From Prevotella sp. (GTDB lineage Bacteria; Bacteroidota; Bacteroidia; Bacteroidales; Bacteroidaceae), in contig JAFTQG010000010.1 in NCBI GenBank assembly GCA_017462915.1, positions 20,566 to 84,565 on the forward strand: a DNA stretch of 64,000 bases, read 5' to 3'. Within the stretch, counting starts at the first letter, position 1. Each line of letters starts with the position of its first letter. Below are positions 1 to 64,000 of the stretch, in pieces. The notes beneath the pieces were generated by a model. It did not search any database. It saw nothing but the letters and a program-made list of their open reading frames with translations, and was not told the origin of the DNA. The translations under genes and the position numbers were made by a program.

Positions 1-1341
1 TATTCGCATCTTCGGAGCAGTTATTGCTGCTGCAGGTATCTCGGGGACAGGCTGTACAGATTTTTCAACCTTCTCGGATTGCGCAGACATTGGCACTCCA
101 CCTCCCTGCAGTACCGTCTGCTGGGTATTTTGCAAGGAAGAAACAGCCCCAGCCACCTGTACTGCCGGTTCAAGCTGTTTTGGAGTTATTTTGCTGAACA
201 GGGATTTCAATCTTCGCCCCAAACGGGGCGCCCCGTCACCGGTGTCCGCAGGTTGTGTTATTTGCGCCACCTCGATAAGCGTTATCTCGACAAGGAGGCG
301 TTTATTGCTGCTCATGCGGTAATTGAGGTCACAGCGTGTAAGTATCTGCAAAGCCTTGTACAGGAAAGTGGCAGGGCATTTCTGCGCCTGCTCCTGATAG
401 CGCTGTGCATATCTTTTGCTGGCCTCAAGGAGCGGTATTGTCTGCGCATCCTTAGCCATCATCACATTACGGATATGCTCGGCAAATCCGCTGATGATAT
501 TCCCTCCATCCATTCCGTCAGCAAGCATCCTGTTGAGAAGAACCATTGCTTCGGCACACTTGTTCTGAAGGCTGAGATCTACAAGCTGGAAATAATCGTC
601 TATATCAAGAAGATTCAAATCCTTGATTACCTTTTCCAAGGTTATATCTCCCTGACAGAATGATGCGGCTTGATCGAAAATGGACAGAGCGTCTCGCATT
701 CCGCCATCAGCCTTTTCTGCAATGACCTCTAAAGCCTCCTCCTCATAAGTATACCCTTCACGCTCAGCAATCATTTTCAGATGCTTTACCGTATTCGGTA
801 CTGTCATCCTGTCAAAGTCATATATCTGGCAACGTGAGAGTATTGTCGGCAGCAGTTTGTTCTTCTCCGTTGTAGCAAGGATGAAAATGACGTATGAAGG
901 CGGCTCTTCAAGTGTCTTTAGGAAAGCGTTAAAAGCCTGTGTGGAGAGCATGTGTACCTCGTCGATGATGAAGACCTTATATTTGCCTATCTGAGGCGGG
1001 ATACGTGTCTGCTCCATCAATTGCTTGATGTTCTCCACAGAGTTATTCGATGCGGCATCAAGCTCAAAGACATTATAGGAGCGTTGTTCGGCAAAAGCCC
1101 TGCAGCTCTCACATTCACCGCAAGCATCACCGTCGGCAGACGGATTCTCGCAGTTGATTGTCTTTGCGAAGATACGCGCACAAGTCGTCTTGCCGACACC
1201 ACGAGGACCGCAAAAAAGGAATGCATGAGCAAGCTTTCCCGACTTTACAGCATTCTTCAGCGTTGTGGTCAGAGCCTCCTGCCCCACAACAGACGCGAAG
1301 GATGCCGGACGGTACTTACGTGCTGAAACCTGGTATTCCAT
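1..1341 (-). CDS. dnaX: DNA polymerase III subunit gamma/tau (3' end outside window)
   Basis: This is the clamp-loader ATPase of the replicative polymerase. The ATG at 1341 opens 447 codons without a stop to the window edge, so the C-terminus is missing. The protein starts MEYQVSARKYRP, the typical DnaX start. A Walker A motif GPRGVGKT lies at residues 45-52, a four-cysteine zinc module at Cys64, 74, 77 and 80, a DEVH Walker B follows, and the arginine-finger motif LSRC comes after that. After about residue 370 the sequence turns low-complexity (Gln/Pro/Lys), as in the tau linker. It has no same-strand neighbour in view; a -7 box lies 32 bp upstream of the start. The identification is firm; only the length is unknown. 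Confidence 0.96.
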   Translation of the reverse strand, partial: MEYQVSARKYRPASFASVVGQEALTTTLKNAVKSGKLAHAFLFCGPRGVGKTTCARIFAKTINCENPSADGDACGECESCRAFAEQRSYNVFELDAASNNSVENIKQLMEQTRIPPQIGKYKVFIIDEVHMLSTQAFNAFLKTLEEPPSYVIFILATTEKNKLLPTILSRCQIYDFDRMTVPNTVKHLKMIAEREGYTYEEEALEVIAEKADGGMRDALSIFDQAASFCQGDITLEKVIKDLNLLDIDDYFQLVDLSLQNKCAEAMVLLNRMLADGMDGGNIISGFAEHIRNVMMAKDAQTIPLLEASKRYAQRYQEQAQKCPATFLYKALQILTRCDLNYRMSSNKRLLVEITLIEVAQITQPADTGDGAPRLGRRLKSLFSKITPKQLEPAVQVAGAVSSLQNTQQTVLQGGGVPMSAQSEKVEKSVQPVPEIPAAAITAPKMRI

Positions 1342-1372
1342 AAAACAGTTTTTCGGTTATTGTTATTTTTCG

Positions 1373-1380
1373 CAAAGTTA
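1373..1380 (-). promoter_or_regulatory. -7 promoter element for dnaX
   Basis: On the minus strand this reads TAACTTTG, matching the Bacteroidetes TAnnTTTG -7 consensus, 32 bp ahead of the dnaX ATG. I see no clear -33 TTTG at the right distance. Confidence 0.45.
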
Positions 1381-1501
1381 CGAAAAATGGTCGAGATATA
1401 AAAAATGTGTCTGATAAATTAAGAAATTATAAGGAACGGATGATTTTACAAACAAATCTTAATTATTATAGTATCCATAATGAAAGTACGGGAATTTTGT
1501 T

Positions 1502-1509
1502 TACTTTTG
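1502..1509 (+). promoter_or_regulatory. -7 promoter element for the DivIC/FtsB-like gene
   Basis: TACTTTTG matches TAnnTTTG and sits 25 bp upstream of the ATG at 1535. No matching -33 box is visible. Confidence 0.45.
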
Positions 1510-1534
1510 CATGTAACTATTTTTCGTGGCAAGA

Positions 1535-1882
1535 ATGAACAAAACAGCTTTATACAGCATACTTTCACGATATAAATACCTGATTACTTTCATCATCGGT
1601 ATATTTATCGTCGGTTTCGCGGACTCCAACAGTCTGTACCACCGTGTATTGCTTCAGTATGAGATACAGGACTTGAAATCCGAGATAGAACAATATACAA
1701 AAATATACGAGGACGACAAAAGTCAACTACGTGATCTTGAACGTGATCCAAGAAATATTGAGCGTATAGCCCGTGAGCGCTATTTCATGAAAACAGACGA
1801 TGAAGACATTTTTGTGCTCAGTACAGATCCACGTTCCATCAATGATTTCCCAACAAACAAAAGTGATGAGTCAGAACATTAA
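1535..1882 (+). CDS. DivIC/FtsB-family septum formation initiator
   Basis: A small bitopic cell-division protein of 115 residues. It has a short basic N-terminus, one membrane segment at about residues 15-32, then a heptad-rich coiled coil (about 42-70) followed by the RDPRNIERIARERYFM-type motif found in DivIC/FtsB proteins. In that family the protein joins FtsL and FtsQ/DivIB at the septum. I chose the ATG at 1535; an in-frame GTG at 1526 is possible and would add three residues. The next gene starts inside its last codons, so the two are translationally coupled. I am sure of the family, but cannot say which of the FtsB/DivIC names fits best. Confidence 0.85.
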   Translation: MNKTALYSILSRYKYLITFIIGIFIVGFADSNSLYHRVLLQYEIQDLKSEIEQYTKIYEDDKSQLRDLERDPRNIERIARERYFMKTDDEDIFVLSTDPRSINDFPTNKSDESEH

Positions 1883-2324
1883 ATACAGGAATAATAACAG
1901 AAATGGCATCATAATGCTCCTTGGTGGATTTATGATGGTCGTATGCACAGGTCTTCTTATTGTATCAATGCTTATGTCAGATACCAGATGGGCATCTGTT
2001 GTTGTCAAAATCGTCCCTTGGATGTATCTTGCCGGGGCAACAGTCTATGTGATAGCTCAGCGTATGGACATCAAAGTAAAAGAGTCACTGACCCTGAAAC
2101 GGCTATATTCCATACAACTAATTTCCGGAATATGCTTTATCTTGGCGGGAATATTCATGGTTGAACATGTTTACCATTTCATACAGCCCCTTGTTGTCAA
2201 CAGCATTGACAGCTATTTCACATACATTCAAATTGTTCACAACAACTGGGTCGTATTGCTTTTGGTAGGTGCAATATTGCAGATGTATACTGCGCACAGA
2301 ATATCGTATGAGATGAGAAAATAG
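1866..2324 (+). CDS. Conserved membrane protein, four predicted TM segments
   Basis: 152 residues starting MSQNIKYRNN. The ATG at 1866 overlaps the 3' end of the division gene by 17 bp, and this start fits better than the ATG at 1800 deep inside that gene. Four hydrophobic segments are visible, at about residues 14-34, 46-62, 80-100 and 122-142. There are no catalytic motifs. The pairing with a DivIC-like gene suggests an envelope role, but that is inference only. I do not recognise a characterised family. Confidence 0.75.
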   Translation: MSQNIKYRNNNRNGIIMLLGGFMMVVCTGLLIVSMLMSDTRWASVVVKIVPWMYLAGATVYVIAQRMDIKVKESLTLKRLYSIQLISGICFILAGIFMVEHVYHFIQPLVVNSIDSYFTYIQIVHNNWVVLLLVGAILQMYTAHRISYEMRK

Positions 2325-2399
2325 TCTTAAAAACCTATAAAACATAACAGAATAGAATTAAATTGACTGAATTTATTTTCATTCTTAGATATATCACAG

Positions 2400-2407
2400 T
2401 AACTTTG
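2400..2407 (+). promoter_or_regulatory. -7 promoter element for the DUF4369 lipoprotein gene
   Basis: TAACTTTG matches TAnnTTTG and lies 35 bp ahead of the start codon. No -33 TTTG stands at 19-21 bp. Confidence 0.45.
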
Positions 2408-2442
2408 CAGAGCATTAGCAAACAGACTTCTACCTTAACTCC

Positions 2443-3225
2443 ATGAAGAAAATACTATACACCATATTGACAGTCCTGACCTGCACCTCTTGTTCAAAAT
2501 CATTCGAGGTGCAAGGAACTTCAAACATATCAACACTCGACGGCCGGATGCTGTATCTGAAAACCGTCAAGGACGGCAAACTGAAAAGCATCGACTCCTG
2601 TGAGGTTGTACATGGCCAATTCAAATTCTCCGGGGCAACAGACTCTGTATGTATGGCTACAATTTTCATGGACGAAGAGAGCGTCATGCCTATCGTCCTT
2701 GAAGAAGGGAAAATATCAATCCAGCTTAACAACACAAAACAGAACTGTACCGGCACAGAACTTAACGACAAGCTGTTTCAATTTATAGACAATTACAATA
2801 AATTACAGAGCCAGTATAGTGACCTTTCACACCGTGAGAACCAAGCCATCATGGACGGTGAGGATATGAATGCTGTCTACAAGAGCATTACAGCAGATGC
2901 CGAACGTATAGCCATGGAGCAGGACAAACTGATAACAGGCTTCATCTGTGACAACTTTGACAATATCCTTGGCCCTGGCGTGTTCATGATGATAACTTCA
3001 GGGTATGAATATCCTGAACTGACCCCATGGATAGAGGATATCATGAGCAAGGCTACCGATACATTCAAGACCAATAGCTATGTGAAAGATTACATGGATG
3101 CCGCGCAGCGCAACCAGAATATAATGAACGGCATGGAGACTCCGGCACCACAGCCACAAGCCCCAATAGGCACAAGTGACGTTATGCCTCCAACTCCTGC
3201 TGAGATGGCAGCTCCCGCTGAGTAG
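2443..3225 (+). CDS. DUF4369-domain lipoprotein
   Basis: 260 residues with a lipoprotein signal peptide (MKKILYTILTVLTCTSC, lipidated Cys near position 17). Residues about 24-115 resemble DUF4369, the N-terminal domain that in Bacteroidetes often precedes an AhpC/TSA thioredoxin domain. Here no CxxC thioredoxin domain follows; the rest is helical and ends in a Pro/Ala-rich tail. It may therefore be a stand-alone DUF4369 lipoprotein. The gene ends 19 bp before the likely start of pyrC, so the two may be cotranscribed. The function is unknown. Confidence 0.8.
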   Translation: MKKILYTILTVLTCTSCSKSFEVQGTSNISTLDGRMLYLKTVKDGKLKSIDSCEVVHGQFKFSGATDSVCMATIFMDEESVMPIVLEEGKISIQLNNTKQNCTGTELNDKLFQFIDNYNKLQSQYSDLSHRENQAIMDGEDMNAVYKSITADAERIAMEQDKLITGFICDNFDNILGPGVFMMITSGYEYPELTPWIEDIMSKATDTFKTNSYVKDYMDAAQRNQNIMNGMETPAPQPQAPIGTSDVMPPTPAEMAAPAE

Positions 3226-3244
3226 TGACTCAAAACAGAATACT

Positions 3245-4615
3245 TTGAACATACTTATAAAAAACGGAACTATTGTCAATGAAGGGAAGTCTTTTATTGG
3301 CAGTATTATAGTAGAAGACGACAAGATCAAAGCCAGCTTGCCGTATACAGAAACACCCCGTGGCGTCTATGACAAGGAAATAGATGCCACGGGGTGTTTT
3401 GTTATACCTGGAGTGATAGATTCACATGTACATTTCCGCGAACCAGGACTTACACACAAGGCTGATATCGAGAGTGAAAGCCGTGCTGCCGCGTATGGTG
3501 GTGTGACAACATATTTTGATATGCCTAACACAAAGCCACAGACTACAAGTCTTGAAGCTTTGGAGGAAAAATTCCGTATAGCAAGGGATAAGAGCCATGT
3601 CAATTACAGTTTCTTCTTTGGAGCTGCAAGCGACAACGCAGAGATTTTGAGGAACATCGACCGGCATAGCATTCCCGGATTGAAGCTGTTCATGGGCAGT
3701 TCTACAGGCAATATGCTGGTAGACAAGGATGAAGCTTTAGAACACATCTTTCAAATCTCCAAGACCCTTGACATGCCTCTGATGGTACACTGCGAAGACA
3801 GCACTGTCATAAATGCAAATATGGAGAAGGCAAAAGCCTTATATGGCGAAGACCCGGACATCATACATCATCCAGAGATACGTTCTTCCGAAGCCTGCAT
3901 CAAATCGGCAAGTAAGGGTTTGACGCTTGCAATGAAATACGGTACAAGACTTCATCTGGCTCATGTCTCGACACAAGAAGAACTTGCTCTTGTAAAAGAG
4001 CAGAACGCAAGATGCCAAGAGAACCGTACAGAGTCACCAACCCAGATAACATGTGAGGCGACAGTAAGCCACCTGCTGTTCTGCGACAAAGATTATGAGA
4101 CCCTTGGCACGCGTATAAAATGCAACCCAGCTATAAAGACATTTTCAGACAAGGAGGCACTACGTAGAGGACTTTCTGACGGCACGATATTCACGATAGG
4201 TACAGACCACGCCCCGCACACTCTTGACGAGAAAAAAGGCGGAGCATCAAAAGCCGTGTCAGGTATGCCGATGCTGCAATTCTCGTTGGTCTCCATGCTG
4301 TCACTTGTAGATGAAGGAGTCTTGTCCATGGAACGTATGGTAGAACTGATGTGTCATAATCCCGCACAGCTGTTCTCTGTCCGTGAACGAGGTTTTCTCC
4401 GTAAGAACTACAAAGCGGATATTGTAATAGTATCAAGGAATATACCGGAATGGACTCTTACATCCGATGACATACAAAGCAAATGTCACTGGAGCCCGCT
4501 TGAAGGAAAGACATTCCGCTGGCGCGTCGTCCATACAATATGCAACGGCAAGCATATATTTGATAATGGTGTATTTGACGAAAACTCACGTGGCGAAGAA
4601 GTCTGTTTCCGCTGA
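3245..4615 (+). CDS. pyrC: Dihydroorotase
   Basis: Converts carbamoyl-aspartate to dihydroorotate in pyrimidine synthesis. This is a class I amidohydrolase of 456 residues if it begins at the TTG at 3245 (MNILIKNGTI). The upstream ATG at 3176 lies inside the preceding gene and gives an extension without homology character, so I reject it. The metal ligands His61 and His63 sit in the motif DSHVHFREPG. DMPNTKP, the GLKLF lysine motif, HCED, LAHVST and the DHAPH motif all follow in order. The gene is complete and the residues are intact. A TTG start and tight spacing suggest expression tied to the upstream lipoprotein gene. Confidence 0.94.
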   Translation: MNILIKNGTIVNEGKSFIGSIIVEDDKIKASLPYTETPRGVYDKEIDATGCFVIPGVIDSHVHFREPGLTHKADIESESRAAAYGGVTTYFDMPNTKPQTTSLEALEEKFRIARDKSHVNYSFFFGAASDNAEILRNIDRHSIPGLKLFMGSSTGNMLVDKDEALEHIFQISKTLDMPLMVHCEDSTVINANMEKAKALYGEDPDIIHHPEIRSSEACIKSASKGLTLAMKYGTRLHLAHVSTQEELALVKEQNARCQENRTESPTQITCEATVSHLLFCDKDYETLGTRIKCNPAIKTFSDKEALRRGLSDGTIFTIGTDHAPHTLDEKKGGASKAVSGMPMLQFSLVSMLSLVDEGVLSMERMVELMCHNPAQLFSVRERGFLRKNYKADIVIVSRNIPEWTLTSDDIQSKCHWSPLEGKTFRWRVVHTICNGKHIFDNGVFDENSRGEEVCFR

Positions 4616-4688
4616 TTATACACGATTATCCGCAATGATACCATAGAGCAATTATGGAAACGGCCATAATGCTCCAATAAACAATTCT

Positions 4689-5585
4689 ATGACAATGAAA
4701 CATTACTATAATAATACTCCTCAAGATTATACTTATATTCAAGTAGAATATGAAGCACCGCTGCTCGATTATCTCCTGAAAAACGTGAAGATGTCACGCA
4801 ACAAGATAAAGGACACGCTGCAAGGAAGAGGCATCAAGGTCGGCGGAAAGACTGTCACACAGTTTGATTACCCATTGAAGCGCGGCATGAAACTGGCGAT
4901 TTCCAAATCGAAGCGCAATGACACTTTCAAATCAAAATGGGTCAAAATCGTATATGAAGACCGCTACCTCATTGTCATAGAGAAAATGCCTGGAATCCTC
5001 TCCATGGCAGGAGCACACACCACACTTAACGTCAAGACTGTCCTTGATGAATATTTCCAGAAGACACGCCAGAAATGCCGTGCCCACACGGTGCATCGCC
5101 TGGACCGTGACACAAGCGGACTCATGGTCTACGCCAAGGACATGGAGACGGAACAGATACTTGAACATAACTGGCACGATATAGTATTCGACCGCAGATA
5201 TGTCGCCGTCGTCTCAGGCGAGATGGAAGAAGACCGAGGCACCGTGGCAAACTGGCTGAAAGACAACAAGGCATATATAACCTACAGTTCACCTGTGGAC
5301 AATGGAGGAAAATACGCCGTTACACATTACCAGACACTGGCACGTACCACAGAGCACTCACTTGTAGAATACAAACTGGAGACAGGACGCAAGAATCAGA
5401 TTCGCGTGCATACAGCAGACCTTGGACATCCCGTATGCGGTGACGTCAAGTACGGTAATGGAGACAATCCTCTGCACCGCCTATGCCTACACGCTTACAT
5501 GCTGTGCTTCTATCATCCTGTGACAAGAGAGCCGATGGAGTTCAGCACTCCGATACCAACGACTTTCCGCAAGCTCTTCAAATAG
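4689..5585 (+). CDS. RluA-family rRNA/tRNA pseudouridine synthase
   Basis: 298 residues. The N-terminal ~85 residues resemble an S4-type RNA-binding region (LLDYLLKNVKMSRNKIKDTL, then a glycine-turn GGK). The catalytic domain holds the HRLDRDTSG motif with the nucleophilic Asp, and the C-terminal motif LETGRKNQIRVH. It isomerises uridine in structural RNA; the target cannot be read from the sequence. It sits 73 bp after pyrC on the same strand. A second ATG two codons downstream (4695) is an equally possible start. Confidence 0.9.
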   Translation: MTMKHYYNNTPQDYTYIQVEYEAPLLDYLLKNVKMSRNKIKDTLQGRGIKVGGKTVTQFDYPLKRGMKLAISKSKRNDTFKSKWVKIVYEDRYLIVIEKMPGILSMAGAHTTLNVKTVLDEYFQKTRQKCRAHTVHRLDRDTSGLMVYAKDMETEQILEHNWHDIVFDRRYVAVVSGEMEEDRGTVANWLKDNKAYITYSSPVDNGGKYAVTHYQTLARTTEHSLVEYKLETGRKNQIRVHTADLGHPVCGDVKYGNGDNPLHRLCLHAYMLCFYHPVTREPMEFSTPIPTTFRKLFK

Positions 5586-5659
5586 ACAAAGGATGCATCA
5601 CTATATGTAACAAATCATATATCCCACAAACATAACAAGACAAAGACAATAACGCAACC

Positions 5660-5812
5660 ATGGAAAATCTTACATACTATATCCTGTGCATCGTAGCCTT
5701 TATCATCGGCGTATGGCTTGTAAAAAGATGCGTAGGATGCCTTATACGCTCTGCCATAACCATCATTATCATTGCCGGTCTGGCATATATTTACTTCAAT
5801 TTCTACTCATAA
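5660..5812 (+). CDS. Small membrane protein, 50 residues
   Basis: A short reading frame from ATG 5660 to TAA 5812. It codes for two hydrophobic stretches (about residues 5-20 and 30-46) joined by a basic loop holding a KRCVGC motif. The frame lies 74 bp after the pseudouridine synthase and before the rpsP promoter. The codon use is normal for the region and the reading frame is clean, which supports a real gene, but I know no family. It could be a two-helix inner-membrane protein. Confidence 0.55.
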   Translation: MENLTYYILCIVAFIIGVWLVKRCVGCLIRSAITIIIIAGLAYIYFNFYS

Positions 5813-5879
5813 ACCGATAAAAAACGTTAAATGTTGCATTTATACGTATTACATAATGCGGTAATTGATTAAAAATGAG

Positions 5880-5887
5880 TAACTTTG
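5880..5887 (+). promoter_or_regulatory. -7 promoter element for rpsP
   Basis: TAACTTTG matches TAnnTTTG, 81 bp before the rpsP ATG. It predicts an mRNA leader of about 75 nt that starts close to the first of two hairpins. Confidence 0.55.
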
Positions 5888-5892
5888 CATCC

Positions 5893-5947
5893 GCTCCCAC
5901 GTGTTGGGAGCATATTATCTAATTATTAACCGCGGCACGTGTGCCGC
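5893..5947 (+). promoter_or_regulatory. rpsP leader with two short hairpins
   Basis: Two perfect inverted repeats occupy the 5' leader. The first is GCTCCCA/TGGGAGC (5893-5899 and 5905-5911) around a CGTGT loop. The second is GCGGCAC/GTGCCGC (5932-5938 and 5941-5947), 21 bp before the start codon. Both carry the sequence CACGTGT at the top. This layout fits autoregulation by a ribosomal protein, but the sequence alone does not prove it. Confidence 0.45.
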
Positions 5948-5968
5948 ACAAAACAATTATTTAAAACT

Positions 5969-6499
5969 ATGGCAACAAAAATTCGCCTCCAGCGTGGTGG
6001 TCGTAAGAACTACGCATTCTACAGTGTTGTAATCGCAGACTCACGTGCTCCACGTGACGGCCGTTTCATCGAGAAAATCGGAACTTACAACCCTAACACA
6101 GACCCTGCAACTGTTGATATCAACTTTGAGCGTGCTCTCTACTGGGTAGAGTGCGGTGCACAGCCAACAGACACAGTACGCAACATCCTCAGCAGAGAGG
6201 GAGTCTACCTCATGAAGCATCTCAAGGGTGGTGTAAAGAAGGGAGCATTCGACGAGTCTGCCGTACAGCAGAAGTTCGATGCTTGGAAGCAGGCTAAGGC
6301 AAACGGTTTTGACGCTGCAAAGGCAGCCGTTGCAAAGGCTAAGGACGAGGCAAAGGCTACACAGCTTGCTGCTGAGAAAGCTCAGAACGACGCTAAAGCA
6401 AAGGCTGTAGCTGAGAAGAAGGCTGCCGCTGCTGCCGCAAAGGCTGAAGCAGAAGCTGCTGCCACTGCAGAAGAGACAACAGAGACAGCAGAGGCTTAA
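5969..6499 (+). CDS. rpsP: 30S ribosomal protein S16 with long Ala/Lys-rich tail
   Basis: A small-subunit ribosomal protein of 176 residues starting [13 protein letters not shown]. The canonical S16 fold spans about residues 1-80 ([21 protein letters not shown], then [12 protein letters not shown]). The rest is a highly charged Ala/Lys/Glu extension, which makes the protein about twice the usual bacterial length. Such tails are known in Bacteroidetes S16. The ATG at 5969 is used rather than the upstream in-frame ATG at 5939, which falls in the leader hairpin. It is a single-gene transcript with its own promoter and terminator. Confidence 0.96.
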
Positions 6500-6550
6500 A
6501 TCAAACAACCCTCTACAATCTCTTTACAGTCTTATCTGTAGAGATATCTA

Positions 6551-6602
6551 AAATCCACATACATCCAGCAAATTCCTTCGGATGTATGTGGATTTCTTTT
6601 TA
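6551..6602 (+). terminator. Intrinsic terminator of rpsP
   Basis: A 16-bp perfect stem (6551-6566 with 6580-6595, arm AAATCCACATACATCC) is followed by CTTTTTAT. It lies 52 bp after the rpsP stop codon. Confidence 0.9.
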
Positions 6603-6730
6603 TCGGTAGAAAGACTTGACTGTTGCGGCACTAAGACTCCGTCAACTTCACATCAGCAATTAGGACTAAAGTGGCATAAATCATCATCTACACACAGACA
6701 TAATCCATTGGACAATTATACACTCATGAA

Positions 6731-6812
6731 AAAAAGGTAACCCTTCACTTACTGAAAGGTTACCTTTTATCTTGTAAAGGGTTACCTTACACATCATCAA
6801 GGGTAACCCTAT
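6731..6812. repeat. 22-nt phased dyad-repeat array 1 (four GGTAACC/GGTTACC units)
   Basis: Four copies of a short dyad with core GGTNACC, usually flanked by A and T runs. The centres are at 6739, 6761, 6783 and 6805, exactly 22 nt apart. The 15 nt between cores are not conserved. The array lies between the convergent genes rpsP and the DUF3332 gene. The rest of this gene-free stretch (6604-6730 and 6813-7006) shows only an imperfect hairpin around 6850-6880 (GTAGTC...GACTAC). Confidence 0.85.
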
Positions 6813-7006
6813 AAAATAAAAGTATGATGGCTGATGTATAATTTCCTGTAGTCCACGGGTATATATCCCATAGACTACATCTTGCAATCAAGATAAATCT
6901 CTCCGAAACTGTATGGATTGAACTTCATTTTTCTTAAAGAGTACAGAATATGCCCTATATGCTCCTCATAAAAAACGAGTCTCTTTATCCATACATGGAG
7001 CAACAT

Positions 7007-7558
7007 CTATCTCATTGCCCAATAGGTACCGCCATTGACAGCCATGCGCACCTGATGCACACCGTAATCGTTGAGCGACACGTCCATCCTGTTGCCGTCC
7101 GGCAATGTCGCCTTTATAGTACCGTCCTGGTTAAACCGGAACAGCTCTATACGCTTGCCGTCCTCAATCCGCGACCATGAGTCGGATGCATCGTCGTGTA
7201 CGAGCCGTACCAGTTCTCCTTCCGGTGTGGTAATCTCGTATCCGTCCTTCAAGGTCTTCACGGCATAGTAGCGACCGTCCTCACCCATCACCTTACGTGT
7301 CTTGCCTATATTGCCGGCGACAGGATTGCTACCCGACCAGAACTCAATGGTGTTGAACAGAAGGGCATCTGCCACTCCCGACAGCACATAGACCGGTGAT
7401 ATCAGGATGAATATCACTTCATTAAGGAATTTGCTCTTCGTTGCACTACGGTTCCATGTGGAGAGTTTATTGAACAGACCGAACGAACCCAGACAGGAAT
7501 TTGTCAGCAACCCCAAAGCGATGGCCATGGAAACCACACGAATGTTCTTTCTTCTCAT
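7007..7558 (-). CDS. DUF3332-like lipoprotein
   Basis: 183 residues, with a signal peptide ending in a lipobox (LLTNSC, Cys near position 22). The sequence SCLGSFGLFNKLSTWN followed by two hydrophobic segments (about 47-65) and a C-terminal beta-rich part resembles DUF3332, a family of unknown function. The gene ends near the convergent repeat array. It is 96 bp downstream of an acetyltransferase gene on the same strand and could be the last gene of that transcript. No catalytic residues are evident. Confidence 0.75.
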   Translation of the reverse strand: MRRKNIRVVSMAIALGLLTNSCLGSFGLFNKLSTWNRSATKSKFLNEVIFILISPVYVLSGVADALLFNTIEFWSGSNPVAGNIGKTRKVMGEDGRYYAVKTLKDGYEITTPEGELVRLVHDDASDSWSRIEDGKRIELFRFNQDGTIKATLPDGNRMDVSLNDYGVHQVRMAVNGGTYWAMR

Positions 7559-7654
7559 ATTTTCAAATGTTTTTAGGTGAATTAAAATTACAGTATCAGA
7601 AACATCAAACAGCAGAGTCTCTGATTAACCAAAAGACATACCCAGGACGTTCCT

Positions 7655-8197
7655 TCAGCTTCCAGCAGAATGCTCTTCCGCCGTAAGACGCATGAAGTGT
7701 TCGTCATGCATGTCTCCAAGCAGTGATTGCCTCGAATATTCTGTATGGTGATAGGTGAAACCGCATTTCTCAGCCACACGACGCGACCTGTCATTGCCGT
7801 CATAATAACCAATCCATACAGCAGACTGTCCAAGAATATCAAAGCATCGGCAGACAAGTCCACGCACAGCTTCCGTCATCAGTCCCTGTCCCCAATATGG
7901 CGCGCCAAGCCAGTATCCGATCTCCGCCTCGCCGACAGCCATGCCGTCTCTTAAGACTATACCACAGCATCCTATCGGTTCGCCTGTGGCTTTCAACACT
8001 ATAGCATACGTCTCCGGAGCGGCGAAGACTGTACGGATGACTTCAAGACTATTGTCTATAGATTCATGTGGCGGCCACCCTGCCGCAGGACCTACAGCCG
8101 GGTCACTGGCATATCTATACAATATCTCCGCATCATCTTCCCGCCAAGGGCGCAGTATCAGGCGAGGTGTTTCAATATTAATTGTTTTTACATCCAT
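7655..8197 (-). CDS. GNAT acetyltransferase, RimJ/RimL type
   Basis: 180 residues starting [18 protein letters not shown], the usual opening of the Acetyltransf_3 group that acts on N-termini or small amines. The acetyl-CoA binding segment reads [20 protein letters not shown] place the start at 8197; the upstream in-frame ATG at 8239 adds an atypical leader. The substrate is unknown. It follows the cobalamin adenosyltransferase by 126 bp on the same strand. Confidence 0.82.
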
Positions 8198-8323
8198 ACT
8201 ATATGATTTTACAATGACTTTCACAAGAATCTCCAGCACATGTAATCATCGCATCATCGTCCTAAGACATTTTCAGCTATCCCATATCATAGCCTATCGA
8301 TGCAAGAGAAATACATTGAGCCG

Positions 8324-8854
8324 TCACGCTACAAGACGTGCGAGGACAAAAAAGAAATCCGACAGACGGTTGACATACGCCATGACATTCCCGTCTACCT
8401 CCACACCGTTCCCGGCAAGGCGCAAGATATTGCGCTCTGCACGACGGCATACTGTACGGCAGATATGGGCCTGTGCAGCCATGGCGTTGCCCCCGGGGAT
8501 GATGAACGACCGTAGAGGAGGTAGCTGTCCGTCAATATGGTCGATGGCTTTCTCTACGGCAAGAACCATCTCTGCTGTGACAATGCATGATGGATGCAAC
8601 TCGGTGGTGCTCGTGTCTGTAGCCAGATAGCCGCCTACAGCAAACAGTTCCTGCTGTATGCGGGCAAGAATATCTGCCACAAAGGCAGCGTTGTCACCCG
8701 TCATCTCTGCCTTGCACAACACAGCAAGCATCCCCACATGAGCATTGAGCTCATCGACAGTGCCGTAACTCTCAAGCCTGTCGCTGCATTTCGACACCCT
8801 CTTGCCTCCCACAAGCGATGTCATGCCTTTATCTCCGGTCTTTGTATATATCAT
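8324..8854 (-). CDS. ATP:cob(I)alamin adenosyltransferase, PduO type
   Basis: Transfers the 5'-deoxyadenosyl group of ATP to cob(I)alamin, giving the coenzyme used by methylmalonyl-CoA mutase. 176 residues. The ATP-binding N-terminus MIYTKTGDKGMTSLVGG, the RVSKCSDRLESYGTVDELN motif and the late RTVCRRAERNI motif are all present. It lies 58 bp downstream of the symporter gene at 8913-10520 and so at the end of a B12-related cluster. It may also serve the propionate pathway, whose decarboxylase genes lie at 54.6-57.3 kb. Confidence 0.93.
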   Translation of the reverse strand: MIYTKTGDKGMTSLVGGKRVSKCSDRLESYGTVDELNAHVGMLAVLCKAEMTGDNAAFVADILARIQQELFAVGGYLATDTSTTELHPSCIVTAEMVLAVEKAIDHIDGQLPPLRSFIIPGGNAMAAQAHICRTVCRRAERNILRLAGNGVEVDGNVMAYVNRLSDFFFVLARLVA

Positions 8855-8912
8855 AGCCGTAATAGTTTTCTTATTATATCAATATAAAAGCCGTTGAATC
8901 TTGAGACTCCTG

Positions 8913-10520
8913 TCAATTGCCGTTAAAGAAGATGTACAACCCAATCATCACGACCACAAGGGCTATCCAAGATACAATGACTCCGAAAGATGTCTTCTCT
9001 TTAACCACCTGCATGGCACGATGCTCTTCAGCCGTCTTGTCGAATGCGCTTACCACTATCATCATGATGACAAGTACGCAGAACAGGATGAAGGAGAGCA
9101 TCATGAAGTGCATGGCCTCTGTTGCCCCTGGAATAATCCAAAGATAGCATATACCTGTAGAGATGCAGAAAATTGTTCCGAGGGAAAGTACAAGATTTGC
9201 AGCGAGTGTCGTACAACGCTTCCAGAAGACACCCATGACGAACACTGCCGCCATTGGAGGTGCTATGAACGAGAGTACAGACTGGAAGACATTGAAGAGA
9301 TCCATGCCCTTGATGTTGTCCACAGCGATAGTAATCACAATGGAGACAAGCGCACCGATGATAGTCACGATATGTCCTGTACGTGATATCTCTGACGGCG
9401 TGGCGTTTGGATTGACATTCTTCACATAAATGTCCATAGTGAATACAGTAGAGAGGGCATTCAGCGAACTGCCTATCGTAGAGACAAGGGCAGCCGTGAG
9501 GACCGCCATGACAAGGCCTACCATGCCCATAGGGAAAAGGTGGAGCACAAGAGTCATGTAAGCATTGTCAGGATCTATCGTCGCAGCACCGAAGAAGCCT
9601 GTGCGTGCAAGGGCGAAACATACAATACCAGGGACGATGTATATCGCAACATCAAGAATCTTCAGCCATCCTGTGAGGTTTGTTCCTTTCTGTCCCTCAT
9701 TCAGGTCTTTTGCGGCAAGCACGGGCTGCACCATAGACTGGTCTGTGCACCAGAACCACAGACCTGATATAGGATAGCCGAGAAGGATAGGCAACCAATA
9801 GTAATTGGGCAGTTCCTCTTCCGAGCGGAAAAGATTCCAATAGTCTGAAGGAACGATATTCGGGTCGGCAAGTTTGCTGATACCGTTTACGAACGTGCCG
9901 TCACCAAGCGTACAGATGCCGACAATGGTAAGTGTTGCCGACACGACTATCAGCAATACCATCTGGTAGACATTGGTATAGGCCACAGCCTTAAGACCGC
10001 CAAGGATAGTAAAGAAAGCGGAGATGGCGAGGAGTATCAGGGCTGAGAGCCACATAGGTATGCCGAAGACCTGACGTATAAGTACGCCACCCGCAAACAG
10101 TGTAAGAGCCAGCCATGAGATGAGAACTGTCACTATGGTGTACCATGCAAGGATACTGCGAGTGGACTGGCCGAAGCGGCGTCCCATGAATTCCGGCAAG
10201 GTATTTATCTTCTCTCCGAGATAGCGCGGTGCAAAGACAAAGGCAAGCAGACCTATGAATATAAAGGCATACCACGCATAGTTGCCGGATACGATACCTG
10301 TCGTGAAGCCTGCCGAGGCCGAGGCGATAAGCATCGAGGGACCGACGTTGGTGCCCCACATTGAGAAACCGATATGATACCATTTCAGTGAACGTGACGC
10401 AAGAAACTTGCCTTGCCCATCACCGGACTTGCGGCTTGCCCACAGTCCGATGGCAATAAGAACCACGAAGTATCCAATCAGGATAATCCAGTCCAGAAGT
10501 TGTAGAGATTCGGAAATCAT
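8913..10520 (-). CDS. Sodium:solute symporter (SSS family)
   Basis: An integral membrane transporter of 535 residues with about 13-14 hydrophobic segments. The N-terminal FLASRSLKWYHIGFSMWGTN and the GLWFWCTDQSMVQ motif are typical of the Na+/sugar (SGLT-like) branch of the SSS family. It lies 154 bp downstream of a methyltransferase gene and upstream of the adenosyltransferase, all on one strand, which suggests that it brings in the substrate or a co-substrate of the corrinoid cluster. The actual solute cannot be read from the sequence. Confidence 0.88.
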   Translation of the reverse strand: MISESLQLLDWIILIGYFVVLIAIGLWASRKSGDGQGKFLASRSLKWYHIGFSMWGTNVGPSMLIASASAGFTTGIVSGNYAWYAFIFIGLLAFVFAPRYLGEKINTLPEFMGRRFGQSTRSILAWYTIVTVLISWLALTLFAGGVLIRQVFGIPMWLSALILLAISAFFTILGGLKAVAYTNVYQMVLLIVVSATLTIVGICTLGDGTFVNGISKLADPNIVPSDYWNLFRSEEELPNYYWLPILLGYPISGLWFWCTDQSMVQPVLAAKDLNEGQKGTNLTGWLKILDVAIYIVPGIVCFALARTGFFGAATIDPDNAYMTLVLHLFPMGMVGLVMAVLTAALVSTIGSSLNALSTVFTMDIYVKNVNPNATPSEISRTGHIVTIIGALVSIVITIAVDNIKGMDLFNVFQSVLSFIAPPMAAVFVMGVFWKRCTTLAANLVLSLGTIFCISTGICYLWIIPGATEAMHFMMLSFILFCVLVIMMIVVSAFDKTAEEHRAMQVVKEKTSFGVIVSWIALVVVMIGLYIFFNGN

Positions 10521-10579
10521 CTGATAGTGTTTTTATTAGTTTTAGTTATTGGTTATTAGTCGTAACAGCATAGGGAAAC

Positions 10580-10664
10580 TGCCGGATAATGTCCGGCAAA
10601 AGACAGTAATGCCGGCAGGCTTGAGACATCGTCCCGTCATGGACGGATGTCATCAAAGCCTGCC
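10580..10664 (-). promoter_or_regulatory. Two hairpins between the UroD/MtaA-like and symporter genes
   Basis: A perfect 7-bp hairpin TGCCGGA/TCCGGCA (10580-10586 and 10592-10598), and a larger imperfect one whose outer arms are GGCAGGCTT and AAGCCTGCC (10614 and 10664) with an inner GACATC/GATGTC. No U-run follows on either strand. They could set an mRNA processing point or reduce read-through within the operon. Confidence 0.4.
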
Positions 10665-10674
10665 GCCATCTATC

Positions 10675-11682
10675 TTATAAAGATGCATTGTAGTCGTCCA
10701 GTGCCTTGAAGAATTGGTCGACATTTACAAGAGGTGTATGTGGCGGTGTGTCACATCCTGAAGACAGCACTACATGAGGGAATTCGCGCGTATTCTCCAG
10801 CAGTTCCATTGTCTGACGGTACATCTCTTCTGGCGTAGACATCTTGAATGCTGATACAGGGTCGAGATTTCCCATGACAAGGATGTTCTCCGGGGTCTCA
10901 CGTGCCACTTGCGCAAGGTCACACTTATTGCCGAGATGCAGACCGTGTGCACCGGTCATGACCATGGCCTCCGTACATTGGCCTGTATTGCCGCAGTTGT
11001 GAAGCACTATCATAAAGTGTTCATCCTGAAGCTGATCGATGATACGCTTGACATAATTGGAAGAGAATGTCTTGCAGTCATCATTTGACATCAGACCGGC
11101 AGCAGGCTCTGCCATGAGGACGCCTTCCACGCCAGTAGCTTTCAAAGCCGCAACATACTTGAGGATAAACAGTGTACACTTCTCCAACAGTTCATGTGCT
11201 GCTTCCGGGTCGCTGTATATCAGCATCATGATTTCAGACATGTCATACAGACGGCCTGCAAGGGAGAATGGTCCTATACAGCCGGCAAAGACGGGACGGT
11301 CGGAAATCTCGCGATGGGCAATGACATTAGCCTTTATATATTCCGGGACACGGGCTGTGTTCAGTGAAGGCACTTCAAGACGGTGAATGTCCTCTACCCC
11401 ATTGAGCATGTGACCTGTAACGGAAGGTATCTCATCCTCCGGGAATATCACTTCTGCACCAAAAGCCTCAGCCTCGACAGTAAGATCCATAATCACTGAT
11501 GCCGCATGGGTGGCATAACGGTCGGCAAGATAACTTACGGCCTTGCCGTGTATGCTGCCGTCGAGGACAGCCTGCTTGATAGTATAGCCCAGTTCCTCGA
11601 TGCCTGGATGTGTCATTACCGGTATCGCAACACGGTCAGGACGTGCAATGATGTCCTGACGCCATTTTATCATATCTATCAT
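10675..11682 (-). CDS. Zinc methyltransferase of the UroD/MtaA family
   Basis: 335 residues, a TIM-barrel protein of the uroporphyrinogen-decarboxylase superfamily. It carries the zinc set of MtaA/MtbA-type methylcobamide:thiol methyltransferases: His228-X-Cys230 in VLHNCGNTG, and Cys310 in SSGCDTPPHTP. True HemE lacks this site, so heme synthesis is unlikely. In the family the zinc activates a thiol that takes a methyl group from a methylated corrinoid. Here the carrier would be the B12 domain of the gene 61 bp upstream. The acceptor is unknown; coenzyme M is not expected in this organism. Confidence 0.85.
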   Translation of the reverse strand: MIDMIKWRQDIIARPDRVAIPVMTHPGIEELGYTIKQAVLDGSIHGKAVSYLADRYATHAASVIMDLTVEAEAFGAEVIFPEDEIPSVTGHMLNGVEDIHRLEVPSLNTARVPEYIKANVIAHREISDRPVFAGCIGPFSLAGRLYDMSEIMMLIYSDPEAAHELLEKCTLFILKYVAALKATGVEGVLMAEPAAGLMSNDDCKTFSSNYVKRIIDQLQDEHFMIVLHNCGNTGQCTEAMVMTGAHGLHLGNKCDLAQVARETPENILVMGNLDPVSAFKMSTPEEMYRQTMELLENTREFPHVVLSSGCDTPPHTPLVNVDQFFKALDDYNASL

Positions 11683-11743
11683 AAGTAAGCAATCAAAATT
11701 AAACGATACTATATATAATCAAGTAAGCGCTGTGTCCTAATGC

Positions 11744-14710
11744 TTATGAAGCCATGAGACGCTTGGCAAGAGCGACCGCCTCATTGGCATTAGCACTGTA
11801 ACCATCTGCACCTATCTCACGGGCAAAGTCCTCTGTCACCGGTGCTCCACCCACCATAACTTTCACCTTACCGCGCACGCCTGCAGCTTCAAGTGCAGCA
11901 AGACAGTCTGTCATGTAAGTCATTGTGGTAGTGAGCAATGCGGAGAGACATAGAATATCTGTTTCATTGTCGATAACAGCCTTGACAAAGGTCTCTGCAT
12001 CAACATCTATACCGACATTGATAACTTCAAAACCCGAGCCCTCAAGCATGGAGGCAACAAGATTCTTTCCTATATCGTGGAGATCGCCCTTGACTGTGCC
12101 TATGACTATCTTGCCCGCTGACTGCACACCCTCTCCGCTTGCCTCCATTATAGGCTTGAGAATCGCAAGGGCGGCTTTCATGGCACGGCCTGCCATAAGG
12201 AGATTCGGAACGAAAGCCTTGCCTTCAGAGAATCTCTGACCGACAACTGACATTGCCTCAATCATCTGAGTATTTATCAGTTCTGCAGGATTTGCACCAG
12301 CCTCAATAGCCTTCTTCGTTTCCTCTATCGCTACCGCTTCCTTTCCTGCAATGATAGCATCCTTCAGTCCAGTAGTTATAGCTCCAGTTGCTACGGACTT
12401 GGCTTCTTTCACAGGCTCTGCAGGCTTCTCCGCATGTGGTTTTGGAGCTTTTCTTATAGGAGCAGTGGACTCTCCACCTGGAACATGACCGCTAACAAAA
12501 CAGCCATCAGCAGGATTTACAAGTTCAGCTATCTTGCGGATATGCTCGCTTGTCGTGCCACAGCAACCGCCTACAATATTCACCAGATGACCGTCTATCA
12601 TATTCCACATCTGACGCTGGAACTCCTGCGGAGTAGTAGAATAGTTACCCTTCGAATCCGGGAATCCTGCATTCGGGAATGCTATAATATAATAAGGTAC
12701 AGTGGCAGCTATCTGTGCGATTACCTCTGTTGTGAGTTCTATATCAGGATTGCAGTTTACTCCGACAGCAATGACATTATCGTTCTTCAGACGCTGGAAA
12801 TATTCTATGACATTCTGACCGATCATATTCTTACCGTCAGCAGTGGAGAAGTTCGCGCTTATTAATACAGGAACTGTCTTCTGAAGTTCATCCATTGCCG
12901 TGTTGACAGCATCAAGGCCAATCTCCAGATTGACAAGATCGAATACCGTCTCGAAGATAATGCCATCAACACCAGCCTCTATAAGCGCAACAGCCTGTTC
13001 CTTGTATGAGGCATGGAGTTCCTGTTTCGTTATCTTTGCTGTGTCAGGCATGGAAAGAGTCTCGCGTGTCGGTCCCATCTCACCCAGTACATAGCGTGGT
13101 TTCTCAGGGTTGGCAACGGTAAACGTGTCCGCCAAATGACGGGCAAGAGTCACGGCAGCAGTATTTATCTCCACAGCCTTGTCTGCCAAACCGCAGGCTT
13201 TAAGGGAAACACTCTGTGCATTGAATGTATTTGCTGTGATGACATCTGAACCTGCAAGCAGGAACTTACGGTAAATGTCTGTAATCACTTCCGGGTGTTC
13301 AACGCACAGATACTCGTTGCTCTTCACATCGGTCAAGCCGTATGACTGTATGGATGTGCCCATCGCACCGTCAAAGACAAGCATACGCTGCTCCAGAGCT
13401 TCCACAAGTGTTGGCTTTGATACCGCAAGCGATGCGTCAGAAGACAGCGGTGTCTGGATTGTGACTTGTTTTCCACCAATATGCAGAGGACGGAAACGTG
13501 CCGTAGATTTCTTTTCTGCAAAAGCTGTCATGTCTCCAATATGCAGACACTCATCAACTTTGCGTTCCACCTCATGTGTCTGATATTCCTCGACGATACG
13601 CAGAGCCTGCTCCACCTCATCCTCATTGTGAAAGTCCATCTCCAGATGGATGCCATCGCCACCGACATTGTCAAGCAATGGGCGAAGCTGGTCTAAAGTC
13701 ACCCAGCAAGCCATGATGCTCTTGCCTCCTGCGAGAATCTTCTTATACAGGTCATACCATTTAGGATCTCCTCCCTGAGGTTCACCGACACCAGGAGTCC
13801 ACTGTATGGCATTAAGCTCCTCTATTTCAAGAAGCGCCGGCAGATGGTGCATAGCACCAACGCCATCAAGATGATACAGGGTATAAGGTATCTTCTGACA
13901 TTGTTCGCGCAGATAAGGCTGTACGAAACGACGGTAGTCATCGTCAGAAATCATCGTCGAGATGTCACTCTGTATCTTTGTCATCTTACCCGGAGCCCAA
14001 GATGAGAAATAGCAGAAAGCCATCTCGTCACCCTCGCGGATAATATCGTAAAGTTCGTCAAAGACCTTGAAATACACATCATTGATGAATTGAAGCTGTT
14101 CCTCAACTACTTCAGGTTGCATCACAGTGTCCAGCAATACCTTATCAGTACCTTTCAGCGCGGCAAGGACATCAAGTCCTTCCATAAGGTCTGGCATACC
14201 GACATAGTAATTGCCGTTTGCCTTACGCTTACATGCCTTCAGCAGTTCCTTATGTATACGCAACTGCTCGTTGTCAGGGTCAAATGTCAGTTTGTCCTTG
14301 AAGTTCGGGTCTGGGTGAATCCATATCGTATCCTCACCGCCTTCCACACGGGAACCAAGGATTGAGGCAAGCGAACCTGGGCCGAGCTGTGTATTTGCAA
14401 CAGGCAGCATATCAGCCTTCAAGCAAGAGTGTCCCACATACCAATCAAGGAAATTCGCACGCCACTCCGGGTCAAACCAACGCTGATTGCCGTCCTTTGC
14501 CTGTGGAGCTCCAGGGAGTCCGAAGGCACCAGTACCATAATTGTTGCGGGCAGCCTCCGTAAGGTGGATAGGCTGTTCTCCCGAATACGGACCATGTGGG
14601 GCGACTCCCTCCTGGAAATGCTCCCACATGTTCACGACTATACCCTTATGATTCCACCAATTAATATACCGCTTCTTGGTTTCATTGAGATTGTCTTTCC
14701 AAGTTTTCAT
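11744..14710 (-). CDS. Three-part corrinoid methyltransferase: UroD-like + homocysteine methyltransferase + B12-binding
   Basis: 988 residues. Residues 1-400 are a UroD-like barrel; at the place of the zinc HxC motif it has His280-Leu-Asp, so it probably binds no zinc there. Residues 434-733 match the homocysteine S-methyltransferase domain of MetH, with zinc ligands Cys653, Cys716 and Cys717 (GGCCGTT). A Lys/Pro/Ala linker follows, then the B12 cap helices (about 775-860) and the cobalamin domain (865-988) with the axial His878 in DLHDIG. The folate-binding and AdoMet-reactivation domains of MetH are absent. Domain order suggests that the N-terminal part methylates the corrinoid from some methyl donor and the middle part passes the methyl to homocysteine. 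The frame is open throughout, so the fusion looks real. The donor is unknown. Confidence 0.88.
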   Translation of the reverse strand: MKTWKDNLNETKKRYINWWNHKGIVVNMWEHFQEGVAPHGPYSGEQPIHLTEAARNNYGTGAFGLPGAPQAKDGNQRWFDPEWRANFLDWYVGHSCLKADMLPVANTQLGPGSLASILGSRVEGGEDTIWIHPDPNFKDKLTFDPDNEQLRIHKELLKACKRKANGNYYVGMPDLMEGLDVLAALKGTDKVLLDTVMQPEVVEEQLQFINDVYFKVFDELYDIIREGDEMAFCYFSSWAPGKMTKIQSDISTMISDDDYRRFVQPYLREQCQKIPYTLYHLDGVGAMHHLPALLEIEELNAIQWTPGVGEPQGGDPKWYDLYKKILAGGKSIMACWVTLDQLRPLLDNVGGDGIHLEMDFHNEDEVEQALRIVEEYQTHEVERKVDECLHIGDMTAFAEKKSTARFRPLHIGGKQVTIQTPLSSDASLAVSKPTLVEALEQRMLVFDGAMGTSIQSYGLTDVKSNEYLCVEHPEVITDIYRKFLLAGSDVITANTFNAQSVSLKACGLADKAVEINTAAVTLARHLADTFTVANPEKPRYVLGEMGPTRETLSMPDTAKITKQELHASYKEQAVALIEAGVDGIIFETVFDLVNLEIGLDAVNTAMDELQKTVPVLISANFSTADGKNMIGQNVIEYFQRLKNDNVIAVGVNCNPDIELTTEVIAQIAATVPYYIIAFPNAGFPDSKGNYSTTPQEFQRQMWNMIDGHLVNIVGGCCGTTSEHIRKIAELVNPADGCFVSGHVPGGESTAPIRKAPKPHAEKPAEPVKEAKSVATGAITTGLKDAIIAGKEAVAIEETKKAIEAGANPAELINTQMIEAMSVVGQRFSEGKAFVPNLLMAGRAMKAALAILKPIMEASGEGVQSAGKIVIGTVKGDLHDIGKNLVASMLEGSGFEVINVGIDVDAETFVKAVIDNETDILCLSALLTTTMTYMTDCLAALEAAGVRGKVKVMVGGAPVTEDFAREIGADGYSANANEAVALAKRLMAS

Positions 14711-14716
14711 TCTTTT

Positions 14717-14789
14717 TCAATAATTATTGACTGTTTTTTATTAAAGGTGGGTCTGAAAAATCATCTTCCTAATCTCCAAACCCACCTTT
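14717..14789 (-). promoter_or_regulatory. Leader hairpin and palindrome ahead of the corrinoid methyltransferase gene
   Basis: On the minus strand a 10-bp stem AAAGGTGGGT/ACCCACCTTT (14780-14789 and 14743-14752), extendable to 13 bp with one G-U pair, encloses a purine-rich loop of about 21-27 nt. The 14-bp palindrome TCAATAATTATTGA (14717-14730) follows, 7 bp before the start codon. I looked for a cobalamin-riboswitch B12 box in this leader and did not see one. Confidence 0.4.
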
Positions 14790-14808
14790 TATAACTGTTA
14801 CAAGTGAA

Positions 14809-14816
14809 CAAAAATA
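14809..14816 (-). promoter_or_regulatory. Possible internal -7 promoter element
   Basis: On the minus strand TATTTTTG matches TAnnTTTG, about 100 bp ahead of the 988-residue gene. No -33 box is seen. It would give this gene its own transcript with a structured leader. Confidence 0.35.
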
Positions 14817-14837
14817 TATTTGTCTGCATAGAACCAT

Positions 14838-14873
14838 ACTTTCGGAAAATTCCTATCAGAATCTACCGAAAGT
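14838..14873 (-). promoter_or_regulatory. Inverted repeat just downstream of fucI
   Basis: A perfect 8-bp inverted repeat ACTTTCGG/CCGAAAGT (14838-14845 and 14866-14873) lies 17 bp after the fucI stop. No U-run follows, so it is not a classic terminator; it may protect the 3' end of the mRNA. Confidence 0.35.
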
Positions 14874-14889
14874 GCTTCCATAGCTGAAC

Positions 14890-16710
14890 TTATTTATACA
14901 TAGGACCGAAGTTGGCACAAGCGCGATAGTCAGCACCTTCCTTATCCATGCCGAAAGCGTTCCAGCAAGCAGGGCGGAAGATGTCCTTATCGGCAACATT
15001 GTGCATACATACCGGTATGCGTAGCATCGAGCAGAGCGTGATGAGGTCTGCGCCGACATGACCGTAGACTATAGCGCCATGGTTAGCACCCCAGTTGTTC
15101 ATGACAGAGTACACATCCTTGAAAGCATCCTTTGAAGGATCAAGACGTGGTGCAAACCATGTTGTCGGCCATGTAGGGTCGGTACGCTTGTCAAGAATAT
15201 CATTGACATCCTTGTCAAGTTCCACAGTCCATCCCTCAGCAAGCTGCAATACAGGGCCGAGACCTGCTACAATATTCACACGAAGCATTGTCATAGGCAT
15301 ACCACCCTTTGTCAGGAAGTGTGAAGAATAGCCTCCGCCACGGAAATAGTCGCGGTCTGCAGGCATCCAGCTTGTGGCATTCAGACAGTTCTCCATATCC
15401 TGCTCGGTGATGTCCCAGTGAGACTTCATTGTAGGATTTCCCTCTGCATTTGTCATGGCACCAGTCGCATCAAGAGTCGTTGCGCCAGAGTTGATGAGAT
15501 GTATGAAGCCATTGGCCGCACCGCCTTCCGGACGCTTGCCGCTCACGCGTTCTACAGCCTCTGGGCTCCAGTATGTACGGATATCGGAGAACATCGCGCC
15601 CTTATTGGTAAGGAGATGTCCGAAAAGCATCGACATGCCGTTAAGGAAATCATTCTCTGTCGCAAGAATCTTTGCCTCACGTGGACCGTTCCAGTCAAAG
15701 CTGGTGCACATCATAGACTCAGGGAAGTCAAAGTTAGGCTTGTAGTCAGTCCACTGACGCTGTCCCTGTACACCGGCAGCAATGGCATTGTGTCCGAGAG
15801 CTTCCTCCAGATAGCCCATCTCCTTGAGTTTCTCCGAACCGCACATGAGGTCGCGGATAATCATCATGCACTTGACAGTAAACTCCCAGTCAGCATCCTT
15901 CTCTTCACGGTTTTTGCCCTTTCCCTTGCCGTTGAAAGTCGTCATCGGTGTTCCAGGGAAGAGTGGACGGTCCTCGTTATAGTCATATCCCTCATTTGTC
16001 TTGCAGTATTTCTCTATCCACGCCATAGCCTTTTCAAACTCTTCATGGTCGTAGATGCCATAATCCACACGACGCAGTATCTCAACCAGCGAGACATACT
16101 CCGTACGCATTCCGAGATAGTCCTGCAGGAAATCAGCATTCACAATAGAGCCTGCAATACCCATACATGTATTGCCAAGGCTGAGATAAGACTTGCCACG
16201 CATTGTAGCCACAGCCTGTGAGGCACGTGCAAAGCGCAGTATCTTCTCGGCAACATCAGAAGGTATTGTATTGTCCGACAAATCCTGGACATCATGTCCA
16301 TAGATACCGTATGCAGGAAGTCCCTTCTGTGCATGAGCGGCAAGAACAGCAGCGAGATAAACCGCTCCTGGACGTTCTGTGCCGTTAAAGCCCCACACTG
16401 CCTTAGGATGTGTAGGATCCATATCCATCGTCTCCGAACCGTAACACCAGCATGATGTGACAGTGATGGTAGAACCGACATTCTCACGCTCGAACTTCTC
16501 CTGGCAGGCAGCTGCCTCGGCTACACGTCCGATAGTTGTATCGGAAATGACGCATTCAACAGGAGAGCCGTCACCGTTTCTGAGGTTCTCACTTATAAGT
16601 CTTGCCACAGCATTGGCAAGTGCCATAGTCTTTTCTTCAAGACTTTCACGGATACCGCCTTGGCGACCGTCTATGGTCGGGCGAATACCAATTTTAGGAT
16701 AGTTAGACAT
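14890..16710 (-). CDS. fucI: L-fucose isomerase
   Basis: Interconverts L-fucose and L-fuculose (and in the family D-arabinose and D-ribulose). 606 residues, collinear with Escherichia coli FucI except for an extra loop near residues 236-272. Shared blocks include [12 protein letters not shown] at the start, [31 protein letters not shown] and [12 protein letters not shown]. The catalytic residues appear intact as Glu352, Asp376 and His544, in the contexts TEND, SDIRTYW and GANHG. No fuculokinase or fuculose-1-phosphate aldolase gene lies nearby; the neighbours are a symporter, a DHDPS-type aldolase and corrinoid methyltransferases. The sugar handled here may therefore be a fucose derivative. 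Confidence 0.95.
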
Positions 16711-16789
16711 AACTGTAATATTTTGTTTTTCTTTGTTTTCTTTATATAATTAATTATCACTGGAGCGGGATTCCCCACATTGGTATATC

Positions 16790-18307
16790 CTATTTGTTCT
16801 TTACAGGAATAAGGAGCACAAGCGCGAAACCCACGATGAAGATGGTCATGGTACCGAGCACAATGGCAAGATATTCGTGCAGCCCAGGGTCAGGAAGCCC
16901 TATCCATTTCCAGGCCGAAATCCATGCGATGACAGCAAAACCACACAGCACACCGATGACAGCGTGGATATTCTTGACCTTCGTGGAGAGATAGCCGAGC
17001 AGGAAAAGGCCAAGCATACCTCCAGAGAAGATTGACGACAATTTCCACCATGCATCAAGTATACTGTCGACATTTACCAGCGCTATGGCGACACAGATGC
17101 CGAGCACGCCGATAAGAACGGAGCCGAGTTTGAGCACCATAAGATGTTCCTTGTCGCCGATGCCTTTTGTACGGTCACTGCCTTTTCGGTGGACATGCCT
17201 GCGCATACGCATCCAATAGTCGGTAAGGAGAATTGTCGAGCATGATGTCACTGACGTTGCGACGGTAGACATTCCTGCAGCAAACACACTGGCTATGAGC
17301 AGGCCTGTCAGACCTGTAGGCAACGAGTGCACCATAAAATAAGGGAACACATAGTCTGTCTTGTCGGCAGCCTCAAAAGCAGCTATCTGTGCATCAGGGA
17401 AAACCTTGTAGTAACTGAAAAGACAGGTGCCTATCAAGAAGAACAGCGCCGATACAGGAATATACAGCCAGCCGCCGAAAAGGGCAGCATTCTTTGCCTC
17501 CTTATCCGTCTTTGCAGTATGGTAACGCTGTACATAGTTCTGGTCTATGCCGTAGTTCTGGAGATTGATGAATACACCATATATAAGACATACCCAGAAA
17601 GTGGAATGTGCGACATCAGAGAACGAGAACGAGCCTAACGAGAACTTGTTCCTTCCTGCCTCGTCAAGTGTGTCCCACCCTATCTGCAACGCCTGCATAG
17701 GACCTTCCGGCATGGAGAACATCAGCACAGCAAGGCATACCAATGCTCCTCCTATCAGGATGAAGCCCTGTATCGCCTCGGTCCATATCACTGCCTTCAT
17801 TCCTCCAAGCATCGAATAGAAGATGATGGCTATGGACGTGATGATGATAACCGTGCGGAGATCCCATCCCATAAGGATATTCATCGGCATCGCAAGCAGA
17901 AAGAGTATAGAGCCCATGCGGGCAATCTGCGTCAGCAGATAACATGCCGAAGCATATATTCTCGCCCATGGACCGAAGCGCTCCTCAAGGAAGGCGTATG
18001 CGGAAACACTCTCGTGATTCCTGTAAAAAGGCACAAACCACTTGGCCGCTATCCAGCAGGCTATAGGTATACTTAGTCCGAAGACAAAAGGATTCCAGTC
18101 CGAGGCGTATGCCTTACCGGGATTGCCGAGATATGAGATGCTGGAGACATATGTCGAGAAGATACTCATACCCACGACCCAGCCTGGTATGCTCTGTCCT
18201 GCATTGGTGAATTCCTTGGCACTGGTGTCCTTGCTGTAAAACAGGCTGCCCATAAGGACTATGCCACCGGTGAAGACAAGGAATACTATAATATCTATTA
18301 TGTGCAT
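16790..18307 (-). CDS. Sodium:solute symporter (SSS family), second copy
   Basis: 505 residues with about 13 membrane segments, starting MHIIDIIVFLVFTGGIVLMG. The motifs KEFTNAGQSIPGWVVGMSIF and NYGIDQNYVQRY are typical of the sugar/sialic-acid branch of the SSS family. It lies 27 bp after the aldolase gene and 79 bp before fucI on the same strand, so it most likely imports the substrate of these enzymes. It differs clearly from the other symporter at 8913-10520, so the cluster may take up two solutes. Confidence 0.87.
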   Translation of the reverse strand: MHIIDIIVFLVFTGGIVLMGSLFYSKDTSAKEFTNAGQSIPGWVVGMSIFSTYVSSISYLGNPGKAYASDWNPFVFGLSIPIACWIAAKWFVPFYRNHESVSAYAFLEERFGPWARIYASACYLLTQIARMGSILFLLAMPMNILMGWDLRTVIIITSIAIIFYSMLGGMKAVIWTEAIQGFILIGGALVCLAVLMFSMPEGPMQALQIGWDTLDEAGRNKFSLGSFSFSDVAHSTFWVCLIYGVFINLQNYGIDQNYVQRYHTAKTDKEAKNAALFGGWLYIPVSALFFLIGTCLFSYYKVFPDAQIAAFEAADKTDYVFPYFMVHSLPTGLTGLLIASVFAAGMSTVATSVTSCSTILLTDYWMRMRRHVHRKGSDRTKGIGDKEHLMVLKLGSVLIGVLGICVAIALVNVDSILDAWWKLSSIFSGGMLGLFLLGYLSTKVKNIHAVIGVLCGFAVIAWISAWKWIGLPDPGLHEYLAIVLGTMTIFIVGFALVLLIPVKNK

Positions 18308-18333
18308 AGTAATGATTGTAAGGTTGGAACTTT

Positions 18334-19275
18334 TTACAGTTTCAGTTTACCATGCTCCACATTCAGCTTCGCAAGTGCGATAGTGACCTTGTCACGTTCC
18401 GGCTTATCGAACTTGTAGAATGGAGAAGCAACGAAATCATCGTCTATGACACCGAGCTGCTGGCAAGCGCACTTCAGTCCCTTAAGATAGCTGGAACCAT
18501 GTCGGCCGATGGTGTATACCGTACGGCTTATCTGCATGATAATCTGCTGCAGCTTTACAAGTTTCTCTATATCCTTGTCCTTTGCGGCATTGTACATTGC
18601 CACATAAAGTTCAGGGAACATATTGGCACCGCCGTTCACACCGCCGTTGGCACCCATGAGCACACACTCGCCGGTAATCTCCTCCGGACCGCAGAACATC
18701 ATGAAGTCAGGGTTGACCTTGCGCACCTCATACATCACGCTCTGGAAATAGACAGCATTGGCAGAAGAATCCTTCAAGCCTACCACTTGCTTCATCTTGG
18801 CAAGACGGGCAACTGTCTCCGGAGCGAAATTGACCTTGACATGTGACGGCATATTATAAAGGAATACCGGGAGAGGGAGCTGCGGTACAAGCTCTTCATA
18901 GAACTGGGCAAGCTCCGGCTGTCCGGTCGCGAAATAATATGGAGGAGCAGAGACAAGACCGTCAGCGCCGCAATCCTTGGCGATATTGGCAAGGCGGACA
19001 GCCTCCACTATAGATGTCTCCGTGATACATACGAGTATAGGAAGACGACCGTTGTTGATACGGCAGGACTCGCGAATCATCTGCTCGCGGACACTGAACG
19101 AAAGAGACTGCTCCTCGCCTGTCGTACCCAGCACGAAGAGACCATGCACACCTCCTGCAATGAGATGATTGATAAGACGCTCCAGACTCGGGACATCAAC
19201 GGTCTCATTGTCAAGAAGTGGAGTTACAAGTGGCGGAACAATACCGCTGAGCGGTGTTTTCATCAAATCTATCAT
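18334..19275 (-). CDS. DHDPS/N-acetylneuraminate lyase family aldolase
   Basis: 313 residues of the class I aldolase family that forms a Schiff base. The GTTGEEQSLS motif, the YNMPSH tyrosine motif and the Schiff-base lysine in GLKDSS are all present. Members make or cleave 2-keto acids (dihydrodipicolinate, sialic acid, 2-keto-3-deoxy sugar acids). It is the first gene of a minus-strand run with a symporter and fucI, which points to sugar-acid cleavage rather than lysine synthesis. The substrate is not known. Confidence 0.85.
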   Translation of the reverse strand: MIDLMKTPLSGIVPPLVTPLLDNETVDVPSLERLINHLIAGGVHGLFVLGTTGEEQSLSFSVREQMIRESCRINNGRLPILVCITETSIVEAVRLANIAKDCGADGLVSAPPYYFATGQPELAQFYEELVPQLPLPVFLYNMPSHVKVNFAPETVARLAKMKQVVGLKDSSANAVYFQSVMYEVRKVNPDFMMFCGPEEITGECVLMGANGGVNGGANMFPELYVAMYNAAKDKDIEKLVKLQQIIMQISRTVYTIGRHGSSYLKGLKCACQQLGVIDDDFVASPFYKFDKPERDKVTIALAKLNVEHGKLKL

Positions 19276-19309
19276 AATTCAAATAAGTTAGTTATTGTTA
19301 GTTTGCTTG

Positions 19310-19317
19310 CAAAATTA
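19310..19317 (-). promoter_or_regulatory. -7 promoter element for the aldolase-symporter-fucI run
   Basis: On the minus strand TAATTTTG matches TAnnTTTG, 34 bp ahead of the aldolase start. It diverges from the trmD promoter. No clear -33 box is visible. Confidence 0.42.
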
Positions 19318-19355
19318 ATAATTTTTTCAAAGAAAAACGCATAATCTACGCTAAA

Positions 19356-19388
19356 TTTGTGTTAATTCAAAAAACTTTTGTACTTTTG
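19356..19388 (+). promoter_or_regulatory. Promoter of trmD, nearly leaderless
   Basis: Both Bacteroidetes elements are present: -33 TTTG (19356-19359), 21 bp, then -7 TACTTTTG (19381-19388). The ATG follows only 7 bp later, so the mRNA should have almost no leader. Confidence 0.62.
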
Positions 19389-19395
19389 CAAACAA

Positions 19396-20070
19396 ATGAG
19401 AATAGATATAATAACAGTATTACCCCAAATGCTCGAGCCATTCATGAACGAGAGCATCCTGGCAAGAGCACAGAAAAAAGGGCTTGTGGAGATACATATC
19501 CACAACCTCCGTGACTATACCCTCGACAAGTGGAAACGTGTCGACGACTACCCGTACGGCGGATTTGCCGGCATGGTAATGCAGATAGAGCCTATCGACC
19601 GATGCATCTCCGCACTGAAGGCTGAGCGTGATTATGACGAGATAATATTCACATCGCCTGACGGAGAGCAGTTCAACCAGCATGTCGCCAACGACTTGTC
19701 GATGAAGGAGAACATCATCATCCTTGCAGGACACTACAAGGGCATAGACCAAAGAGTACGCGACCATCTCATCACCCGCGAGATAAGCATCGGAGACTTC
19801 GTGCTGACGGGAGGAGAACTTCCGGCGGCTGTCATGGCTGATGCCATCGTCAGACTCATCCCTGGAGTAATCGGCGACGAGCAGTCCGCCTTCTCAGACT
19901 GCTTCCAGGACGACCTGCTGTCTGCTCCGATATACACGCGGCCGGCCGAATACACGGGCTGGCGCGTGCCCGACATACTGCTCTCCGGACATGAGGCGAA
20001 GATAAAGGAGTGGGAAATGGAGCAGGCTCTTGCGAGGACAAAAGCCCTGCGCCCTGACCTCCTGAAATAG
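19396..20070 (+). CDS. trmD: tRNA (guanine-N1)-methyltransferase
   Basis: Methylates G37 next to the anticodon using AdoMet, which prevents frameshifting. 224 residues starting [16 protein letters not shown]. The trefoil-knot SPOUT motifs are present: [28 protein letters not shown] and [19 protein letters not shown]. The start at 19396 is preferred over the ATG at 19378, which lies inside the -7 promoter region. It stands 59 bp before pepT and is not next to rpsP/rimM as it is in many bacteria. Confidence 0.96.
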
Positions 20071-20129
20071 GCCGCAACGGCATTTGGACGACAACGAAAC
20101 GAACATAAACGATAAAAACATAAGAAGAT

Positions 20130-21356
20130 ATGAACCTGACAGAACGCTTTCTGAACTATACCAAGTTTGACACACAGTCAAGCGAGGACTCACAGACTGT
20201 GCCAAGCACGCCCGAGAAACAGCTTGCCTTTGCACGATACCTGAAGGAAGAGCTTGAAGACGAAGGACTTGAAGACGTGGAAATGGACGACAAGGGATAT
20301 GTCTACGCTACCCTGCCTTCGAATATCAAGCAGGATGTGCCGACCATCGGCTTCATCTCACACTACGACACGTCGCCAGACTGCTCCGGCGCGGACATCA
20401 AGGCGCGCATCGTGGAGAACTATGACGGTGGCGACATCATCCTCTCCGAAGGCATAGTTTCCTCCCCTACCAAGTTCCCAGAACTGCTGCAGCATAAGGG
20501 AGAAGACCTCATTGTGACAGATGGACACACGTTGCTCGGGGCTGACGACAAGGCCGGCATCGCGGAAATCATACAGGCAATGGTATGGCTGAAGGAGCAT
20601 CCGGAGGTGAAGCACGGCAAGATACGTGTCGCTTTCAATCCTGATGAAGAGATAGGTATGGGTGCACACCATTTCGATGTCGAGAAATTCGGGTGTGACT
20701 GGGCTTATACGATAGACGGAGGAGACCTCGGAGACCTTGAGTACGAGAACTTCAACGCCGCTTCTGCCAAGGTCACCGTAAAGGGTGTCAGCGTGCATCC
20801 TGGATATGCCAAGGGCAAGATGCTCAACGCCAATGTCGTGGCTATGGAGTTTGCCAATATGATGCCTGCCGACGAAAGGCCTGAGACAACGGAAGGCTAC
20901 GAGGGATTCTACCACCTGCTGCATATCGAGGGCGGCATAGAGTCTGCAAAACTGGCATACATCATACGTGACCACGACAGGCAGAAATTCGAGGACAGGA
21001 AAGCTTTCATAAAGAAAGCAGGAGAACAGCTGAACGCTAAATACGGCGATGGCACTGTCTCTGTTGACGTAAAGGACCAGTATTACAACATGAAGGAGAA
21101 GATAGACCCTCAGATGCACGTCATAGACATTGTGCTCCATGCCATGCAGGAGTGTGACGTACCGCCGCGCGTCGAGCCTATCCGTGGCGGCACAGACGGC
21201 GCACAGCTGTCATTCAAGGGACTTCCGTGCCCTAACATCTTCGCCGGCGGAGTGAATTTCCATGGTCCTTATGAGTTCGTATCCTGTCAGGTGATGGAGA
21301 AAGCCATGAACACCATCATCAAGATATGTGAGCTCACTGCGCAGTATAACGACTGA
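20130..21356 (+). CDS. pepT: Peptidase T (tripeptide aminopeptidase)
   Basis: A cytoplasmic M20 zinc metallopeptidase of 408 residues that removes the N-terminal residue from tripeptides. The metal and catalytic residues lie in [35 protein letters not shown] and the late [11 protein letters not shown]. The length matches the family. It probably shares the trmD transcript (59 bp gap). Confidence 0.95.
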
Positions 21357-21540
21357 TAACGCTTACATCCCATACAGGAAACGACATAAACGGATACGGA
21401 CTGACTGCTGTACAGACAACAACGGCAAGTCATGCGAGAGGATTTCAGCAAAAAAGTTACATCCCTTGACAGGCTGGACACGCATGTCCGTGCAAGCACC
21501 GTTAACGCTTTAGAAATCAACCGATAAGACATAGACAGAA

Positions 21541-21619
21541 AAAGGTCACCTTTCGTCGTGTGAAAGGTGACCTTTTTTATTGTCGAAGGTGACGGTCTGC
21601 ACTGCAAAAGGTCACCATT
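21541..21619. repeat. 22-nt phased dyad-repeat array 2 (four GGTCACC/GGTGACC units)
   Basis: The core centres are at 21547, 21569, 21591 and 21613, exactly 22 nt apart. The third unit is degenerate (GGTGACG). The array stands between the convergent genes pepT and the DUF4738 lipoprotein gene. The rest of the 368-bp gap (21357-21540 and 21620-21724) shows nothing I can name. Confidence 0.85.
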
Positions 21620-21724
21620 TGCAAGTTGTTTACGATATACAGGAACTGACTCTCTTGGTTTCCACCGCAAAGAGGCTATAAGGATCGTACCATAAGGCAA
21701 CAATATCAGCAGCAGAGCAAAGTA

Positions 21725-22291
21725 TCAGACACCGTCTTCCTCATATTCGTCGTCAGCACTACTGTCTATCTGCGTATCTTGAGACATGGAGAGATTGCCG
21801 GTCCTGTCTATCTTCATTACCAGCGGTACAAAGGCATCACTCTGCACATCAGGCGAACCGACGCTGACGGCAAAGACAAGGTTATTGCCCTCCACCCTGT
21901 CGAACACGATACCCAGCAGTCCGCCTTCCTTAGCGACATTGCTGCTGCCGGCACACGAGGAGAAGTCCTTCTTTGTGAACTTCCTGCGGAAAGCATCTGT
22001 CCCGTCAGCACGCTTGACATTCACCTCTATGGCATTGTCATAATATTCCTGACCGTTTTCATCCTTCACCTGCGGCAGATTCTTATCCACATTCCTCAAG
22101 ACAAACACGGTATACTCCTTACCCAGCCATGTCACCTCACGCTCCTGCTTTATCGGTTTCATCTGCTGAGGACCTTTCTTCACCTCGGCTTTCGGAGCCG
22201 GAACGATGATATCCTGCTTCTCCTGCTTCTCGCTGCATGATGCAAAAAGCAAAAGAGAGGCGGCAGATATTATAAGATGTGTTTTCAACAT
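21725..22291 (-). CDS. DUF4738-like lipoprotein
   Basis: 188 residues with a lipoprotein signal (LLLFASC, Cys19). A charged linker is followed by a beta-rich domain from about residue 50 (REVTWLGKEYTVFVLRNVDKNLPQV region) that resembles DUF4738, a Bacteroidetes family of unknown function. The C-terminus is acidic (DDEYEEDG). It is 63 bp downstream of a small unknown gene on the same strand, possibly part of the ribH transcript. Confidence 0.7.
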   Translation of the reverse strand: MLKTHLIISAASLLLFASCSEKQEKQDIIVPAPKAEVKKGPQQMKPIKQEREVTWLGKEYTVFVLRNVDKNLPQVKDENGQEYYDNAIEVNVKRADGTDAFRRKFTKKDFSSCAGSSNVAKEGGLLGIVFDRVEGNNLVFAVSVGSPDVQSDAFVPLVMKIDRTGNLSMSQDTQIDSSADDEYEEDGV

Positions 22292-22354
22292 TTCGGTTTT
22301 CAGTTTTAGTTATACGGCATATATTCCACATGGAGCCTGTCTCCGACACGGCAC

Positions 22355-22744
22355 TCACCCCAACATCTCCAGCAGTTCCTCGTTGAGTTCGGTAAAGCGT
22401 CGCGGCTTGAAGCCTATGAGGAGGATACACAGAAAGGCGTTACATGCTATCTCGAACGATGATATCTCGACATCATCATCAATGACGACTTCCTTGCCGA
22501 GAATGACGTTCCACTGGGCTTCGAAGCAACGGTCCTCAGCCCCTACGAAGCAATCATCGCTGTCCTGCGCGTCAATCAGCTGGTATGTTATCTTCTTTTT
22601 AGAAGCTACCGGACGTTGTGCCAACAAAAAATCGTAAGCCTCCTGTATCTCAGGACGCTTACGATTCAAATCAGGAATCATTCCACTGAGTTCAGTGAAA
22701 ATCTCTCCGAATGTGTATTTTTCTAATATTTCCTTTAATATCAT
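22355..22744 (-). CDS. Unknown protein, 129 residues, coupled to ribH
   Basis: The ATG at 22744 shares its A with the ribH stop codon (TGATG), so it is translationally coupled. The protein starts MILKEILEKYTFGEIF, is mostly helical, and holds a segment rich in Asp/Glu (GKEVVIDDDVEISSFE) plus a C-terminal hydrophobic helix ACNAFLCILLIGF. I recognise no family or motif. The earlier in-frame ATG at 22780 lies inside ribH and is less likely. Confidence 0.72.
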   Translation of the reverse strand: MILKEILEKYTFGEIFTELSGMIPDLNRKRPEIQEAYDFLLAQRPVASKKKITYQLIDAQDSDDCFVGAEDRCFEAQWNVILGKEVVIDDDVEISSFEIACNAFLCILLIGFKPRRFTELNEELLEMLG

Positions 22745-23214
22745 CAGAATTTTGCCATCTTGATTGCCGCTACAGCGCATTCCTCACCCTTGTTGCCGAG
22801 TGCGCCACCGGCTCTTTCACGTGCATCTTCCATTGTCTCTGTAGCAAGGACACCGAAAATTACCGGTACGGCACTCGTGACATTCAGCTGCGCGAAACCT
22901 GCCGTAACACTGTTTACCACGCAGTCAAACGAGTGGGTCTTGCCCTTTACCACGCATCCCAAGGCTATGACAGCATCATATCCGTCATTCAGAGTCATCT
23001 GGTGTGCTCCGTAGACCAGTTCCATTGTCCCGGGCACACGCTTTACATGAATGTTCTCAGGCAAGGCCTCGAAGCCTTCAAGAGCTGTGACAGCGCCTTC
23101 AAGGAGAGCGTCGGTGATTTCCGGATTGCGTTCAGATACCACTATGCCGAAACACATGTTCTCAGCATTAGGGACTTTAGTTCTGTCGTAATCGGAAAAG
23201 TTTCTTGTAGCCAT
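22744..23214 (-). CDS. ribH: 6,7-dimethyl-8-ribityllumazine synthase
   Basis: The penultimate step of riboflavin synthesis. 156 residues; the family blocks are FGIVVSERNPEITDALLEGA near the N-terminus, VPGTMELVYGAH, ALGCVVKGKTHSFDCV with the catalytic His, and VPVIFGVLATET. It lies 4 bp after the TPR gene and overlaps the next by one base, a tight three-gene operon. Confidence 0.95.
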   Translation of the reverse strand: MATRNFSDYDRTKVPNAENMCFGIVVSERNPEITDALLEGAVTALEGFEALPENIHVKRVPGTMELVYGAHQMTLNDGYDAVIALGCVVKGKTHSFDCVVNSVTAGFAQLNVTSAVPVIFGVLATETMEDARERAGGALGNKGEECAVAAIKMAKF

Positions 23215-23218
23215 TATA

Positions 23219-23908
23219 TTATTCTGTGCAACGTTCTATGTACTTGTCGATCTCGCGATATACAGCAGAGTTGACATAATCAGCCTTGATACTCTTGTAA
23301 ATCTCGAGAGCCTCGTCCTTCTTGCCCTGGCTTTCAAGGAGTTCGCCCGCCTGGAGGAGGAACTGTGGAGAGAGGGACTGGTTGTGGCCTGTCTCAGCCT
23401 CAGAGTCTGCCATCTTTGCCGCTTTCTTCAGCGCAGCGATAGCGTCATCGATTTTGTTCAGCTTGGCATACACGTTTCCGAGTGCGCCGACAGCTGCCGG
23501 GGAAACCATTGCGTCATCAGAAGTGGAGAACTCTCCAAGATACTTCTCTGCCTCCTGAGCCTTTCCGAGATTAGCATAGCAAAGGCCGGCATAGAGGTTT
23601 GCAAGATTAGCGGCGTCTGTGCAGCTGTACTTGTCGGCAATGGTAAGGAAGCCTGGGTTCACCCCGTCACCTTTCAGAGCCTTATCATACTGCTCCTGAG
23701 CGAAGAGCTCCTGGGCCTTAGCCATAGCTGTGCTTGCCTCGTCCTGACGCGGCTGGAGGTAGAACGTGTTGATAAGTATTGCGCCGGCAACAACCACTAG
23801 GAGTGCCACAACACTTATACCGATAATTTTTTTGTACTTTACAACAAACGCTTCTGTCTTTGTCAGTGTCTCTGTTGTCTGAGCCTGATTTGCCATTTTA
23901 TTTTCCAT
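23219..23908 (-). CDS. Membrane-anchored TPR protein (YfgM-like)
   Basis: 229 residues if started at the ATG at 23908 (MENKMANQAQ). One membrane segment (about residues 29-51) follows a short cytoplasmic part, then tetratricopeptide-type helices through the C-terminus (AANLANLYAGLCYANLGKAQ and similar repeats). The layout resembles YfgM/TPR_21 proteins that help periplasmic chaperones, although the function in Bacteroidetes is not settled. The start could also be at 23896. It is the first gene of the ribH operon. Confidence 0.8.
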   Translation of the reverse strand: MENKMANQAQTTETLTKTEAFVVKYKKIIGISVVALLVVVAGAILINTFYLQPRQDEASTAMAKAQELFAQEQYDKALKGDGVNPGFLTIADKYSCTDAANLANLYAGLCYANLGKAQEAEKYLGEFSTSDDAMVSPAAVGALGNVYAKLNKIDDAIAALKKAAKMADSEAETGHNQSLSPQFLLQAGELLESQGKKDEALEIYKSIKADYVNSAVYREIDKYIERCTE

Positions 23909-24052
23909 ATTGTTTTTATTTTTGTTTTCTTTACTGCGCGAAACGGGCATTCCGAGTCATATACTCTATCTTTGCATCATTTCAGAATATGCCACAATTC
24001 GGACGCAAAATTAGTGAAATTATCTCACATAATGAAATTTAATGCTACTTTT

Positions 24053-24084
24053 TTTGTTTTTTACAGTGAAAAATGCTAACTTTG
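24053..24084 (+). promoter_or_regulatory. Promoter of recF
   Basis: -33 TTTG (24053-24056), 20 bp, then -7 TAACTTTG (24077-24084), 18 bp before the recF ATG. Both elements and the spacing match the Bacteroidetes consensus. Confidence 0.65.
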
Positions 24085-24102
24085 CGACAAATTTATCGAA
24101 GA

Positions 24103-25203
24103 ATGATACTCAAAAAGCTGGCAATCATCAATTACAAGAACATAAAGGAGGCTACGCTTGAGCTGTCCCCCAATATAAATTGTCTCATTGGCAGCAACGG
24201 CATGGGAAAGACAAATATCCTCGACGCCGTATATTATCTCTCATTCTGCAAGAGTCACACACCTGCCGTAGACTCGCAGATCATCCGTCACGATGAGGAT
24301 TTCTTCGTGCTTGACGGACTGTATGAAGACGACAAAGGCAACGAGGAACAGATATACTGCGGCATGAAACGCGGCACGCGCAAGCATTTCAAGCGCAACA
24401 AGAAAGAATACAAGCGGCTGTCACAGCATATCGGCCTTATACCTCTTATTATAGTGTCACCTGGGGACACAAGCATGATAGACGGCGGAAGCGAATACAG
24501 AAGGCGGTTCATGGATGTGGTGATAGCACAGTGCCAGCCGGAATACATGGATGCCTTGACGCGGTACGGCAACGCCCTGCAACAGCGCAACGCCTTGCTG
24601 AAGATGGAGGAGGAGCCGGATATGACCCTTATGGGACTTTGGGAAGAGGAGATGGCTCGTGAAGGAGAACGCATATACGCTTTCAGAAAGGACTTTATAG
24701 AGCGTCTCACGCCTCTTTTCCAGACGATATACGACCGTACATCGGGCTCTCACGAGACCGTCGAACTGAAATATGTTTCGCATTGCCAGCGTGGCCCATT
24801 GCTTGACGTCATAAGAAGAGACAGGCATAAAGACCGTGCCGTAGGCTACTCTCTGCACGGCATACACCGGGACGATCTCGAGATGACCATCAACGGCTAT
24901 CCGCTGCGACGTGAGGGAAGCCAAGGGCAGACAAAGACATTCGTCATAGCAATGAAGCTGGCTCAGTTCGATTTCCTACGCAAGACAGCCGGCAATACGG
25001 CACCGCTGTTGCTGCTTGATGATATCTTCGACAAGCTCGATGCCTCACGTGTGGAGCAGATCGTGAAACTTGTAGCGGGCAACCAGTTCGGACAGATTTT
25101 CATCACCGACACCAACCGCGACCATCTTGACGAGATTCTGTCACATACTACACTGGACCACAAGATATTCCACATATCTGAAGGCGAAGTGTCATTACAG
25201 TGA
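24103..25203 (+). CDS. recF: DNA replication and repair protein RecF
   Basis: An SMC-like ATPase that loads RecA at gaps with RecOR. 366 residues from the ATG at 24103 (MILKKLAIINYKNIKEA). Walker A GSNGMGKT at residues 30-37, the signature SQGQTKTFVIAMKLAQ and Walker B LLLLDDIFDKLD are intact. The in-frame ATG at 24073 falls in the promoter and is rejected. It is followed 38 bp later by a DciA-type gene. Confidence 0.96.
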   Translation: MILKKLAIINYKNIKEATLELSPNINCLIGSNGMGKTNILDAVYYLSFCKSHTPAVDSQIIRHDEDFFVLDGLYEDDKGNEEQIYCGMKRGTRKHFKRNKKEYKRLSQHIGLIPLIIVSPGDTSMIDGGSEYRRRFMDVVIAQCQPEYMDALTRYGNALQQRNALLKMEEEPDMTLMGLWEEEMAREGERIYAFRKDFIERLTPLFQTIYDRTSGSHETVELKYVSHCQRGPLLDVIRRDRHKDRAVGYSLHGIHRDDLEMTINGYPLRREGSQGQTKTFVIAMKLAQFDFLRKTAGNTAPLLLLDDIFDKLDASRVEQIVKLVAGNQFGQIFITDTNRDHLDEILSHTTLDHKIFHISEGEVSLQ

Positions 25204-25241
25204 CAACGACATTACAATATTATATGATATAGACAGACCGT

Positions 25242-25532
25242 ATGTTCAGAAAGAAAGAAAGACCCGTCAGCGATATCGTCATGGAGATTCTCAGAGCGCA
25301 AGGACTTGAGACCCCTCTGCTGCAGAGACGTCTCATAAATGCCTGGGAAGAGACTGCCGGGGCTTTGGCGGCACGGTATACAGGGGAGAAATTCATAAAG
25401 AACCAGACGCTGATGGTAAAGATAACGAATCCTGCCATGCGGGCAGAACTCAGCATGATACGCACCCAACTCAAGAACAAGCTCAATGCACAAGTGGGAG
25501 CACAAGTCATCGCAGATGTGAGATTCTATTGA
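25242..25532 (+). CDS. DciA-like DUF721 protein
   Basis: 96 residues. DUF721/DciA proteins act as loaders of the replicative helicase in bacteria without DnaC. The sequence has the N-terminal KERPVSDIVMEIL block, the conserved WEETAG, and the MRAELSMIRTQL segment near the C-terminus. Its place just after recF is common in bacteria. It is short, consisting only of the conserved domain. Confidence 0.85.
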   Translation: MFRKKERPVSDIVMEILRAQGLETPLLQRRLINAWEETAGALAARYTGEKFIKNQTLMVKITNPAMRAELSMIRTQLKNKLNAQVGAQVIADVRFY

Positions 25533-25623
25533 TTACCATAAAGGACAACAGCAAAGCCGTATACCCCTACCCCGTTTCGGACAGTACGATAAAAGACAAT
25601 AACTCAATAAAAACATAAAGAAC

Positions 25624-26547
25624 ATGAAACCTACATTATTTCTGCTCGCTGCCGGAATGGGCAGCCGTTATGGCGGTTTGAAACAGCTTGACGGTGTCGG
25701 CCCTAACGGCGAGACCATCATGGACTACAGTATATATGATGCAATCGAAGCCGGATTCGGCAAGATTGTATGGGTAATCCGCAAAGACTTTGAGGAGCAG
25801 TTCCGCACACAGATACTTGCAAAATACGAAGGCAAGATACAATGTGAGCTGTGCTTCCAGGCCATAGACGCATTGCCGGAAGGATTTACCTGTCCGGAAG
25901 GAAGACAGAAGCCATGGGGAACAAACCATGCTGTGCTTATGGGCAAGGATGTCATAAAGGAACCTTTCTGCGTCATCAACTGCGACGACTTCTACAACCG
26001 TGACGCCTTTAAGGTCATAGGCAAGTTCCTCGCCGAACTTCCTGAGAATGCAAAGGGTCAGTATGCTATGGTCGGTTTCCGTGTCGGCAATACTCTCTCG
26101 GAAAACGGTACAGTATCACGTGGCATCTGCTCAAAGGATGACAACGGCAATCTCACGACATGTGTAGAGCGTACAAAGATAGGCCGTCTGGAGAATGGCG
26201 AAGTGGCATTCCGCGCCGACAACAAGGAGGACGGCGAATGGATTACAATAGACGAGAATACACCTGTATCCATGAACATGTGGGGATTCACTCCTGACTA
26301 TTTCGAATATTCGGAAGAGTATTTCAAGGAGTTCCTGTCCGACCCTGCCAATATCGAGAACCTGAAATCTGAGTTCTTCATACCGCTGATGGTAAACAAG
26401 CTCATCAATGACGGCACAGCAACCTGCAAGGTTCTCGACACAACATCAAAATGGTTTGGCGTGACATATGCTGAAGACCGTCCCGACACTGTCGCAAGAA
26501 TATCTGCCCTTGTCGCCGACGGTACATACCCGAACAAACTGTTCTAA
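25624..26547 (+). CDS. Sugar-phosphate nucleotidyltransferase family protein
   Basis: 307 residues. The N-terminus LLAAGMGSRYGGLKQLDGVG matches the nucleotide-binding signature of NTP-transferases (GlmU/RmlA fold), and INCDDFYN supplies the metal-binding Asp pair. There is no left-handed beta-helix acyltransferase domain. Such proteins join a nucleotide to a sugar-1-phosphate; the sugar is not evident. It lies 91 bp downstream of the dciA-like gene and 21 bp before the DHH gene. Confidence 0.85.
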   Translation: MKPTLFLLAAGMGSRYGGLKQLDGVGPNGETIMDYSIYDAIEAGFGKIVWVIRKDFEEQFRTQILAKYEGKIQCELCFQAIDALPEGFTCPEGRQKPWGTNHAVLMGKDVIKEPFCVINCDDFYNRDAFKVIGKFLAELPENAKGQYAMVGFRVGNTLSENGTVSRGICSKDDNGNLTTCVERTKIGRLENGEVAFRADNKEDGEWITIDENTPVSMNMWGFTPDYFEYSEEYFKEFLSDPANIENLKSEFFIPLMVNKLINDGTATCKVLDTTSKWFGVTYAEDRPDTVARISALVADGTYPNKLF

Positions 26548-26568
26548 GAAACAAATATCATATATATT

Positions 26569-27651
26569 TTGAAACTTACATCATCTAAGAATACTCTTAC
26601 GACCGAATATATATCTGAGCTCCGCAAACTTATTGACGGAGCTCAGAATATTGTTGTAACATGCCATCATAACCCTGACGGCGACGCCATCGGTTCTTCA
26701 CTCGCACTTGCAAGATACCTTAATGCAAAAGGCAAGGACACGACTGTGATAATACCTGATGCATATCCTGATTTCCTGCAATGGCTTCCTGGCACACAGG
26801 ATATCATACGCTTCAACAAACATCCTGAAAAGGCGGAAATGATATTCAAGATATGCGACCTTGTATTCTGCCTTGACTTCAACACTCTTGACAGAACCGG
26901 CGAAAGCATGGCGCAGATTCTCACAGACTCAAAAGCGAAGAAGATACTCATAGACCACCATCTCGCTCCCGATATCAATACGGCATGGGCATGGTCTGCA
27001 CCTGAGATGTGCTCTACATCGCAAATGATATTCCATGTCATCGAAGCTTTGGGAAAGGGAAAGGCACTGGAAGTCTCTGGCAACCGGTCAAGTACTGCAG
27101 GGCTTGACGGCATGGACAAGCAGATGGCTACCTGCATATATTGCGGCATGATGACAGATACGGGCGCATTCACATACAACAGTACCGACCCGGAAATATA
27201 CAATGTCATCGCAAAACTCCTGGCGTACGGCATAAACAAGGATAAAATCTACCGCAATGTCTTCTGGACATCTTCTGTAAACCGTCTGAGACTATGGGGG
27301 CATATATTGCAGAAGTTTATCGTCTCTGACGACGGTCACAGCGCATATTTCACACTCTCACGTGCAGAAATGAAAAGCTTTAACTTCATAAAGGGAGACG
27401 CTGAAGGACTGGTCAATATGCCGTTGCAGATACGCGGAATGAAGCTGTCCATATCGCTTCGGGAAGATACGGAGAAAGATAATCTCATCTGGGTCAGCCT
27501 AAGGTCTGTGGATGATTTCCCTTGCAACAAGATGTCTGAGCAGTTCTTCAACGGTGGAGGACATCTGAATGCGGCAGGAGGCAGGCTGTACTGCTCTCTT
27601 GAAGAGGCGGAAAAGATTGTGCAGAGGGCTATTGCAGAATTTAAATACTAA
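26569..27651 (+). CDS. DHH/DHHA1 phosphoesterase (NrnA-like)
   Basis: 360 residues. The motifs are HHNPDGDAIGSSLA, CLDFNTLDRTG, the name-giving DHH in ILIDHHLAPD, and GGGHLNAAGG in the DHHA1 part. NrnA-type enzymes degrade nanoRNA and pAp. The frame begins with TTG at 26569, 21 bp after the previous stop, and no ATG lies nearby, so a TTG start is likely. It is part of the nucleotidyltransferase transcript. Confidence 0.9.
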   Translation: MKLTSSKNTLTTEYISELRKLIDGAQNIVVTCHHNPDGDAIGSSLALARYLNAKGKDTTVIIPDAYPDFLQWLPGTQDIIRFNKHPEKAEMIFKICDLVFCLDFNTLDRTGESMAQILTDSKAKKILIDHHLAPDINTAWAWSAPEMCSTSQMIFHVIEALGKGKALEVSGNRSSTAGLDGMDKQMATCIYCGMMTDTGAFTYNSTDPEIYNVIAKLLAYGINKDKIYRNVFWTSSVNRLRLWGHILQKFIVSDDGHSAYFTLSRAEMKSFNFIKGDAEGLVNMPLQIRGMKLSISLREDTEKDNLIWVSLRSVDDFPCNKMSEQFFNGGGHLNAAGGRLYCSLEEAEKIVQRAIAEFKY

Positions 27652-27690
27652 TAATTCATAACAACGGACTGGTTATTCGCAAATTATTGC

Positions 27691-27698
27691 TACTTTTG
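27691..27698 (+). promoter_or_regulatory. -7 promoter element for the DUF4827 gene
   Basis: TACTTTTG matches TAnnTTTG, 32 bp ahead of the ATG. No -33 TTTG is visible. Confidence 0.45.
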
Positions 27699-27730
27699 CA
27701 GAATAAACATTTAATCAAATAGAACCATCA

Positions 27731-28405
27731 ATGAGAAAAATACTCTACATGCTCTGTTTCGTGGCTGCCATGGCTTCATTGTCCAGCTGTAACGACGGCG
27801 AGACCTATGCCGACATGAAAAAGAAGGAAAACGCAGCCATATCAGAGTTCCTTGCAAGAAACACCTCTGTATCACGATCCGTCTTCACCAAGCCTGTCAG
27901 CGTCATCTCCGAGACGGATTTCACAAATAACGGAGAGACAACAGATGTCGAGAAAAACGAATTTGTATTGTTTGAGTCCACCGGCATCTATATGCAGATT
28001 ATGCGTAAAGGCACTGGAGAGAAAATCAAGCACGGAGAGACAGCTGTGCTGCAATGCCGATTCGAGGAGTACAACATATTGTCCGATACCCTGCAGCTCC
28101 TTAATACAGACAGCCGTTACGGTTACAGTATCATCCCAGAGGAACTCAGCGTGACTAATACCTATGGTTCTTTTACCGGCTCATTCTCAAGTATCTATGC
28201 GACAGCCATGACATCTGCATACGGCACAGCTGTGCCAAGCGGATGGCTTGTGCCGCTGCGATACATAAAAGTCGGAAGACAGTCTACAGAAGACGGAGAG
28301 ATAGCCAAGGTACGTATCATCGTACCTTCTACGCAAGGACAGCAGTATGCATCTGCTAATGTGTATCCATGCTTCTACGAGATAACTTACCAAAAGAAAG
28401 ATTAA
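27731..28405 (+). CDS. DUF4827 lipoprotein (FKBP-like fold)
   Basis: 224 residues with a lipoprotein signal (MASLSSCNDGETYADMKKKE, Cys near 20). The repeated family features are the GETYADMKKKE block after the Cys and a C-terminal domain that resembles peptidyl-prolyl isomerases (VPLRYIKVGRQS, KVRIIVPSTQG). Key isomerase residues are not clearly kept, so enzymatic activity is uncertain. It lies 21 bp upstream of glmM, an order I associate with Bacteroidales. Confidence 0.82.
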   Translation: MRKILYMLCFVAAMASLSSCNDGETYADMKKKENAAISEFLARNTSVSRSVFTKPVSVISETDFTNNGETTDVEKNEFVLFESTGIYMQIMRKGTGEKIKHGETAVLQCRFEEYNILSDTLQLLNTDSRYGYSIIPEELSVTNTYGSFTGSFSSIYATAMTSAYGTAVPSGWLVPLRYIKVGRQSTEDGEIAKVRIIVPSTQGQQYASANVYPCFYEITYQKKD

Positions 28406-28426
28406 CCAATATCATACAGATACAAT

Positions 28427-29866
28427 ATGTCATTGATAAAATCAATTTCCGGAATCCGCGGCACAATCGGCGGACAGGCAGGAGACACACTGAACCCTCT
28501 TGACATCGTAAAGTTCACATCGGCATACGCTACTCTCATACGAAAAGCCACACAAGAAGAGGAAGGTTATACACCTACCAACAGGATTGTCGTAGGAAGA
28601 GATGCACGCATATCAGGCGAAATGGTCAAGAACATTGTATGCGGCACTCTCATGGGTATGGGCTTTGATGTCGCGAACATAGGTCTCGCGTCAACACCTA
28701 CCACAGAACTTGCCGTGACTATGGCGCAGGCTGACGGCGGAATTATAATCACTGCATCACATAACCCACGCCACTGGAACGCACTGAAGCTCCTCAACCA
28801 TCACGGCGAATTTCTTGATGCTAAGGAAGGTAATGAGGTACTTGCCATAGCTGAAGCAGAGGCGTTTGAATATGCCGATGTCGACAGCCTTGGAAAATAT
28901 ACAGAGGAGAACTTTGACGAACGGCATATACAGAGCGTACTTGACCTCAAACTTGTTGATGTCACTGCAATAAAGAGCGCGAAGTTCCGTGTCTGCGTAG
29001 ACTCCATCAACTCTGTCGGAGGCATCATCCTGCCGAAACTCCTTGACCGTCTCGGTGTGGAATATACATTCCTCAATCAAGAAGCAAACGGTGATTTCCA
29101 GCATAATCCAGAGCCATTGGAGAAGAATCTCACAGGTATCATGGACGAGATGAAAACAGGCAAATACAACCTTGGCATTGTTGTCGACCCTGATGTCGAC
29201 CGCCTTGCCTTCATCTGCGAAGACGGAAAGATGTTCGGAGAAGAGTATACTCTCGTTTCCGTTGCCGACTATATTCTCTCCGAGATGGAGAAAAACGCAA
29301 AAGAGGAAGGCGCGACACTGCCGGCACTCAATACTGTTTCCAACCTCTCTTCTACCCGTGCATTGCGCGATGTGACAGAAGCTCATGGCGGAACATACAC
29401 CGCTGCTGCCGTCGGCGAGGTCAATGTCACTACAAAAATGAAAGAGGTCGGTGCCGTGATCGGTGGCGAAGGCAATGGCGGAGTGATATATCCAGACAGC
29501 CATTACGGTCGCGATGCCTTGACAGGAATAGGACTGTTCCTGTCATCTCTCGCACATAAAGGCATTTCTGCAAGTGCACTGCGTGCTACATTCCCGGAAT
29601 ATTTCATTGCGAAAAACCGCATAGACCTCACTCCTGACACAGATGTTGATGCTATTCTCATGCAGGTAAAGGAGAAATATTCCTGTGAGAAGGACGTGCA
29701 GGTCAATGACATTGACGGTGTGAAGCTCGATTTCCCAGACAAGTGGGTGCACCTCCGCAAGTCAAATACCGAACCGATCATACGTGTATATTCAGAAGCT
29801 CACTCAATGGAAGAAGCTGACAACCTCGGCAAAAGCATTATGGATATTGTATACTCTATGGTATAA
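28427..29866 (+). CDS. glmM: Phosphoglucosamine mutase-type phosphohexomutase
   Basis: Interconverts hexosamine (or hexose) 6- and 1-phosphates for cell-wall and LPS precursors. 479 residues. It starts SLIKSISGIRGTIGG, has the phosphoserine loop TASHNP, the Mg2+ loop DPDVDR, and the sugar-binding GEGNGGVIYP. The C-terminal phosphate-binding part holds LRKSNTEPIIRVY. The closeness to archaeal/Bacteroidetes GlmM favours glucosamine, but phosphomannomutase activity cannot be excluded. Confidence 0.9.
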   Translation: MSLIKSISGIRGTIGGQAGDTLNPLDIVKFTSAYATLIRKATQEEEGYTPTNRIVVGRDARISGEMVKNIVCGTLMGMGFDVANIGLASTPTTELAVTMAQADGGIIITASHNPRHWNALKLLNHHGEFLDAKEGNEVLAIAEAEAFEYADVDSLGKYTEENFDERHIQSVLDLKLVDVTAIKSAKFRVCVDSINSVGGIILPKLLDRLGVEYTFLNQEANGDFQHNPEPLEKNLTGIMDEMKTGKYNLGIVVDPDVDRLAFICEDGKMFGEEYTLVSVADYILSEMEKNAKEEGATLPALNTVSNLSSTRALRDVTEAHGGTYTAAAVGEVNVTTKMKEVGAVIGGEGNGGVIYPDSHYGRDALTGIGLFLSSLAHKGISASALRATFPEYFIAKNRIDLTPDTDVDAILMQVKEKYSCEKDVQVNDIDGVKLDFPDKWVHLRKSNTEPIIRVYSEAHSMEEADNLGKSIMDIVYSMV

Positions 29867-29899
29867 ATTCCACATATAATATTCATAACAACCCATTAT

Positions 29900-29950
29900 A
29901 AAGCCACCAGACTGTATGATTATTGCCATACAGCCTGGTGGCTTTCTTTA
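29900..29950 (+). terminator. Intrinsic terminator of glmM
   Basis: A long stem (AAAGCCACCAG plus CTGTATG paired with CATACAG plus CTGGTGGCTTT, one internal mismatch) from 29900 to 29945, followed by CTTTAT. Confidence 0.85.
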
Positions 29951-30118
29951 TATGATCAGACCTGTAATTACAGGCTTGATTACAACACCATAACTGATAC
30001 CTTTCTATCAGCGGAGACTTCTGTGTATCATATAAAACAATTAGGCAAACAATTCATAGAATACAAAGTGTCATATCGCTGGTATACTCTGAATTATAAC
30101 AATCACCAAAGCAACAGC

Positions 30119-30583
30119 ATGAAAATAGAAAAGATACAGACAGGCAAAAGACGATACATGGATCTGCTCTTGCTCGGAGACGAACAGGAATCGATGATTG
30201 ACCGCTATCTGGACAGAGGAGACGTGTTTGTAATGAGCAATGAAAACGAAAAGGCCATTGGCATTGCCGTCGTAACGGACGAAGGAAACGAGGTATGTGA
30301 ACTGAAGAACATTGCTGTGGCACTGGAATATCAGAGAAACGGCTACGGCAGGGAGATGATAGAACATATGTGCAGAATATATTGTAACAGATTTTCATCC
30401 ATGACTGTCGGTACAGGAGACAGCATTCAGACAGTTTCCTTTTACAAGAATTGCGGTTTTATGTACACCCACTCCATACCAGACTTTTTCATCGCTAACT
30501 ATGATCACACAATCATCGAAGAGGGGAAGCCTCTAAAAGATATGCTCTATTTCCGCAAAAGCCTGACATCCTACAGGCCATAG
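30119..30583 (+). CDS. GNAT acetyltransferase
   Basis: 154 residues from the ATG at 30119 (MKIEKIQTGKRRY). The acetyl-CoA binding motif is LKNIAVALEYQRNGYGREMIEHM, followed by FYKNCGF, typical of small-molecule GNATs. The longer frame from 30023 has no homology character. The substrate is unknown. It stands alone between the glmM terminator and a bidirectional terminator. Confidence 0.82.
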   Translation: MKIEKIQTGKRRYMDLLLLGDEQESMIDRYLDRGDVFVMSNENEKAIGIAVVTDEGNEVCELKNIAVALEYQRNGYGREMIEHMCRIYCNRFSSMTVGTGDSIQTVSFYKNCGFMYTHSIPDFFIANYDHTIIEEGKPLKDMLYFRKSLTSYRP

Positions 30584-30647
30584 ACCTTGCTTTCTTGCCT
30601 CCACATTGTTGTAGACATGTCCAAACGGTCTACAGTTTGCAGTCAGT

Positions 30648-30707
30648 AAAGAGCATATTTCAGCGGAATACTTTTTCATTATAATGTTCCGTAGAAATAT
30701 GCTCTTT
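30648..30707. terminator. Bidirectional terminator between acetyltransferase and bspA-like genes
   Basis: A 14-bp arm AAAGAGCATATTTC (30648-30661) pairs with 30694-30707, with a further CGGAA/TTCCG pairing inside. T-runs flank both sides, and the convergent genes at 30119-30583 and 30750-32336 both end here. Confidence 0.8.
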
Positions 30708-30749
30708 TCTATAAATCGGCCATCAGACCGAAACAATGAGGATTGTTCG

Positions 30750-32336
30750 CTATTTTGCCAGCACAGCTTTTCCATTAATGATGTTCAAACCAGACTGTGG
30801 CTCTGTCAGCTGCACACCATTAAGATTGAATATCTTCTTCGCAAAGTCAATACTGCTTACAGGAGCATCTACACCTGTCGCTGCATTAATAAGGAGAAAT
30901 TCACTCCACGGATATGTACGCTTGTACACTTCTGCCGCTTCTTCCGGCACAAAGAGAGTACACGTTTCCTTGTCTACACCATTAAAAACAAAATTACCAC
31001 ATTCTGGCGGGGTAACCGTAAGACATGAAATGTTCTTCATTCCTGTGCAATTTGCAAAAGCATTATCCTCTATTCTGTATACATTAGAGAGAGTAAGGTC
31101 GGCAAGTCCTCTACATCCTTCAAACGCACTATATCCAATTCCCGTTAAGTTTTCAGGCGTAATCAAGCTCGCAAGAGCTATACAGTACATGAATGTTCTA
31201 TCTTTGATAACTTGCATATTATCTGAAAGTGTCACATGAGCAAGACTTCTACAGCCGTAGAAAGCCATCTCACCGACCTCCGTCACAGAATTCGGAATTA
31301 CTATCTCTGTAAGACCTGACATTTCGAAGGCACTCTCCTTTATTTCATATACAGTATTAGGGATAATCAGCCCGGCAAGACTTTTACAGCCTGAGAATGT
31401 CCGAGCCTCAATCGTAGTCAGCTCACCTTCCGGCAGCGTCACATGGACAAGATTTTCACAAAAGCCGAAAGCTCCTTCACCTATACTTCTCACAGTATTA
31501 GGAACAACTATCTTTGTAAGGCCTGACCTGTGAAATGCCCTGCTCTTGATTTCGTATACCGTATTAGGAATAGTCAGTTCGGATAGGCTTGCACAATCTT
31601 GGAATGTAACAGCCTCAATCTCCCTTAGGTCTCCTTCTGGAAGTTTCACACGAACAAGATTTTGACAGCCACGGAAAGCTCCTTCACCTATAAACCTCAC
31701 ATTATCAGGGACAACTATCTCTGTAATGCCGCAACCTTGGAAAGCTCCCGCTCCAATAGACGACACAGAATTTGGGATTTCCACTTTTGTAAGGCTTTGG
31801 CAGGCTGCAAAAGTATATTCCGGTATGTTATACAAAGATGCAGACAGTGTCACACTGGCAAGTGACTGGCATCCTCCAAAAGCACCGCTTTGTATGCTGT
31901 TTACACCAGGTATCTCGATATGGACAAGTCCTGTATTAGCAAACGCCTCTGAATCTATAAACTCCACGGAGCTGGGGATTGTTATCTCCGAAAGGCTTTG
32001 GCAGCCGGAGAAAGCCCGGTCATAGATACGGAATACGGTATTGGGGATGACAACCTCCGAAAGATTTACATTGTCACGGAAAGCATCCTCTCCGATACTC
32101 TCCACAATATATGTGACACCGCCGTATGTCACCGTAGAAGGGATGACAACACTCTGAGCAGTGTAAGGGGAGTCTGGGTTACGTGTCAGCTGTACGGTCT
32201 TCTCCCCGTGCTCCGCTTCGTCAGACTTGTCGTTGTAATAGAACCCGCCTACCTCAAAGTCGTAGGCCATAGCATTCAATGCGCCCATCATTGCCAACGC
32301 TATTGACAAGAGGGTCAGATTCAAAGTTCTGTGCAT
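30750..32336 (-). CDS. BspA-type leucine-rich repeat surface protein
   Basis: 528 residues from the ATG at 32336 (MHRTLNLTLLSIALAMM signal peptide). A short N-terminal domain (DFEVGGFYYN) is followed by a run of LRR_5 repeats of about 22-24 residues with the pattern AFxGCxSLxxVTLPxxVxxI. The C-terminus (IFNLNGVQLTEPQSGLNIINGKAVLAK region) resembles the tail that ends many Prevotella secreted proteins and may act in sorting to the surface. In the family such proteins bind fibronectin, fibrinogen or other cells. Expression may depend on the structured region upstream. Confidence 0.9.
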   Translation of the reverse strand: MHRTLNLTLLSIALAMMGALNAMAYDFEVGGFYYNDKSDEAEHGEKTVQLTRNPDSPYTAQSVVIPSTVTYGGVTYIVESIGEDAFRDNVNLSEVVIPNTVFRIYDRAFSGCQSLSEITIPSSVEFIDSEAFANTGLVHIEIPGVNSIQSGAFGGCQSLASVTLSASLYNIPEYTFAACQSLTKVEIPNSVSSIGAGAFQGCGITEIVVPDNVRFIGEGAFRGCQNLVRVKLPEGDLREIEAVTFQDCASLSELTIPNTVYEIKSRAFHRSGLTKIVVPNTVRSIGEGAFGFCENLVHVTLPEGELTTIEARTFSGCKSLAGLIIPNTVYEIKESAFEMSGLTEIVIPNSVTEVGEMAFYGCRSLAHVTLSDNMQVIKDRTFMYCIALASLITPENLTGIGYSAFEGCRGLADLTLSNVYRIEDNAFANCTGMKNISCLTVTPPECGNFVFNGVDKETCTLFVPEEAAEVYKRTYPWSEFLLINAATGVDAPVSSIDFAKKIFNLNGVQLTEPQSGLNIINGKAVLAK

Positions 32337-32411
32337 AAAAAAGATTGTTTTAGTGTGCGCCAGCAAGCCCCTCCTCCGGCAATAATTGATTCTTACTTGT
32401 TGTATGTGCAT

Positions 32412-32640
32412 ACGTGCATATACGAAAAAAACGTGGAGCCACTTCTTGCTGCCCGTCCGATACTTTGAGGCTCTCGCATTGCCCAGTCAGTCAGAACGAG
32501 CAACACCGAAAACCCCACGTATCAGGAATATATAGCGAGCCGACAGACCTATCCCCGTAACACACAGGAGACAAAGTCTGTCATGGCTGAATATAATCCA
32601 CCCAAGGGGCGTTCCTGTTGCTTTGTTTTTTGACTAACTG
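32412..32640 (-). ncRNA. Possible structured leader or small RNA upstream of the BspA-like gene
   Basis: On the minus strand the segment 32521 to 32430 opens with ACGTGG and closes with CCACGT followed by seven T residues, a terminator-like end about 90 bp ahead of the ATG. An inner GCTC/GAGC pairing lies between. Further upstream is a GACAGAC/GTCTGTC pair (about 32545-32585). This could be an attenuator or a separate small RNA; no known motif is recognised. No protein frame is convincing here. Confidence 0.35.
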
Positions 32641-32814
32641 GTGAAACTTGCGAGATTTCAAAGTATCAAAAACCAAGCGTCAATAACGCCTTTTCATATA
32701 TATGTAGCCCTCCCAACCGTCACCATCTGGGCTTCCGGTACAGGATGATCGGGAGCAAAGGTATATAAAATTATCGGAATGAGCAAGAAAATCCGCAGAA
32801 AACATCTTATTTTC

Positions 32815-32860
32815 CTTGACTTCTCTACTTTTACTTGACTTCTCTACTTTTACTTGACTT
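32815..32860. repeat. Short tandem repeat, 19-bp unit
   Basis: CTTGACTTCTCTACTTTTA is present twice without change (32815-32833, 32834-32852), followed by the first eight bases of a third copy. Its position in an AT-rich gap suggests slippage. Confidence 0.85.
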
Positions 32861-33016
32861 TCATTAGAAAGCAATACATGATTCTACTCGCAAATATATA
32901 TTGAGCGGCTTATGACTGTATATTACTGTTTTGTACCTCAAACACAGGAGAAAGTCCAGCTTCTCGCAAGGCATGGCAGGCTATTGAAAACAAGAAAGCT
33001 GGCGTGACGTAACACA

Positions 33017-33095
33017 AAGGGTGACACTTTATCGGGCAAAAGGTGACCTTTCACCACTTAAAAGGTAACGCTTCGCACTGCAAAAGGTGACCCTT
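33017..33095. repeat. 22-nt phased dyad-repeat array 3 (four GGTGACC-type units)
   Basis: The core centres are at 33023, 33045, 33067 and 33089, exactly 22 nt apart. Units 1 and 3 are degenerate in the last base of the core. It lies downstream of the HNH gene and upstream of the BspA-like gene. The flanks 32861-33016 and 33096-33215 show nothing else I can name. Confidence 0.85.
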
Positions 33096-33215
33096 GAAAA
33101 AATGTACTGACACATGGCTGCCTGATTATAGCCTTTGTAACTGACTATTCTATGTTTACAGCATTTACATACACAAGAATAACAAAAGCCAGCATTTGTT
33201 ATCTCGTTACCACCT

Positions 33216-33728
33216 CTATAGGTAATGTGTAAGCATTCCATTACAGTAGTATTGTTTGATTTCCTTACATGTCGGCATCCTCTTACAGGAAATAGCAAAA
33301 GAGCGTTTAATGTTTGCATTTCCGTAGTTTGAGTTATACTTTTCAGAACACCATTCCAAGTTACACGAATTGTTATTGCTCTTGTTTTCGGCCTCATGAT
33401 TGACAAGAGGAAGGCTATTTGTGTTGGAAATGAACGCCTCTGCTACAATTCGATGAACACCTATATAAGTCTTTCTCCCATCTTCAATAAACGAAAACAT
33501 CAAATACCCTTTGTTGTGTATTTGGCGAATGAGTTTTTCTTTGAAGAGCATCGTGTAACTTCTACCATTCCTTTCGGCGATAGTGCAATGTTCTTGTCGC
33601 TTTATCCTACCCAAATTGCTTACGGAATAATTCTCAAATCTCGAATCCTTCCACACTTCGCCCTCAAAGTCTTCTAATGAGAGCCAACGAGGCGAATTTA
33701 CGGCATAGTCTGTAATTCTATCTGCCAT
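33216..33728 (-). CDS. NUMOD4/HNH endonuclease, solitary
   Basis: 170 residues. The N-terminal NUMOD4 motif is EVWKDSRFENYSVSNLGRIK. An HNH domain follows with VHRIVAEAF, VNHEAENKSNNN and NLEWCSEKYNSNYG, as in phage and intron homing endonucleases. After that the C-terminus ends quickly (SCKRMPTCKEIKQYY...), without the usual NUMOD1 domain. The gene is AT-richer than its surroundings and has no phage neighbours. I infer a mobile free-standing homing endonuclease, perhaps already shortened. Confidence 0.82.
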   Translation of the reverse strand: MADRITDYAVNSPRWLSLEDFEGEVWKDSRFENYSVSNLGRIKRQEHCTIAERNGRSYTMLFKEKLIRQIHNKGYLMFSFIEDGRKTYIGVHRIVAEAFISNTNSLPLVNHEAENKSNNNSCNLEWCSEKYNSNYGNANIKRSFAISCKRMPTCKEIKQYYCNGMLTHYL

Positions 33729-33826
33729 TGCTTCTGATGTTAAGTATCCTGATGACTTTGAAAAAGAGAGGAAAGCCCATCAGATCAGCCTTGGCAGCAG
33801 GGGGACTAAGTCTGCCTAATCCTCAT

Positions 33827-33834
33827 TGCAAAGG
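33827..33834 (-). promoter_or_regulatory. -7 promoter element for the HNH gene
   Basis: On the minus strand TACCTTTG matches TAnnTTTG, 98 bp ahead of the ATG. No -33 TTTG at the right distance. Confidence 0.4.
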
Positions 33835-33926
33835 TAGTCCGATTTTGTACAACAGCCTTCTTTTTGCATAGAAAACATGAAAATACAGGGAAAAGATTAC
33901 CAAACAGCAAATATAATAAAAAATAA

Positions 33927-33958
33927 TTTGGTCATTCAACTTAAAATATCTACCTTTG
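33927..33958 (+). promoter_or_regulatory. Full promoter facing a gene-free segment
   Basis: -33 TTTG (33927-33930), 20 bp, then -7 TACCTTTG (33951-33958). No convincing reading frame follows on this strand before the terminator at 34144-34192. Confidence 0.6.
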
Positions 33959-33963
33959 CATTC

Positions 33964-34193
33964 TGAAAACGCCATTAGTGCAAGGGTCTTGGTAGAGATC
34001 GCACTTTTGGCGTTATTCATTTTGTGAACCTATAGAATTGTTCAAATATACATACACAGAGCCTTGGCGAAGCCTTATGGAAGCATTACAGTTTTATTGC
34101 ACAATTCATCTAGCAACAATACATATAGCACTTATTTTCAACAAAATATCCCGACTGATAGTTCTTGTTACAGACTATCAGTCGGGATATTTA
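33964..34193 (+). ncRNA. Small-RNA candidate with promoter, hairpin and terminator
   Basis: Downstream of a full promoter, the transcript would begin with a stem AACGCCA/TGGCGTT (about 33968-34014) enclosing GTGC/GCAC, run about 130 nt, and end at the strong hairpin 34144-34192. The frame at 34038-34265 within it has no protein-like features and runs through the terminator. Length and layout suit a regulatory RNA of about 230 nt; the family is unknown. Confidence 0.4.
34144..34193. terminator. Strong 19-bp terminator hairpin
   Basis: A 19-bp perfect stem (34144-34162 with 34174-34192, arm AAATATCCCGACTGATAGT). On the minus strand TTTTG follows, ending the DUF1846 transcript; on the plus strand TATATT follows, suiting the small-RNA candidate. 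Confidence 0.85.
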
Positions 34194-34268
34194 TATTACA
34201 GAATGTCACAGCAACGGCACGATGTCAGTCACCATCTGTTGCAGACATCAGGCATCATACGATGAGAT

Positions 34269-35732
34269 TCACTTCTTCTTTACAGGGTCGCAAGTGACAT
34301 CTACACCGAGCTTCTTGAAAATCTTGCGGTCCACCTCAGAAAGCATCACCGTGGTATGCACCTGTGCGCCATTGAATTTCGGCAACTGTTCGAGAGCCTG
34401 ACGGCAACGTTCGTCACGGGCAGTAAGGGCGGAGAGCACTACGAGAACCTCATCGGTATGCAGGCGCGGGTTACGCCCTTTCAGGTAAGTCACTTTCGTA
34501 TGCTGTATCGGTTCTATGAGATCCTGCGGTATGAGTTTCACCTCCTTGTCGAGACCGGCAAGGTGTTTCATGGAGTTCAGCAACAGGGCTGCGGAGCATC
34601 CCAGAAGCTCCGACGACTTTGCGGTAATGATTGTGCCATCCTCAAACTCTATTGCAGACGATGTGTGTCCCGTCTGTTCCGCCTTTTCTTTTGCCGCGAC
34701 AGTCGTCGTGCGATATGCCGAATTGATGCCTGCCTGCTTGAACAGCAGGGCAATCTTCTGCACCTCTGCCGCGACCTCCTTGCCGTCGGCCATCAGATTT
34801 AGAGCCGCATAGTAGCGACGTATGATTTCCTGCTTGGATGCCTCACAGCATACGGTATCGTCACAGATGCAGTTGCCCACCATATTCACGCCCATATCTG
34901 TCGGCGACTTGTACGGATTCTCGCCGTAGATGCCTTCAAAAAGAGCGTTGAGCACAGGGAATATCTCTATGTCGCGGTTGTAGTTGATGGCAGTCTTGCC
35001 GTATGCCTCAAGATGGAACGGGTCTATCATGTTGACATCATTGAGGTCGGCAGTGGCTGCCTCGTAGGCTATGTTCACAGGATGCTTGAGAGGAAGATTC
35101 CAGACGGGGAAGGTCTCGAACTTGGCATAGCCTGCCGTAACACCGCGCTTATGCTCGTTATACAGCTGAGAAAGACACACCGCCATCTTGCCAGAGCCAG
35201 GTCCTGGGGCTGTGACGATTACCAGCGGATGGGATGTCTCGACATAATCGTTCTTGCCGAAGCCTTCATCTGAGGCTATAAGGTCGACATTGTGCGGATA
35301 ACCGTCTATGAGGTGGTGCACATAAGACGTCACACCCATCCTCTTCAGACGGTTGCGGTAGTCGTCAGCGGCACGCTGTCCGTTATAGTGTGTGATGACC
35401 ACAGAGCCAACAACGAAGCCGCGGCTCTGAAACTCGTCACGCAGACGGAGCACATCCTCGTCGTATGTTATGCCGAGGTCGGCACGCACCTTGTTCTTCA
35501 CAATATCCTCTGCGGATATCACGATGACAATCTCCGCAGAACCGCTCAGCTGCTGCAGCATACGCAACTTAGAGTCGGGCTGGAAACCCGGCAGCACGCG
35601 CGACGCATGATGGTCATCGAAAAGCTTTCCGCCTAATTCAAGATAGAGTTTGTTTCCAAACTGGGCAATCCTTTCCTTGATATGCTCACTTTGGGTAGTA
35701 ATGTACTTGTCGTTGTCAAATCCGTATTTCAT
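34269..35732 (-). CDS. DUF1846 family protein
   Basis: 487 residues, full length for DUF1846, a widely conserved family of unknown function that includes structures with a mixed alpha/beta fold. It shows GFDNDKYITTQSEHIKERI at the start, the nucleotide-loop-like APGPGSGKMAVCLSQLY (about residue 175), and KGRNPRLHTDEVLVVLSALTARDER near the end. The GPGSGK sequence resembles a P-loop, so nucleotide binding is possible. It has its own promoter and terminator. Confidence 0.9.
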   Translation of the reverse strand: MKYGFDNDKYITTQSEHIKERIAQFGNKLYLELGGKLFDDHHASRVLPGFQPDSKLRMLQQLSGSAEIVIVISAEDIVKNKVRADLGITYDEDVLRLRDEFQSRGFVVGSVVITHYNGQRAADDYRNRLKRMGVTSYVHHLIDGYPHNVDLIASDEGFGKNDYVETSHPLVIVTAPGPGSGKMAVCLSQLYNEHKRGVTAGYAKFETFPVWNLPLKHPVNIAYEAATADLNDVNMIDPFHLEAYGKTAINYNRDIEIFPVLNALFEGIYGENPYKSPTDMGVNMVGNCICDDTVCCEASKQEIIRRYYAALNLMADGKEVAAEVQKIALLFKQAGINSAYRTTTVAAKEKAEQTGHTSSAIEFEDGTIITAKSSELLGCSAALLLNSMKHLAGLDKEVKLIPQDLIEPIQHTKVTYLKGRNPRLHTDEVLVVLSALTARDERCRQALEQLPKFNGAQVHTTVMLSEVDRKIFKKLGVDVTCDPVKKK

Positions 35733-35771
35733 ACCTTTCTCCTAAAAACTAATTACCATAAATACGGGATA

Positions 35772-35803
35772 CAAAGGTAATGATTATTGTCGGGAATGCC
35801 AAA
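35772..35803 (-). promoter_or_regulatory. Promoter of the DUF1846 gene
   Basis: On the minus strand TTTG (35803-35800), 20 bp, then TACCTTTG (35779-35772), 39 bp before the ATG. Both elements fit the consensus. Confidence 0.62.
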
Positions 35804-35934
35804 GTTTTCCCTCGCTTTTTAAATATTTTTGTTTCCATGCAGTCTCTTCACGGCATACTATTGGCAAGATAATCCTCCGTCTGACTGCGGACAGTTTGTG
35901 GTGGCAAGATGCAGAAAACAATATCTCTCGGAAA

Positions 35935-35971
35935 CAAAAATGGGTGCACCTTGTGGCACACCCATGTTTTT
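35935..35971 (-). terminator. Terminator of the 126-residue unknown gene
   Basis: The stem ATGGGTG/CACCCAT (35940-35946 and 35959-35965) is flanked by an A-run and a T-run, so on the minus strand the hairpin ends in TTTTTG. It lies about 20 bp after the gene's stop. Confidence 0.7.
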
Positions 35972-35987
35972 CAATCCGCCAATGTGG

Positions 35988-36368
35988 TTATTTCGCTTCA
36001 AAATATTCACCTACATCGCCGATAATCTGCGAGCACATCTCCCAGACACACTCATCGTCGCTGCCATGCATACGGCTTATGGCACGGTATGCCTCAAGGG
36101 CAAGCATTCCCAACTCTGACTTAGGGTTCTTCTTGTATTCCGTAATGCCGCCACAACGCAGGATGTCATAATTGAGGTCTACTGCCTCGCTCCACATGCC
36201 GGCACGTTCACACATCACGGCAAGATCCCGTTTCTTATGCAACATGGAGAGCATGTCTGGGCATTTTTCCACAGAGGCTTTAAGGTCTTTATATATCTCG
36301 GCAAACGTCTCGGCACTGGCAAATACGATTCCGTCGTCAGCATCTACAGATAATATCTTCTCGCTCAT
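35988..36368 (-). CDS. Unknown protein, 126 residues
   Basis: A soluble, mostly helical protein starting MSEKILSVDADDGIVFASAE. The helical pairs (AVMCERAGMWSEAVDLNYDILRCGG, LEAYRAISRMHG) resemble TPR-like hairpins, but no family is recognised. It has its own -7 box (36396-36403) and terminator, so it is a single-gene unit. There are no signal peptide or membrane segments. Confidence 0.72.
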   Translation of the reverse strand: MSEKILSVDADDGIVFASAETFAEIYKDLKASVEKCPDMLSMLHKKRDLAVMCERAGMWSEAVDLNYDILRCGGITEYKKNPKSELGMLALEAYRAISRMHGSDDECVWEMCSQIIGDVGEYFEAK

Positions 36369-36395
36369 GGCTAAACATGTTTAGGTTTTATATCG

Positions 36396-36403
36396 CAAAA
36401 ATA
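36396..36403 (-). promoter_or_regulatory. -7 promoter element for the 126-residue unknown gene
   Basis: On the minus strand TATTTTTG matches TAnnTTTG, 28 bp ahead of the ATG. Confidence 0.4.
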
Positions 36404-36563
36404 CTGATATTTATTGATAATAATGTAGGACGGAATAAATATTTAATGATTTTTATTCAATTTATTGCTTGCCAAAATGCCAAAATGTCATAAAACATTA
36501 TTTTATCCATAAAAATAAGGATTGCCATGCAGAATATTCGTGAATACCATTGGAAATGTGTAA

Positions 36564-36695
36564 CTTTGCATAAGATAAGCTGCACCTCAGCAATGCTGAG
36601 CAAGCTCCATTGCGTTCGGGTTGCATTATCTTTGCATAAGATAAGCTGCACCTCAGCAATCATGAGCAAGCTCCATTGCATTCGGGTTGCATTAT
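36564..36695. repeat. 66-bp tandem repeat, two copies
   Basis: Unit 1 (36564-36629) and unit 2 (36630-36695) differ at about three positions. Each starts CTTTGCATAAGATAAGC and ends GGGTTGCATTAT, and each carries a dyad around CTCAGCAATGCTGAG. At each junction the preceding TA plus the unit start forms TAnnTTTG (TAACTTTG at 36561-36568, TATCTTTG at 36627-36634). The remaining gap up to 36819 is a low-complexity AAC/TAA-rich stretch ahead of the HAD gene. Confidence 0.9.
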
Positions 36696-36819
36696 CGGTT
36701 GTTTAGTGGTTTAGTCATTTAACGGTTTCGGCTTCGGGAGCATTACCGACAACCATAAACCCTAACCAACAACTAAACAATCAAATAATCAAACAACTAA
36801 ATAACCAAATAACAAAACC

Positions 36820-37542
36820 ATGATAAAAGTCGTTATTTTTGACCTTGGCGGTGTCATCGCCGATTTGAAAACGAAAGAAGCATTCATGCAGTTTGCCGAA
36901 ATGGGACTGCCGTTGCCTAAAGAGCTGCTTACGAAAGACGGTCCTCTGAACGGTATTCCAAGCGAGATCCCTCTGCTGGATTATATCCATAAGATGGACA
37001 AGGGCGAGATTACGGGCAAGGAATTTCTGCAGAAAGTACAGAGCATGTGCCGTCCAGGTACAGAATACGGCCAACTGCTACATGCCTATAACGGCCTGAT
37101 AGAGGTTCCCGAGAACAGGCTTGCTTTTCTCAAGGAACTGAGAGGCAAGGCCCTACCCTCTTGCCATAAGGAGAAAGACTCTGAGAATCAGGATACCGGA
37201 AAGCATGACTGTAATGACGGAAAACTTCAGGTGTTTCTGCTCAGCAATATCGGAGACCTGCATTGGGAGGCATTCAAGAATATCTGTACAGGGCTTGGGA
37301 TGCCTATAGAGGACTGTTTCGACAGGATGTACTGCTCATATCAGTTAGGCATGGCGAAGCCTGACCCACTCATATTCAAACATCTTATAGAAGACTCTGG
37401 CATCACTCCCGGCGAGGCTCTGTATATAGATGATTTCTCTGCAAATATCGAGGCTGGCAAGGCTGCCGGCCTACAGACCTTGCATATAGATGCAAACACA
37501 CTGGACGAGCACATGGATGAGATACGCAAGATGCTTGGATAA
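36820..37542 (+). CDS. HAD-superfamily phosphatase (subfamily IA)
   Basis: 240 residues. Motif I is FDLGGVIAD, motif II LLSN, motif III the lysine in MAKPDPLIF, and motif IV YIDDFSANIEAG. A polar stretch of about 25 residues (SCHKEKDSENQDTGKHDCN) between the cap and motif II is unusual and looks like an insertion. The substrate is unknown; relatives act on sugar phosphates and FMN. It is preceded by the 66-bp repeats, which may carry its promoter. Confidence 0.87.
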   Translation: MIKVVIFDLGGVIADLKTKEAFMQFAEMGLPLPKELLTKDGPLNGIPSEIPLLDYIHKMDKGEITGKEFLQKVQSMCRPGTEYGQLLHAYNGLIEVPENRLAFLKELRGKALPSCHKEKDSENQDTGKHDCNDGKLQVFLLSNIGDLHWEAFKNICTGLGMPIEDCFDRMYCSYQLGMAKPDPLIFKHLIEDSGITPGEALYIDDFSANIEAGKAAGLQTLHIDANTLDEHMDEIRKMLG

Positions 37543-37609
37543 CACTGGAAAGCCTTGCTGCATCTACGGCAATAGCCACCACGAACAGGCCTATTCCATA
37601 ATGTATATA

Positions 37610-37657
37610 AAAGGAAATGCCTTCACTCATCAATAAACGAGTGAAGGCATTTCCTTT
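37610..37657. terminator. Bidirectional terminator between HAD and rprY genes
   Basis: A 19-bp perfect stem (37610-37628 with 37639-37657, arm AAAGGAAATGCCTTCACTC) with A- and T-rich ends stands between two convergent genes. Confidence 0.88.
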
Positions 37658-37669
37658 ATGTCAGCCTGT

Positions 37670-38368
37670 TTAATCCTCAGAAGGGATAATGAGCTTATAT
37701 CCCTTGCCGTGGATATTTATGATCTCTATCTGCGGATCGTCTTTCAGATGCTTACGGAGCTTTGTGATATAGACATCCATAGAGCGTGCGTTGAAGTAAT
37801 TATCATCAATCCATATTGTCTTCAAGGCGAAGTCACGCTGAAGTATCTCGTTCGCATGGCTGCACAGCAATGCAAGCAGCTCGTTCTCCTTTGTAGTCAG
37901 CTTGGTCTGCTTCTCACCAATCTGCAGAAGCTGCTTCTGGGTATCGAAAGTGAAGTTACCAAGTTTGTATACCGATGTATCCTTGTTCTTCTTGCCACGT
38001 ACACGGCGAAGGATAGCCTCAACACGGAATACAAGTTCCTCCATAGAGAAAGGCTTGGTGATGTAATCGTCTGCGCCAATCTTGAAACCTTCGAGGATAT
38101 CCTCCTTGAGCTGCTTGGCTGTCAGGAAGATGATAGGCACATCGACATTTGACTGGCGGATTTCCTGGGCAAGAGTGAATCCGTCTTTCTTCGGCATCAT
38201 CACATCGAGGATGCAGATATCGAACTTCTGCTTTGTGAAAGCGCGGTAGCCTGCCTCACCGTCAGGGAACAGTTCGGCACTGAAGCCCTTTGCCTGAAGA
38301 TACTCACGAAGCAACATACCGAGGTTCTCATCGTCCTCGCACAGCATAATTTTAATGTTCTCGTCCAT
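37670..38368 (-). CDS. rprY: OmpR-type response regulator, RprY-like
   Basis: 232 residues. The receiver domain (1-120) has the acidic pocket CEDDE and phospho-acceptor Asp55 in ILDVMMPKKDG, and KPFSMEEL near its end. A winged-helix DNA-binding domain follows (LTTKENELLALLCSHANEI, YFNARSMDVYITKLRKHL). The partner kinase gene lies 99 bp upstream. The pair resembles Bacteroides RprX/RprY, first linked to tetracycline-related gene regulation. The name is by resemblance. Confidence 0.88.
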   Translation of the reverse strand: MDENIKIMLCEDDENLGMLLREYLQAKGFSAELFPDGEAGYRAFTKQKFDICILDVMMPKKDGFTLAQEIRQSNVDVPIIFLTAKQLKEDILEGFKIGADDYITKPFSMEELVFRVEAILRRVRGKKNKDTSVYKLGNFTFDTQKQLLQIGEKQTKLTTKENELLALLCSHANEILQRDFALKTIWIDDNYFNARSMDVYITKLRKHLKDDPQIEIINIHGKGYKLIIPSED

Positions 38369-38467
38369 AGTGATAAAGTTTTATGTTAAAATATATCTAT
38401 TGTGTATACTCACTGATTTTTTCTTTTTACTGTTATGCCACAGTCTTATGGAAGCCCCGAAAGGCTA

Positions 38468-39961
38468 TCACTCACGGATAACAGGGAGCTGTATTGTGAA
38501 TGTCGTTCCCTCGCCACATACCGACTCGACGGAAATCTTGCCTTTATGAAGCTCTACAATCTTCTTGACATACGCCAGTCCGAGTCCGAAGCCTTTGACA
38601 TCATGACGGTTGCCAGTGTGTGCACGGTAGAACTTGTCCCATATCTTCCGCAATACCTCCTTCTTCATGCCTATGCCTGTATCACGGATGGAAAGGTATA
38701 GGTGATTGTCGTCATTCCATGTCCGGATGTATATATTCAGCGGCTGATCAGGCTTGGAATATTTCACGGCATTGTCCATCAAGTTGAATATCGCATTAGT
38801 GAAATGTATCTCGTCGACAAACAGTGCAGAGTCGATAGCCTCTATCTCAGTGTATATCTTGCCGCCGGTATGCTCTACTCGGAGCTGGAAAGACTGTGCC
38901 GCATTCTCTACAAGCTCGTTGAGGTCGAGTTCCTTTGGCTTGAAGATAGCCTTCTGACGGTCAAACATCGACATCTGCAACACCTTCTCCACGAGGAAGC
39001 GTAAGCGTTTGGACTCATCGTGTATGACTCTGCCGAGATGTGACATCATCTGCGGAGACTTGGTCACCGTCTCGTCGCCGAGCATCTGTGCTGCCAGGGA
39101 GATGCTTGATATCGGGGTCTTCAGCTCGTGTGTCATATTGTTGATGAAATCATTCTTTATCTCTGTCAACTTCTTCTGACGGAAGATGATGAAAATAGTG
39201 AATATGAATGTCACCAGAAGGACACAGGAGAATACCAATGCAGGTATCATGAATCTCACACTTGAAAATATATAGCTGCCCATATCCGGGAAGTGGATAT
39301 GCACGACACCCATCTTCTGCTGTGGGTCATTACGGAACAGTATCTGCGAATAGCTGTTTTCCACGCCCTCATCGGTATAGTCTGAACAACGGTAGACCTC
39401 ACGTCCGTCCTGTGTCGTGACACTGAAATGATACAGTATGTTTATACCGTTATTCATCAGTTCCGCCTTCAAGTCCTGATCAAGCAGCTTGAAATTGATA
39501 CGTTCACGCAAAGGTTTGTCCGAAGCACTGTACAGAAGTGAATAGACCACTTCGTCAAGTAATGCCTTCTGATAGACATAACGGTTGCGGACAATCTCCT
39601 GCATGGACTTTGAAGTCTGCGACATTGTGCCCTTGTCGTTGCGGAGTATCATCGCCTTAGGCATCTGCGAAGGCTTGGTAGTGACAGTCTTCAACTCGAA
39701 TGAGGAGAACTGTGTGCTTGGAGACACTGAGTCACGGCGTGACTTGCGCTCTATCTCATTGATGTCTTTTTCAAGATAACGCAATGTCTCGTTGAGCTCA
39801 AGATTACGCGAAGCCTGATAGAGGGCGCGGTTGACAGACTCGTCAAACTGCTCCTTCTTCATATTGACCATCTCCTTCACATACTTTACCTGTATATAGA
39901 TAAGTCCGAGAAACGAGACGCCCATTATTGTGGCTATAATCCAGATCGTTCTTTTCTTCAT
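38468..39961 (-). CDS. rprX: Sensor histidine kinase, RprX-like
   Basis: 497 residues. Two membrane segments (about 5-24 and 235-260) enclose a periplasmic sensor domain. The HisKA box MTHELKTPISSISLAAQML carries the phosphorylated His, and the ATPase part has NLMDNAVKYSKPD, DTGIGM and KGFGLGLAYVKKIVE. It precedes rprY in the same transcript. The signal sensed is unknown. Confidence 0.9.
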   Translation of the reverse strand: MKKRTIWIIATIMGVSFLGLIYIQVKYVKEMVNMKKEQFDESVNRALYQASRNLELNETLRYLEKDINEIERKSRRDSVSPSTQFSSFELKTVTTKPSQMPKAMILRNDKGTMSQTSKSMQEIVRNRYVYQKALLDEVVYSLLYSASDKPLRERINFKLLDQDLKAELMNNGINILYHFSVTTQDGREVYRCSDYTDEGVENSYSQILFRNDPQQKMGVVHIHFPDMGSYIFSSVRFMIPALVFSCVLLVTFIFTIFIIFRQKKLTEIKNDFINNMTHELKTPISSISLAAQMLGDETVTKSPQMMSHLGRVIHDESKRLRFLVEKVLQMSMFDRQKAIFKPKELDLNELVENAAQSFQLRVEHTGGKIYTEIEAIDSALFVDEIHFTNAIFNLMDNAVKYSKPDQPLNIYIRTWNDDNHLYLSIRDTGIGMKKEVLRKIWDKFYRAHTGNRHDVKGFGLGLAYVKKIVELHKGKISVESVCGEGTTFTIQLPVIRE

Positions 39962-40000
39962 TGCTTTACTTGCACCGTTTATACTTCTTTGTTACGGATG

Positions 40001-40008
40001 CAAAGATA
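40001..40008 (-). promoter_or_regulatory. -7 promoter element for rprXY
   Basis: On the minus strand TATCTTTG matches TAnnTTTG, 39 bp ahead of the rprX ATG. A TTTG lies 23 bp upstream, slightly too far, inside the terminator of the gene behind. Confidence 0.42.
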
Positions 40009-40015
40009 TGAATAA

Positions 40016-40062
40016 AAAAATAAATAAGCGGCAAACAAGTTAAAATATTTGCCGCTTATTTT
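40016..40062 (-). terminator. Terminator of the C69 peptidase gene
   Basis: The stem AAATAAGCGGCAAA (40022-40035) pairs with 40048-40061, and on the minus strand it is followed by a long A/T run with seven consecutive T residues. Confidence 0.85.
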
Positions 40063-40201
40063 GTAATATTAACCAAAAGTGTTATCTATAATTCAAATAT
40101 ACATATTATAGAGAAATATTTATTGACATAACTTCCATAATTTTCATATCAAAATGTTATTCATGCCAATACATATCTTATATGATACGGTATGACCTAT
40201 T

Positions 40202-41866
40202 CTACTTATCAGTGCTCTGTGGTACTACATACCAATCACCAGTCTGCTTGGCAATGGCTTTGCGTACCGGCTCTGTATATCCCGGACGTTGCACTGTAGC
40301 ACCTATGCCGTCAGGAGTAAGTTCAAACTTGCCGTCCTTTTCAGGCTTCACTGCCATATCATTATATTTCACTATCAAGTATACGGCAAGTTCACGCCAT
40401 TGTCTCAACATATCCTGAGCCTCACGGACACTATAGTCATTGAGATACTTGGCACATGCCTGCTCACCCTTCTCCGAGAGAATCCTCTGCGCCTCAGCCT
40501 CAATGGCATCCTGCTGTGACAAATATCTGTTGTCAAGACGGTCACGCAATTCCTTGACAGCCGGGAACATCATGGAGTAACGGGGATATACCATATTGCT
40601 CACCCAGTTGCATACCCAGTAGGCATTGTCCATGGAGAAATTAACGGCGTCTGCACCAGGTGTGTTGTAGCACTCAGGCTGTACCGTCATGGAACAATAG
40701 CATGGAGTGAACGATACCATATTGGCATCATCATTGCCGAACCACAGCACACCGCCTATCTGGCGCGGAAGCCAGGAGCGCATCTGTGATATGAAGGTAA
40801 AACCTGACTGCTGTGTGGAAATCGGGCGTTCATTGAAATATGTCACGCCGTCAACCTTGAACGAAAGAGGTGTAGGACGATAAGGGGCGGCATAAAGCCC
40901 CTGACCTGGGTCGTCTTCACGATCGAGACGCAACGGCGTACCCTCATAATGATCTCTCATTGAGGCCTCAAGGTCTGCAACCCCGAGCTTCTGCTTCGCC
41001 TTTATCCACAATGGCATAGGCTTGGCATCCTTGTCCTTGCCGAGAGCCCATGGCAGATACTCGTCAAAGCCTCCCTCTGCCCAACGGTTGAAGAACGACC
41101 AGACACGCGCATCGCAATATCTGCGACCTCCGAAATCTGCCGGAGCATAGGCGTCTGCCCATGAGAACTCGCTGTCCTTACCAGAGAACCAACCTTTCTC
41201 ACGTGCGAATTTCACCACATCCTTGGAATACATCACGTTGGCTTTATCCTTCATATTAAACTGTCGGATACGGCTTTGATTGGCATGGGCGCAGATGGCG
41301 TCATCGGGAATGCGCTGTGCCACCCACACGGCACCTTTAGAACCGGGTCCTTTGCCTTGCATTTCCATTATCCAAGCCTCATTGGGATCACATATCGTGA
41401 ATGTCTCTCCCTCGGAATTAAAACCGTATTTCTCGACAAGAGATGTCATCACCTTTATCGCCTCACGCGCTGTCTTGGAACGCTGCAGACCGATATATAT
41501 GAGTGAGCCATAGTCTATCAGACCTGTAGAGTCACACATTTCCTCACGTCCGCCGTATGTCGTCTCGGCAATAGTCACCTGCCATTCGTTGATATTTCCT
41601 ACAACATTATATGTCTCTGGTGCTTCAGGTATCTCACCCCAGTATTTGTTCGTATCCCAGTCGTATATCTTCCTCATCTCTCCAGGCTTATGCTTGCCTG
41701 CCGGATAATGGCAAAGTCCTATGAACATGCCGTACGAGTCTGCCGAATAACTGCAAAGTACCGAACCGTCTTTGGAGGCTTTCTTGCCTACAATAAGATT
41801 TGTACAGGAAAATGAATACTGGGAGAATGCGACAGACAATAACAGTAATAATATATGTTTTCTCAT
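40202..41866 (-). CDS. C69 (U34) family dipeptidase
   Basis: 554 residues from the ATG at 41866 (MRKHILLLLLSVAFSQYSF signal). The N-terminal nucleophile Cys follows the signal in SCTNLIVGKKASKDGSV, typical of Ntn-hydrolases such as PepD. Conserved blocks NINEWQVTIAETTYGGRE and EAWIMEMQGKGPGSKGAVWVA are present. It should be exported and hydrolyse dipeptides in the periplasm. The ATG seven codons upstream gives a less typical signal. It lies 59 bp after an outer-membrane protein gene. Confidence 0.9.
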   Translation of the reverse strand: MRKHILLLLLSVAFSQYSFSCTNLIVGKKASKDGSVLCSYSADSYGMFIGLCHYPAGKHKPGEMRKIYDWDTNKYWGEIPEAPETYNVVGNINEWQVTIAETTYGGREEMCDSTGLIDYGSLIYIGLQRSKTAREAIKVMTSLVEKYGFNSEGETFTICDPNEAWIMEMQGKGPGSKGAVWVAQRIPDDAICAHANQSRIRQFNMKDKANVMYSKDVVKFAREKGWFSGKDSEFSWADAYAPADFGGRRYCDARVWSFFNRWAEGGFDEYLPWALGKDKDAKPMPLWIKAKQKLGVADLEASMRDHYEGTPLRLDREDDPGQGLYAAPYRPTPLSFKVDGVTYFNERPISTQQSGFTFISQMRSWLPRQIGGVLWFGNDDANMVSFTPCYCSMTVQPECYNTPGADAVNFSMDNAYWVCNWVSNMVYPRYSMMFPAVKELRDRLDNRYLSQQDAIEAEAQRILSEKGEQACAKYLNDYSVREAQDMLRQWRELAVYLIVKYNDMAVKPEKDGKFELTPDGIGATVQRPGYTEPVRKAIAKQTGDWYVVPQSTDK

Positions 41867-41877
41867 TATTATATAAA

Positions 41878-41913
41878 ATAAAGGCACAGGAAAACACTAT
41901 GAGTTCCTGTGCC
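41878..41913 (-). terminator. Terminator of the small barrel gene
   Basis: A 10-bp stem GGCACAGGAA/TTCCTGTGCC (41883-41892 and 41904-41913), followed on the minus strand by TTTATTTTATA. It lies between the barrel stop and the dipeptidase start. Confidence 0.8.
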
Positions 41914-41925
41914 CGGATTATGTAT

Positions 41926-42411
41926 TTAGAAATAGAATCCCAAACCTACACGTGCACCTACAGTAGAGTAATTGCCGTGGTCCTTGAACGACTGGTCATA
42001 GTAGAGCGCAGGCTCTATCGTGACATGCTTGTTCAGGAAGAAAGCATAACCTATCTCCACCTCAGGAACGAAGTCATTATAGTGGTGGGCATGCTTGTAC
42101 TGTGCGTTCACACCGAGATACAATCCGTTCTGGATGATGTAGTATCTTGCACCGACACCCAAGGAAAGGACAGTATTGTCTGAGGATTCCTTTGTCTGTG
42201 TAGAGAATCCTGCCTTGGCAAGAACCATCCAATTATCTACAATACAGTAGCCTGCCTGGGCAGAAACGCCGAACTTGAAGCCACTCGCACCATTGTAGCC
42301 CATACCGAGACCGTCCAATGAGGCATTGGTATAGAACTTACCTTCTTCAAACTGTGCACTTGCTGTGAGTGCCATTGTCAGTGCCACAAGCACCATACAG
42401 ATTTTTTTCAT
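41926..42411 (-). CDS. Outer-membrane beta-barrel protein, 161 residues
   Basis: A signal peptide (MKKICMVLVALTMALTASAQ) is followed by alternating hydrophobic strands and a C-terminal aromatic strand ending in GLGFYF, as in eight-stranded OmpA/OmpX-like barrels (OMP_b-brl). It is 67 bp downstream of cstA. The ligand is unknown. Confidence 0.85.
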   Translation of the reverse strand: MKKICMVLVALTMALTASAQFEEGKFYTNASLDGLGMGYNGASGFKFGVSAQAGYCIVDNWMVLAKAGFSTQTKESSDNTVLSLGVGARYYIIQNGLYLGVNAQYKHAHHYNDFVPEVEIGYAFFLNKHVTIEPALYYDQSFKDHGNYSTVGARVGLGFYF

Positions 42412-42478
42412 AACATTAAATTTATTGTGAATACTTAGAAATTCCTTTACAAAGCGTACATGTCACGATTGTTTCCTC

Positions 42479-43996
42479 TTACCGCTTCTTCTTCCAACGC
42501 AGGAAAGCGACTAAAGTGCAGATGCCGGAGAGGAAGCCTACCGTATATGACAAAACGGCATTGAGTCCAAGAGCCTGTCCCGATATGCACAGGAACGTCA
42601 TGCTGACGATTGTCATGAAGACCGCCGGGACAAGACTTATCCAATAACATTTCCCTTTCTGCGTCAGATATACAGTAATGGCCCAGAGCGTGAATACAGA
42701 CAGAGTCTGGTTTGCCCAGCCGAAATATTTCCATATAATGTTGAAACCGTCCTTGTTCTCCATCTGCCATACAAGAAGCATTATGGTAACGGCAAACATC
42801 GGGATACATATATACAGACGTTTAAAGACCTGCTTCTGGTCCATGTGCAGATACTCGGCAATAATCAGTCTTGCAGAACGTAGCGCTGTGTCACCGCTTG
42901 TTATAGGAGCCGCAACGACACCTATAATGGCAAGGATGCCACCGGCAACACCAAGCCAGCTGTTGCACATTATCATGACAACCTCTGCTGCATTGCCGAA
43001 AACCTGAGTGATATTCGTCCCCTCCGCAAGCTGTCGCTCGACACCGGCAAGCTGTTCGGGAGCTGTAGAGGCAAGAACTTCCCGCCATCCGTCAGCATAG
43101 AAGAAATAGCTTGCCACCGTTGCCCATATCAGTGCTATGACTCCCTCTGTAATCATGGCACCGTAGAATATCGGGCGGCACATCTTCTCCGACTTGACAC
43201 ATCTCGCCATGAGTGGTGTCTGTGTCGCATGGAAGCCGCTTATGGCACCGCAGGCAATGGTGATGAAGAGAGCCGGGAACAACGGGTCAGGGTCTTTTAT
43301 GCCAAGCCTCTCGACTCCCATATTGCCCAAGCCGTCCCACACCTCAGGTATTGCAGGGAAATGGATAAACAACATTATCATCAATCCTACTGCCATGAAT
43401 ATGAGAGCGATGGCAAAGAGCGGATATATTTTGCCGATAATCTTGTCTACAGGCATCATCGTGGCTATGACATAGTATACGAATATCACTATAATCCACA
43501 GAAGAAGGTTGCCCAAAGCACCGTCAAAGGCGTCTCCGCACAGTCCTGCCAGCAATGATGCGGGACTAAGTACGAATACCGCGCCGACCATTATGAGCAG
43601 GATGACCGAGAATACAAGCATCAGGCTTTTTGCCCTTTCTCCAAGATAAAGTCCTATTATCTCAGGGAGGCTGCATCCTCCATTGCGCATCGAAATCATT
43701 CCTGACATATAATCGTGCACCGCACCGGCAAAGATACAGCCGAGAACTATCCACAGATATGCTGCCGGTCCGTACCATATACCCATTATTGCACCGAAGA
43801 TTGGTCCTGTTCCGGCAATGTTCAGGAACTGTATCATGAATATTTTCCAGCCCGGCAACACGACATAGTCCACTCCGTCGGCTTTTGTCACGACAGGTGT
43901 CGGACGGTCATCCGGCCCGAAAGTCTTTTCCACAAAACGTCCATAGACACAATAGCCTACGACAAGCAGCAGTAAACTGACAATGAATGTTATCAT
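42479..43996 (-). CDS. cstA: Carbon starvation protein CstA-like transporter
   Basis: 505 residues from the ATG at 43996 (MITFIVSLLLLVVGYCVYG); the longer frame to 44128 adds a hydrophilic leader without family resemblance. About 13-15 membrane segments. Family blocks are DDRPTPVVTKADGVDYV, IAGTGPIFGAIMGIWYGP and GAISGFHATQTPLMARC. CstA proteins take up peptides or pyruvate, often when carbon is scarce. This is the short form found in Bacteroidetes. Confidence 0.92.
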   Translation of the reverse strand: MITFIVSLLLLVVGYCVYGRFVEKTFGPDDRPTPVVTKADGVDYVVLPGWKIFMIQFLNIAGTGPIFGAIMGIWYGPAAYLWIVLGCIFAGAVHDYMSGMISMRNGGCSLPEIIGLYLGERAKSLMLVFSVILLIMVGAVFVLSPASLLAGLCGDAFDGALGNLLLWIIVIFVYYVIATMMPVDKIIGKIYPLFAIALIFMAVGLMIMLFIHFPAIPEVWDGLGNMGVERLGIKDPDPLFPALFITIACGAISGFHATQTPLMARCVKSEKMCRPIFYGAMITEGVIALIWATVASYFFYADGWREVLASTAPEQLAGVERQLAEGTNITQVFGNAAEVVMIMCNSWLGVAGGILAIIGVVAAPITSGDTALRSARLIIAEYLHMDQKQVFKRLYICIPMFAVTIMLLVWQMENKDGFNIIWKYFGWANQTLSVFTLWAITVYLTQKGKCYWISLVPAVFMTIVSMTFLCISGQALGLNAVLSYTVGFLSGICTLVAFLRWKKKR

Positions 43997-44123
43997 AAAT
44001 CTTATTCCACGCTCTTCCTGTCCGAAGCCTTGGCTGCGGAAAGAAAGAGTGCCGTCCCAGATCAGGAGCGGCTGTCTTTTCCGTTTTCTCCTGTCGGCAG
44101 TGACGGTGTCATCCACAAAGGAA

Positions 44124-44149
44124 GGCATATTCCGTAGGAATATATGCCC
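44124..44149 (-). terminator. Weak terminator-like hairpin after serS
   Basis: GGCATATTCC pairs with GGAATATATGCC (44124-44133 and 44137-44148) with a two-base bulge; on the minus strand TTCCTTTG follows. It lies 50 bp after the serS stop. Confidence 0.35.
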
Positions 44150-44198
44150 TACATGACATAATGGATGACACGGACAGTAACCGACGGCTATCTATCTG

Positions 44199-45518
44199 TT
44201 AGTCAATCATGTCACATCCCATATAAGGAACAAGCGCAGCAGGCACCTTTATGCCGCTCTCTGTCTGGTTGTTCTCCAATATGGCAGCAACGATACGTGG
44301 CAGAGCGAGTGCCGAACCGTTAAGAGTATGGCAGAGCTCTGTCTTCTTTGTCTCCGCATTACGGTAGCGGCACTTCAGGCGATTGGCCTGATATGTGTCG
44401 AAGTTTGACACAGAAGACACCTCCAGCCAACGGTGCTGAGCCTCAGAATAAACCTCGAAGTCGTAGCATATTGCCGATGTGAAGGATGCGTCACCTCCGC
44501 AGAGACGGAGCACACGGTACGGGAGTTCCAGCTTCTTCAGCAGTCCCTCGACATGCTCCAGCATCTCCCTGTGGCTCTCCTTGGAATGCTGCGGTGTATC
44601 GATGCGCACGATTTCAATCTTTGAGAACTCATGCAGACGGTTCAGACCGCGCACATCCTTGCCGTAAGAGCCAGCCTCACGACGGAAACACTGTGTGTAA
44701 GCGCAGTTCTTTATAGGCAGGTCCTTCTCGTCAAGTATGACATCACGGTAGATATTAGTCACAGGAACCTCTGCCGTAGGGATAAGATAGAGGTCATCAA
44801 GATTGCAGTGATACATCTGTCCCTCCTTGTCAGGAAGCTGTCCTGTGCCATATCCAGAGTCCTGGTTTACCACCGTAGGAGGCATGATTTCCGTATATCC
44901 TGCCTTGCCAGCCTCGGCAAGGAAGAAATTGATGAGGGCACGCTGCAGGCGCGCTCCCTTTCCTATATACACAGGGAAGCCGGCGCCTGTAATCTTCACG
45001 CCGAGGTCAAAGTCTATGAGATTGTACTTCTTTGCCAATTCCCAGTGAGGGAGCTTTGCCTCGCCGTTGTCAGGATTGCAGTCCCAGTTGCCTACTGTAT
45101 CGCGTCCCACGACACACTCCTTGAGATTGGACTTCACCACCCAGTTGTCCTCTGCACATGTTCCTTCCGGAACTTCGTCATACGGCACATTAGGTATGGT
45201 GCATAGATGTGCTGTCAGCTCTTTCTGTGCGTCAGCCTTTTTCTGCTCCAGCTCAGAGGCCACAGCCTTCAGTTTAGCTACTTCAGCCTTAGCAGTCTCT
45301 GCGGCTTCCTTCATGCCCTGCTTCATCAGTTTTCCGATTTCAGCGGCATATTTCTTGCTTTCCGCCAGCGTGGCATCGAGCTGTGTCTGTGCATCGCGAC
45401 GCACCTTGTCGATGGCGATAGCCTTGTCGACAGCCTCCTTGGCACCTTTGAAGTTCTTCTTCTCAAGACCGCTGACCACGCGGTCATATTCCTCTGTTAT
45501 TTGTTTTAATGTAAGCAT
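44199..45518 (-). CDS. serS: Seryl-tRNA synthetase
   Basis: A class II synthetase that charges tRNA-Ser. 439 residues. The N-terminal coiled-coil arm spans about residues 25-105. Motif 2 is in FRREAGSYGKDVRGLNRLHEF, and the motif 3 region is LNGSALALPRIVAAILEN. The serine-specific block SNFDTYQANRLKCRYR is present. It lies 96 bp downstream of secA on the same strand, with a weak hairpin CTTGCGG/CCGCAAG between (45568-45600). Confidence 0.96.
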   Translation of the reverse strand: MLTLKQITEEYDRVVSGLEKKNFKGAKEAVDKAIAIDKVRRDAQTQLDATLAESKKYAAEIGKLMKQGMKEAAETAKAEVAKLKAVASELEQKKADAQKELTAHLCTIPNVPYDEVPEGTCAEDNWVVKSNLKECVVGRDTVGNWDCNPDNGEAKLPHWELAKKYNLIDFDLGVKITGAGFPVYIGKGARLQRALINFFLAEAGKAGYTEIMPPTVVNQDSGYGTGQLPDKEGQMYHCNLDDLYLIPTAEVPVTNIYRDVILDEKDLPIKNCAYTQCFRREAGSYGKDVRGLNRLHEFSKIEIVRIDTPQHSKESHREMLEHVEGLLKKLELPYRVLRLCGGDASFTSAICYDFEVYSEAQHRWLEVSSVSNFDTYQANRLKCRYRNAETKKTELCHTLNGSALALPRIVAAILENNQTESGIKVPAALVPYMGCDMID

Positions 45519-45614
45519 TGTTGATTATATTTATCATTCACACCTTATTATATATATCCCACACAGACTTGCGGCGATTATGTCAGAAGGCATCCGCAAG
45601 CTGTGCCGGAAAAA

Positions 45615-48600
45615 TTACAGTCCCTTGCCGTGGCATTTCTTGAACTTCTTGCCCGAGCCGCATGGACAAAGGTCATTAGGCCGAGGCATCTTGTCCCTGA
45701 TGACAGGAGTGCGATTGACCTGCTGCTGTTGCTGTGCCGCCTGTCTCATCTGCTGCTGGGTCTCCGACATCTCGTTATGTCCCGGATTATCAGCATCATC
45801 CTTAGACTCCTGGAATCGCTGCTGACGCTCTTCCGGTGCAGCTTCCTGCACCTGTTCCGGCTGCTGCTCCGGCAACTGTCCTCTCATAAGGATAGACGCC
45901 ATGCGGTCATTCATCTCGTTAATCATATTGTCCCACAGCTTAACACTCTCAAGTTTGAAGACGAGGAGAGGGTCTTTCTGCTCGTAGCTTGCATTCTGTG
46001 AAGAATGTTTCAGCTCATCAAGCTGGCGGAGATTCTCCTTCCATGCGTCATCGATGATACGGAGCATGGTGGTCTTCTCGAACTGCTTGACCACAGAGGC
46101 ACACTCTGTCTCGTAAGCCTCCTTCAGGTCGCAAGGCAACTGGTACACAAGTTTGCCGTCGGTGACAGGCACAATGATTCTCGTGTAGATATGTCCCTGA
46201 TTCTCATATACCGCCTTTATTGTAGGCCAAGCCTGCTCACGGATGCGTGTGGTCTTGCGGTTGAATGAGTCCATGGCAACCTGGAAGGCACGCTCCTCTA
46301 TCTCGGCAAACTTGCCGGACTTCAGTTCTTCCTCTGTAAACGGACACTCCATGGCAAGAACCTTCAGGAACTGCTCACGGCAACCTATATAATCGTTGTT
46401 CTCGGTGATATAAACGACACGGTCCCAGATAAGGTTTGCTATATCCATGCCTATACGTTCACCCATCAGGGCGTGACGGCGCTTCTCGTAGATGACGGTA
46501 CGCTGCTTGTTCATGACGTCATCATACTCCAGCAGACGCTTACGTGTGCCGAAATGGTTTTCCTCAACCTTCTTCTGGGCACGCTCGATAGCATTGGTAA
46601 TCATGGAGCTTTCAATACGCTCGCCCTCCTTGAATCCGAGACGATCCATGACAGACGCTATACGCTCGGAAGCGAAAAGACGCATCAGCTTGTCTTCAAG
46701 CGACACGTAGAAGACAGAAGAACCCGGGTCACCCTGACGGCCTGCACGGCCTCGCAGCTGACGGTCCACACGGCGGCTCTCATGGCGTTCCGTACCGATG
46801 ATGGCAAGACCGCCTGCCGCCTTGACCTCTGGAGAGAGCTTGATATCGGTACCACGGCCTGCCATGTTCGTCGCAATAGTCACCGCACCGAGCATACGCT
46901 CCTCCTGCTTGCCGTCAACCATCACGATGCCCTTTGTCGACTGACCTGCGAGGGCGACGATGTCGGCCTCCTTCTGGTGAAGCTTTGCATTAAGCACCTG
47001 ATGAGGAATGTTGCGCATCTTGAGCATACGCGAGAGGAGTTCGGATATCTCCACGGATGTCGTGCCCACGAGGACAGGGCGTCCGGCCTCACGCATCTCC
47101 ACGATTTCGTCTATCACGGCGTTGTATTTCTCACGCGCAGTCTTGTACACACGGTCATCAAGGTCAAAGCGTGCGATAGGACGGTTGGTGGGAATCTCCA
47201 CCACATCGAGCTTGTATATATCCCAGAACTCGCCGGCCTCCGTGGATGCCGTACCCGTCATGCCTGCCAGTTTGTGGTACATACGGAAATAGTTCTGCAG
47301 GGTAATGGTGGCGAATGTCTGTGTGGCAGCCTCAACCCTCACATGCTCCTTTGCCTCGACAGCCTGATGAAGTCCGTCAGACCAGCGGCGTCCTTCCATA
47401 ATACGGCCAGTCTGCTCGTCGACAATCTTCACCTGTCCGTCTATGACAACATACTCGTCGTCCTTGTTGAACATGCAGTAAGCCTTCAGGAGCTGCTGCA
47501 GGGTATGCACACGCTCTGACTGTATGGCATAGTGTGACATCATGGCATCCTTCTTCTCCAGACGCTCCTCCTCAGAGAGTCCCGCCTCCGTCTCAAGGGC
47601 GGAGAGCGCGGCAGTGATATCAGGAATGACGAAGAGGTCGTCCTGCTTCACCTCCTTGGCGAGCCATGCTGTACCCTTATCGGTAAGGTCGCAAGAGTTC
47701 AGCTTCTCGTCGACAACGAAGAAGAGCGGCTCGACAGCCTCAGGCATCCTGCGGTTGTTGTTCTCCATGTAGTGCTCTTCGGTCTTCAGCATACCGGCCT
47801 TGATACCCTCCTCGGAGAGGTATTTGATGAGCGGCTTGTTCTTTGGAAGAGCCTTGTAAGAGCGGTACAGCGAGAGGAAGCCCTCGTCACAGAGAGCGTT
47901 GCCCTCATTCTTCTTGCCCTCTCCAAGGAGTTTCGTGCCTTCGGCAATCTTCTGCTTTGCCTCGGCAAGGTACTGTGTGGCAAGCTGGCGCTGTACATTG
48001 ACAAGTCGCTCCACAAGCGGCTGATACTCTTCAAACATCTGGTCGTCGCCCTTTGGTACAGGACCGGAGATGATAAGCGGAGTACGCGCGTCGTCGATAA
48101 GCACGGAGTCGACCTCATCGACTATGGCATAGTTGTGGCGACGCTGCACAAGGTCTGCCGGAGAGAGTGCCATATTGTCACGGAGGTAGTCGAAACCGAA
48201 CTCGTTGTTTGTACCGAAAGTGATGTCGGCGTTATACGCCTTGCGGCGCTCGTCAGAGTTTGGCTGATGCTTGTCTATGCAGTCTACGGAGAGTCCGTGG
48301 AACTCATAGAGAGGTCCCATCCACTCCGAGTCACGCTTTGCGAGGTAGTCATTGACCGTCACGACATGTACACCGTTGCCAGTCAGGGCGTTAAGGAATA
48401 CAGGGAGCGTAGCGACAAGCGTCTTGCCCTCACCTGTAGCCATCTCGGCAATCTTCCCCTGATGGAGCACAGTACCGCCGAAGAGCTGCACATCATAGTG
48501 CACCATCTCCCATTTCAGGTCATTTCCGCCTGCTGTCCAGTGGTTGTGGTATATAGCCTTGTCACCTTCTATGGTGATGAAGTCGTTGTTAGGGTTGGCG

Positions 48601-49016
48601 GCAAGCTCGCGGTCGAAGTCCGTGGCAGTGACAACGGTCTCCTCGTTCTCGGCGAAACGGCGTGCCGTCTCCTTGACTATGGAGAACGCAACAGGCATGA
48701 CATCGTTGAGAGCCTCCTCATAAAGGTCAAGCACCTCCTTGTCAAGCTTGTCTATCTCGTTGAATATAGGCTCGCGCTCGTCGAGTGGAGTCTGCTCGAT
48801 AGTAGCCTTCAACTGCTCTATCTGCTTCTGCTTCTCCACGCCCTTGTCGTATATGTACGCCTGCAACTCCTTTGTCTTGGCGCGGAGCTGGTCGTTGTCC
48901 AGCATCCTGACTTCCTCATAGGCAACCTTAACCTTATCGACATAAGGCTGGATGAGTTTCATGTCACGTGTCGACTTGTTGCCGAACAGCGACTGCAAAA
49001 ATTTTGTAAAGTTCAT
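45615..49016 (-). CDS. secA: Preprotein translocase ATPase SecA
   Basis: The motor of the Sec export pathway. 1133 residues, longer than the roughly 900 of Escherichia coli SecA, owing to insertions in the first nucleotide domain (a lysine- and glutamate-rich stretch around residues 330-420) and a longer C-terminal linker rich in Gln/Glu. Walker A is [14 protein letters not shown], Walker [17 protein letters not shown], and the arginine motif [13 protein letters not shown]. It ends with the zinc motif [14 protein letters not shown] that binds SecB or ribosomes. It has its own full promoter. Confidence 0.97.
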
Positions 49017-49089
49017 TTTATGTTTTTGTTTTTATTCCTGTTTACAGCTGTGACAAAGCAACATCTGTGCCAATCTCAGCAATTAGGTG

Positions 49090-49120
49090 CAAAGTTAGCA
49101 AAAAAATCCCAAACGGCAAA
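49090..49120 (-). promoter_or_regulatory. Promoter of secA
   Basis: On the minus strand TTTG (49120-49117), 19 bp, then TAACTTTG (49097-49090), 73 bp ahead of the ATG. Confidence 0.6.
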
Positions 49121-49325
49121 GACGGCAAAAAGCCAAGGACACATAATTAAATATATTTAAGGCTATCTAAAGTGCTTTGACTTTCCAGAGACATAACCGT
49201 CAGGCCATTTTGAGGTGTCGGCTGATTTGAAATACAGGAATATGCGCAAGTTTTCAAACGCACTGTTTATCATAACAGGCAAAAACGGCATCCAAGGTGG
49301 CATTTCCTGACACATCCAGCTGCAA

Positions 49326-49466
49326 GATGTGACTTTTCCGCGAACGAAACGTCACACTTTGCACACAAAACGTCACCTTCAGCAAAGGGAAACGACACAA
49401 TCCACGACACGAAACGTGACGACCCTGCACACGAAGGGTCACCTTTGACAGACGAAAGGTCACCCT
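49326..49466. repeat. 22-nt phased dyad-repeat array 4 (about seven units)
   Basis: Cores with centres near 49331, 49353, 49374, 49396, 49418, 49440 and 49461, spaced 21-22 nt. The first four or five units use the variant core CGTCAC/GTGACG, the last two GGTCACC. It is the longest and most degenerate array, downstream of the DUF4105 gene. The other parts of the 736-bp gap, 49121-49325 and 49467-49684, hold nothing I can name. Confidence 0.8.
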
Positions 49467-49684
49467 TCACTCACACTGCAAGCAATACAGATTTTACTAT
49501 CCTATATTAAAATACTGACAAACAGATATTTATCATGAATAGCAAAAATAGAGAAAATTTACCGACAAAACAGTTCACACGCGTTTTTCCGCAATTCTAC
49601 GAGGTCAAAAACCGCATGGGTTTTCTATTATCTCACCGCATTTTACAGTCAAAGGTGTGACCGCCGACAACGCAAAAGCACAAC

Positions 49685-49719
49685 AAAACGGGGCTGCCGG
49701 AACACATCCGACAGCCCCG
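49685..49719 (-). terminator. Terminator of the DUF4105 gene
   Basis: A GC-rich stem CGGGGCTG...CAGCCCCG with one mismatch (49689-49719), followed on the minus strand by TTTTGTTG. It lies 34 bp after the gene's stop. Confidence 0.82.
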
Positions 49720-49752
49720 CAAGCCACTGTTCAAAAAACCGCGCCGCCCCTC

Positions 49753-50943
49753 TCACGCTACAGCCTTAACACCTTTCATCTTCATTCCGCAACGGACGAG
49801 GACAGAGAGGGCGAGGAGACGGACGGACATGTCTATCCACTGAATGCCAAAGCTATACACCACGAGCAACAGGCATACGCACACTATCTGCACAAGCCAC
49901 AGCCAATGGAGCACGCCTTTACGGAAACGGCATATCGCACGCACGCCGAAGACAAGCACAAGAGGATTGAAAAGGAGTATCTGCGCATTGAGACTCACCG
50001 TAGGATGGTGTGAGAAAAGCATCGCCACCATGACGATACTGCACAACGCCAGACAGCATTCGAGCACAGCGTCGTACCACCACAGATACCTGCCCGTGCG
50101 CCATTCCGCCACCGAGAGGAGCAAGGTCACGGCAAGAAGGATAGAGGCACACTGCACAGGTGTCAGAGGAAAGCCCTCGTCCACCACCTGAAGAGCAGGC
50201 GGAACGACTTTGCTTTTAGACTTTACGAAGACCCTTTTATTGCCGTGTTTATCAATAATATACGCTTTGTCGGCAGAAGAACGCATTGAATGTGGCAGAA
50301 ACTGGAACTCCGACAGGTCAAGTTGCCTGTCTGCACCCACGCCGAGGAGCAGGTCATTGCCAAGGCGCGCCCAAGGATAATCTCCGTTCATGTCATGAAT
50401 CATCTTACGGAACGTCACCCCTTCCGGCACCTTCCCGTCATAGACGACACGGCCGTCGATGTTGTCGCAGACGATGTCACGGGCACGGGTCGTGCAGTTG
50501 TCGTAAAAGAAGTTGTAGCGGTAGACCCTGTTCTCAGGCTTCCAGTTCTCGTTGAGAGCCGCTATCACACGTAGTTTCTCACTGGCAGTGAGATTGATTT
50601 CCTGCTGCGCGACACTGCTACCGTAGTACTCATACTCCCGCTTGAAAAGCTCAAACGGGCACAAGCCCATCTCGTAGTCCGTGAGACCGAACACGAAACG
50701 CAGCGCGAAGAACGGTTTGTCAAAACTGAACACGCCGTAATTCACGGCGACATCCTCGCCGCTCTGGCGGTTCTCCACACGCAAGGCGGAATGTCCGTAG
50801 AGGCTGTACACTGTCTGATGTGGCGAGCACGTCAGGAGATAGATATGGATAGAGTCCGGCTCCACCCCACCCTGCGCATAGCCACGGGCAGAGGGGAGAA
50901 ACAGCAAGAAAACTGTTATAAAAATCGCATATAAATGTTTCAC
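49753..50943 (-). CDS. DUF4105 membrane protein
   Basis: 396 residues if it starts at the GTG at 50943, which gives a clean signal peptide (KHLYAIFITVFLLFLPSARGYAQ region). An ATG at 50970 would add nine residues ahead of it, but a -7 box (50948-50955) lies between the two. The DUF4105 domain (also called the Lnb N-terminal periplasmic domain) spans about 30-250 with LYGHSALRV and the DNCTTRARDI block. Four or five membrane helices follow. In Lnb the domain belongs to a lipoprotein N-acyltransferase, so a similar role is possible but unproven. Confidence 0.85.
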   Translation of the reverse strand: MKHLYAIFITVFLLFLPSARGYAQGGVEPDSIHIYLLTCSPHQTVYSLYGHSALRVENRQSGEDVAVNYGVFSFDKPFFALRFVFGLTDYEMGLCPFELFKREYEYYGSSVAQQEINLTASEKLRVIAALNENWKPENRVYRYNFFYDNCTTRARDIVCDNIDGRVVYDGKVPEGVTFRKMIHDMNGDYPWARLGNDLLLGVGADRQLDLSEFQFLPHSMRSSADKAYIIDKHGNKRVFVKSKSKVVPPALQVVDEGFPLTPVQCASILLAVTLLLSVAEWRTGRYLWWYDAVLECCLALCSIVMVAMLFSHHPTVSLNAQILLFNPLVLVFGVRAICRFRKGVLHWLWLVQIVCVCLLLVVYSFGIQWIDMSVRLLALSVLVRCGMKMKGVKAVA

Positions 50944-50947
50944 GATG

Positions 50948-50955
50948 CAAAAATA
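50948..50955 (-). promoter_or_regulatory. -7 promoter element for the DUF4105 gene
   Basis: On the minus strand TATTTTTG matches TAnnTTTG and ends 4 bp ahead of the GTG at 50943, which would make the mRNA leaderless. No -33 box is visible. Confidence 0.35.
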
Positions 50956-51000
50956 ACTTATATTTCTCATAAAACGTGCATTTATATCCAAAAAAAATGG

Positions 51001-51008
51001 TAAATTTG
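51001..51008 (+). promoter_or_regulatory. -7 promoter element of the barrel-lptC-CNNM operon
   Basis: TAAATTTG matches TAnnTTTG, 51 bp ahead of the ATG at 51060. Confidence 0.45.
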
Positions 51009-51059
51009 CAACAAATTTTGATTTCATGTCCTGTCGCAAAGGATAATTTGACAATATTT

Positions 51060-52340
51060 ATGAAGAATCTACTCTTTCCGCTTCTGCTCCTTGCCCCTCT
51101 GGCGACAATGGCGCAGAGCGGCACAAACTCACCATACAGCCAGTTTGGCGTGGGAACGCTCAACGACCAGGCTACAGGTTTCAACAAAGGCATGAACGGC
51201 CTTGCGCAGGGCTTCCGCGAGGGAAACCAGGTGAACTATGCAAACCCTGCCTCTTATTCCAACATGGATTCGCTGACATTCGTCTTTGATGTCGGCGCGT
51301 CGCTTCATGTGACGAACCTCAACGAGGGTGGCACAAAGCGCAATGTCAACAACTCCAACTTCGACTATGCCGTCATGAGCTTCCGCGCCATGAAGGGTCT
51401 CGGCGTCAGTGCCGGTATCCTGCCTTACTCCAATGTAGGCTACAACTACCATACGAGAGGAGAGTCGGTAGGCCCGAACGCTCCGTCATTCGTCACGACA
51501 TACAACGGCAACGGCGGCATCCGCCAATTCTATGTCGGCGCAGGCTGGCAGACTCCGCTTAAAGGTCTGTCGGTCGGTGCGAACATCTCATACATCTGGG
51601 GAACGATTTCAAGGAGCGTCACGGAGTCTTTCGCCGAGTCGAGCAACAGTACGACAAACCGTTACTACAACAGTTCCGTAAGGAGCTACCGTCTTGATAT
51701 AGGCTTGCAGTATGAGCTGGCTATCGACAAGAAGAACGCCCTGACATTCGGCGCATCATTCACTCCGGGACACAACTTCGGAGGCAGTGCCGAGATGGAC
51801 CAGATACATACAGACAACTCCACTGGTGTGGCAGACACGACACGCTTCCATATAGACAAGGCGCTGTTTATCCCTAATCAGATAAGCGCCGGCGTGGCAT
51901 ACGCCTACGGCAAGAAGCTGAAGGTCGGCGCAGACTATTCTCTCCAGCAGTGGAGCAAGAAGCCGTTCCCTGACCTTGTACACGGCGACTATGTCCTTGC
52001 AGACAACATACTGAAAGACAGGCACAAGATAACCCTCGGCGGCGAATTTGTCAACAACATCACAAGCCGCAAATACCTTGACCGTGTACGCATACGTGCC
52101 GGCGTGGGCTATGCGTCGCCTTACACGACCATCAACGGCCATGACGGCCCGAAGGAGATTTCCGCCTCCATCGGCTTCGGCCTGCCTATCACCAACGCCT
52201 GGAACAACCGTTCGATGCTCAACATCTCGGCACAGTGGTGCAACACTTCCGCCGACGGCCTCATAAAGGAGAACACTTTCCGCATCAACCTCGGCATAAC
52301 ATTCAACGAGCGCTGGTTTATGAAGTGGAAGCTCGAATAG
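51060..52340 (+). CDS. Outer-membrane beta-barrel protein (FadL-like)
   Basis: 426 residues from the ATG at 51060 (MKNLLFPLLLLAPLATMAQ signal). After it comes SPYSQFGVGTLNDQATGFNKGMNGLAQG, an N-terminal hatch-like motif seen in FadL/PorV-type barrels, then many amphipathic strands to the C-terminus. The upstream frame from 50976 is rejected because it runs through the promoter. It is 39 bp upstream of lptC. The cargo is unknown; a role in outer-membrane biogenesis or hydrophobic uptake is possible. Confidence 0.85.
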   Translation: MKNLLFPLLLLAPLATMAQSGTNSPYSQFGVGTLNDQATGFNKGMNGLAQGFREGNQVNYANPASYSNMDSLTFVFDVGASLHVTNLNEGGTKRNVNNSNFDYAVMSFRAMKGLGVSAGILPYSNVGYNYHTRGESVGPNAPSFVTTYNGNGGIRQFYVGAGWQTPLKGLSVGANISYIWGTISRSVTESFAESSNSTTNRYYNSSVRSYRLDIGLQYELAIDKKNALTFGASFTPGHNFGGSAEMDQIHTDNSTGVADTTRFHIDKALFIPNQISAGVAYAYGKKLKVGADYSLQQWSKKPFPDLVHGDYVLADNILKDRHKITLGGEFVNNITSRKYLDRVRIRAGVGYASPYTTINGHDGPKEISASIGFGLPITNAWNNRSMLNISAQWCNTSADGLIKENTFRINLGITFNERWFMKWKLE

Positions 52341-52379
52341 CATCATGCGCTGCAGGCTGACACCCAACACCGAAATCTT

Positions 52380-53036
52380 ATGAAGAGAATACTCTACATA
52401 CCCTTGCTCTTCACCATCTTCCTGTCCTGCCAAGGCGAGAAAGAACATACGGCGGCCGCCATCTACGACAAGGATTCCGTATCCATGATGACGAGTTTCG
52501 GCGTGAATACATTGATTTCCGACTCGGGAATCATGAAATACAAGATTGTGGCTGAGGAATGGGAGGTGAACACTGTAAGGCATCCTTCACGGTGGATTTT
52601 CCATAAAGGACTGTTCATGGAGCAGTTTGACGAGAAATTCCAGATACAGGCTTTCGTGCAGTGTGATACAGCATACTACTTTGACCAGAACCGTCTGTGG
52701 GAGCTGCGCGGAAGGGTGCGCATACGCACTGCCGACGGTCTGCGCTTCGCCAGCGAGGAACTGTTCTGGGATCAGGTGAGCCACGAGTTCTACAGCCACA
52801 TGTTCTCCAAGGTCATCACTCCCGAGCGTACCATGCAGGGCACATATTTCCGCAGCAATGAGAATATGACGAGATACATGGTAACCAACTCAAAGGGCTC
52901 TTTCGAGAGTGCCGACATGGGCATAGGCGTAGAAGAAGCGCCTGCAACCCAAGGAGATGCTCCTGCCGACACGGCACAGCAGCCGAAGCGCACCCAGACA
53001 GTCCCGACAAAGAGAACCATGCCACAACAGCCCTGA
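52380..53036 (+). CDS. lptC: LPS export protein LptC
   Basis: 218 residues. A lipoprotein-type start (FTIFLSCQGE, Cys17) is followed by an LptC/OstA-like beta-jellyroll (residues ~40-170: MTSFGVNTLISDSGIMKYKIVAEEW, ELRGRVRI, LFWDQVSHEFYS). The Pro/Gln/Thr-rich tail is specific to this lineage. LptC passes lipopolysaccharide from the inner-membrane ABC transporter to LptA. It lies between a barrel gene and a CNNM gene, 52 bp before the latter. Confidence 0.87.
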   Translation: MKRILYIPLLFTIFLSCQGEKEHTAAAIYDKDSVSMMTSFGVNTLISDSGIMKYKIVAEEWEVNTVRHPSRWIFHKGLFMEQFDEKFQIQAFVQCDTAYYFDQNRLWELRGRVRIRTADGLRFASEELFWDQVSHEFYSHMFSKVITPERTMQGTYFRSNENMTRYMVTNSKGSFESADMGIGVEEAPATQGDAPADTAQQPKRTQTVPTKRTMPQQP

Positions 53037-53088
53037 AGGGCATCACTGCTTGACAATTCCGTTTCGATTACTTTCCTAATATATTAAG

Positions 53089-54363
53089 GTGTACACAACT
53101 CTTATCATCGCAATATTGTTCATCATGCTATGCTCTGCATTCTTCTCGGGAATGGAGATAGCCTTTGTCTCCTCCAACAGGATGCTGCTCGAGATGGACA
53201 AGGAGCGCGATGCCATAACAAGCAAGCCTTTAGAGATATTCTACAAGCATCCGAACAACTTCGTATCGACAATGCTCGTCGGCAACAACATCGCCCTCGT
53301 GCTGTACGGAATACTTTTCGCGAAGCTGTTTGACACAACACTTTTTGCCGGCTTCGAGCCGGAGATGAGGGTGTTCCTCGACACGATACTGTCGACCGTC
53401 ATAGTGCTTTTCACAGGAGAGTTCCTGCCGAAGACAATATTCAAGAACAACCCGAACTACCTGCTGAAGTTCTTCGCCTACCCTGCCCTGTTCTTCTATA
53501 TCGTGCTGTGGCCCATATCGCGGTTTGCCACGATGCTCAGCCGTATATGCCTACGCATAGCCGGCGTCAAGATAGACAACGGACAGCAAGACGACGCCTT
53601 CACAAGAGTAGACCTTGACCACCTCGTGCAGTCTTCCATAGACCATGTAGAGAATCAGGACAAGCTGGAGACAGAGGTCGAACTGTTTCAGAATGTCCTT
53701 GACTTCTCCGACACGAAGGTGAGGGACTGCATGGAGCCGCGTACAGAGGTCACGGCAGTGGATATAGACTGTACGCAGGAAGAACTGATGCAGAAATTCA
53801 TAGAGAGCGGCAAGTCGAAGATAATTGTCTATCATGAGGACATAGACCACATCGTGGGCTACATACATTCCTCCGAGATGTTCCGCGCCCCTTCTGAATG
53901 GAGGAAGCATCTGCGCGAGATGCCTTTCGTCCCTGAGACCATGGCGGCGAAGAAGATGATGCAGATGTTCCTGCAGCAGAAGAAGAGCATCGGCATTGTC
54001 GTCGACGAGTTCGGAGGCACCTCGGGCATAGTCTGCCTTGAGGACATCGTGGAGGAGATATTCGGAGAGATAGAGGACGAGCACGACAACTCGAAATATA
54101 TCGCGAAGCAGATTTCCGAGAACGAATACATCCTTTCCGCACGCCTGGAGATAGAGAAGGTCAACGAGATGTTCCAGCTGGACCTGCCAGAGAGCGACGA
54201 CTACATGACCATCGGCGGACTTATCCTGCACGAATACCAGAATTTCCCGAAGCTCAACGAGATTGTCGACATATACCCCTACTCGTTCAAGATTGTCAAG
54301 AGCACAATGACAAAGATAGAACTTGTACGCGTAAAGGTGGAAGACAGGCCTAAAGAACGGTAA
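53089..54363 (+). CDS. CNNM/CorC-family membrane protein with CBS domains
   Basis: 424 residues starting at GTG 53089. A DUF21 membrane domain with three to four segments (1-160) holds the family motif FSGMEIAFVSSNR. A CBS pair follows (about 205-330: DCMEPRTEV, IGIVVDEFGGTSGIV), then a CorC_HlyC domain to the end. Relatives export Mg2+ or affect its balance; in gliding Bacteroidetes GldE has this layout. No ATG is near, so GTG is likely. It is the last gene of the operon. Confidence 0.9.
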   Translation: MYTTLIIAILFIMLCSAFFSGMEIAFVSSNRMLLEMDKERDAITSKPLEIFYKHPNNFVSTMLVGNNIALVLYGILFAKLFDTTLFAGFEPEMRVFLDTILSTVIVLFTGEFLPKTIFKNNPNYLLKFFAYPALFFYIVLWPISRFATMLSRICLRIAGVKIDNGQQDDAFTRVDLDHLVQSSIDHVENQDKLETEVELFQNVLDFSDTKVRDCMEPRTEVTAVDIDCTQEELMQKFIESGKSKIIVYHEDIDHIVGYIHSSEMFRAPSEWRKHLREMPFVPETMAAKKMMQMFLQQKKSIGIVVDEFGGTSGIVCLEDIVEEIFGEIEDEHDNSKYIAKQISENEYILSARLEIEKVNEMFQLDLPESDDYMTIGGLILHEYQNFPKLNEIVDIYPYSFKIVKSTMTKIELVRVKVEDRPKER

Positions 54364-54380
54364 CAGAAAGTCTGTTTTTG
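54362..54380 (+). terminator. Short terminator at the CNNM stop codon
   Basis: AACAGA/TCTGTT (54362-54367 and 54371-54376) with a three-base loop, then TTTTG. The stem begins within the stop codon. It is small, so confidence is low. Confidence 0.35.
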
Positions 54381-54463
54381 TAAAGAGCTGCCAAATAAGA
54401 GGGATTTGGGTTAAGAAATCCTAATTATTGACTGTATTTATTACATACTTACGCAAAATTGTG

Positions 54464-54471
54464 TAATTTTG
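54464..54471 (+). promoter_or_regulatory. -7 promoter element of tRNA-Thr and perhaps mce
   Basis: TAATTTTG matches TAnnTTTG, 13 bp ahead of the mature tRNA 5' end. Confidence 0.5.
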
Positions 54472-54484
54472 CATCGTTTTATTG

Positions 54485-54560
<76 letters not shown>

Positions 54561-54581
54561 GACAAAAAAGCCTAAACTAAA

Positions 54582-54986
54582 ATGAAAATCTCACACATTG
54601 AGCATCTGGGCATAGCTGTCCAGAGCATTGAAGAAGCACTTCCTTATTTCACAGACGTTCTCGGACTGGAGTGCTATGCCACAGAGGTCGTTGAAGACCA
54701 GAAGGTAAAGACAGCATTCCTCCGTTGTGGCGAGGTAAAAATCGAGCTCCTTGAGCCTACATCCCCTGAGTCAACAATACAGAAATGGCTCGACAAAGGC
54801 AATAAGGGCGTACACCATGTAGCGTTCTGCATAGAGGACGGCGTTGCCAACGCGCTTGCAGAATGTGACGAAAAGGGCCTGCGCCTCATAGACAAGGCTC
54901 CGCGTCCGGGCGCAGAGAAGCTGAACATCGCGTTCCTGCATCCGAAGTCCACTTGCGGAATCCTTACAGAGCTCTGCGAGCACTAA
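54582..54986 (+). CDS. mce: Methylmalonyl-CoA epimerase
   Basis: Converts (R)- to (S)-methylmalonyl-CoA (or the reverse) between the mutase and the decarboxylase in propionate formation. 134 residues of the vicinal-oxygen-chelate fold. It starts KISHIEHLGIAVQSIEEAL, with the metal ligands His8 (in IEHLGIA), the later His in HHVAF and a Glu near the end (GILTEL). It is complete. The gene follows a tRNA by 21 bp without a promoter of its own. Confidence 0.94.
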   Translation: MKISHIEHLGIAVQSIEEALPYFTDVLGLECYATEVVEDQKVKTAFLRCGEVKIELLEPTSPESTIQKWLDKGNKGVHHVAFCIEDGVANALAECDEKGLRLIDKAPRPGAEKLNIAFLHPKSTCGILTELCEH

Positions 54987-54991
54987 GAAAA

Positions 54992-55040
54992 ACAGAAACA
55001 GCCGTTTCCGGCATTTGTGCCTGGGGACGGCATATTCTGT
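54992..55040 (+). promoter_or_regulatory. Extended hairpin between mce and mmdA
   Basis: The outer arms ACAGAA/TTCTGT (54992 and 55040) and inner arms GCCGT/ACGGC and GGCA/TGCC form a long imperfect hairpin. No T-run follows, so transcription may continue into mmdA. It could limit or process the message. Confidence 0.4.
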
Positions 55041-55163
55041 CTATATGGGGTATCTATACATTGCCTCTTTTCCCACCGTAATATGACAAGAGAGCATTTA
55101 GCTGCCCCGTCCGGCTTAACGAAAAAGTCAATTCATTTTACTTATAAATAAACATTCACAACA

Positions 55164-56729
55164 ATGTCAGTACAAGTAGAAAAAATCAAGGCGCTGATAG
55201 AGAAGCGTGAGAAAGCACGCCTCGGCGGTGGCGAGAAGGCCATCGACAAGCAGCATCAGCGTGGAAAATATACGGCTCGCGAGCGTATCGACATGCTCCT
55301 CGACGACGGGTCTTTTGAAGAATATGATATGTTCAAGCTCCACCGCTGCACAAACTTCGGCATGGAGAAGAAGCAGTTCCTCGGCGACGGCGTCGTTGTA
55401 GGTTCTGGAACAATCGACGGCAGACTCGTATATGTCTTTGCACAGGACTTCACAGTAAACGGCGGTTCGCTCTCAGAAACCATGGCACAGAAGATCTGCA
55501 AGGTCATGGATATGGCAATGAAGATGGGTGCCCCATGTATCGGCATAAACGACTCTGGCGGCGCACGTATCCAGGAGGGTATCAATGCACTTGCAGGATA
55601 TGCAGAGATATTCCAGCGCAACATCGAGGCTTCCGGTGTGATTCCTCAGATTTCCGGTATCTTCGGCCCTTGCGCCGGCGGTGCAGTATATTCTCCTGCC
55701 CTCACAGACTTCACACTGATGATGGAGAACACATCATACATGTTCCTTACAGGACCTGCAGTAGTGAAGAGCGTGACAGGAGAGACGGTGGACGCCGAGC
55801 ATCTCGGCGGTGCCAGCGTACACTCCACAAAGTCTGGCGTGACACACTTCACGGCAAAGACTGAGGAAGAGGCTCTTGCCATGATCAAGCAGCTCCTCAG
55901 CTACCTGCCTTCCAACAATATGGAGGAGGCTCCACGTGTAGAATGCAACGACCCTATAGACCGTATGGAGGATGTCCTCAACGAGATAATCCCTGAGAAT
56001 CCTAACGAGGCATACGACATGTACAAGGTCATCTCTGCCATCACAGACAACGGCGAATTCTTCGAGGTGCAGCCTAAGTATGCAAAGAACATCATCATAG
56101 GTTTCGCACGCTTCAACGGCCAGTCTGTCGGTATCGTTGCCAACCAGCCTTCTGCCTATGCAGGTGTGCTCGACTGCAACGCTTCTCGCAAGGGCGCACG
56201 CTTCGTACGTTTCTGCGACGCATTCAACATCCCTATCGTCTCCCTTGTCGATGTCCCGGGATTCCTCCCAGGAACAGGACAGGAGTACAATGCCGTCATT
56301 CTCCATGGCGCAAAGCTCCTCTACGCTTACGGTGAGGCGTCTGTGCCTAAGATTACCGTCACACTGAGAAAATCTTACGGTGGCTCACACATCGTGATGG
56401 GTTGCAAGCAGCTGAAGACCGACCTTAATTTCGCTTGGCCTTCTGCAGAGATTGCCGTAATGGGTGCTTCGGGTGCCGTGGCTGTACTTCAGGCTAAGGG
56501 CATCAAGCAGATAAGGGAAGAAGGCGGTGATGTCGCTGCATTCATCGCCGAGAAGGAGAAGGAGTATTCCGACCTCTTCCAGAATCCATATCAGGCTGCC
56601 AAGTACGGCTACATCGATGATGTCATAGAGCCGCGCAACACACGTTTCCGCATCTGCCGCGGACTTGCACAGCTTGCTACAAAGCGTGAGACACGCCCAA
56701 GCAAGAAGCACGGATGTATGCCAACATAA
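55164..56729 (+). CDS. mmdA: Methylmalonyl-CoA decarboxylase alpha subunit (carboxyltransferase)
   Basis: 521 residues of the acyl-CoA carboxyltransferase family (also seen as propionyl-CoA carboxylase beta). Conserved parts are [21 protein letters not shown] near the start, the oxyanion-hole blocks [11 protein letters not shown] and [13 protein letters not shown], and the late [12 protein letters not shown] and AVMGASGAV. It moves the carboxyl group of methylmalonyl-CoA to biotin, giving propionyl-CoA. The position among mce, a small epsilon-like frame and a biotin carrier supports the decarboxylase role. Confidence 0.93.
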
Positions 56730-56758
56730 TGCCTTTCGGTACGAATCAGTGTAAAACT

Positions 56759-56911
56759 ATGGACAATGAAGTAAACGCCGCCATCGCTATGGCGCTGTAT
56801 GAAGCTTTCGGATACTCGGCACATGACGAGGAGTCCGGCAAGCTTACTATCAACAAGAAAAATTCATTATGGAATTTAAATATACAATTAATGGGAAAAA
56901 ATACGAAGTAG
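56759..56911 (+). CDS. Small methylmalonyl-CoA decarboxylase epsilon/OadG-tail-like protein
   Basis: 50 residues from the ATG at 56759. The pattern EVNAAIAMALYEAFG...HDEESGKLTI...W resembles the short conserved segment (AAIALAL...HDxES..LTI) that I associate with small decarboxylase subunits and the cytoplasmic ends of OadG-type gamma subunits. It lies 29 bp after mmdA and overlaps mmdC by 43 bp in another frame. There is no membrane helix, so it would be only the soluble end. It is probably real because of this match and position. Confidence 0.65.
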   Translation: MDNEVNAAIAMALYEAFGYSAHDEESGKLTINKKNSLWNLNIQLMGKNTK

Positions 56912-57282
56912 CCGTCGGCACCATTGACAACGACAACGTAGAAGTGACTGTCAATGGCGAGACATACAACGTAGAACTTGAACCGAAACCACAGCCTAAG
57001 CCACGCCCTGTAGTGAAGGCTCCTGAAGCGAAGGTAGCACAGAAGACCGACAGCGACGGACCAAACCTGCAGGACGCACTGAAGGCTCCACTGCCGGGAA
57101 CAATCATCGATGTTCTCGTCAAGGAGGGTGATGAGGTGAAGGAAAACCAGCCTCTTGTCATCCTGGAGGCTATGAAGATGAACAACAACCTTGTCGCAGA
57201 GCGTGACGGAAAAGTCTCAAAAGTCTTTGTAGAGGCAGGAGAGGCGGTAATGGAGAATACTCCACTCGTTGCTTTTGAATAA
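56869..57282 (+). CDS. mmdC: Biotin carboxyl carrier subunit of methylmalonyl-CoA decarboxylase
   Basis: 137 residues. An N-terminal beta-rich domain (EFKYTINGKKYEV) and a Lys/Pro/Ala linker (about 38-60) lead to a biotinyl domain with the lysine Lys103 in EAMKM. It carries the carboxyl group between MmdA and the membrane beta subunit. That beta subunit (mmdB/oadB) is not found next to it; the following 417 bp are free of genes. Confidence 0.93.
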   Translation: MEFKYTINGKKYEVAVGTIDNDNVEVTVNGETYNVELEPKPQPKPRPVVKAPEAKVAQKTDSDGPNLQDALKAPLPGTIIDVLVKEGDEVKENQPLVILEAMKMNNNLVAERDGKVSKVFVEAGEAVMENTPLVAFE

Positions 57283-57340
57283 AAAAATCACAAGCCCCGC
57301 GTACTACTGTACACGGTTACGCAACAACTGCATAAACATC

Positions 57341-57408
57341 ATTTAGTCCTGTTATGGCATCATGATTATGTGATTGAATATCACAATGATGACATGACAG
57401 GACTAAAT
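57341..57408. repeat. 68-nt imperfect palindrome after mmdC
   Basis: The arms ATTTAGTCCTGT and ACAGGACTAAAT enclose further paired blocks CATCAT/ATGATG and TGTGAT/ATCACA, with one G-U pair, one mismatch and a five-base bulge. No T-run follows on either strand, so it does not look like a standard terminator. The rest of 57283-57662 shows nothing else I can name. Confidence 0.75.
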
Positions 57409-57662
57409 GTATTCTGCGCTGTCATGCCAAAGCATCAACATGCCATCTGCATGTATACATTGCAGAAGGCACTGTCGATATTGCCGTTGTTGACTTACTG
57501 AAAAGAAAACACAGTCCTATGCCTGACGTTACAGACACAGATACACAAAGCAACTCTAATTTTGACTGACACCGTACGGATGTTATTCAAATTAACGGAG
57601 CATCTAACCTTAATTAATTATAAAACATCAAGCGTAAATGCCTATTTATAAAGAATTTTCAC

Positions 57663-57670
57663 TAACTTTG
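57663..57670 (+). promoter_or_regulatory. -7 promoter element of the glycogen synthase gene
   Basis: TAACTTTG matches TAnnTTTG, 29 bp ahead of the ATG. No -33 TTTG is visible. Confidence 0.5.
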
Positions 57671-57699
57671 CAAGGAAATATTTCTTACAAACATTCTAT

Positions 57700-58500
57700 A
57701 TGGAAGTGAAAAAGATTCTTTTTATCAATACTGAAACCGTCCCATACGTTCCGGAAAACAAGGTATCAATAATGGGAAAGCTCGTCCCTGAGAAGATACA
57801 GAGCAACGGCTACGAAATCAGGACATTTATGCCTAAATGGGGCAGTATCAACGAAAGACGCGGCATGTTGCATGAGGTCATCCGCCTTTCCGGCATGAAC
57901 ATCATCATCGACGGCACAGACCATCCGCTGATAATCAAGGTCGCGTCAATCCCAGTATCAAGATTGCAGGTCTATTTCATCGACAATGATGATTACTTCA
58001 CCCGCAAGGGAATAGAATGTGACGAAAAGGGAAACACATTTACAGACAACGGCGAGCGTGCAATATTCTTCGCACGCGGCGTACTTGAGACTGTCAAGAA
58101 GCTACGCTGGACACCGGACATCATACATTGCCAAGGATGGATGTCTGCCATCGTGCCTCTCTATGTCAAGGAGGCATATAAGGACGAACCGTGTTTCCGC
58201 GACTGCAAGATAGTGTCAAGCCTTTACGACGCCAAGATAGAAGGCACTATCGGAGAAGATTTCAAGAAATGCCTCGCTTTCGGAAACATCAACGAAGACA
58301 GTCTGGGCAATTACAACGAGAACTTCGACTTCAAGGAACTTGAGAAACTCGCCATAGACTTCTCTGACGGCATCATAGAAATGGATACCGATATTATGCC
58401 GGAGCTGAAGACCTATGCACAGGAGAAAAAGAAGCCATATCTCCCTTACCCTGGCGAGGACTTCCTCGAAAGCTACAAGGCATTCTACAACACACTGTGA
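57700..58500 (+). CDS. Short glycogen/starch synthase-like protein (GT5 N-terminal domain)
   Basis: 266 residues. It resembles the N-terminal Rossmann half of GT5 glycogen synthases (KILFINTETVPYVPENKVSIMGKLVPEKI, with HCQGWMSAIVPLYVK in place of the HxHDW region) but has no C-terminal sugar-nucleotide half. The family's lysine motif near the start (KxGGL) is not kept. Short homologues of this type occur across Bacteroidales next to DUF4270, so it is unlikely to be a fresh truncation. Catalytic activity is doubtful. Confidence 0.82.
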   Translation: MEVKKILFINTETVPYVPENKVSIMGKLVPEKIQSNGYEIRTFMPKWGSINERRGMLHEVIRLSGMNIIIDGTDHPLIIKVASIPVSRLQVYFIDNDDYFTRKGIECDEKGNTFTDNGERAIFFARGVLETVKKLRWTPDIIHCQGWMSAIVPLYVKEAYKDEPCFRDCKIVSSLYDAKIEGTIGEDFKKCLAFGNINEDSLGNYNENFDFKELEKLAIDFSDGIIEMDTDIMPELKTYAQEKKKPYLPYPGEDFLESYKAFYNTL

Positions 58501-58574
58501 ATATAATCACACCCTGCCGGAATGAACAGACAGGGAAAAACACAGCAAACATACAAACTATATGGGACGTATGT

Positions 58575-58610
58575 GAACCATGCCCGTGTGAACTACATAC
58601 GGCATGGTTC
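58575..58610 (+). promoter_or_regulatory. Hairpin between glycogen synthase-like and DUF4270 genes
   Basis: A perfect 10-bp stem GAACCATGCC/GGCATGGTTC (58575-58584 and 58601-58610), with a 16-nt loop and no T-run after it. It may modulate the downstream gene. Confidence 0.45.
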
Positions 58611-58657
58611 TTATACGCCGATACAACTCTCTACAAGAACTGATCAGCAAACAGACA

Positions 58658-60124
58658 ATGAAGAAAAAAGGATTTTTCCATTTTCAGATAACCCTCAGCT
58701 CACTGTTCGCAGCACTGTTGCTGACGACAGCGTGCGACGACACTACAGACACTCTCGGCTCTTCCATCACAAACATTGAGGATGTAATGACCGTCTCCGA
58801 CGCTGTCTATAAGGTCACATCGAAGAGCGTCAGGGTTGACTCCATCATTGCACGAAGCTCCACACGTGCACTCGGCATCGTGAAAGACCCTGAGACAGGA
58901 ACATACATACAGAGCAACCTCCTCACACAGTTCCATGTCATAGAGGACAACTACTTCTACCCTCTCGACTCCCTTCCTATGAAGACAGAGGCTCTGTCAT
59001 GTGGCGTAACCTTCAACTGCAACTCGTTCTACGGAGACTCGCTGCAGACAATGAAGGCCACACTCTACGAGATGAACATAAACAAGACCCTGGAGGAGGG
59101 AAAGACATACTACTCCAACATCGACCCTATCAAAAACGGATACATACGCACAGACGGCATCAAGGTATCGAAAGTCTTCTCCATAGCCGACTGTGACGAC
59201 TCCGACTCCACACGTCAGGAAAACGGTTACAACAAATTCATATACTTTGACCTCAACGACAAATATACGGACCCGAAAGACCCGTCAAAGACATACTCCA
59301 ATTACGGCACATACCTGCTGACAAAGTATTTTGAAGACCCTGACAATTTCAAGAACTCATACAATTTCATACATCGCGTCTGCCCGGGATTCTACATAAA
59401 GATGGACAACGGCCTCGGATGCATGGCATACATAAACTCCGCACAGCTCAGCATCACCTTCCAGCACGGATACAACAAGGTAGCAAGAGTATTCCCTATC
59501 TATGCCACAGACGAGGTGAAGCAGCTTACAGAAGTCATCACGGACACTGTAACGACAAAGGAACTCATAAAGGACGACCGTTGCACATATATCAAGTCGC
59601 CCACAGGCATAGCCACACTGCTGACACTTCCTGTAGAGGAGATCTGCGAAGGTCATGAGAACGACTCCATAAACTCTGCCAAGGTGACAATGAGATGCTA
59701 CAACGATGGCGTGGACAACAAGTACACATTCCAGAAGCCAAGCACACTCCTCATGCTCGAACAGGACTCGCTCACATCTTTCTTCACATCAGGAAAGATT
59801 GCCGACAACAGAAAGAGCTATGTAGCGTCATACTCCAGCACTGCCAACGGATATACATTCAACAACATAGGCCAACTGGTAAAGAACCTTTACAGACATC
59901 TTCCTGCAGACGCTGCAGAGCGTGAGGAATACAAGCGTAAGCATCCGAATTGGGACAAAGTGCTCCTCGTACCAGTAACAGCAAACTACACGACTTACAA
60001 CTCGACATCCATACTCAGCAGTGTCACTCCAGACACCTCGCTATCTACAGCAAGACTGGCTGGCGGACCGAGCAATCCTGACGCAATAGAGATAAGCGTA
60101 GTATACAGCAGATATACAAGATAA
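58658..60124 (+). CDS. DUF4270 lipoprotein
   Basis: 488 residues from the ATG at 58658 (MKKKGFFHFQITLSSLFAALLLTTAC), lipidated Cys near position 26. DUF4270 covers most of the chain (DDTTDTLGSSITN after the Cys, then alternating beta-rich segments). The family is restricted to Bacteroidetes and of unknown function. The gene stands 157 bp after the glycogen synthase-like gene, an order I know from other Bacteroidales. The frame from 58604 adds a hydrophilic leader and is rejected. Confidence 0.85.
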   Translation: MKKKGFFHFQITLSSLFAALLLTTACDDTTDTLGSSITNIEDVMTVSDAVYKVTSKSVRVDSIIARSSTRALGIVKDPETGTYIQSNLLTQFHVIEDNYFYPLDSLPMKTEALSCGVTFNCNSFYGDSLQTMKATLYEMNINKTLEEGKTYYSNIDPIKNGYIRTDGIKVSKVFSIADCDDSDSTRQENGYNKFIYFDLNDKYTDPKDPSKTYSNYGTYLLTKYFEDPDNFKNSYNFIHRVCPGFYIKMDNGLGCMAYINSAQLSITFQHGYNKVARVFPIYATDEVKQLTEVITDTVTTKELIKDDRCTYIKSPTGIATLLTLPVEEICEGHENDSINSAKVTMRCYNDGVDNKYTFQKPSTLLMLEQDSLTSFFTSGKIADNRKSYVASYSSTANGYTFNNIGQLVKNLYRHLPADAAEREEYKRKHPNWDKVLLVPVTANYTTYNSTSILSSVTPDTSLSTARLAGGPSNPDAIEISVVYSRYTR

Positions 60125-60156
60125 GCATTCTGTATCTCAGAGTATACATGTTGGCC

Positions 60157-60223
60157 ATTCAAGATGAATCATCTGATATTTCAAGATAAACAACTTGAAA
60201 ATTCAAGATAAAACATTTTGAAT
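60157..60223. repeat. 22-nt phased repeat array 5, TTCAAGAT word
   Basis: TTCAAGAT occurs at 60158, 60180 and 60202, exactly 22 nt apart. Units 2 and 3 are dyads (TTTCAAG...CTTGAAA and ATTCAA...TTGAAT). The period equals that of arrays 1-4 but the word differs. It lies downstream of the DUF4270 gene. Confidence 0.7.
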
Positions 60224-60267
60224 CACAAAATGACATACCCCTGCATAACGTATATATACCTATAATC

Positions 60268-60396
60268 ATGGCGGACAACTTCCTTGAAAACCACTACGAT
60301 GAGTATCTGAAGAAAAAGGCCGAATGGCTTCGCAAGAAAAAACATTTACCTAAAGTGAATAAACAATTAGAGCGCCCAGCTGACGAGGCGCTCTAA
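60268..60396 (+). CDS. Small protein, 42 residues, stop codon inside its terminator
   Basis: From ATG 60268 to TAA 60396: MADNFLENHYDEYLKKKAEW, then a strongly basic middle (RKKKHLPKVNKQ) and a short acidic end. It is soluble and highly charged. The clean frame, the start right after a gap, and the terminator at its end suggest a genuine gene. Small proteins with a MADNxLE start are, as I recall, common in Bacteroidales. The function is unknown. Confidence 0.6.
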   Translation: MADNFLENHYDEYLKKKAEWLRKKKHLPKVNKQLERPADEAL

Positions 60397-60405
60397 TTTT
60401 GTTTT
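60365..60405 (+). terminator. Terminator overlapping the small gene's last codons
   Basis: A 12-bp stem AATTAGAGCGCC/GGCGCTCTAATT (60365-60376 and 60387-60398), then a T-rich tail (TTTTGTTTT). The stop codon lies in the right arm. Confidence 0.88.
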
Positions 60406-60484
60406 AAATATATAAAACACCCCATTAATGGTAAAAAAAACATAAAGCAGACGGGATGTTAAAAAATATTCTCATATTTATATA

Positions 60485-60492
60485 TATATTTG
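60485..60492 (+). promoter_or_regulatory. -7 promoter element of the repetitive secreted protein gene
   Basis: TATATTTG matches TAnnTTTG, 70 bp before the ATG at 60563. No -33 TTTG is visible. Confidence 0.42.
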
Positions 60493-60562
60493 CATTAACA
60501 TTTTATAAAGGCATACACACTGCCTTAAACCTAACCTTATTAACTAACAAAAATCAACAAGT

Positions 60563-63500
60563 ATGAAAAGAAAGCTACTATTGCTTTGGACATTCCTGCT
60601 ATGTATGGCGGGAGTGGTATCCGCAGCTGAAGTCACCATTGACTTTACAGCTAAAGGATATGGAAACCAACAAGAGGTAACAAGCGTCGAACAAGACGGA
60701 ATAACCGTCACGTTTGACAAAGGGACAAACAGTAACACTCCTAAATATTACACGTCTGGAGAGGCAATACGTGTTTATGGAGGAGGTTCCATGACAGTGT
60801 CCTCAACCAAGAACATCACCAATATAGCCATTACATTCGGCACAAGTGATGGCACAAATGAGATTACAACAAATGGAGGCACCTATGCTGACGGCATATG
60901 GACAGGAAGTGCTACAAGCGTACAATTCAACGTTGGAGGTACAAGCGGTAACAGGCGTTTCAAGAAACTGACTATAACAACGGAAGATTCTGAACCTACC
61001 ATACCATCCCCATACAAGCAGTTCACAGAGACAACTGTATGGACACCTACGACAGATAACGTAACTGCCGCTATGGCAGAGGGATGGATTGCCGGTTGCG
61101 GCGCACGTTCTGACGGCAAGGGTGGTTCAATAAACCCTGAGACTGGTGAAGCAACAGAGACAGCACAAGGCTATCCTGGCATTGGTGTAAAGAAAGGCAT
61201 TTCCACCAAGACTTTCCAAGCCTACATCGCTGGTGTCGACAAGTTGGTTGTCTATGGCGTATCAACAAGTGGTACAGACGAACGCGACATTGTTGTAACA
61301 GCAACTCCTTACGGCGGCGGCGAGGCTCTGACAGCAAGAGCCACAAGTGCACCAAAGGTAACAGCTGTTCCTGAACTTACACTTGACAAGAACACTTGCT
61401 ATCTGATTGACGTAACAGGAACGACAGTAGGAACAGAAACAGGTGCGGACTGTGCTGTTCATGGTCTTAAGCTTATCGTTTTTGGTGAGATTCCCGCTCC
61501 TGCAATAACAGCAGAGACACCAGACTTCGGTCCTGCAACTGTAACTATTACATGCGAGACAGAAGGTGCACAGGTATACTACACAACAGACAATACAGAA
61601 CCTACGGCTGAGAGCACACTGTACACAGGACCATTCCCTGTCAATGCAACAACAACAGTTAAGGCTATTGCCATTAATGGTTATGACAAGAGTAAGGTTG
61701 CTACACAGAACATCACCGTAAATCCTATAGCGACAACTGTTGCTGAGCTCAACGCTCTTGCCAACGGTGCAGTGTTCCGCTTTGACGGCGAGGCTCTTGT
61801 TGTTGCAAAGCAGACAAAGACCACAAGCAAAGGCACACAGGAATATGTATATATAAAGGACGAGACAGGCGCAAGCCTTATCTTCGACAACGGAAGCACA
61901 AAGACAGCAGATGTCGCTGTAGGAAAGACTCTCACAGCCGGATGGACAGGCAAGGTTTCCATCTTCAACGGACTGTTTGAGCTTGTACCTGATGCAGCAC
62001 TTGCTGTAAAGGAAGGTGATGCAGTAGAGGTAACATACGGCGAAGCACAGCTTGCAGAGGTAACAGTTGAGAACGTAAACAAGGTTGTTACCCTGAAGGG
62101 CGTTACATACAAAGACATATCAGGCAACAACTTCACCATCGCAAAGGGTGAGGAGACTGCTGCCGGATACAACCAGTTTGGCATTGAAATAGCTGAGCCT
62201 GTTGAGGGCAAGACCTACGACATGGTCGGCGCTATAGGCAAATACAACGATAACATACAGTTCCAGCCCTTCACAATCACTAAGGTTGCAGAGGTGGTTG
62301 CCGCTACTGTTGAACCTACAGAGGGCGACATCGCTGCTGCCGTTGCAGCCAAGAAGGCTGAGATAGAAGCAGCGGGCGACATCATGGGCGACGTAACAAT
62401 AAACCTTGCTGCCGAAGGTGCTTACACTGTTGGTGCTACAATCGAAACAGCAGGCAGCCTTGTTATCAACGGTAACGGCGCGACTGTTGACGCTACTGCA
62501 AATGATGCTGTACTCGTATCCATCACAGACGGAAAGACTGTAACAGAAAGCAGCTACAAGAGAGTTGACAATATCAAGATTGACGGCGTTACTGTCAAGG
62601 GTATCAAGAACTCTCTCGTCTATGACAACAACAAGCAGATATGTGTTGTAGATTTCACTATCAACAACTCTGTCATCGAGTTCGCTACAGAGGCTGTACA
62701 GAACGAGGCCCTCATCTCATTCCAGGGAGGTGGCATTAAGGATGTGAACATCACAAACTCTACATTCTATGGAAACAATGCTGTTGCAAAGTATTTCGTA
62801 AGATACAACAACTCTGCACGCCTCGACCGTTACGGATTCGATAAGGATACAGAGTTCCAGACCATGAACTACCAGAACAATACGTTCTACGGTCTTCTCA
62901 AGTCTGACGGACAGTGGGGTAACTACAATGGCATCGGCGGACAGAACTACAGCAAGTTCGATGTTAAGAACAATATCTGGTACAACTGTGGCAACGACAT
63001 CATCCGCCGTATGGTTGGTGGTCGCTTCGGCAGCAGCTCACCTCAGGAGTTTGCAAATAACACATATTTCAATGACGGCACAGACAAGTCTGTAAGCGAA
63101 GCTGGCTACGACAAGAGCGGAAGCATCCTCGTGACTGATCCTACATTCGCTGACGCAGCAAATGCAGACTTCCATGTATTTGCTGGTTCTCAGCAGGCTA
63201 AGTTCAAGACTGGTGACCCACGCTGGGCTGTAGAATATGACGCAGCACAGGCTCTTCCTATCGACATCGTTATCTCTCCAGCAGCAAATACAGATATAGC
63301 AGCAGAACTGACAGCAGCAAAAGCAAATATTGATAAGGTCGGTAACATAACCATTAACCTTGCAAACGGCGCTGCATATACTGTAGGTTCAACTCTCGAG
63401 ACAGCAGGAAACCTTACTATTAATGGTAACGAGGCTACTGTTGACGCATCTGCAAATGAGGCTGTACTCATATCCATCACAGACGGAAAGACTGTAACAG

Positions 63501-64000
63501 AAAGCAGCTACAAGAGAGTTGACAATATCAAGATTGACGGCATCATCATAGGTGGCATCAAGAACTCTCTCATCTATGACAACAACAACCCGATATGTGT
63601 TGTAGACCTCACAATCAACAACTCTGTCATCGAGTTCGCTACAGAAGCTGTACAGTTCGAGGCTCTCATAGCATTCCAGGGAGGTGGCGTTAAGGACGTG
63701 AATATTACAAACTCTACATTCTACGGAAATAATGCTATCGCCAAGTACTTCATCAGATACAACAACTCTGCACGCCTCGACCGTTACGGATTCGATAAGG
63801 ATACAGAGTTCCAGACTATGAACTACCAGAACAATACGTTCTACGGTCTCCTCAAGTCTGACGGACAGTGGGGCAACTACAATGGCATCGGCGGACAGAA
63901 TTACAGCAAGTTCGATGTTAAGAACAATATCTGGTACAACTGTGGCAACGACATCATCCGCCGTATGGTTGGTGGTCGCTTCGGCAGCAGCTCACCTCAG
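60563..64000 (+). CDS. Large secreted repetitive protein, beta-helix/DUF5123-like (3' end outside window)
   Basis: An open frame of 1146 codons to the window edge. The signal peptide is KRKLLLLWTFLLCMAGVVSA. An N-terminal beta domain (TIDFTAKGYGNQQEVTS) is followed by a second similar domain, a chitobiase C-terminal-type segment (VYYTTDNTEPTAESTLYTGPF, about residue 335), an OB-like segment, and then a repeat with parallel-beta-helix character (DUF4957/DUF5123-like: ITNSTFYGNN, NNTFYGLLK, NNIWYNCGND). That repeat of 318 residues is present at least twice. Such proteins are usually surface-bound and act on or bind glycans. No catalytic residues are assigned. Confidence 0.85.
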   Translation, partial: MKRKLLLLWTFLLCMAGVVSAAEVTIDFTAKGYGNQQEVTSVEQDGITVTFDKGTNSNTPKYYTSGEAIRVYGGGSMTVSSTKNITNIAITFGTSDGTNEITTNGGTYADGIWTGSATSVQFNVGGTSGNRRFKKLTITTEDSEPTIPSPYKQFTETTVWTPTTDNVTAAMAEGWIAGCGARSDGKGGSINPETGEATETAQGYPGIGVKKGISTKTFQAYIAGVDKLVVYGVSTSGTDERDIVVTATPYGGGEALTARATSAPKVTAVPELTLDKNTCYLIDVTGTTVGTETGADCAVHGLKLIVFGEIPAPAITAETPDFGPATVTITCETEGAQVYYTTDNTEPTAESTLYTGPFPVNATTTVKAIAINGYDKSKVATQNITVNPIATTVAELNALANGAVFRFDGEALVVAKQTKTTSKGTQEYVYIKDETGASLIFDNGSTKTADVAVGKTLTAGWTGKVSIFNGLFELVPDAALAVKEGDAVEVTYGEAQLAEVTVENVNKVVTLKGVTYKDISGNNFTIAKGEETAAGYNQFGIEIAEPVEGKTYDMVGAIGKYNDNIQFQPFTITKVAEVVAATVEPTEGDIAAAVAAKKAEIEAAGDIMGDVTINLAAEGAYTVGATIETAGSLVINGNGATVDATANDAVLVSITDGKTVTESSYKRVDNIKIDGVTVKGIKNSLVYDNNKQICVVDFTINNSVIEFATEAVQNEALISFQGGGIKDVNITNSTFYGNNAVAKYFVRYNNSARLDRYGFDKDTEFQTMNYQNNTFYGLLKSDGQWGNYNGIGGQNYSKFDVKNNIWYNCGNDIIRRMVGGRFGSSSPQEFANNTYFNDGTDKSVSEAGYDKSGSILVTDPTFADAANADFHVFAGSQQAKFKTGDPRWAVEYDAAQALPIDIVISPAANTDIAAELTAAKANIDKVGNITINLANGAAYTVGSTLETAGNLTINGNEATVDASANEAVLISITDGKTVTESSYKRVDNIKIDGIIIGGIKNSLIYDNNNPICVVDLTINNSVIEFATEAVQFEALIAFQGGGVKDVNITNSTFYGNNAIAKYFIRYNNSARLDRYGFDKDTEFQTMNYQNNTFYGLLKSDGQWGNYNGIGGQNYSKFDVKNNIWYNCGNDIIRRMVGGRFGSSSPQ
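62391..64000 (+). repeat. 954-bp in-frame tandem repeat inside the last gene
   Basis: Copy 1 runs from about 62391 to 63344 and copy 2 from about 63345 to the window end, with a constant offset of 954 bp (for example 63046 and 64000). Upstream of this the copies fall out of register by four codons. In the last 240 bp the copies differ at only a handful of sites, mostly synonymous. Confidence 0.92.

Follow-up and report, generated by a model that had tools for sequence, protein, structure and literature searches.

The stretch of DNA analyzed here (the window) comprises 64,000 nt of Prevotella sp. (assembly GCA_017462915.1, contig JAFTQG010000010.1, positions 20,566 to 84,565, forward strand), and the genome to which it belongs (G000) is 99.97% complete. 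Positions 8324..19275 hold seven genes, all on the minus strand, with 26 to 179 bases between neighbors (Table 1). An earlier note on this DNA had described a seven-gene single-strand cluster, and its coordinates and gene families are confirmed by our analysis. P. muris (L091) has the same set of seven genes, ordered as here, and P. intestinalis (L092) has six of them, the adenosyltransferase not being recognized. Because of these layouts and of 80 loci in public genomes that encode the N-terminal module of the 988-aa fusion protein (UroN), the cluster is not a chance arrangement. No riboswitch or other known RNA reached the gathering score in positions 4000 to 24000 of the window or in eight relative loci. 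The Bacteroidales promoter pattern gave seven exact matches in the window; none lies ahead of the cluster on the minus strand.

Table 1. Genes of the cluster and modules of the fusion protein (window positions)
Feature	Position	Strand	Evidence
ALD, DHDPS/NAL-family aldolase	18334..19275	-	Pfam PF00701, 1.3e-60
SSF1, Na+/solute symporter	16790..18307	-	PF00474
FucI, L-fucose isomerase	14890..16710	-	TIGR01089, 1076.9 bits (cut-off 850)
988-aa fusion: UroN + homocysteine methyltransferase + corrinoid	11744..14710	-	
UroN module, residues ~1-385	13556..14710	-	No Pfam match; predicted URO-D fold; HLDG and EMDF motifs
Homocysteine S-methyltransferase (Hcy) module, residues 444-731	12518..13381	-	PF02574, 3.2e-74; GGCC and NC zinc motifs
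Corrinoid cap domain, residues 781-852	12155..12370	-	PF02607, 1.2e-18
B12-binding domain, residues 866-979	11774..12115	-	PF02310, 1.7e-26; DLHDIG motif
MtaA-like zinc S-methyltransferase (His-x-Cys ... Cys)	10675..11682	-	PF01208, 1.4e-59; best PDB 4ay7
SSF2, Na+/solute symporter	8913..10520	-	PF00474, 1.1e-57
ATR, PduO-type cobalamin adenosyltransferase	8324..8854	-	TIGR00636, 2e-52

Pfam searches found neither a pterin (methyl-THF) binding domain nor a MetH-type activation domain in the fusion chain. The motifs of its Hcy and corrinoid modules, DLHDIG included, are intact in 64 of the 67 fusions scanned. UroN had no match in the PDB by sequence profile. The best of five AlphaFold2 models of UroN has a pLDDT of 81.3 (the other four, 62.5 to 69.6), and all 26 of its Foldseek matches at E<=0.001 are MtaA or UroD, led by MtaA 4ay7 (E 6.3e-10), at TM-scores of only 0.38 to 0.63. 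The strand order agrees with that of MtaA by eye, and on this model the module is of the URO-D/MtaA fold. Because profile-profile comparison with the MtaA set gave no significant match, the kinship of the two is one of fold only. Likewise, the UroD part that the earlier note saw in the 988-aa protein is upheld by the predicted fold but not by Pfam, in which the N-terminal third has no match at E<=0.001.

Both UroN motifs (HLDG and EMDF) are present in 76 of 78 intact loci, and H280-x-D282 and E357/D359 are invariant across 39 alignment rows. UroN has His-x-Asp where MtaA has His-x-Cys; the MtaA-like relatives encoded nearby carry HNCG and SSGCD motifs in all 44 cases scanned. Within the URO-D superfamily, O-methyltransferases are described as having a carboxylate where S-methyltransferases have Cys (PMC10418091). 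We propose from the model and these motifs that UroN is a sugar O-demethylase with a His-x-Asp metal site.

Public contigs supplied the 80 UroN loci, and all neighbor counts cover the 78 intact ones. The recurrent cluster consists of genes encoding GH141, GH31, UroN(-Hcy)-B12, a Na+ symporter, an MtaA-like S-methyltransferase, and a MetH-type activation domain as a protein of its own. SSF2 (52/78), GH31 (51/78), GH141 (49/78), MtaA (44/78), and the activation domain (36/78) are common neighbors, whereas FucI (10/78), ALD and SSF1 (8/78), and ATR (2/78) are rare. GH141 directly precedes GH31 in 46 loci, and GH31 lies directly upstream of UroN in 36; no GH31 gene is nearby in 27, some of which are explained by a contig end. 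In Marseilla, the genes ahead of GH141-GH31-UroN are FucP and one that is weakly fuconolactonase-like. The earlier note had held that a lack of conserved neighborhood would speak against its reading; what we found in relatives is a recurring cluster.

The GH141 protein BT_1002 releases 2-O-methyl-D-xylose-alpha-1,3-L-fucose (MeXyl-Fuc) from pectin rhamnogalacturonan II (RG-II), while another member of the family is a xylanase (PMC10154630). Endo-fucanases are also placed within GH141 (PMC12786026). Relative G058 (L036) encodes a GH141 that matches BT_1002 at 601 bits; for many UroN-adjacent GH141s, identity to the BT_1002-like reference is only about 42%. Leader-like N termini were seen in all three GH141s examined and in neither of two GH31s. 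The window cluster itself lacks GH31 and GH141. The own genome has two GH141_M matches and a single GH31 match, an orthologue (68%) on another contig, where three genes separate it from a GH141 of more-distant type. The second GH141 (C51) shows 43% identity to the BT_1002-like L036 protein and lies within an RG-II-type trio, flanked by 5mqo-like and 3cih-like genes. The neighbors of UroN favor MeXyl-Fuc from RG-II as the substrate, and therefore the methyl group is probably on xylose. The methylated deoxy sugar suggested in the earlier note is accordingly not favored, whereas its general scheme of a methylated carbohydrate donor, a corrinoid carrier, and homocysteine as acceptor finds support, as does the handling of fucose by FucI.

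A different substrate, 2-O-methyl-L-fucose of RG-II chain B, would be converted by UroN to L-fucose and passed directly to FucI, which is in outline what the earlier note put forward. FucI adjoins the fusion in the window, and in locus L127 a GH106 matching 5mqm, which we take to be an RG-II chain-B enzyme, lies two genes from the fusion. GH139 is a known methylfucosidase family. RG-II does contain 2-O-methyl-fucose (PMC12282258). However, the commonest glycosidase neighbors are GH31 and GH141, and the characterized GH141, BT_1002, releases methylxylosyl-fucose, so that we regard methyl-fucose as an unlikely donor.

We consider it probable that these genes encode a corrinoid-dependent sugar O-demethylase that feeds straight into methionine synthesis, with MeXyl-Fuc from RG-II as donor. 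By analogy with BT_1002, periplasmic GH141 would free the disaccharide from RG-II; SSF2 is proposed to import it, and cytosolic GH31 would cleave it, with FucI taking the fucose half. In keeping with its modeled fold and motifs, UroN may use a metal site with carboxylates instead of thiol ligands to activate the ether oxygen, handing the xylose O-methyl to the cob(I)alamin that the fusion carries in its C-terminal domain. The MetH-type module, judged by its domain identity, would then move the methyl onto homocysteine to give methionine. A separate MetH-type activation protein may rescue oxidized corrinoid, and the MtaA-like protein may serve a thiol, perhaps as an alternative methyl outlet. 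By Pfam, the seven cluster proteins include no Ram/RACE activase; a free-standing short activation domain is encoded elsewhere in the own genome (G000:C48; 42.9 bits, profile positions 121 to 265 of 273) and is 55% identical to its counterpart beside UroN in L127. It may serve the fusion.

In the own genome, MetE, canonical MetH, and MetF were not found, nor did the MetH pterin domain give a match at 1e-15; the only Hcy domain belongs to the fusion, and MetA is retained. The same holds for Marseilla massiliensis, P. muris, and P. intestinalis, which keep MetA while searches found no MetE, canonical MetH, or MetF. MetF was not found in G000, G201, G202, and G205, and MetA is present in all four MetF-less genomes checked, out of 14 carriers lacking both MetF and MetH. 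The retention of MetA suggests that homocysteine is still produced, and with the usual methionine enzymes not found, the fusion looks like the sole methionine synthase of these species. In Palleniella and some relatives no other homocysteine-methylating enzyme was found, and there the fusion apparently replaces the folate (MetF/MetH) route. Joint absence of MetH and MetF was seen in 13 of 51 fusion-type and 1 of 15 non-fusion-type carriers (p=0.16). Genomes without the fusion have lost MetH as well: in the family-wide search, 13 of 201 (7 of the 132 better ones) gave no match at all. That some fusion carriers lack MetH and MetF was not foreseen in the earlier note.

Two other readings concern the fate of the methyl group. 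(i) The methyl may exit mainly via the MtaA-like protein to a thiol, with homocysteine as a side outlet and the species lacking MetH and MetF being methionine auxotrophs. MtaA accompanies UroN also in loci that have no Hcy module, as in P. vulgatus (L102), and the loss of MetH in family members without the fusion fits as well; but the intact Hcy and corrinoid motifs of nearly all fusions and the MetA kept in MetF-less genomes make this quite improbable. In the 11 of 78 loci (Bacteroides and Phocaeicola) that encode UroN and B12 domains without the Hcy module, another methyl acceptor must operate. (ii) The fusion could be a methionine synthase of the folate or free-methylcobalamin type, in which UroN is structural or takes an endogenous donor and the glycan genes are bystanders. 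Its Hcy and B12 modules are MetH-like, and GH31 and GH141 are absent from the fetched stretch of some carriers. The missing pterin domain, the missing MetF, and a recurring GH141-GH31-UroN order that is hard to explain by chance leave very little probability for this explanation.

A broader reading, which we hold only tentatively, is that several gut Bacteroidales lineages dropped MetF, MetH, and MetE and draw the methyl groups of methionine and S-adenosylmethionine from plant cell wall sugar ethers by means of a single B12 enzyme with three modules. It includes a parallel set (GH67, an MtaA-like protein, and a second URO-D protein) that might treat 4-O-methyl-glucuronate of xylan. With both sets, B12-dependent plant-sugar demethylation would be general in the gut and the rumen.

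The fusion resembles MetH in its homocysteine module with zinc Cys motifs, its corrinoid cap, and its B12 domain with DxHxxG; a separate activation domain is also found beside several canonical MetHs of the family. Unlike in MetH, a URO-D-fold module stands in place of the methyl-THF (pterin) module, and MetF was not found in several carriers. MesA to MesD belong to the MetE line. The fusion shares folate-independent methionine synthesis with these enzymes, which are core synthases without folate-binding domains, whereas the fusion is of MetH type with its own methyl-donor module (PMC7857596).

CmuA, the chloromethane methyltransferase/corrinoid fusion, combines a URO-D-type methyltransferase and a corrinoid domain in one chain, as does the P. 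vulgatus UroN form of about 600 aa. The present fusion differs from CmuA in its proposed sugar-ether donor, its added homocysteine module, and its pectin breakdown context. Like the aryl O-demethylases OdmB and VdmB, it would pair a URO-D-superfamily ether demethylase with a corrinoid protein, with a predicted carboxylate for a Cys metal ligand (PMC10418091). It differs from them in the proposed acceptor (homocysteine, not tetrahydrofolate), the adjoining MetH-type activation domain, and the sugar context. MtvB is another anaerobic aryl O-demethylase. Type 1 mlp clusters also contain several URO-D-superfamily methyltransferases and a corrinoid protein, with a proposed methionine link, but most of theirs are S/Se-methyltransferases of the His-Cys-Cys type, accompanied by a Ram/RACE activase, whereas UroN has His-x-Asp and lies beside glycoside hydrolases (PMC10418091). 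As in the Bacteroides thetaiotaomicron RG-II degradome, relatives of GH141, GH127, and rhamnosidase are encoded in the own genome. One RG-II linkage reportedly escapes cleavage by B. thetaiotaomicron (PMC12282258); we infer that this may be the MeXyl-Fuc linkage, cleaved by the present GH31.

Our literature searches found no prior description of the fusion or of this cluster composition, in agreement with the earlier note, and nothing on methyl-D-xylose with cobalamin or on O-methylated sugars with corrinoid. We propose that the cluster adds a sugar-ether donor and a homocysteine acceptor to the corrinoid O-demethylase systems. If so, it would provide anaerobic B12-dependent removal of plant-sugar methyl ethers, a route absent from the literature searched, account for a possible fate of RG-II 2-O-methyl-xylose, add a folate-independent MetH-type methionine synthase, and link the methionine and SAM supply of gut bacteria to pectin in the diet and to vitamin B12. 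The idea can be tested directly in species that exist as named strains: P. muris, P. intestinalis, Marseilla massiliensis, and Phocaeicola vulgatus ATCC 8482.

ATR was considered as a core part and rejected at its frequency among intact loci; its presence in the cluster is probably incidental. For ALD, the best PDB sequence is 4xky, named dihydrodipicolinate synthase. A clear identity as N-acetylneuraminate lyase, DapA, or KDG aldolase was rejected, ALD scoring under the cut-off of all seven matched NCBIfam families. The processing of the demethylated sugar by the aldolase, as put forward in the earlier note, is so far unsupported, ALD being a rare neighbor of UroN. It may act on a 2-keto-3-deoxy acid derived from fucose or RG-II, and a role of ALD and SSF1 in the use of Kdo, Dha, or aceric acid from this pectin was considered. 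A relative of SSF1 (59%) is encoded directly before GH127-type and GH141 genes in genome G023 (L086).

Seven closely spaced genes (intergenic gaps of 26, 79, 179, 61, 154, and 58 bases) make up the cluster, and family searches bear out the families that the earlier note had read from the sequence: a DHDPS/NAL-family aldolase, two Na+/solute symporters (SSF1 and SSF2), L-fucose isomerase (FucI), a 988-residue fusion protein, an MtaA-like zinc S-methyltransferase (MtaA), and a cobalamin adenosyltransferase. In the fusion, a homocysteine methyltransferase (Hcy) module and a corrinoid (B12) part follow a URO-D-fold module (UroN), and residues 1 to about 430 gave no Pfam match at 0.001; the Pfam search found neither a pterin-binding domain nor an activation domain in this protein. 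By eye, genes elsewhere in the window resemble methylmalonyl-CoA epimerase and a carboxylase set, which the adenosyltransferase may serve.

Coordinates of the cluster, the domains of the fusion, and related loci
Feature	Position	Strand	Basis
Seven-gene cluster	window 8324-19275	minus	
Homocysteine S-methyltransferase domain	residues 444-731 of 988-aa fusion	minus	Pfam
Corrinoid cap	residues 781-852 of 988-aa fusion	minus	Pfam
B12-binding domain	residues 866-979 of 988-aa fusion	minus	Pfam
Genes resembling methylmalonyl-CoA epimerase and carboxylase set	window 54582-57282		By eye
Transketolase half and FGGY kinase	L168:6661-9988		
Genes between GH31 and GH141, own genome	L084:10413-16830		
GH67/MtaA/URO-D/corrinoid loci	L042:9491-19896; L043:1731-10516		Pfam on L042 only

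A contig scan of public genomes confirmed 211 relatives, the best 80 of which form the locus set and come from Prevotella, Palleniella, Phocaeicola, Bacteroides, Marseilla, unnamed Bacteroidales, and a few entries named "uncultured bacterium." Closest to the window among these 80 are L090, Prevotella muris (L091), P. intestinalis (L092), and L148, with 91 to 99% identity in most genes, 81 to 96% in the Hcy module, and 79 to 93% in the adenosyltransferase where it was found; the genus of the window is deduced from this closeness. The Palleniella-like cluster of L148 shows 91 to 97% identity once the Hcy module is set aside; the record, titled a Bacillota bacterium, is probably a mislabeled assembly. 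Within the family survey (201 genomes, including the window's own genome, G000), four genomes carry the full fusion (G000, G023, G049, and G122), four a UroN-B12 protein of about 600 aa without the Hcy module (G008, G036, G058, and G094), and two UroN and the corrinoid part as separate genes (G109 and G077). In the last two (L038 and L040) these genes are neighbors; the fusion can be split.

UroN is intact in 78 of the best 80 of 211 loci, and it is joined to Hcy and B12 in 65, to B12 only in 11, and to Hcy without B12 in 2, both close to a contig end. Within the fetched stretches of these 78 loci, its neighbors are SSF2 (52), GH31 (51), GH141 (49), MtaA (44), and a small activation-domain protein (36), and more rarely FucI (10), the aldolase (8), SSF1 (8), and the adenosyltransferase (2), counts that are not independent events because many loci come from related species. 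The 41 loci with long flanks gave 34, 31, 29, 27, and 24 for the first five, respectively. GH141 directly precedes GH31 in 46 of the 78 loci, GH31 immediately precedes UroN in 36, and UroN immediately precedes SSF2 in 31, while the activation-domain and MtaA genes are paired in 34. The small partner has a MetH-type activation domain (Pfam PF02965; two scanned). At L168, a transketolase half and a glycerol-kinase-like FGGY kinase stand upstream of the fusion in place of GH31 and GH141; the gene adjoining the transketolase half looks like its other half.

The AlphaFold model of UroN (39 sequences) has a mean pLDDT of 81.3, with 62.5 to 69.6 for the remaining four of five models. All 26 structural matches at an E value of ≤0.001 are MtaA or uroporphyrinogen decarboxylases, the best being 4ay7/4ay8, a Methanosarcina mazei methyltransferase named methylcobalamin:coenzyme M methyltransferase; TM scores are moderate (0.38 to 0.63) and sequence identities are 9 to 13%. 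Sequence profiles linked UroN neither to any PDB entry nor to the MtaA set. Two motifs, YTLYH-L-D-G and H(L/I)EMDF, occur together in 76 of the 78 intact loci (best 80 of 211), and their MtaA counterparts, H-N-C-G and S-S-G-C, in all 44 MtaA proteins scanned. By eye, the strand and helix order of the model puts HLD at the MtaA HNC position and EMDF at that of the last Cys. In the available text of Kountz and Balskus (PMC10418091), S-methyltransferases of the superfamily coordinate zinc through His-Cys-Cys, and its O-methyltransferases have one or both Cys residues swapped for carboxylates or noncoordinating residues. By this rule, with carboxylates in the UroN motifs and Cys in those of MtaA, UroN has the appearance of an O-demethylase, and the MtaA-like protein that of a thiol methyltransferase.

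At 601 bits, the solved structure of BT_1002 is matched by the GH141 protein of G058 (L036). GH31 matches are 5f7c (1,282 bits), which we take to be BT_0339, and Escherichia coli YicI (364 bits), presumably an alpha-xylosidase. By eye, a hydrophobic N-terminal leader is present in all three GH141s inspected and in neither of two GH31s. The own genome has, on contig C30, a GH31 orthologue (68%, the sole GH31 match) and a distant-type GH141, with three genes between them, which encode an SDR, a HAD resembling KdsC by eye, and a Fumble/BcrAD-type kinase-like protein. On C51, the genes on either side of a second GH141 match 5mqo (presumably BT_1003; 889 bits) and 3cih (presumably BT_1001; 887 bits). 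At L127, two genes separate the fusion from an upstream GH106 (5mqm match, 1,230 bits), and in Marseilla (L103) GH141-GH31-UroN is preceded by FucP (283 bits; cutoff, 280.4), dehydrogenase genes, and an amidohydrolase with weak resemblance to L-fuconolactonase (29.7 bits; cutoff, 400). As judged from sequence, these glycan neighbors would fit a methylated pentose plus fucose as the substrate; 2-O-methyl-fucose, for which GH139 is the family, is an unlikely candidate. According to the accessible part of a review (PMC10154630), BT_1002 frees 2-O-methyl-D-xylose-alpha-1,3-L-fucose (MeXyl-Fuc) from chain A of the pectin RG-II. Because GH141 also includes a xylanase (PMC10154630) and, in the available text of PMC12786026, endo-fucanases, and because many of the UroN-adjacent GH141s share only about 42% identity with the L036 protein, their assignment to RG-II is not firm. 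In Bacteroides thetaiotaomicron, every RG-II linkage but one is reported as cut (PMC12282258, available text), and we infer that the one left is MeXyl-Fuc.

Taking gene content, domains, motifs, neighbors, and absent matches from sequence, and MeXyl-Fuc release by GH141 from the work of others, we think it fairly probable that MeXyl-Fuc is imported, split, and demethylated by UroN, its methyl group yielding methionine. SSF2 would be the importer, GH31 would cleave the disaccharide, UroN would demethylate before or after that cleavage, B12 would carry the methyl group to homocysteine, and the small activation-domain protein would reactivate the corrinoid. In Bacteroides and Phocaeicola, without the Hcy module, the methyl group may leave to a thiol through MtaA. 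A fucose acid or a different sugar acid of RG-II could be what the aldolase and SSF1 handle; an SSF1 relative in G023 adjoins a GH141 locus. The core methionine synthases MesA-D (PMC7857596) and the mlp clusters (PMC10418091) are among the nearest published ideas, the available text of neither describes the present system, and we found no earlier description in the open-access literature.

In G000 (99.97% complete, a figure at hand for this genome and not for those reached through loci), MetE (PF01717) and MetF (PF02219) were not found, and the single PF02607 and PF02574 matches are both the fusion; a second match to the whole fusion, counted in the survey of 201, matches neither profile. The genome retains MetA (PF04204) and, on C48, one short activation-domain protein that shares 55% identity with its UroN-linked counterpart in L127. 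Ten genomes were checked with PF02965, PF02574, PF02219, and PF04204: all have MetA, and in four (G000, P. muris G201, P. intestinalis G202, and Marseilla G205) the fusion is the sole homocysteine methyltransferase found and MetF was not found. A joined MetF and MetH-pterin query of 66 UroN-bearing genomes (G058 and G243, with identical coordinates, are apparently one genome entered twice) found both genes in 45 and neither in 14, with 6 genomes giving only MetF and 1 only MetH; MetE was found in 2 of the 66 and in none of the 14. The 14 include G109, which has no Hcy module and is 88% complete, a sign that incomplete assemblies may explain some of these absences. In the Hcy tree (midpoint rooted, with several long branches), sequences from genomes lacking MetF and MetH fall in at least three groups (Palleniella-like with L100, L101, and L141; Marseilla with L109, L134, and L140; and L093, a 1.8-Mb assembly), interspersed with those having both. 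Both genes are missing from 13 of 51 Hcy-carrying versus 1 of 15 Hcy-less UroN genomes (P = 0.16). Species without MetH and MetF might instead be methionine auxotrophs, the methyl group leaving chiefly through the MtaA-like protein to a thiol; MetH loss in 13 of the family's 201 genomes (7 among the 132 better ones), which gave no match to the fusion query and hence lack MetH as well as the fusion, speaks for this reading, which we regard as very improbable. Given the weak contrast between Hcy-carrying and Hcy-less genomes and MetH loss without the fusion, the proposal that the fusion took the place of MetH draws its support chiefly from the near-complete own genome and the three named strains.

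A related arrangement exists in two genomes of another genus (G088 and G119), where a GH67 alpha-glucuronidase gene is directly followed by an MtaA-like gene (51 to 52% identity to that of the window), and within about 10 kb there are also a corrinoid protein (58 to 62%) and another protein of the URO-D type. Because GH67 enzymes free 4-O-methyl-glucuronate, these loci may perform the same B12 demethylation chemistry on that sugar of xylan. The GH67, MtaA, and URO-D genes are consecutive in L043, and one further gene separates MtaA from URO-D in L042; by eye, the second URO-D protein has HND where MtaA has HNC.
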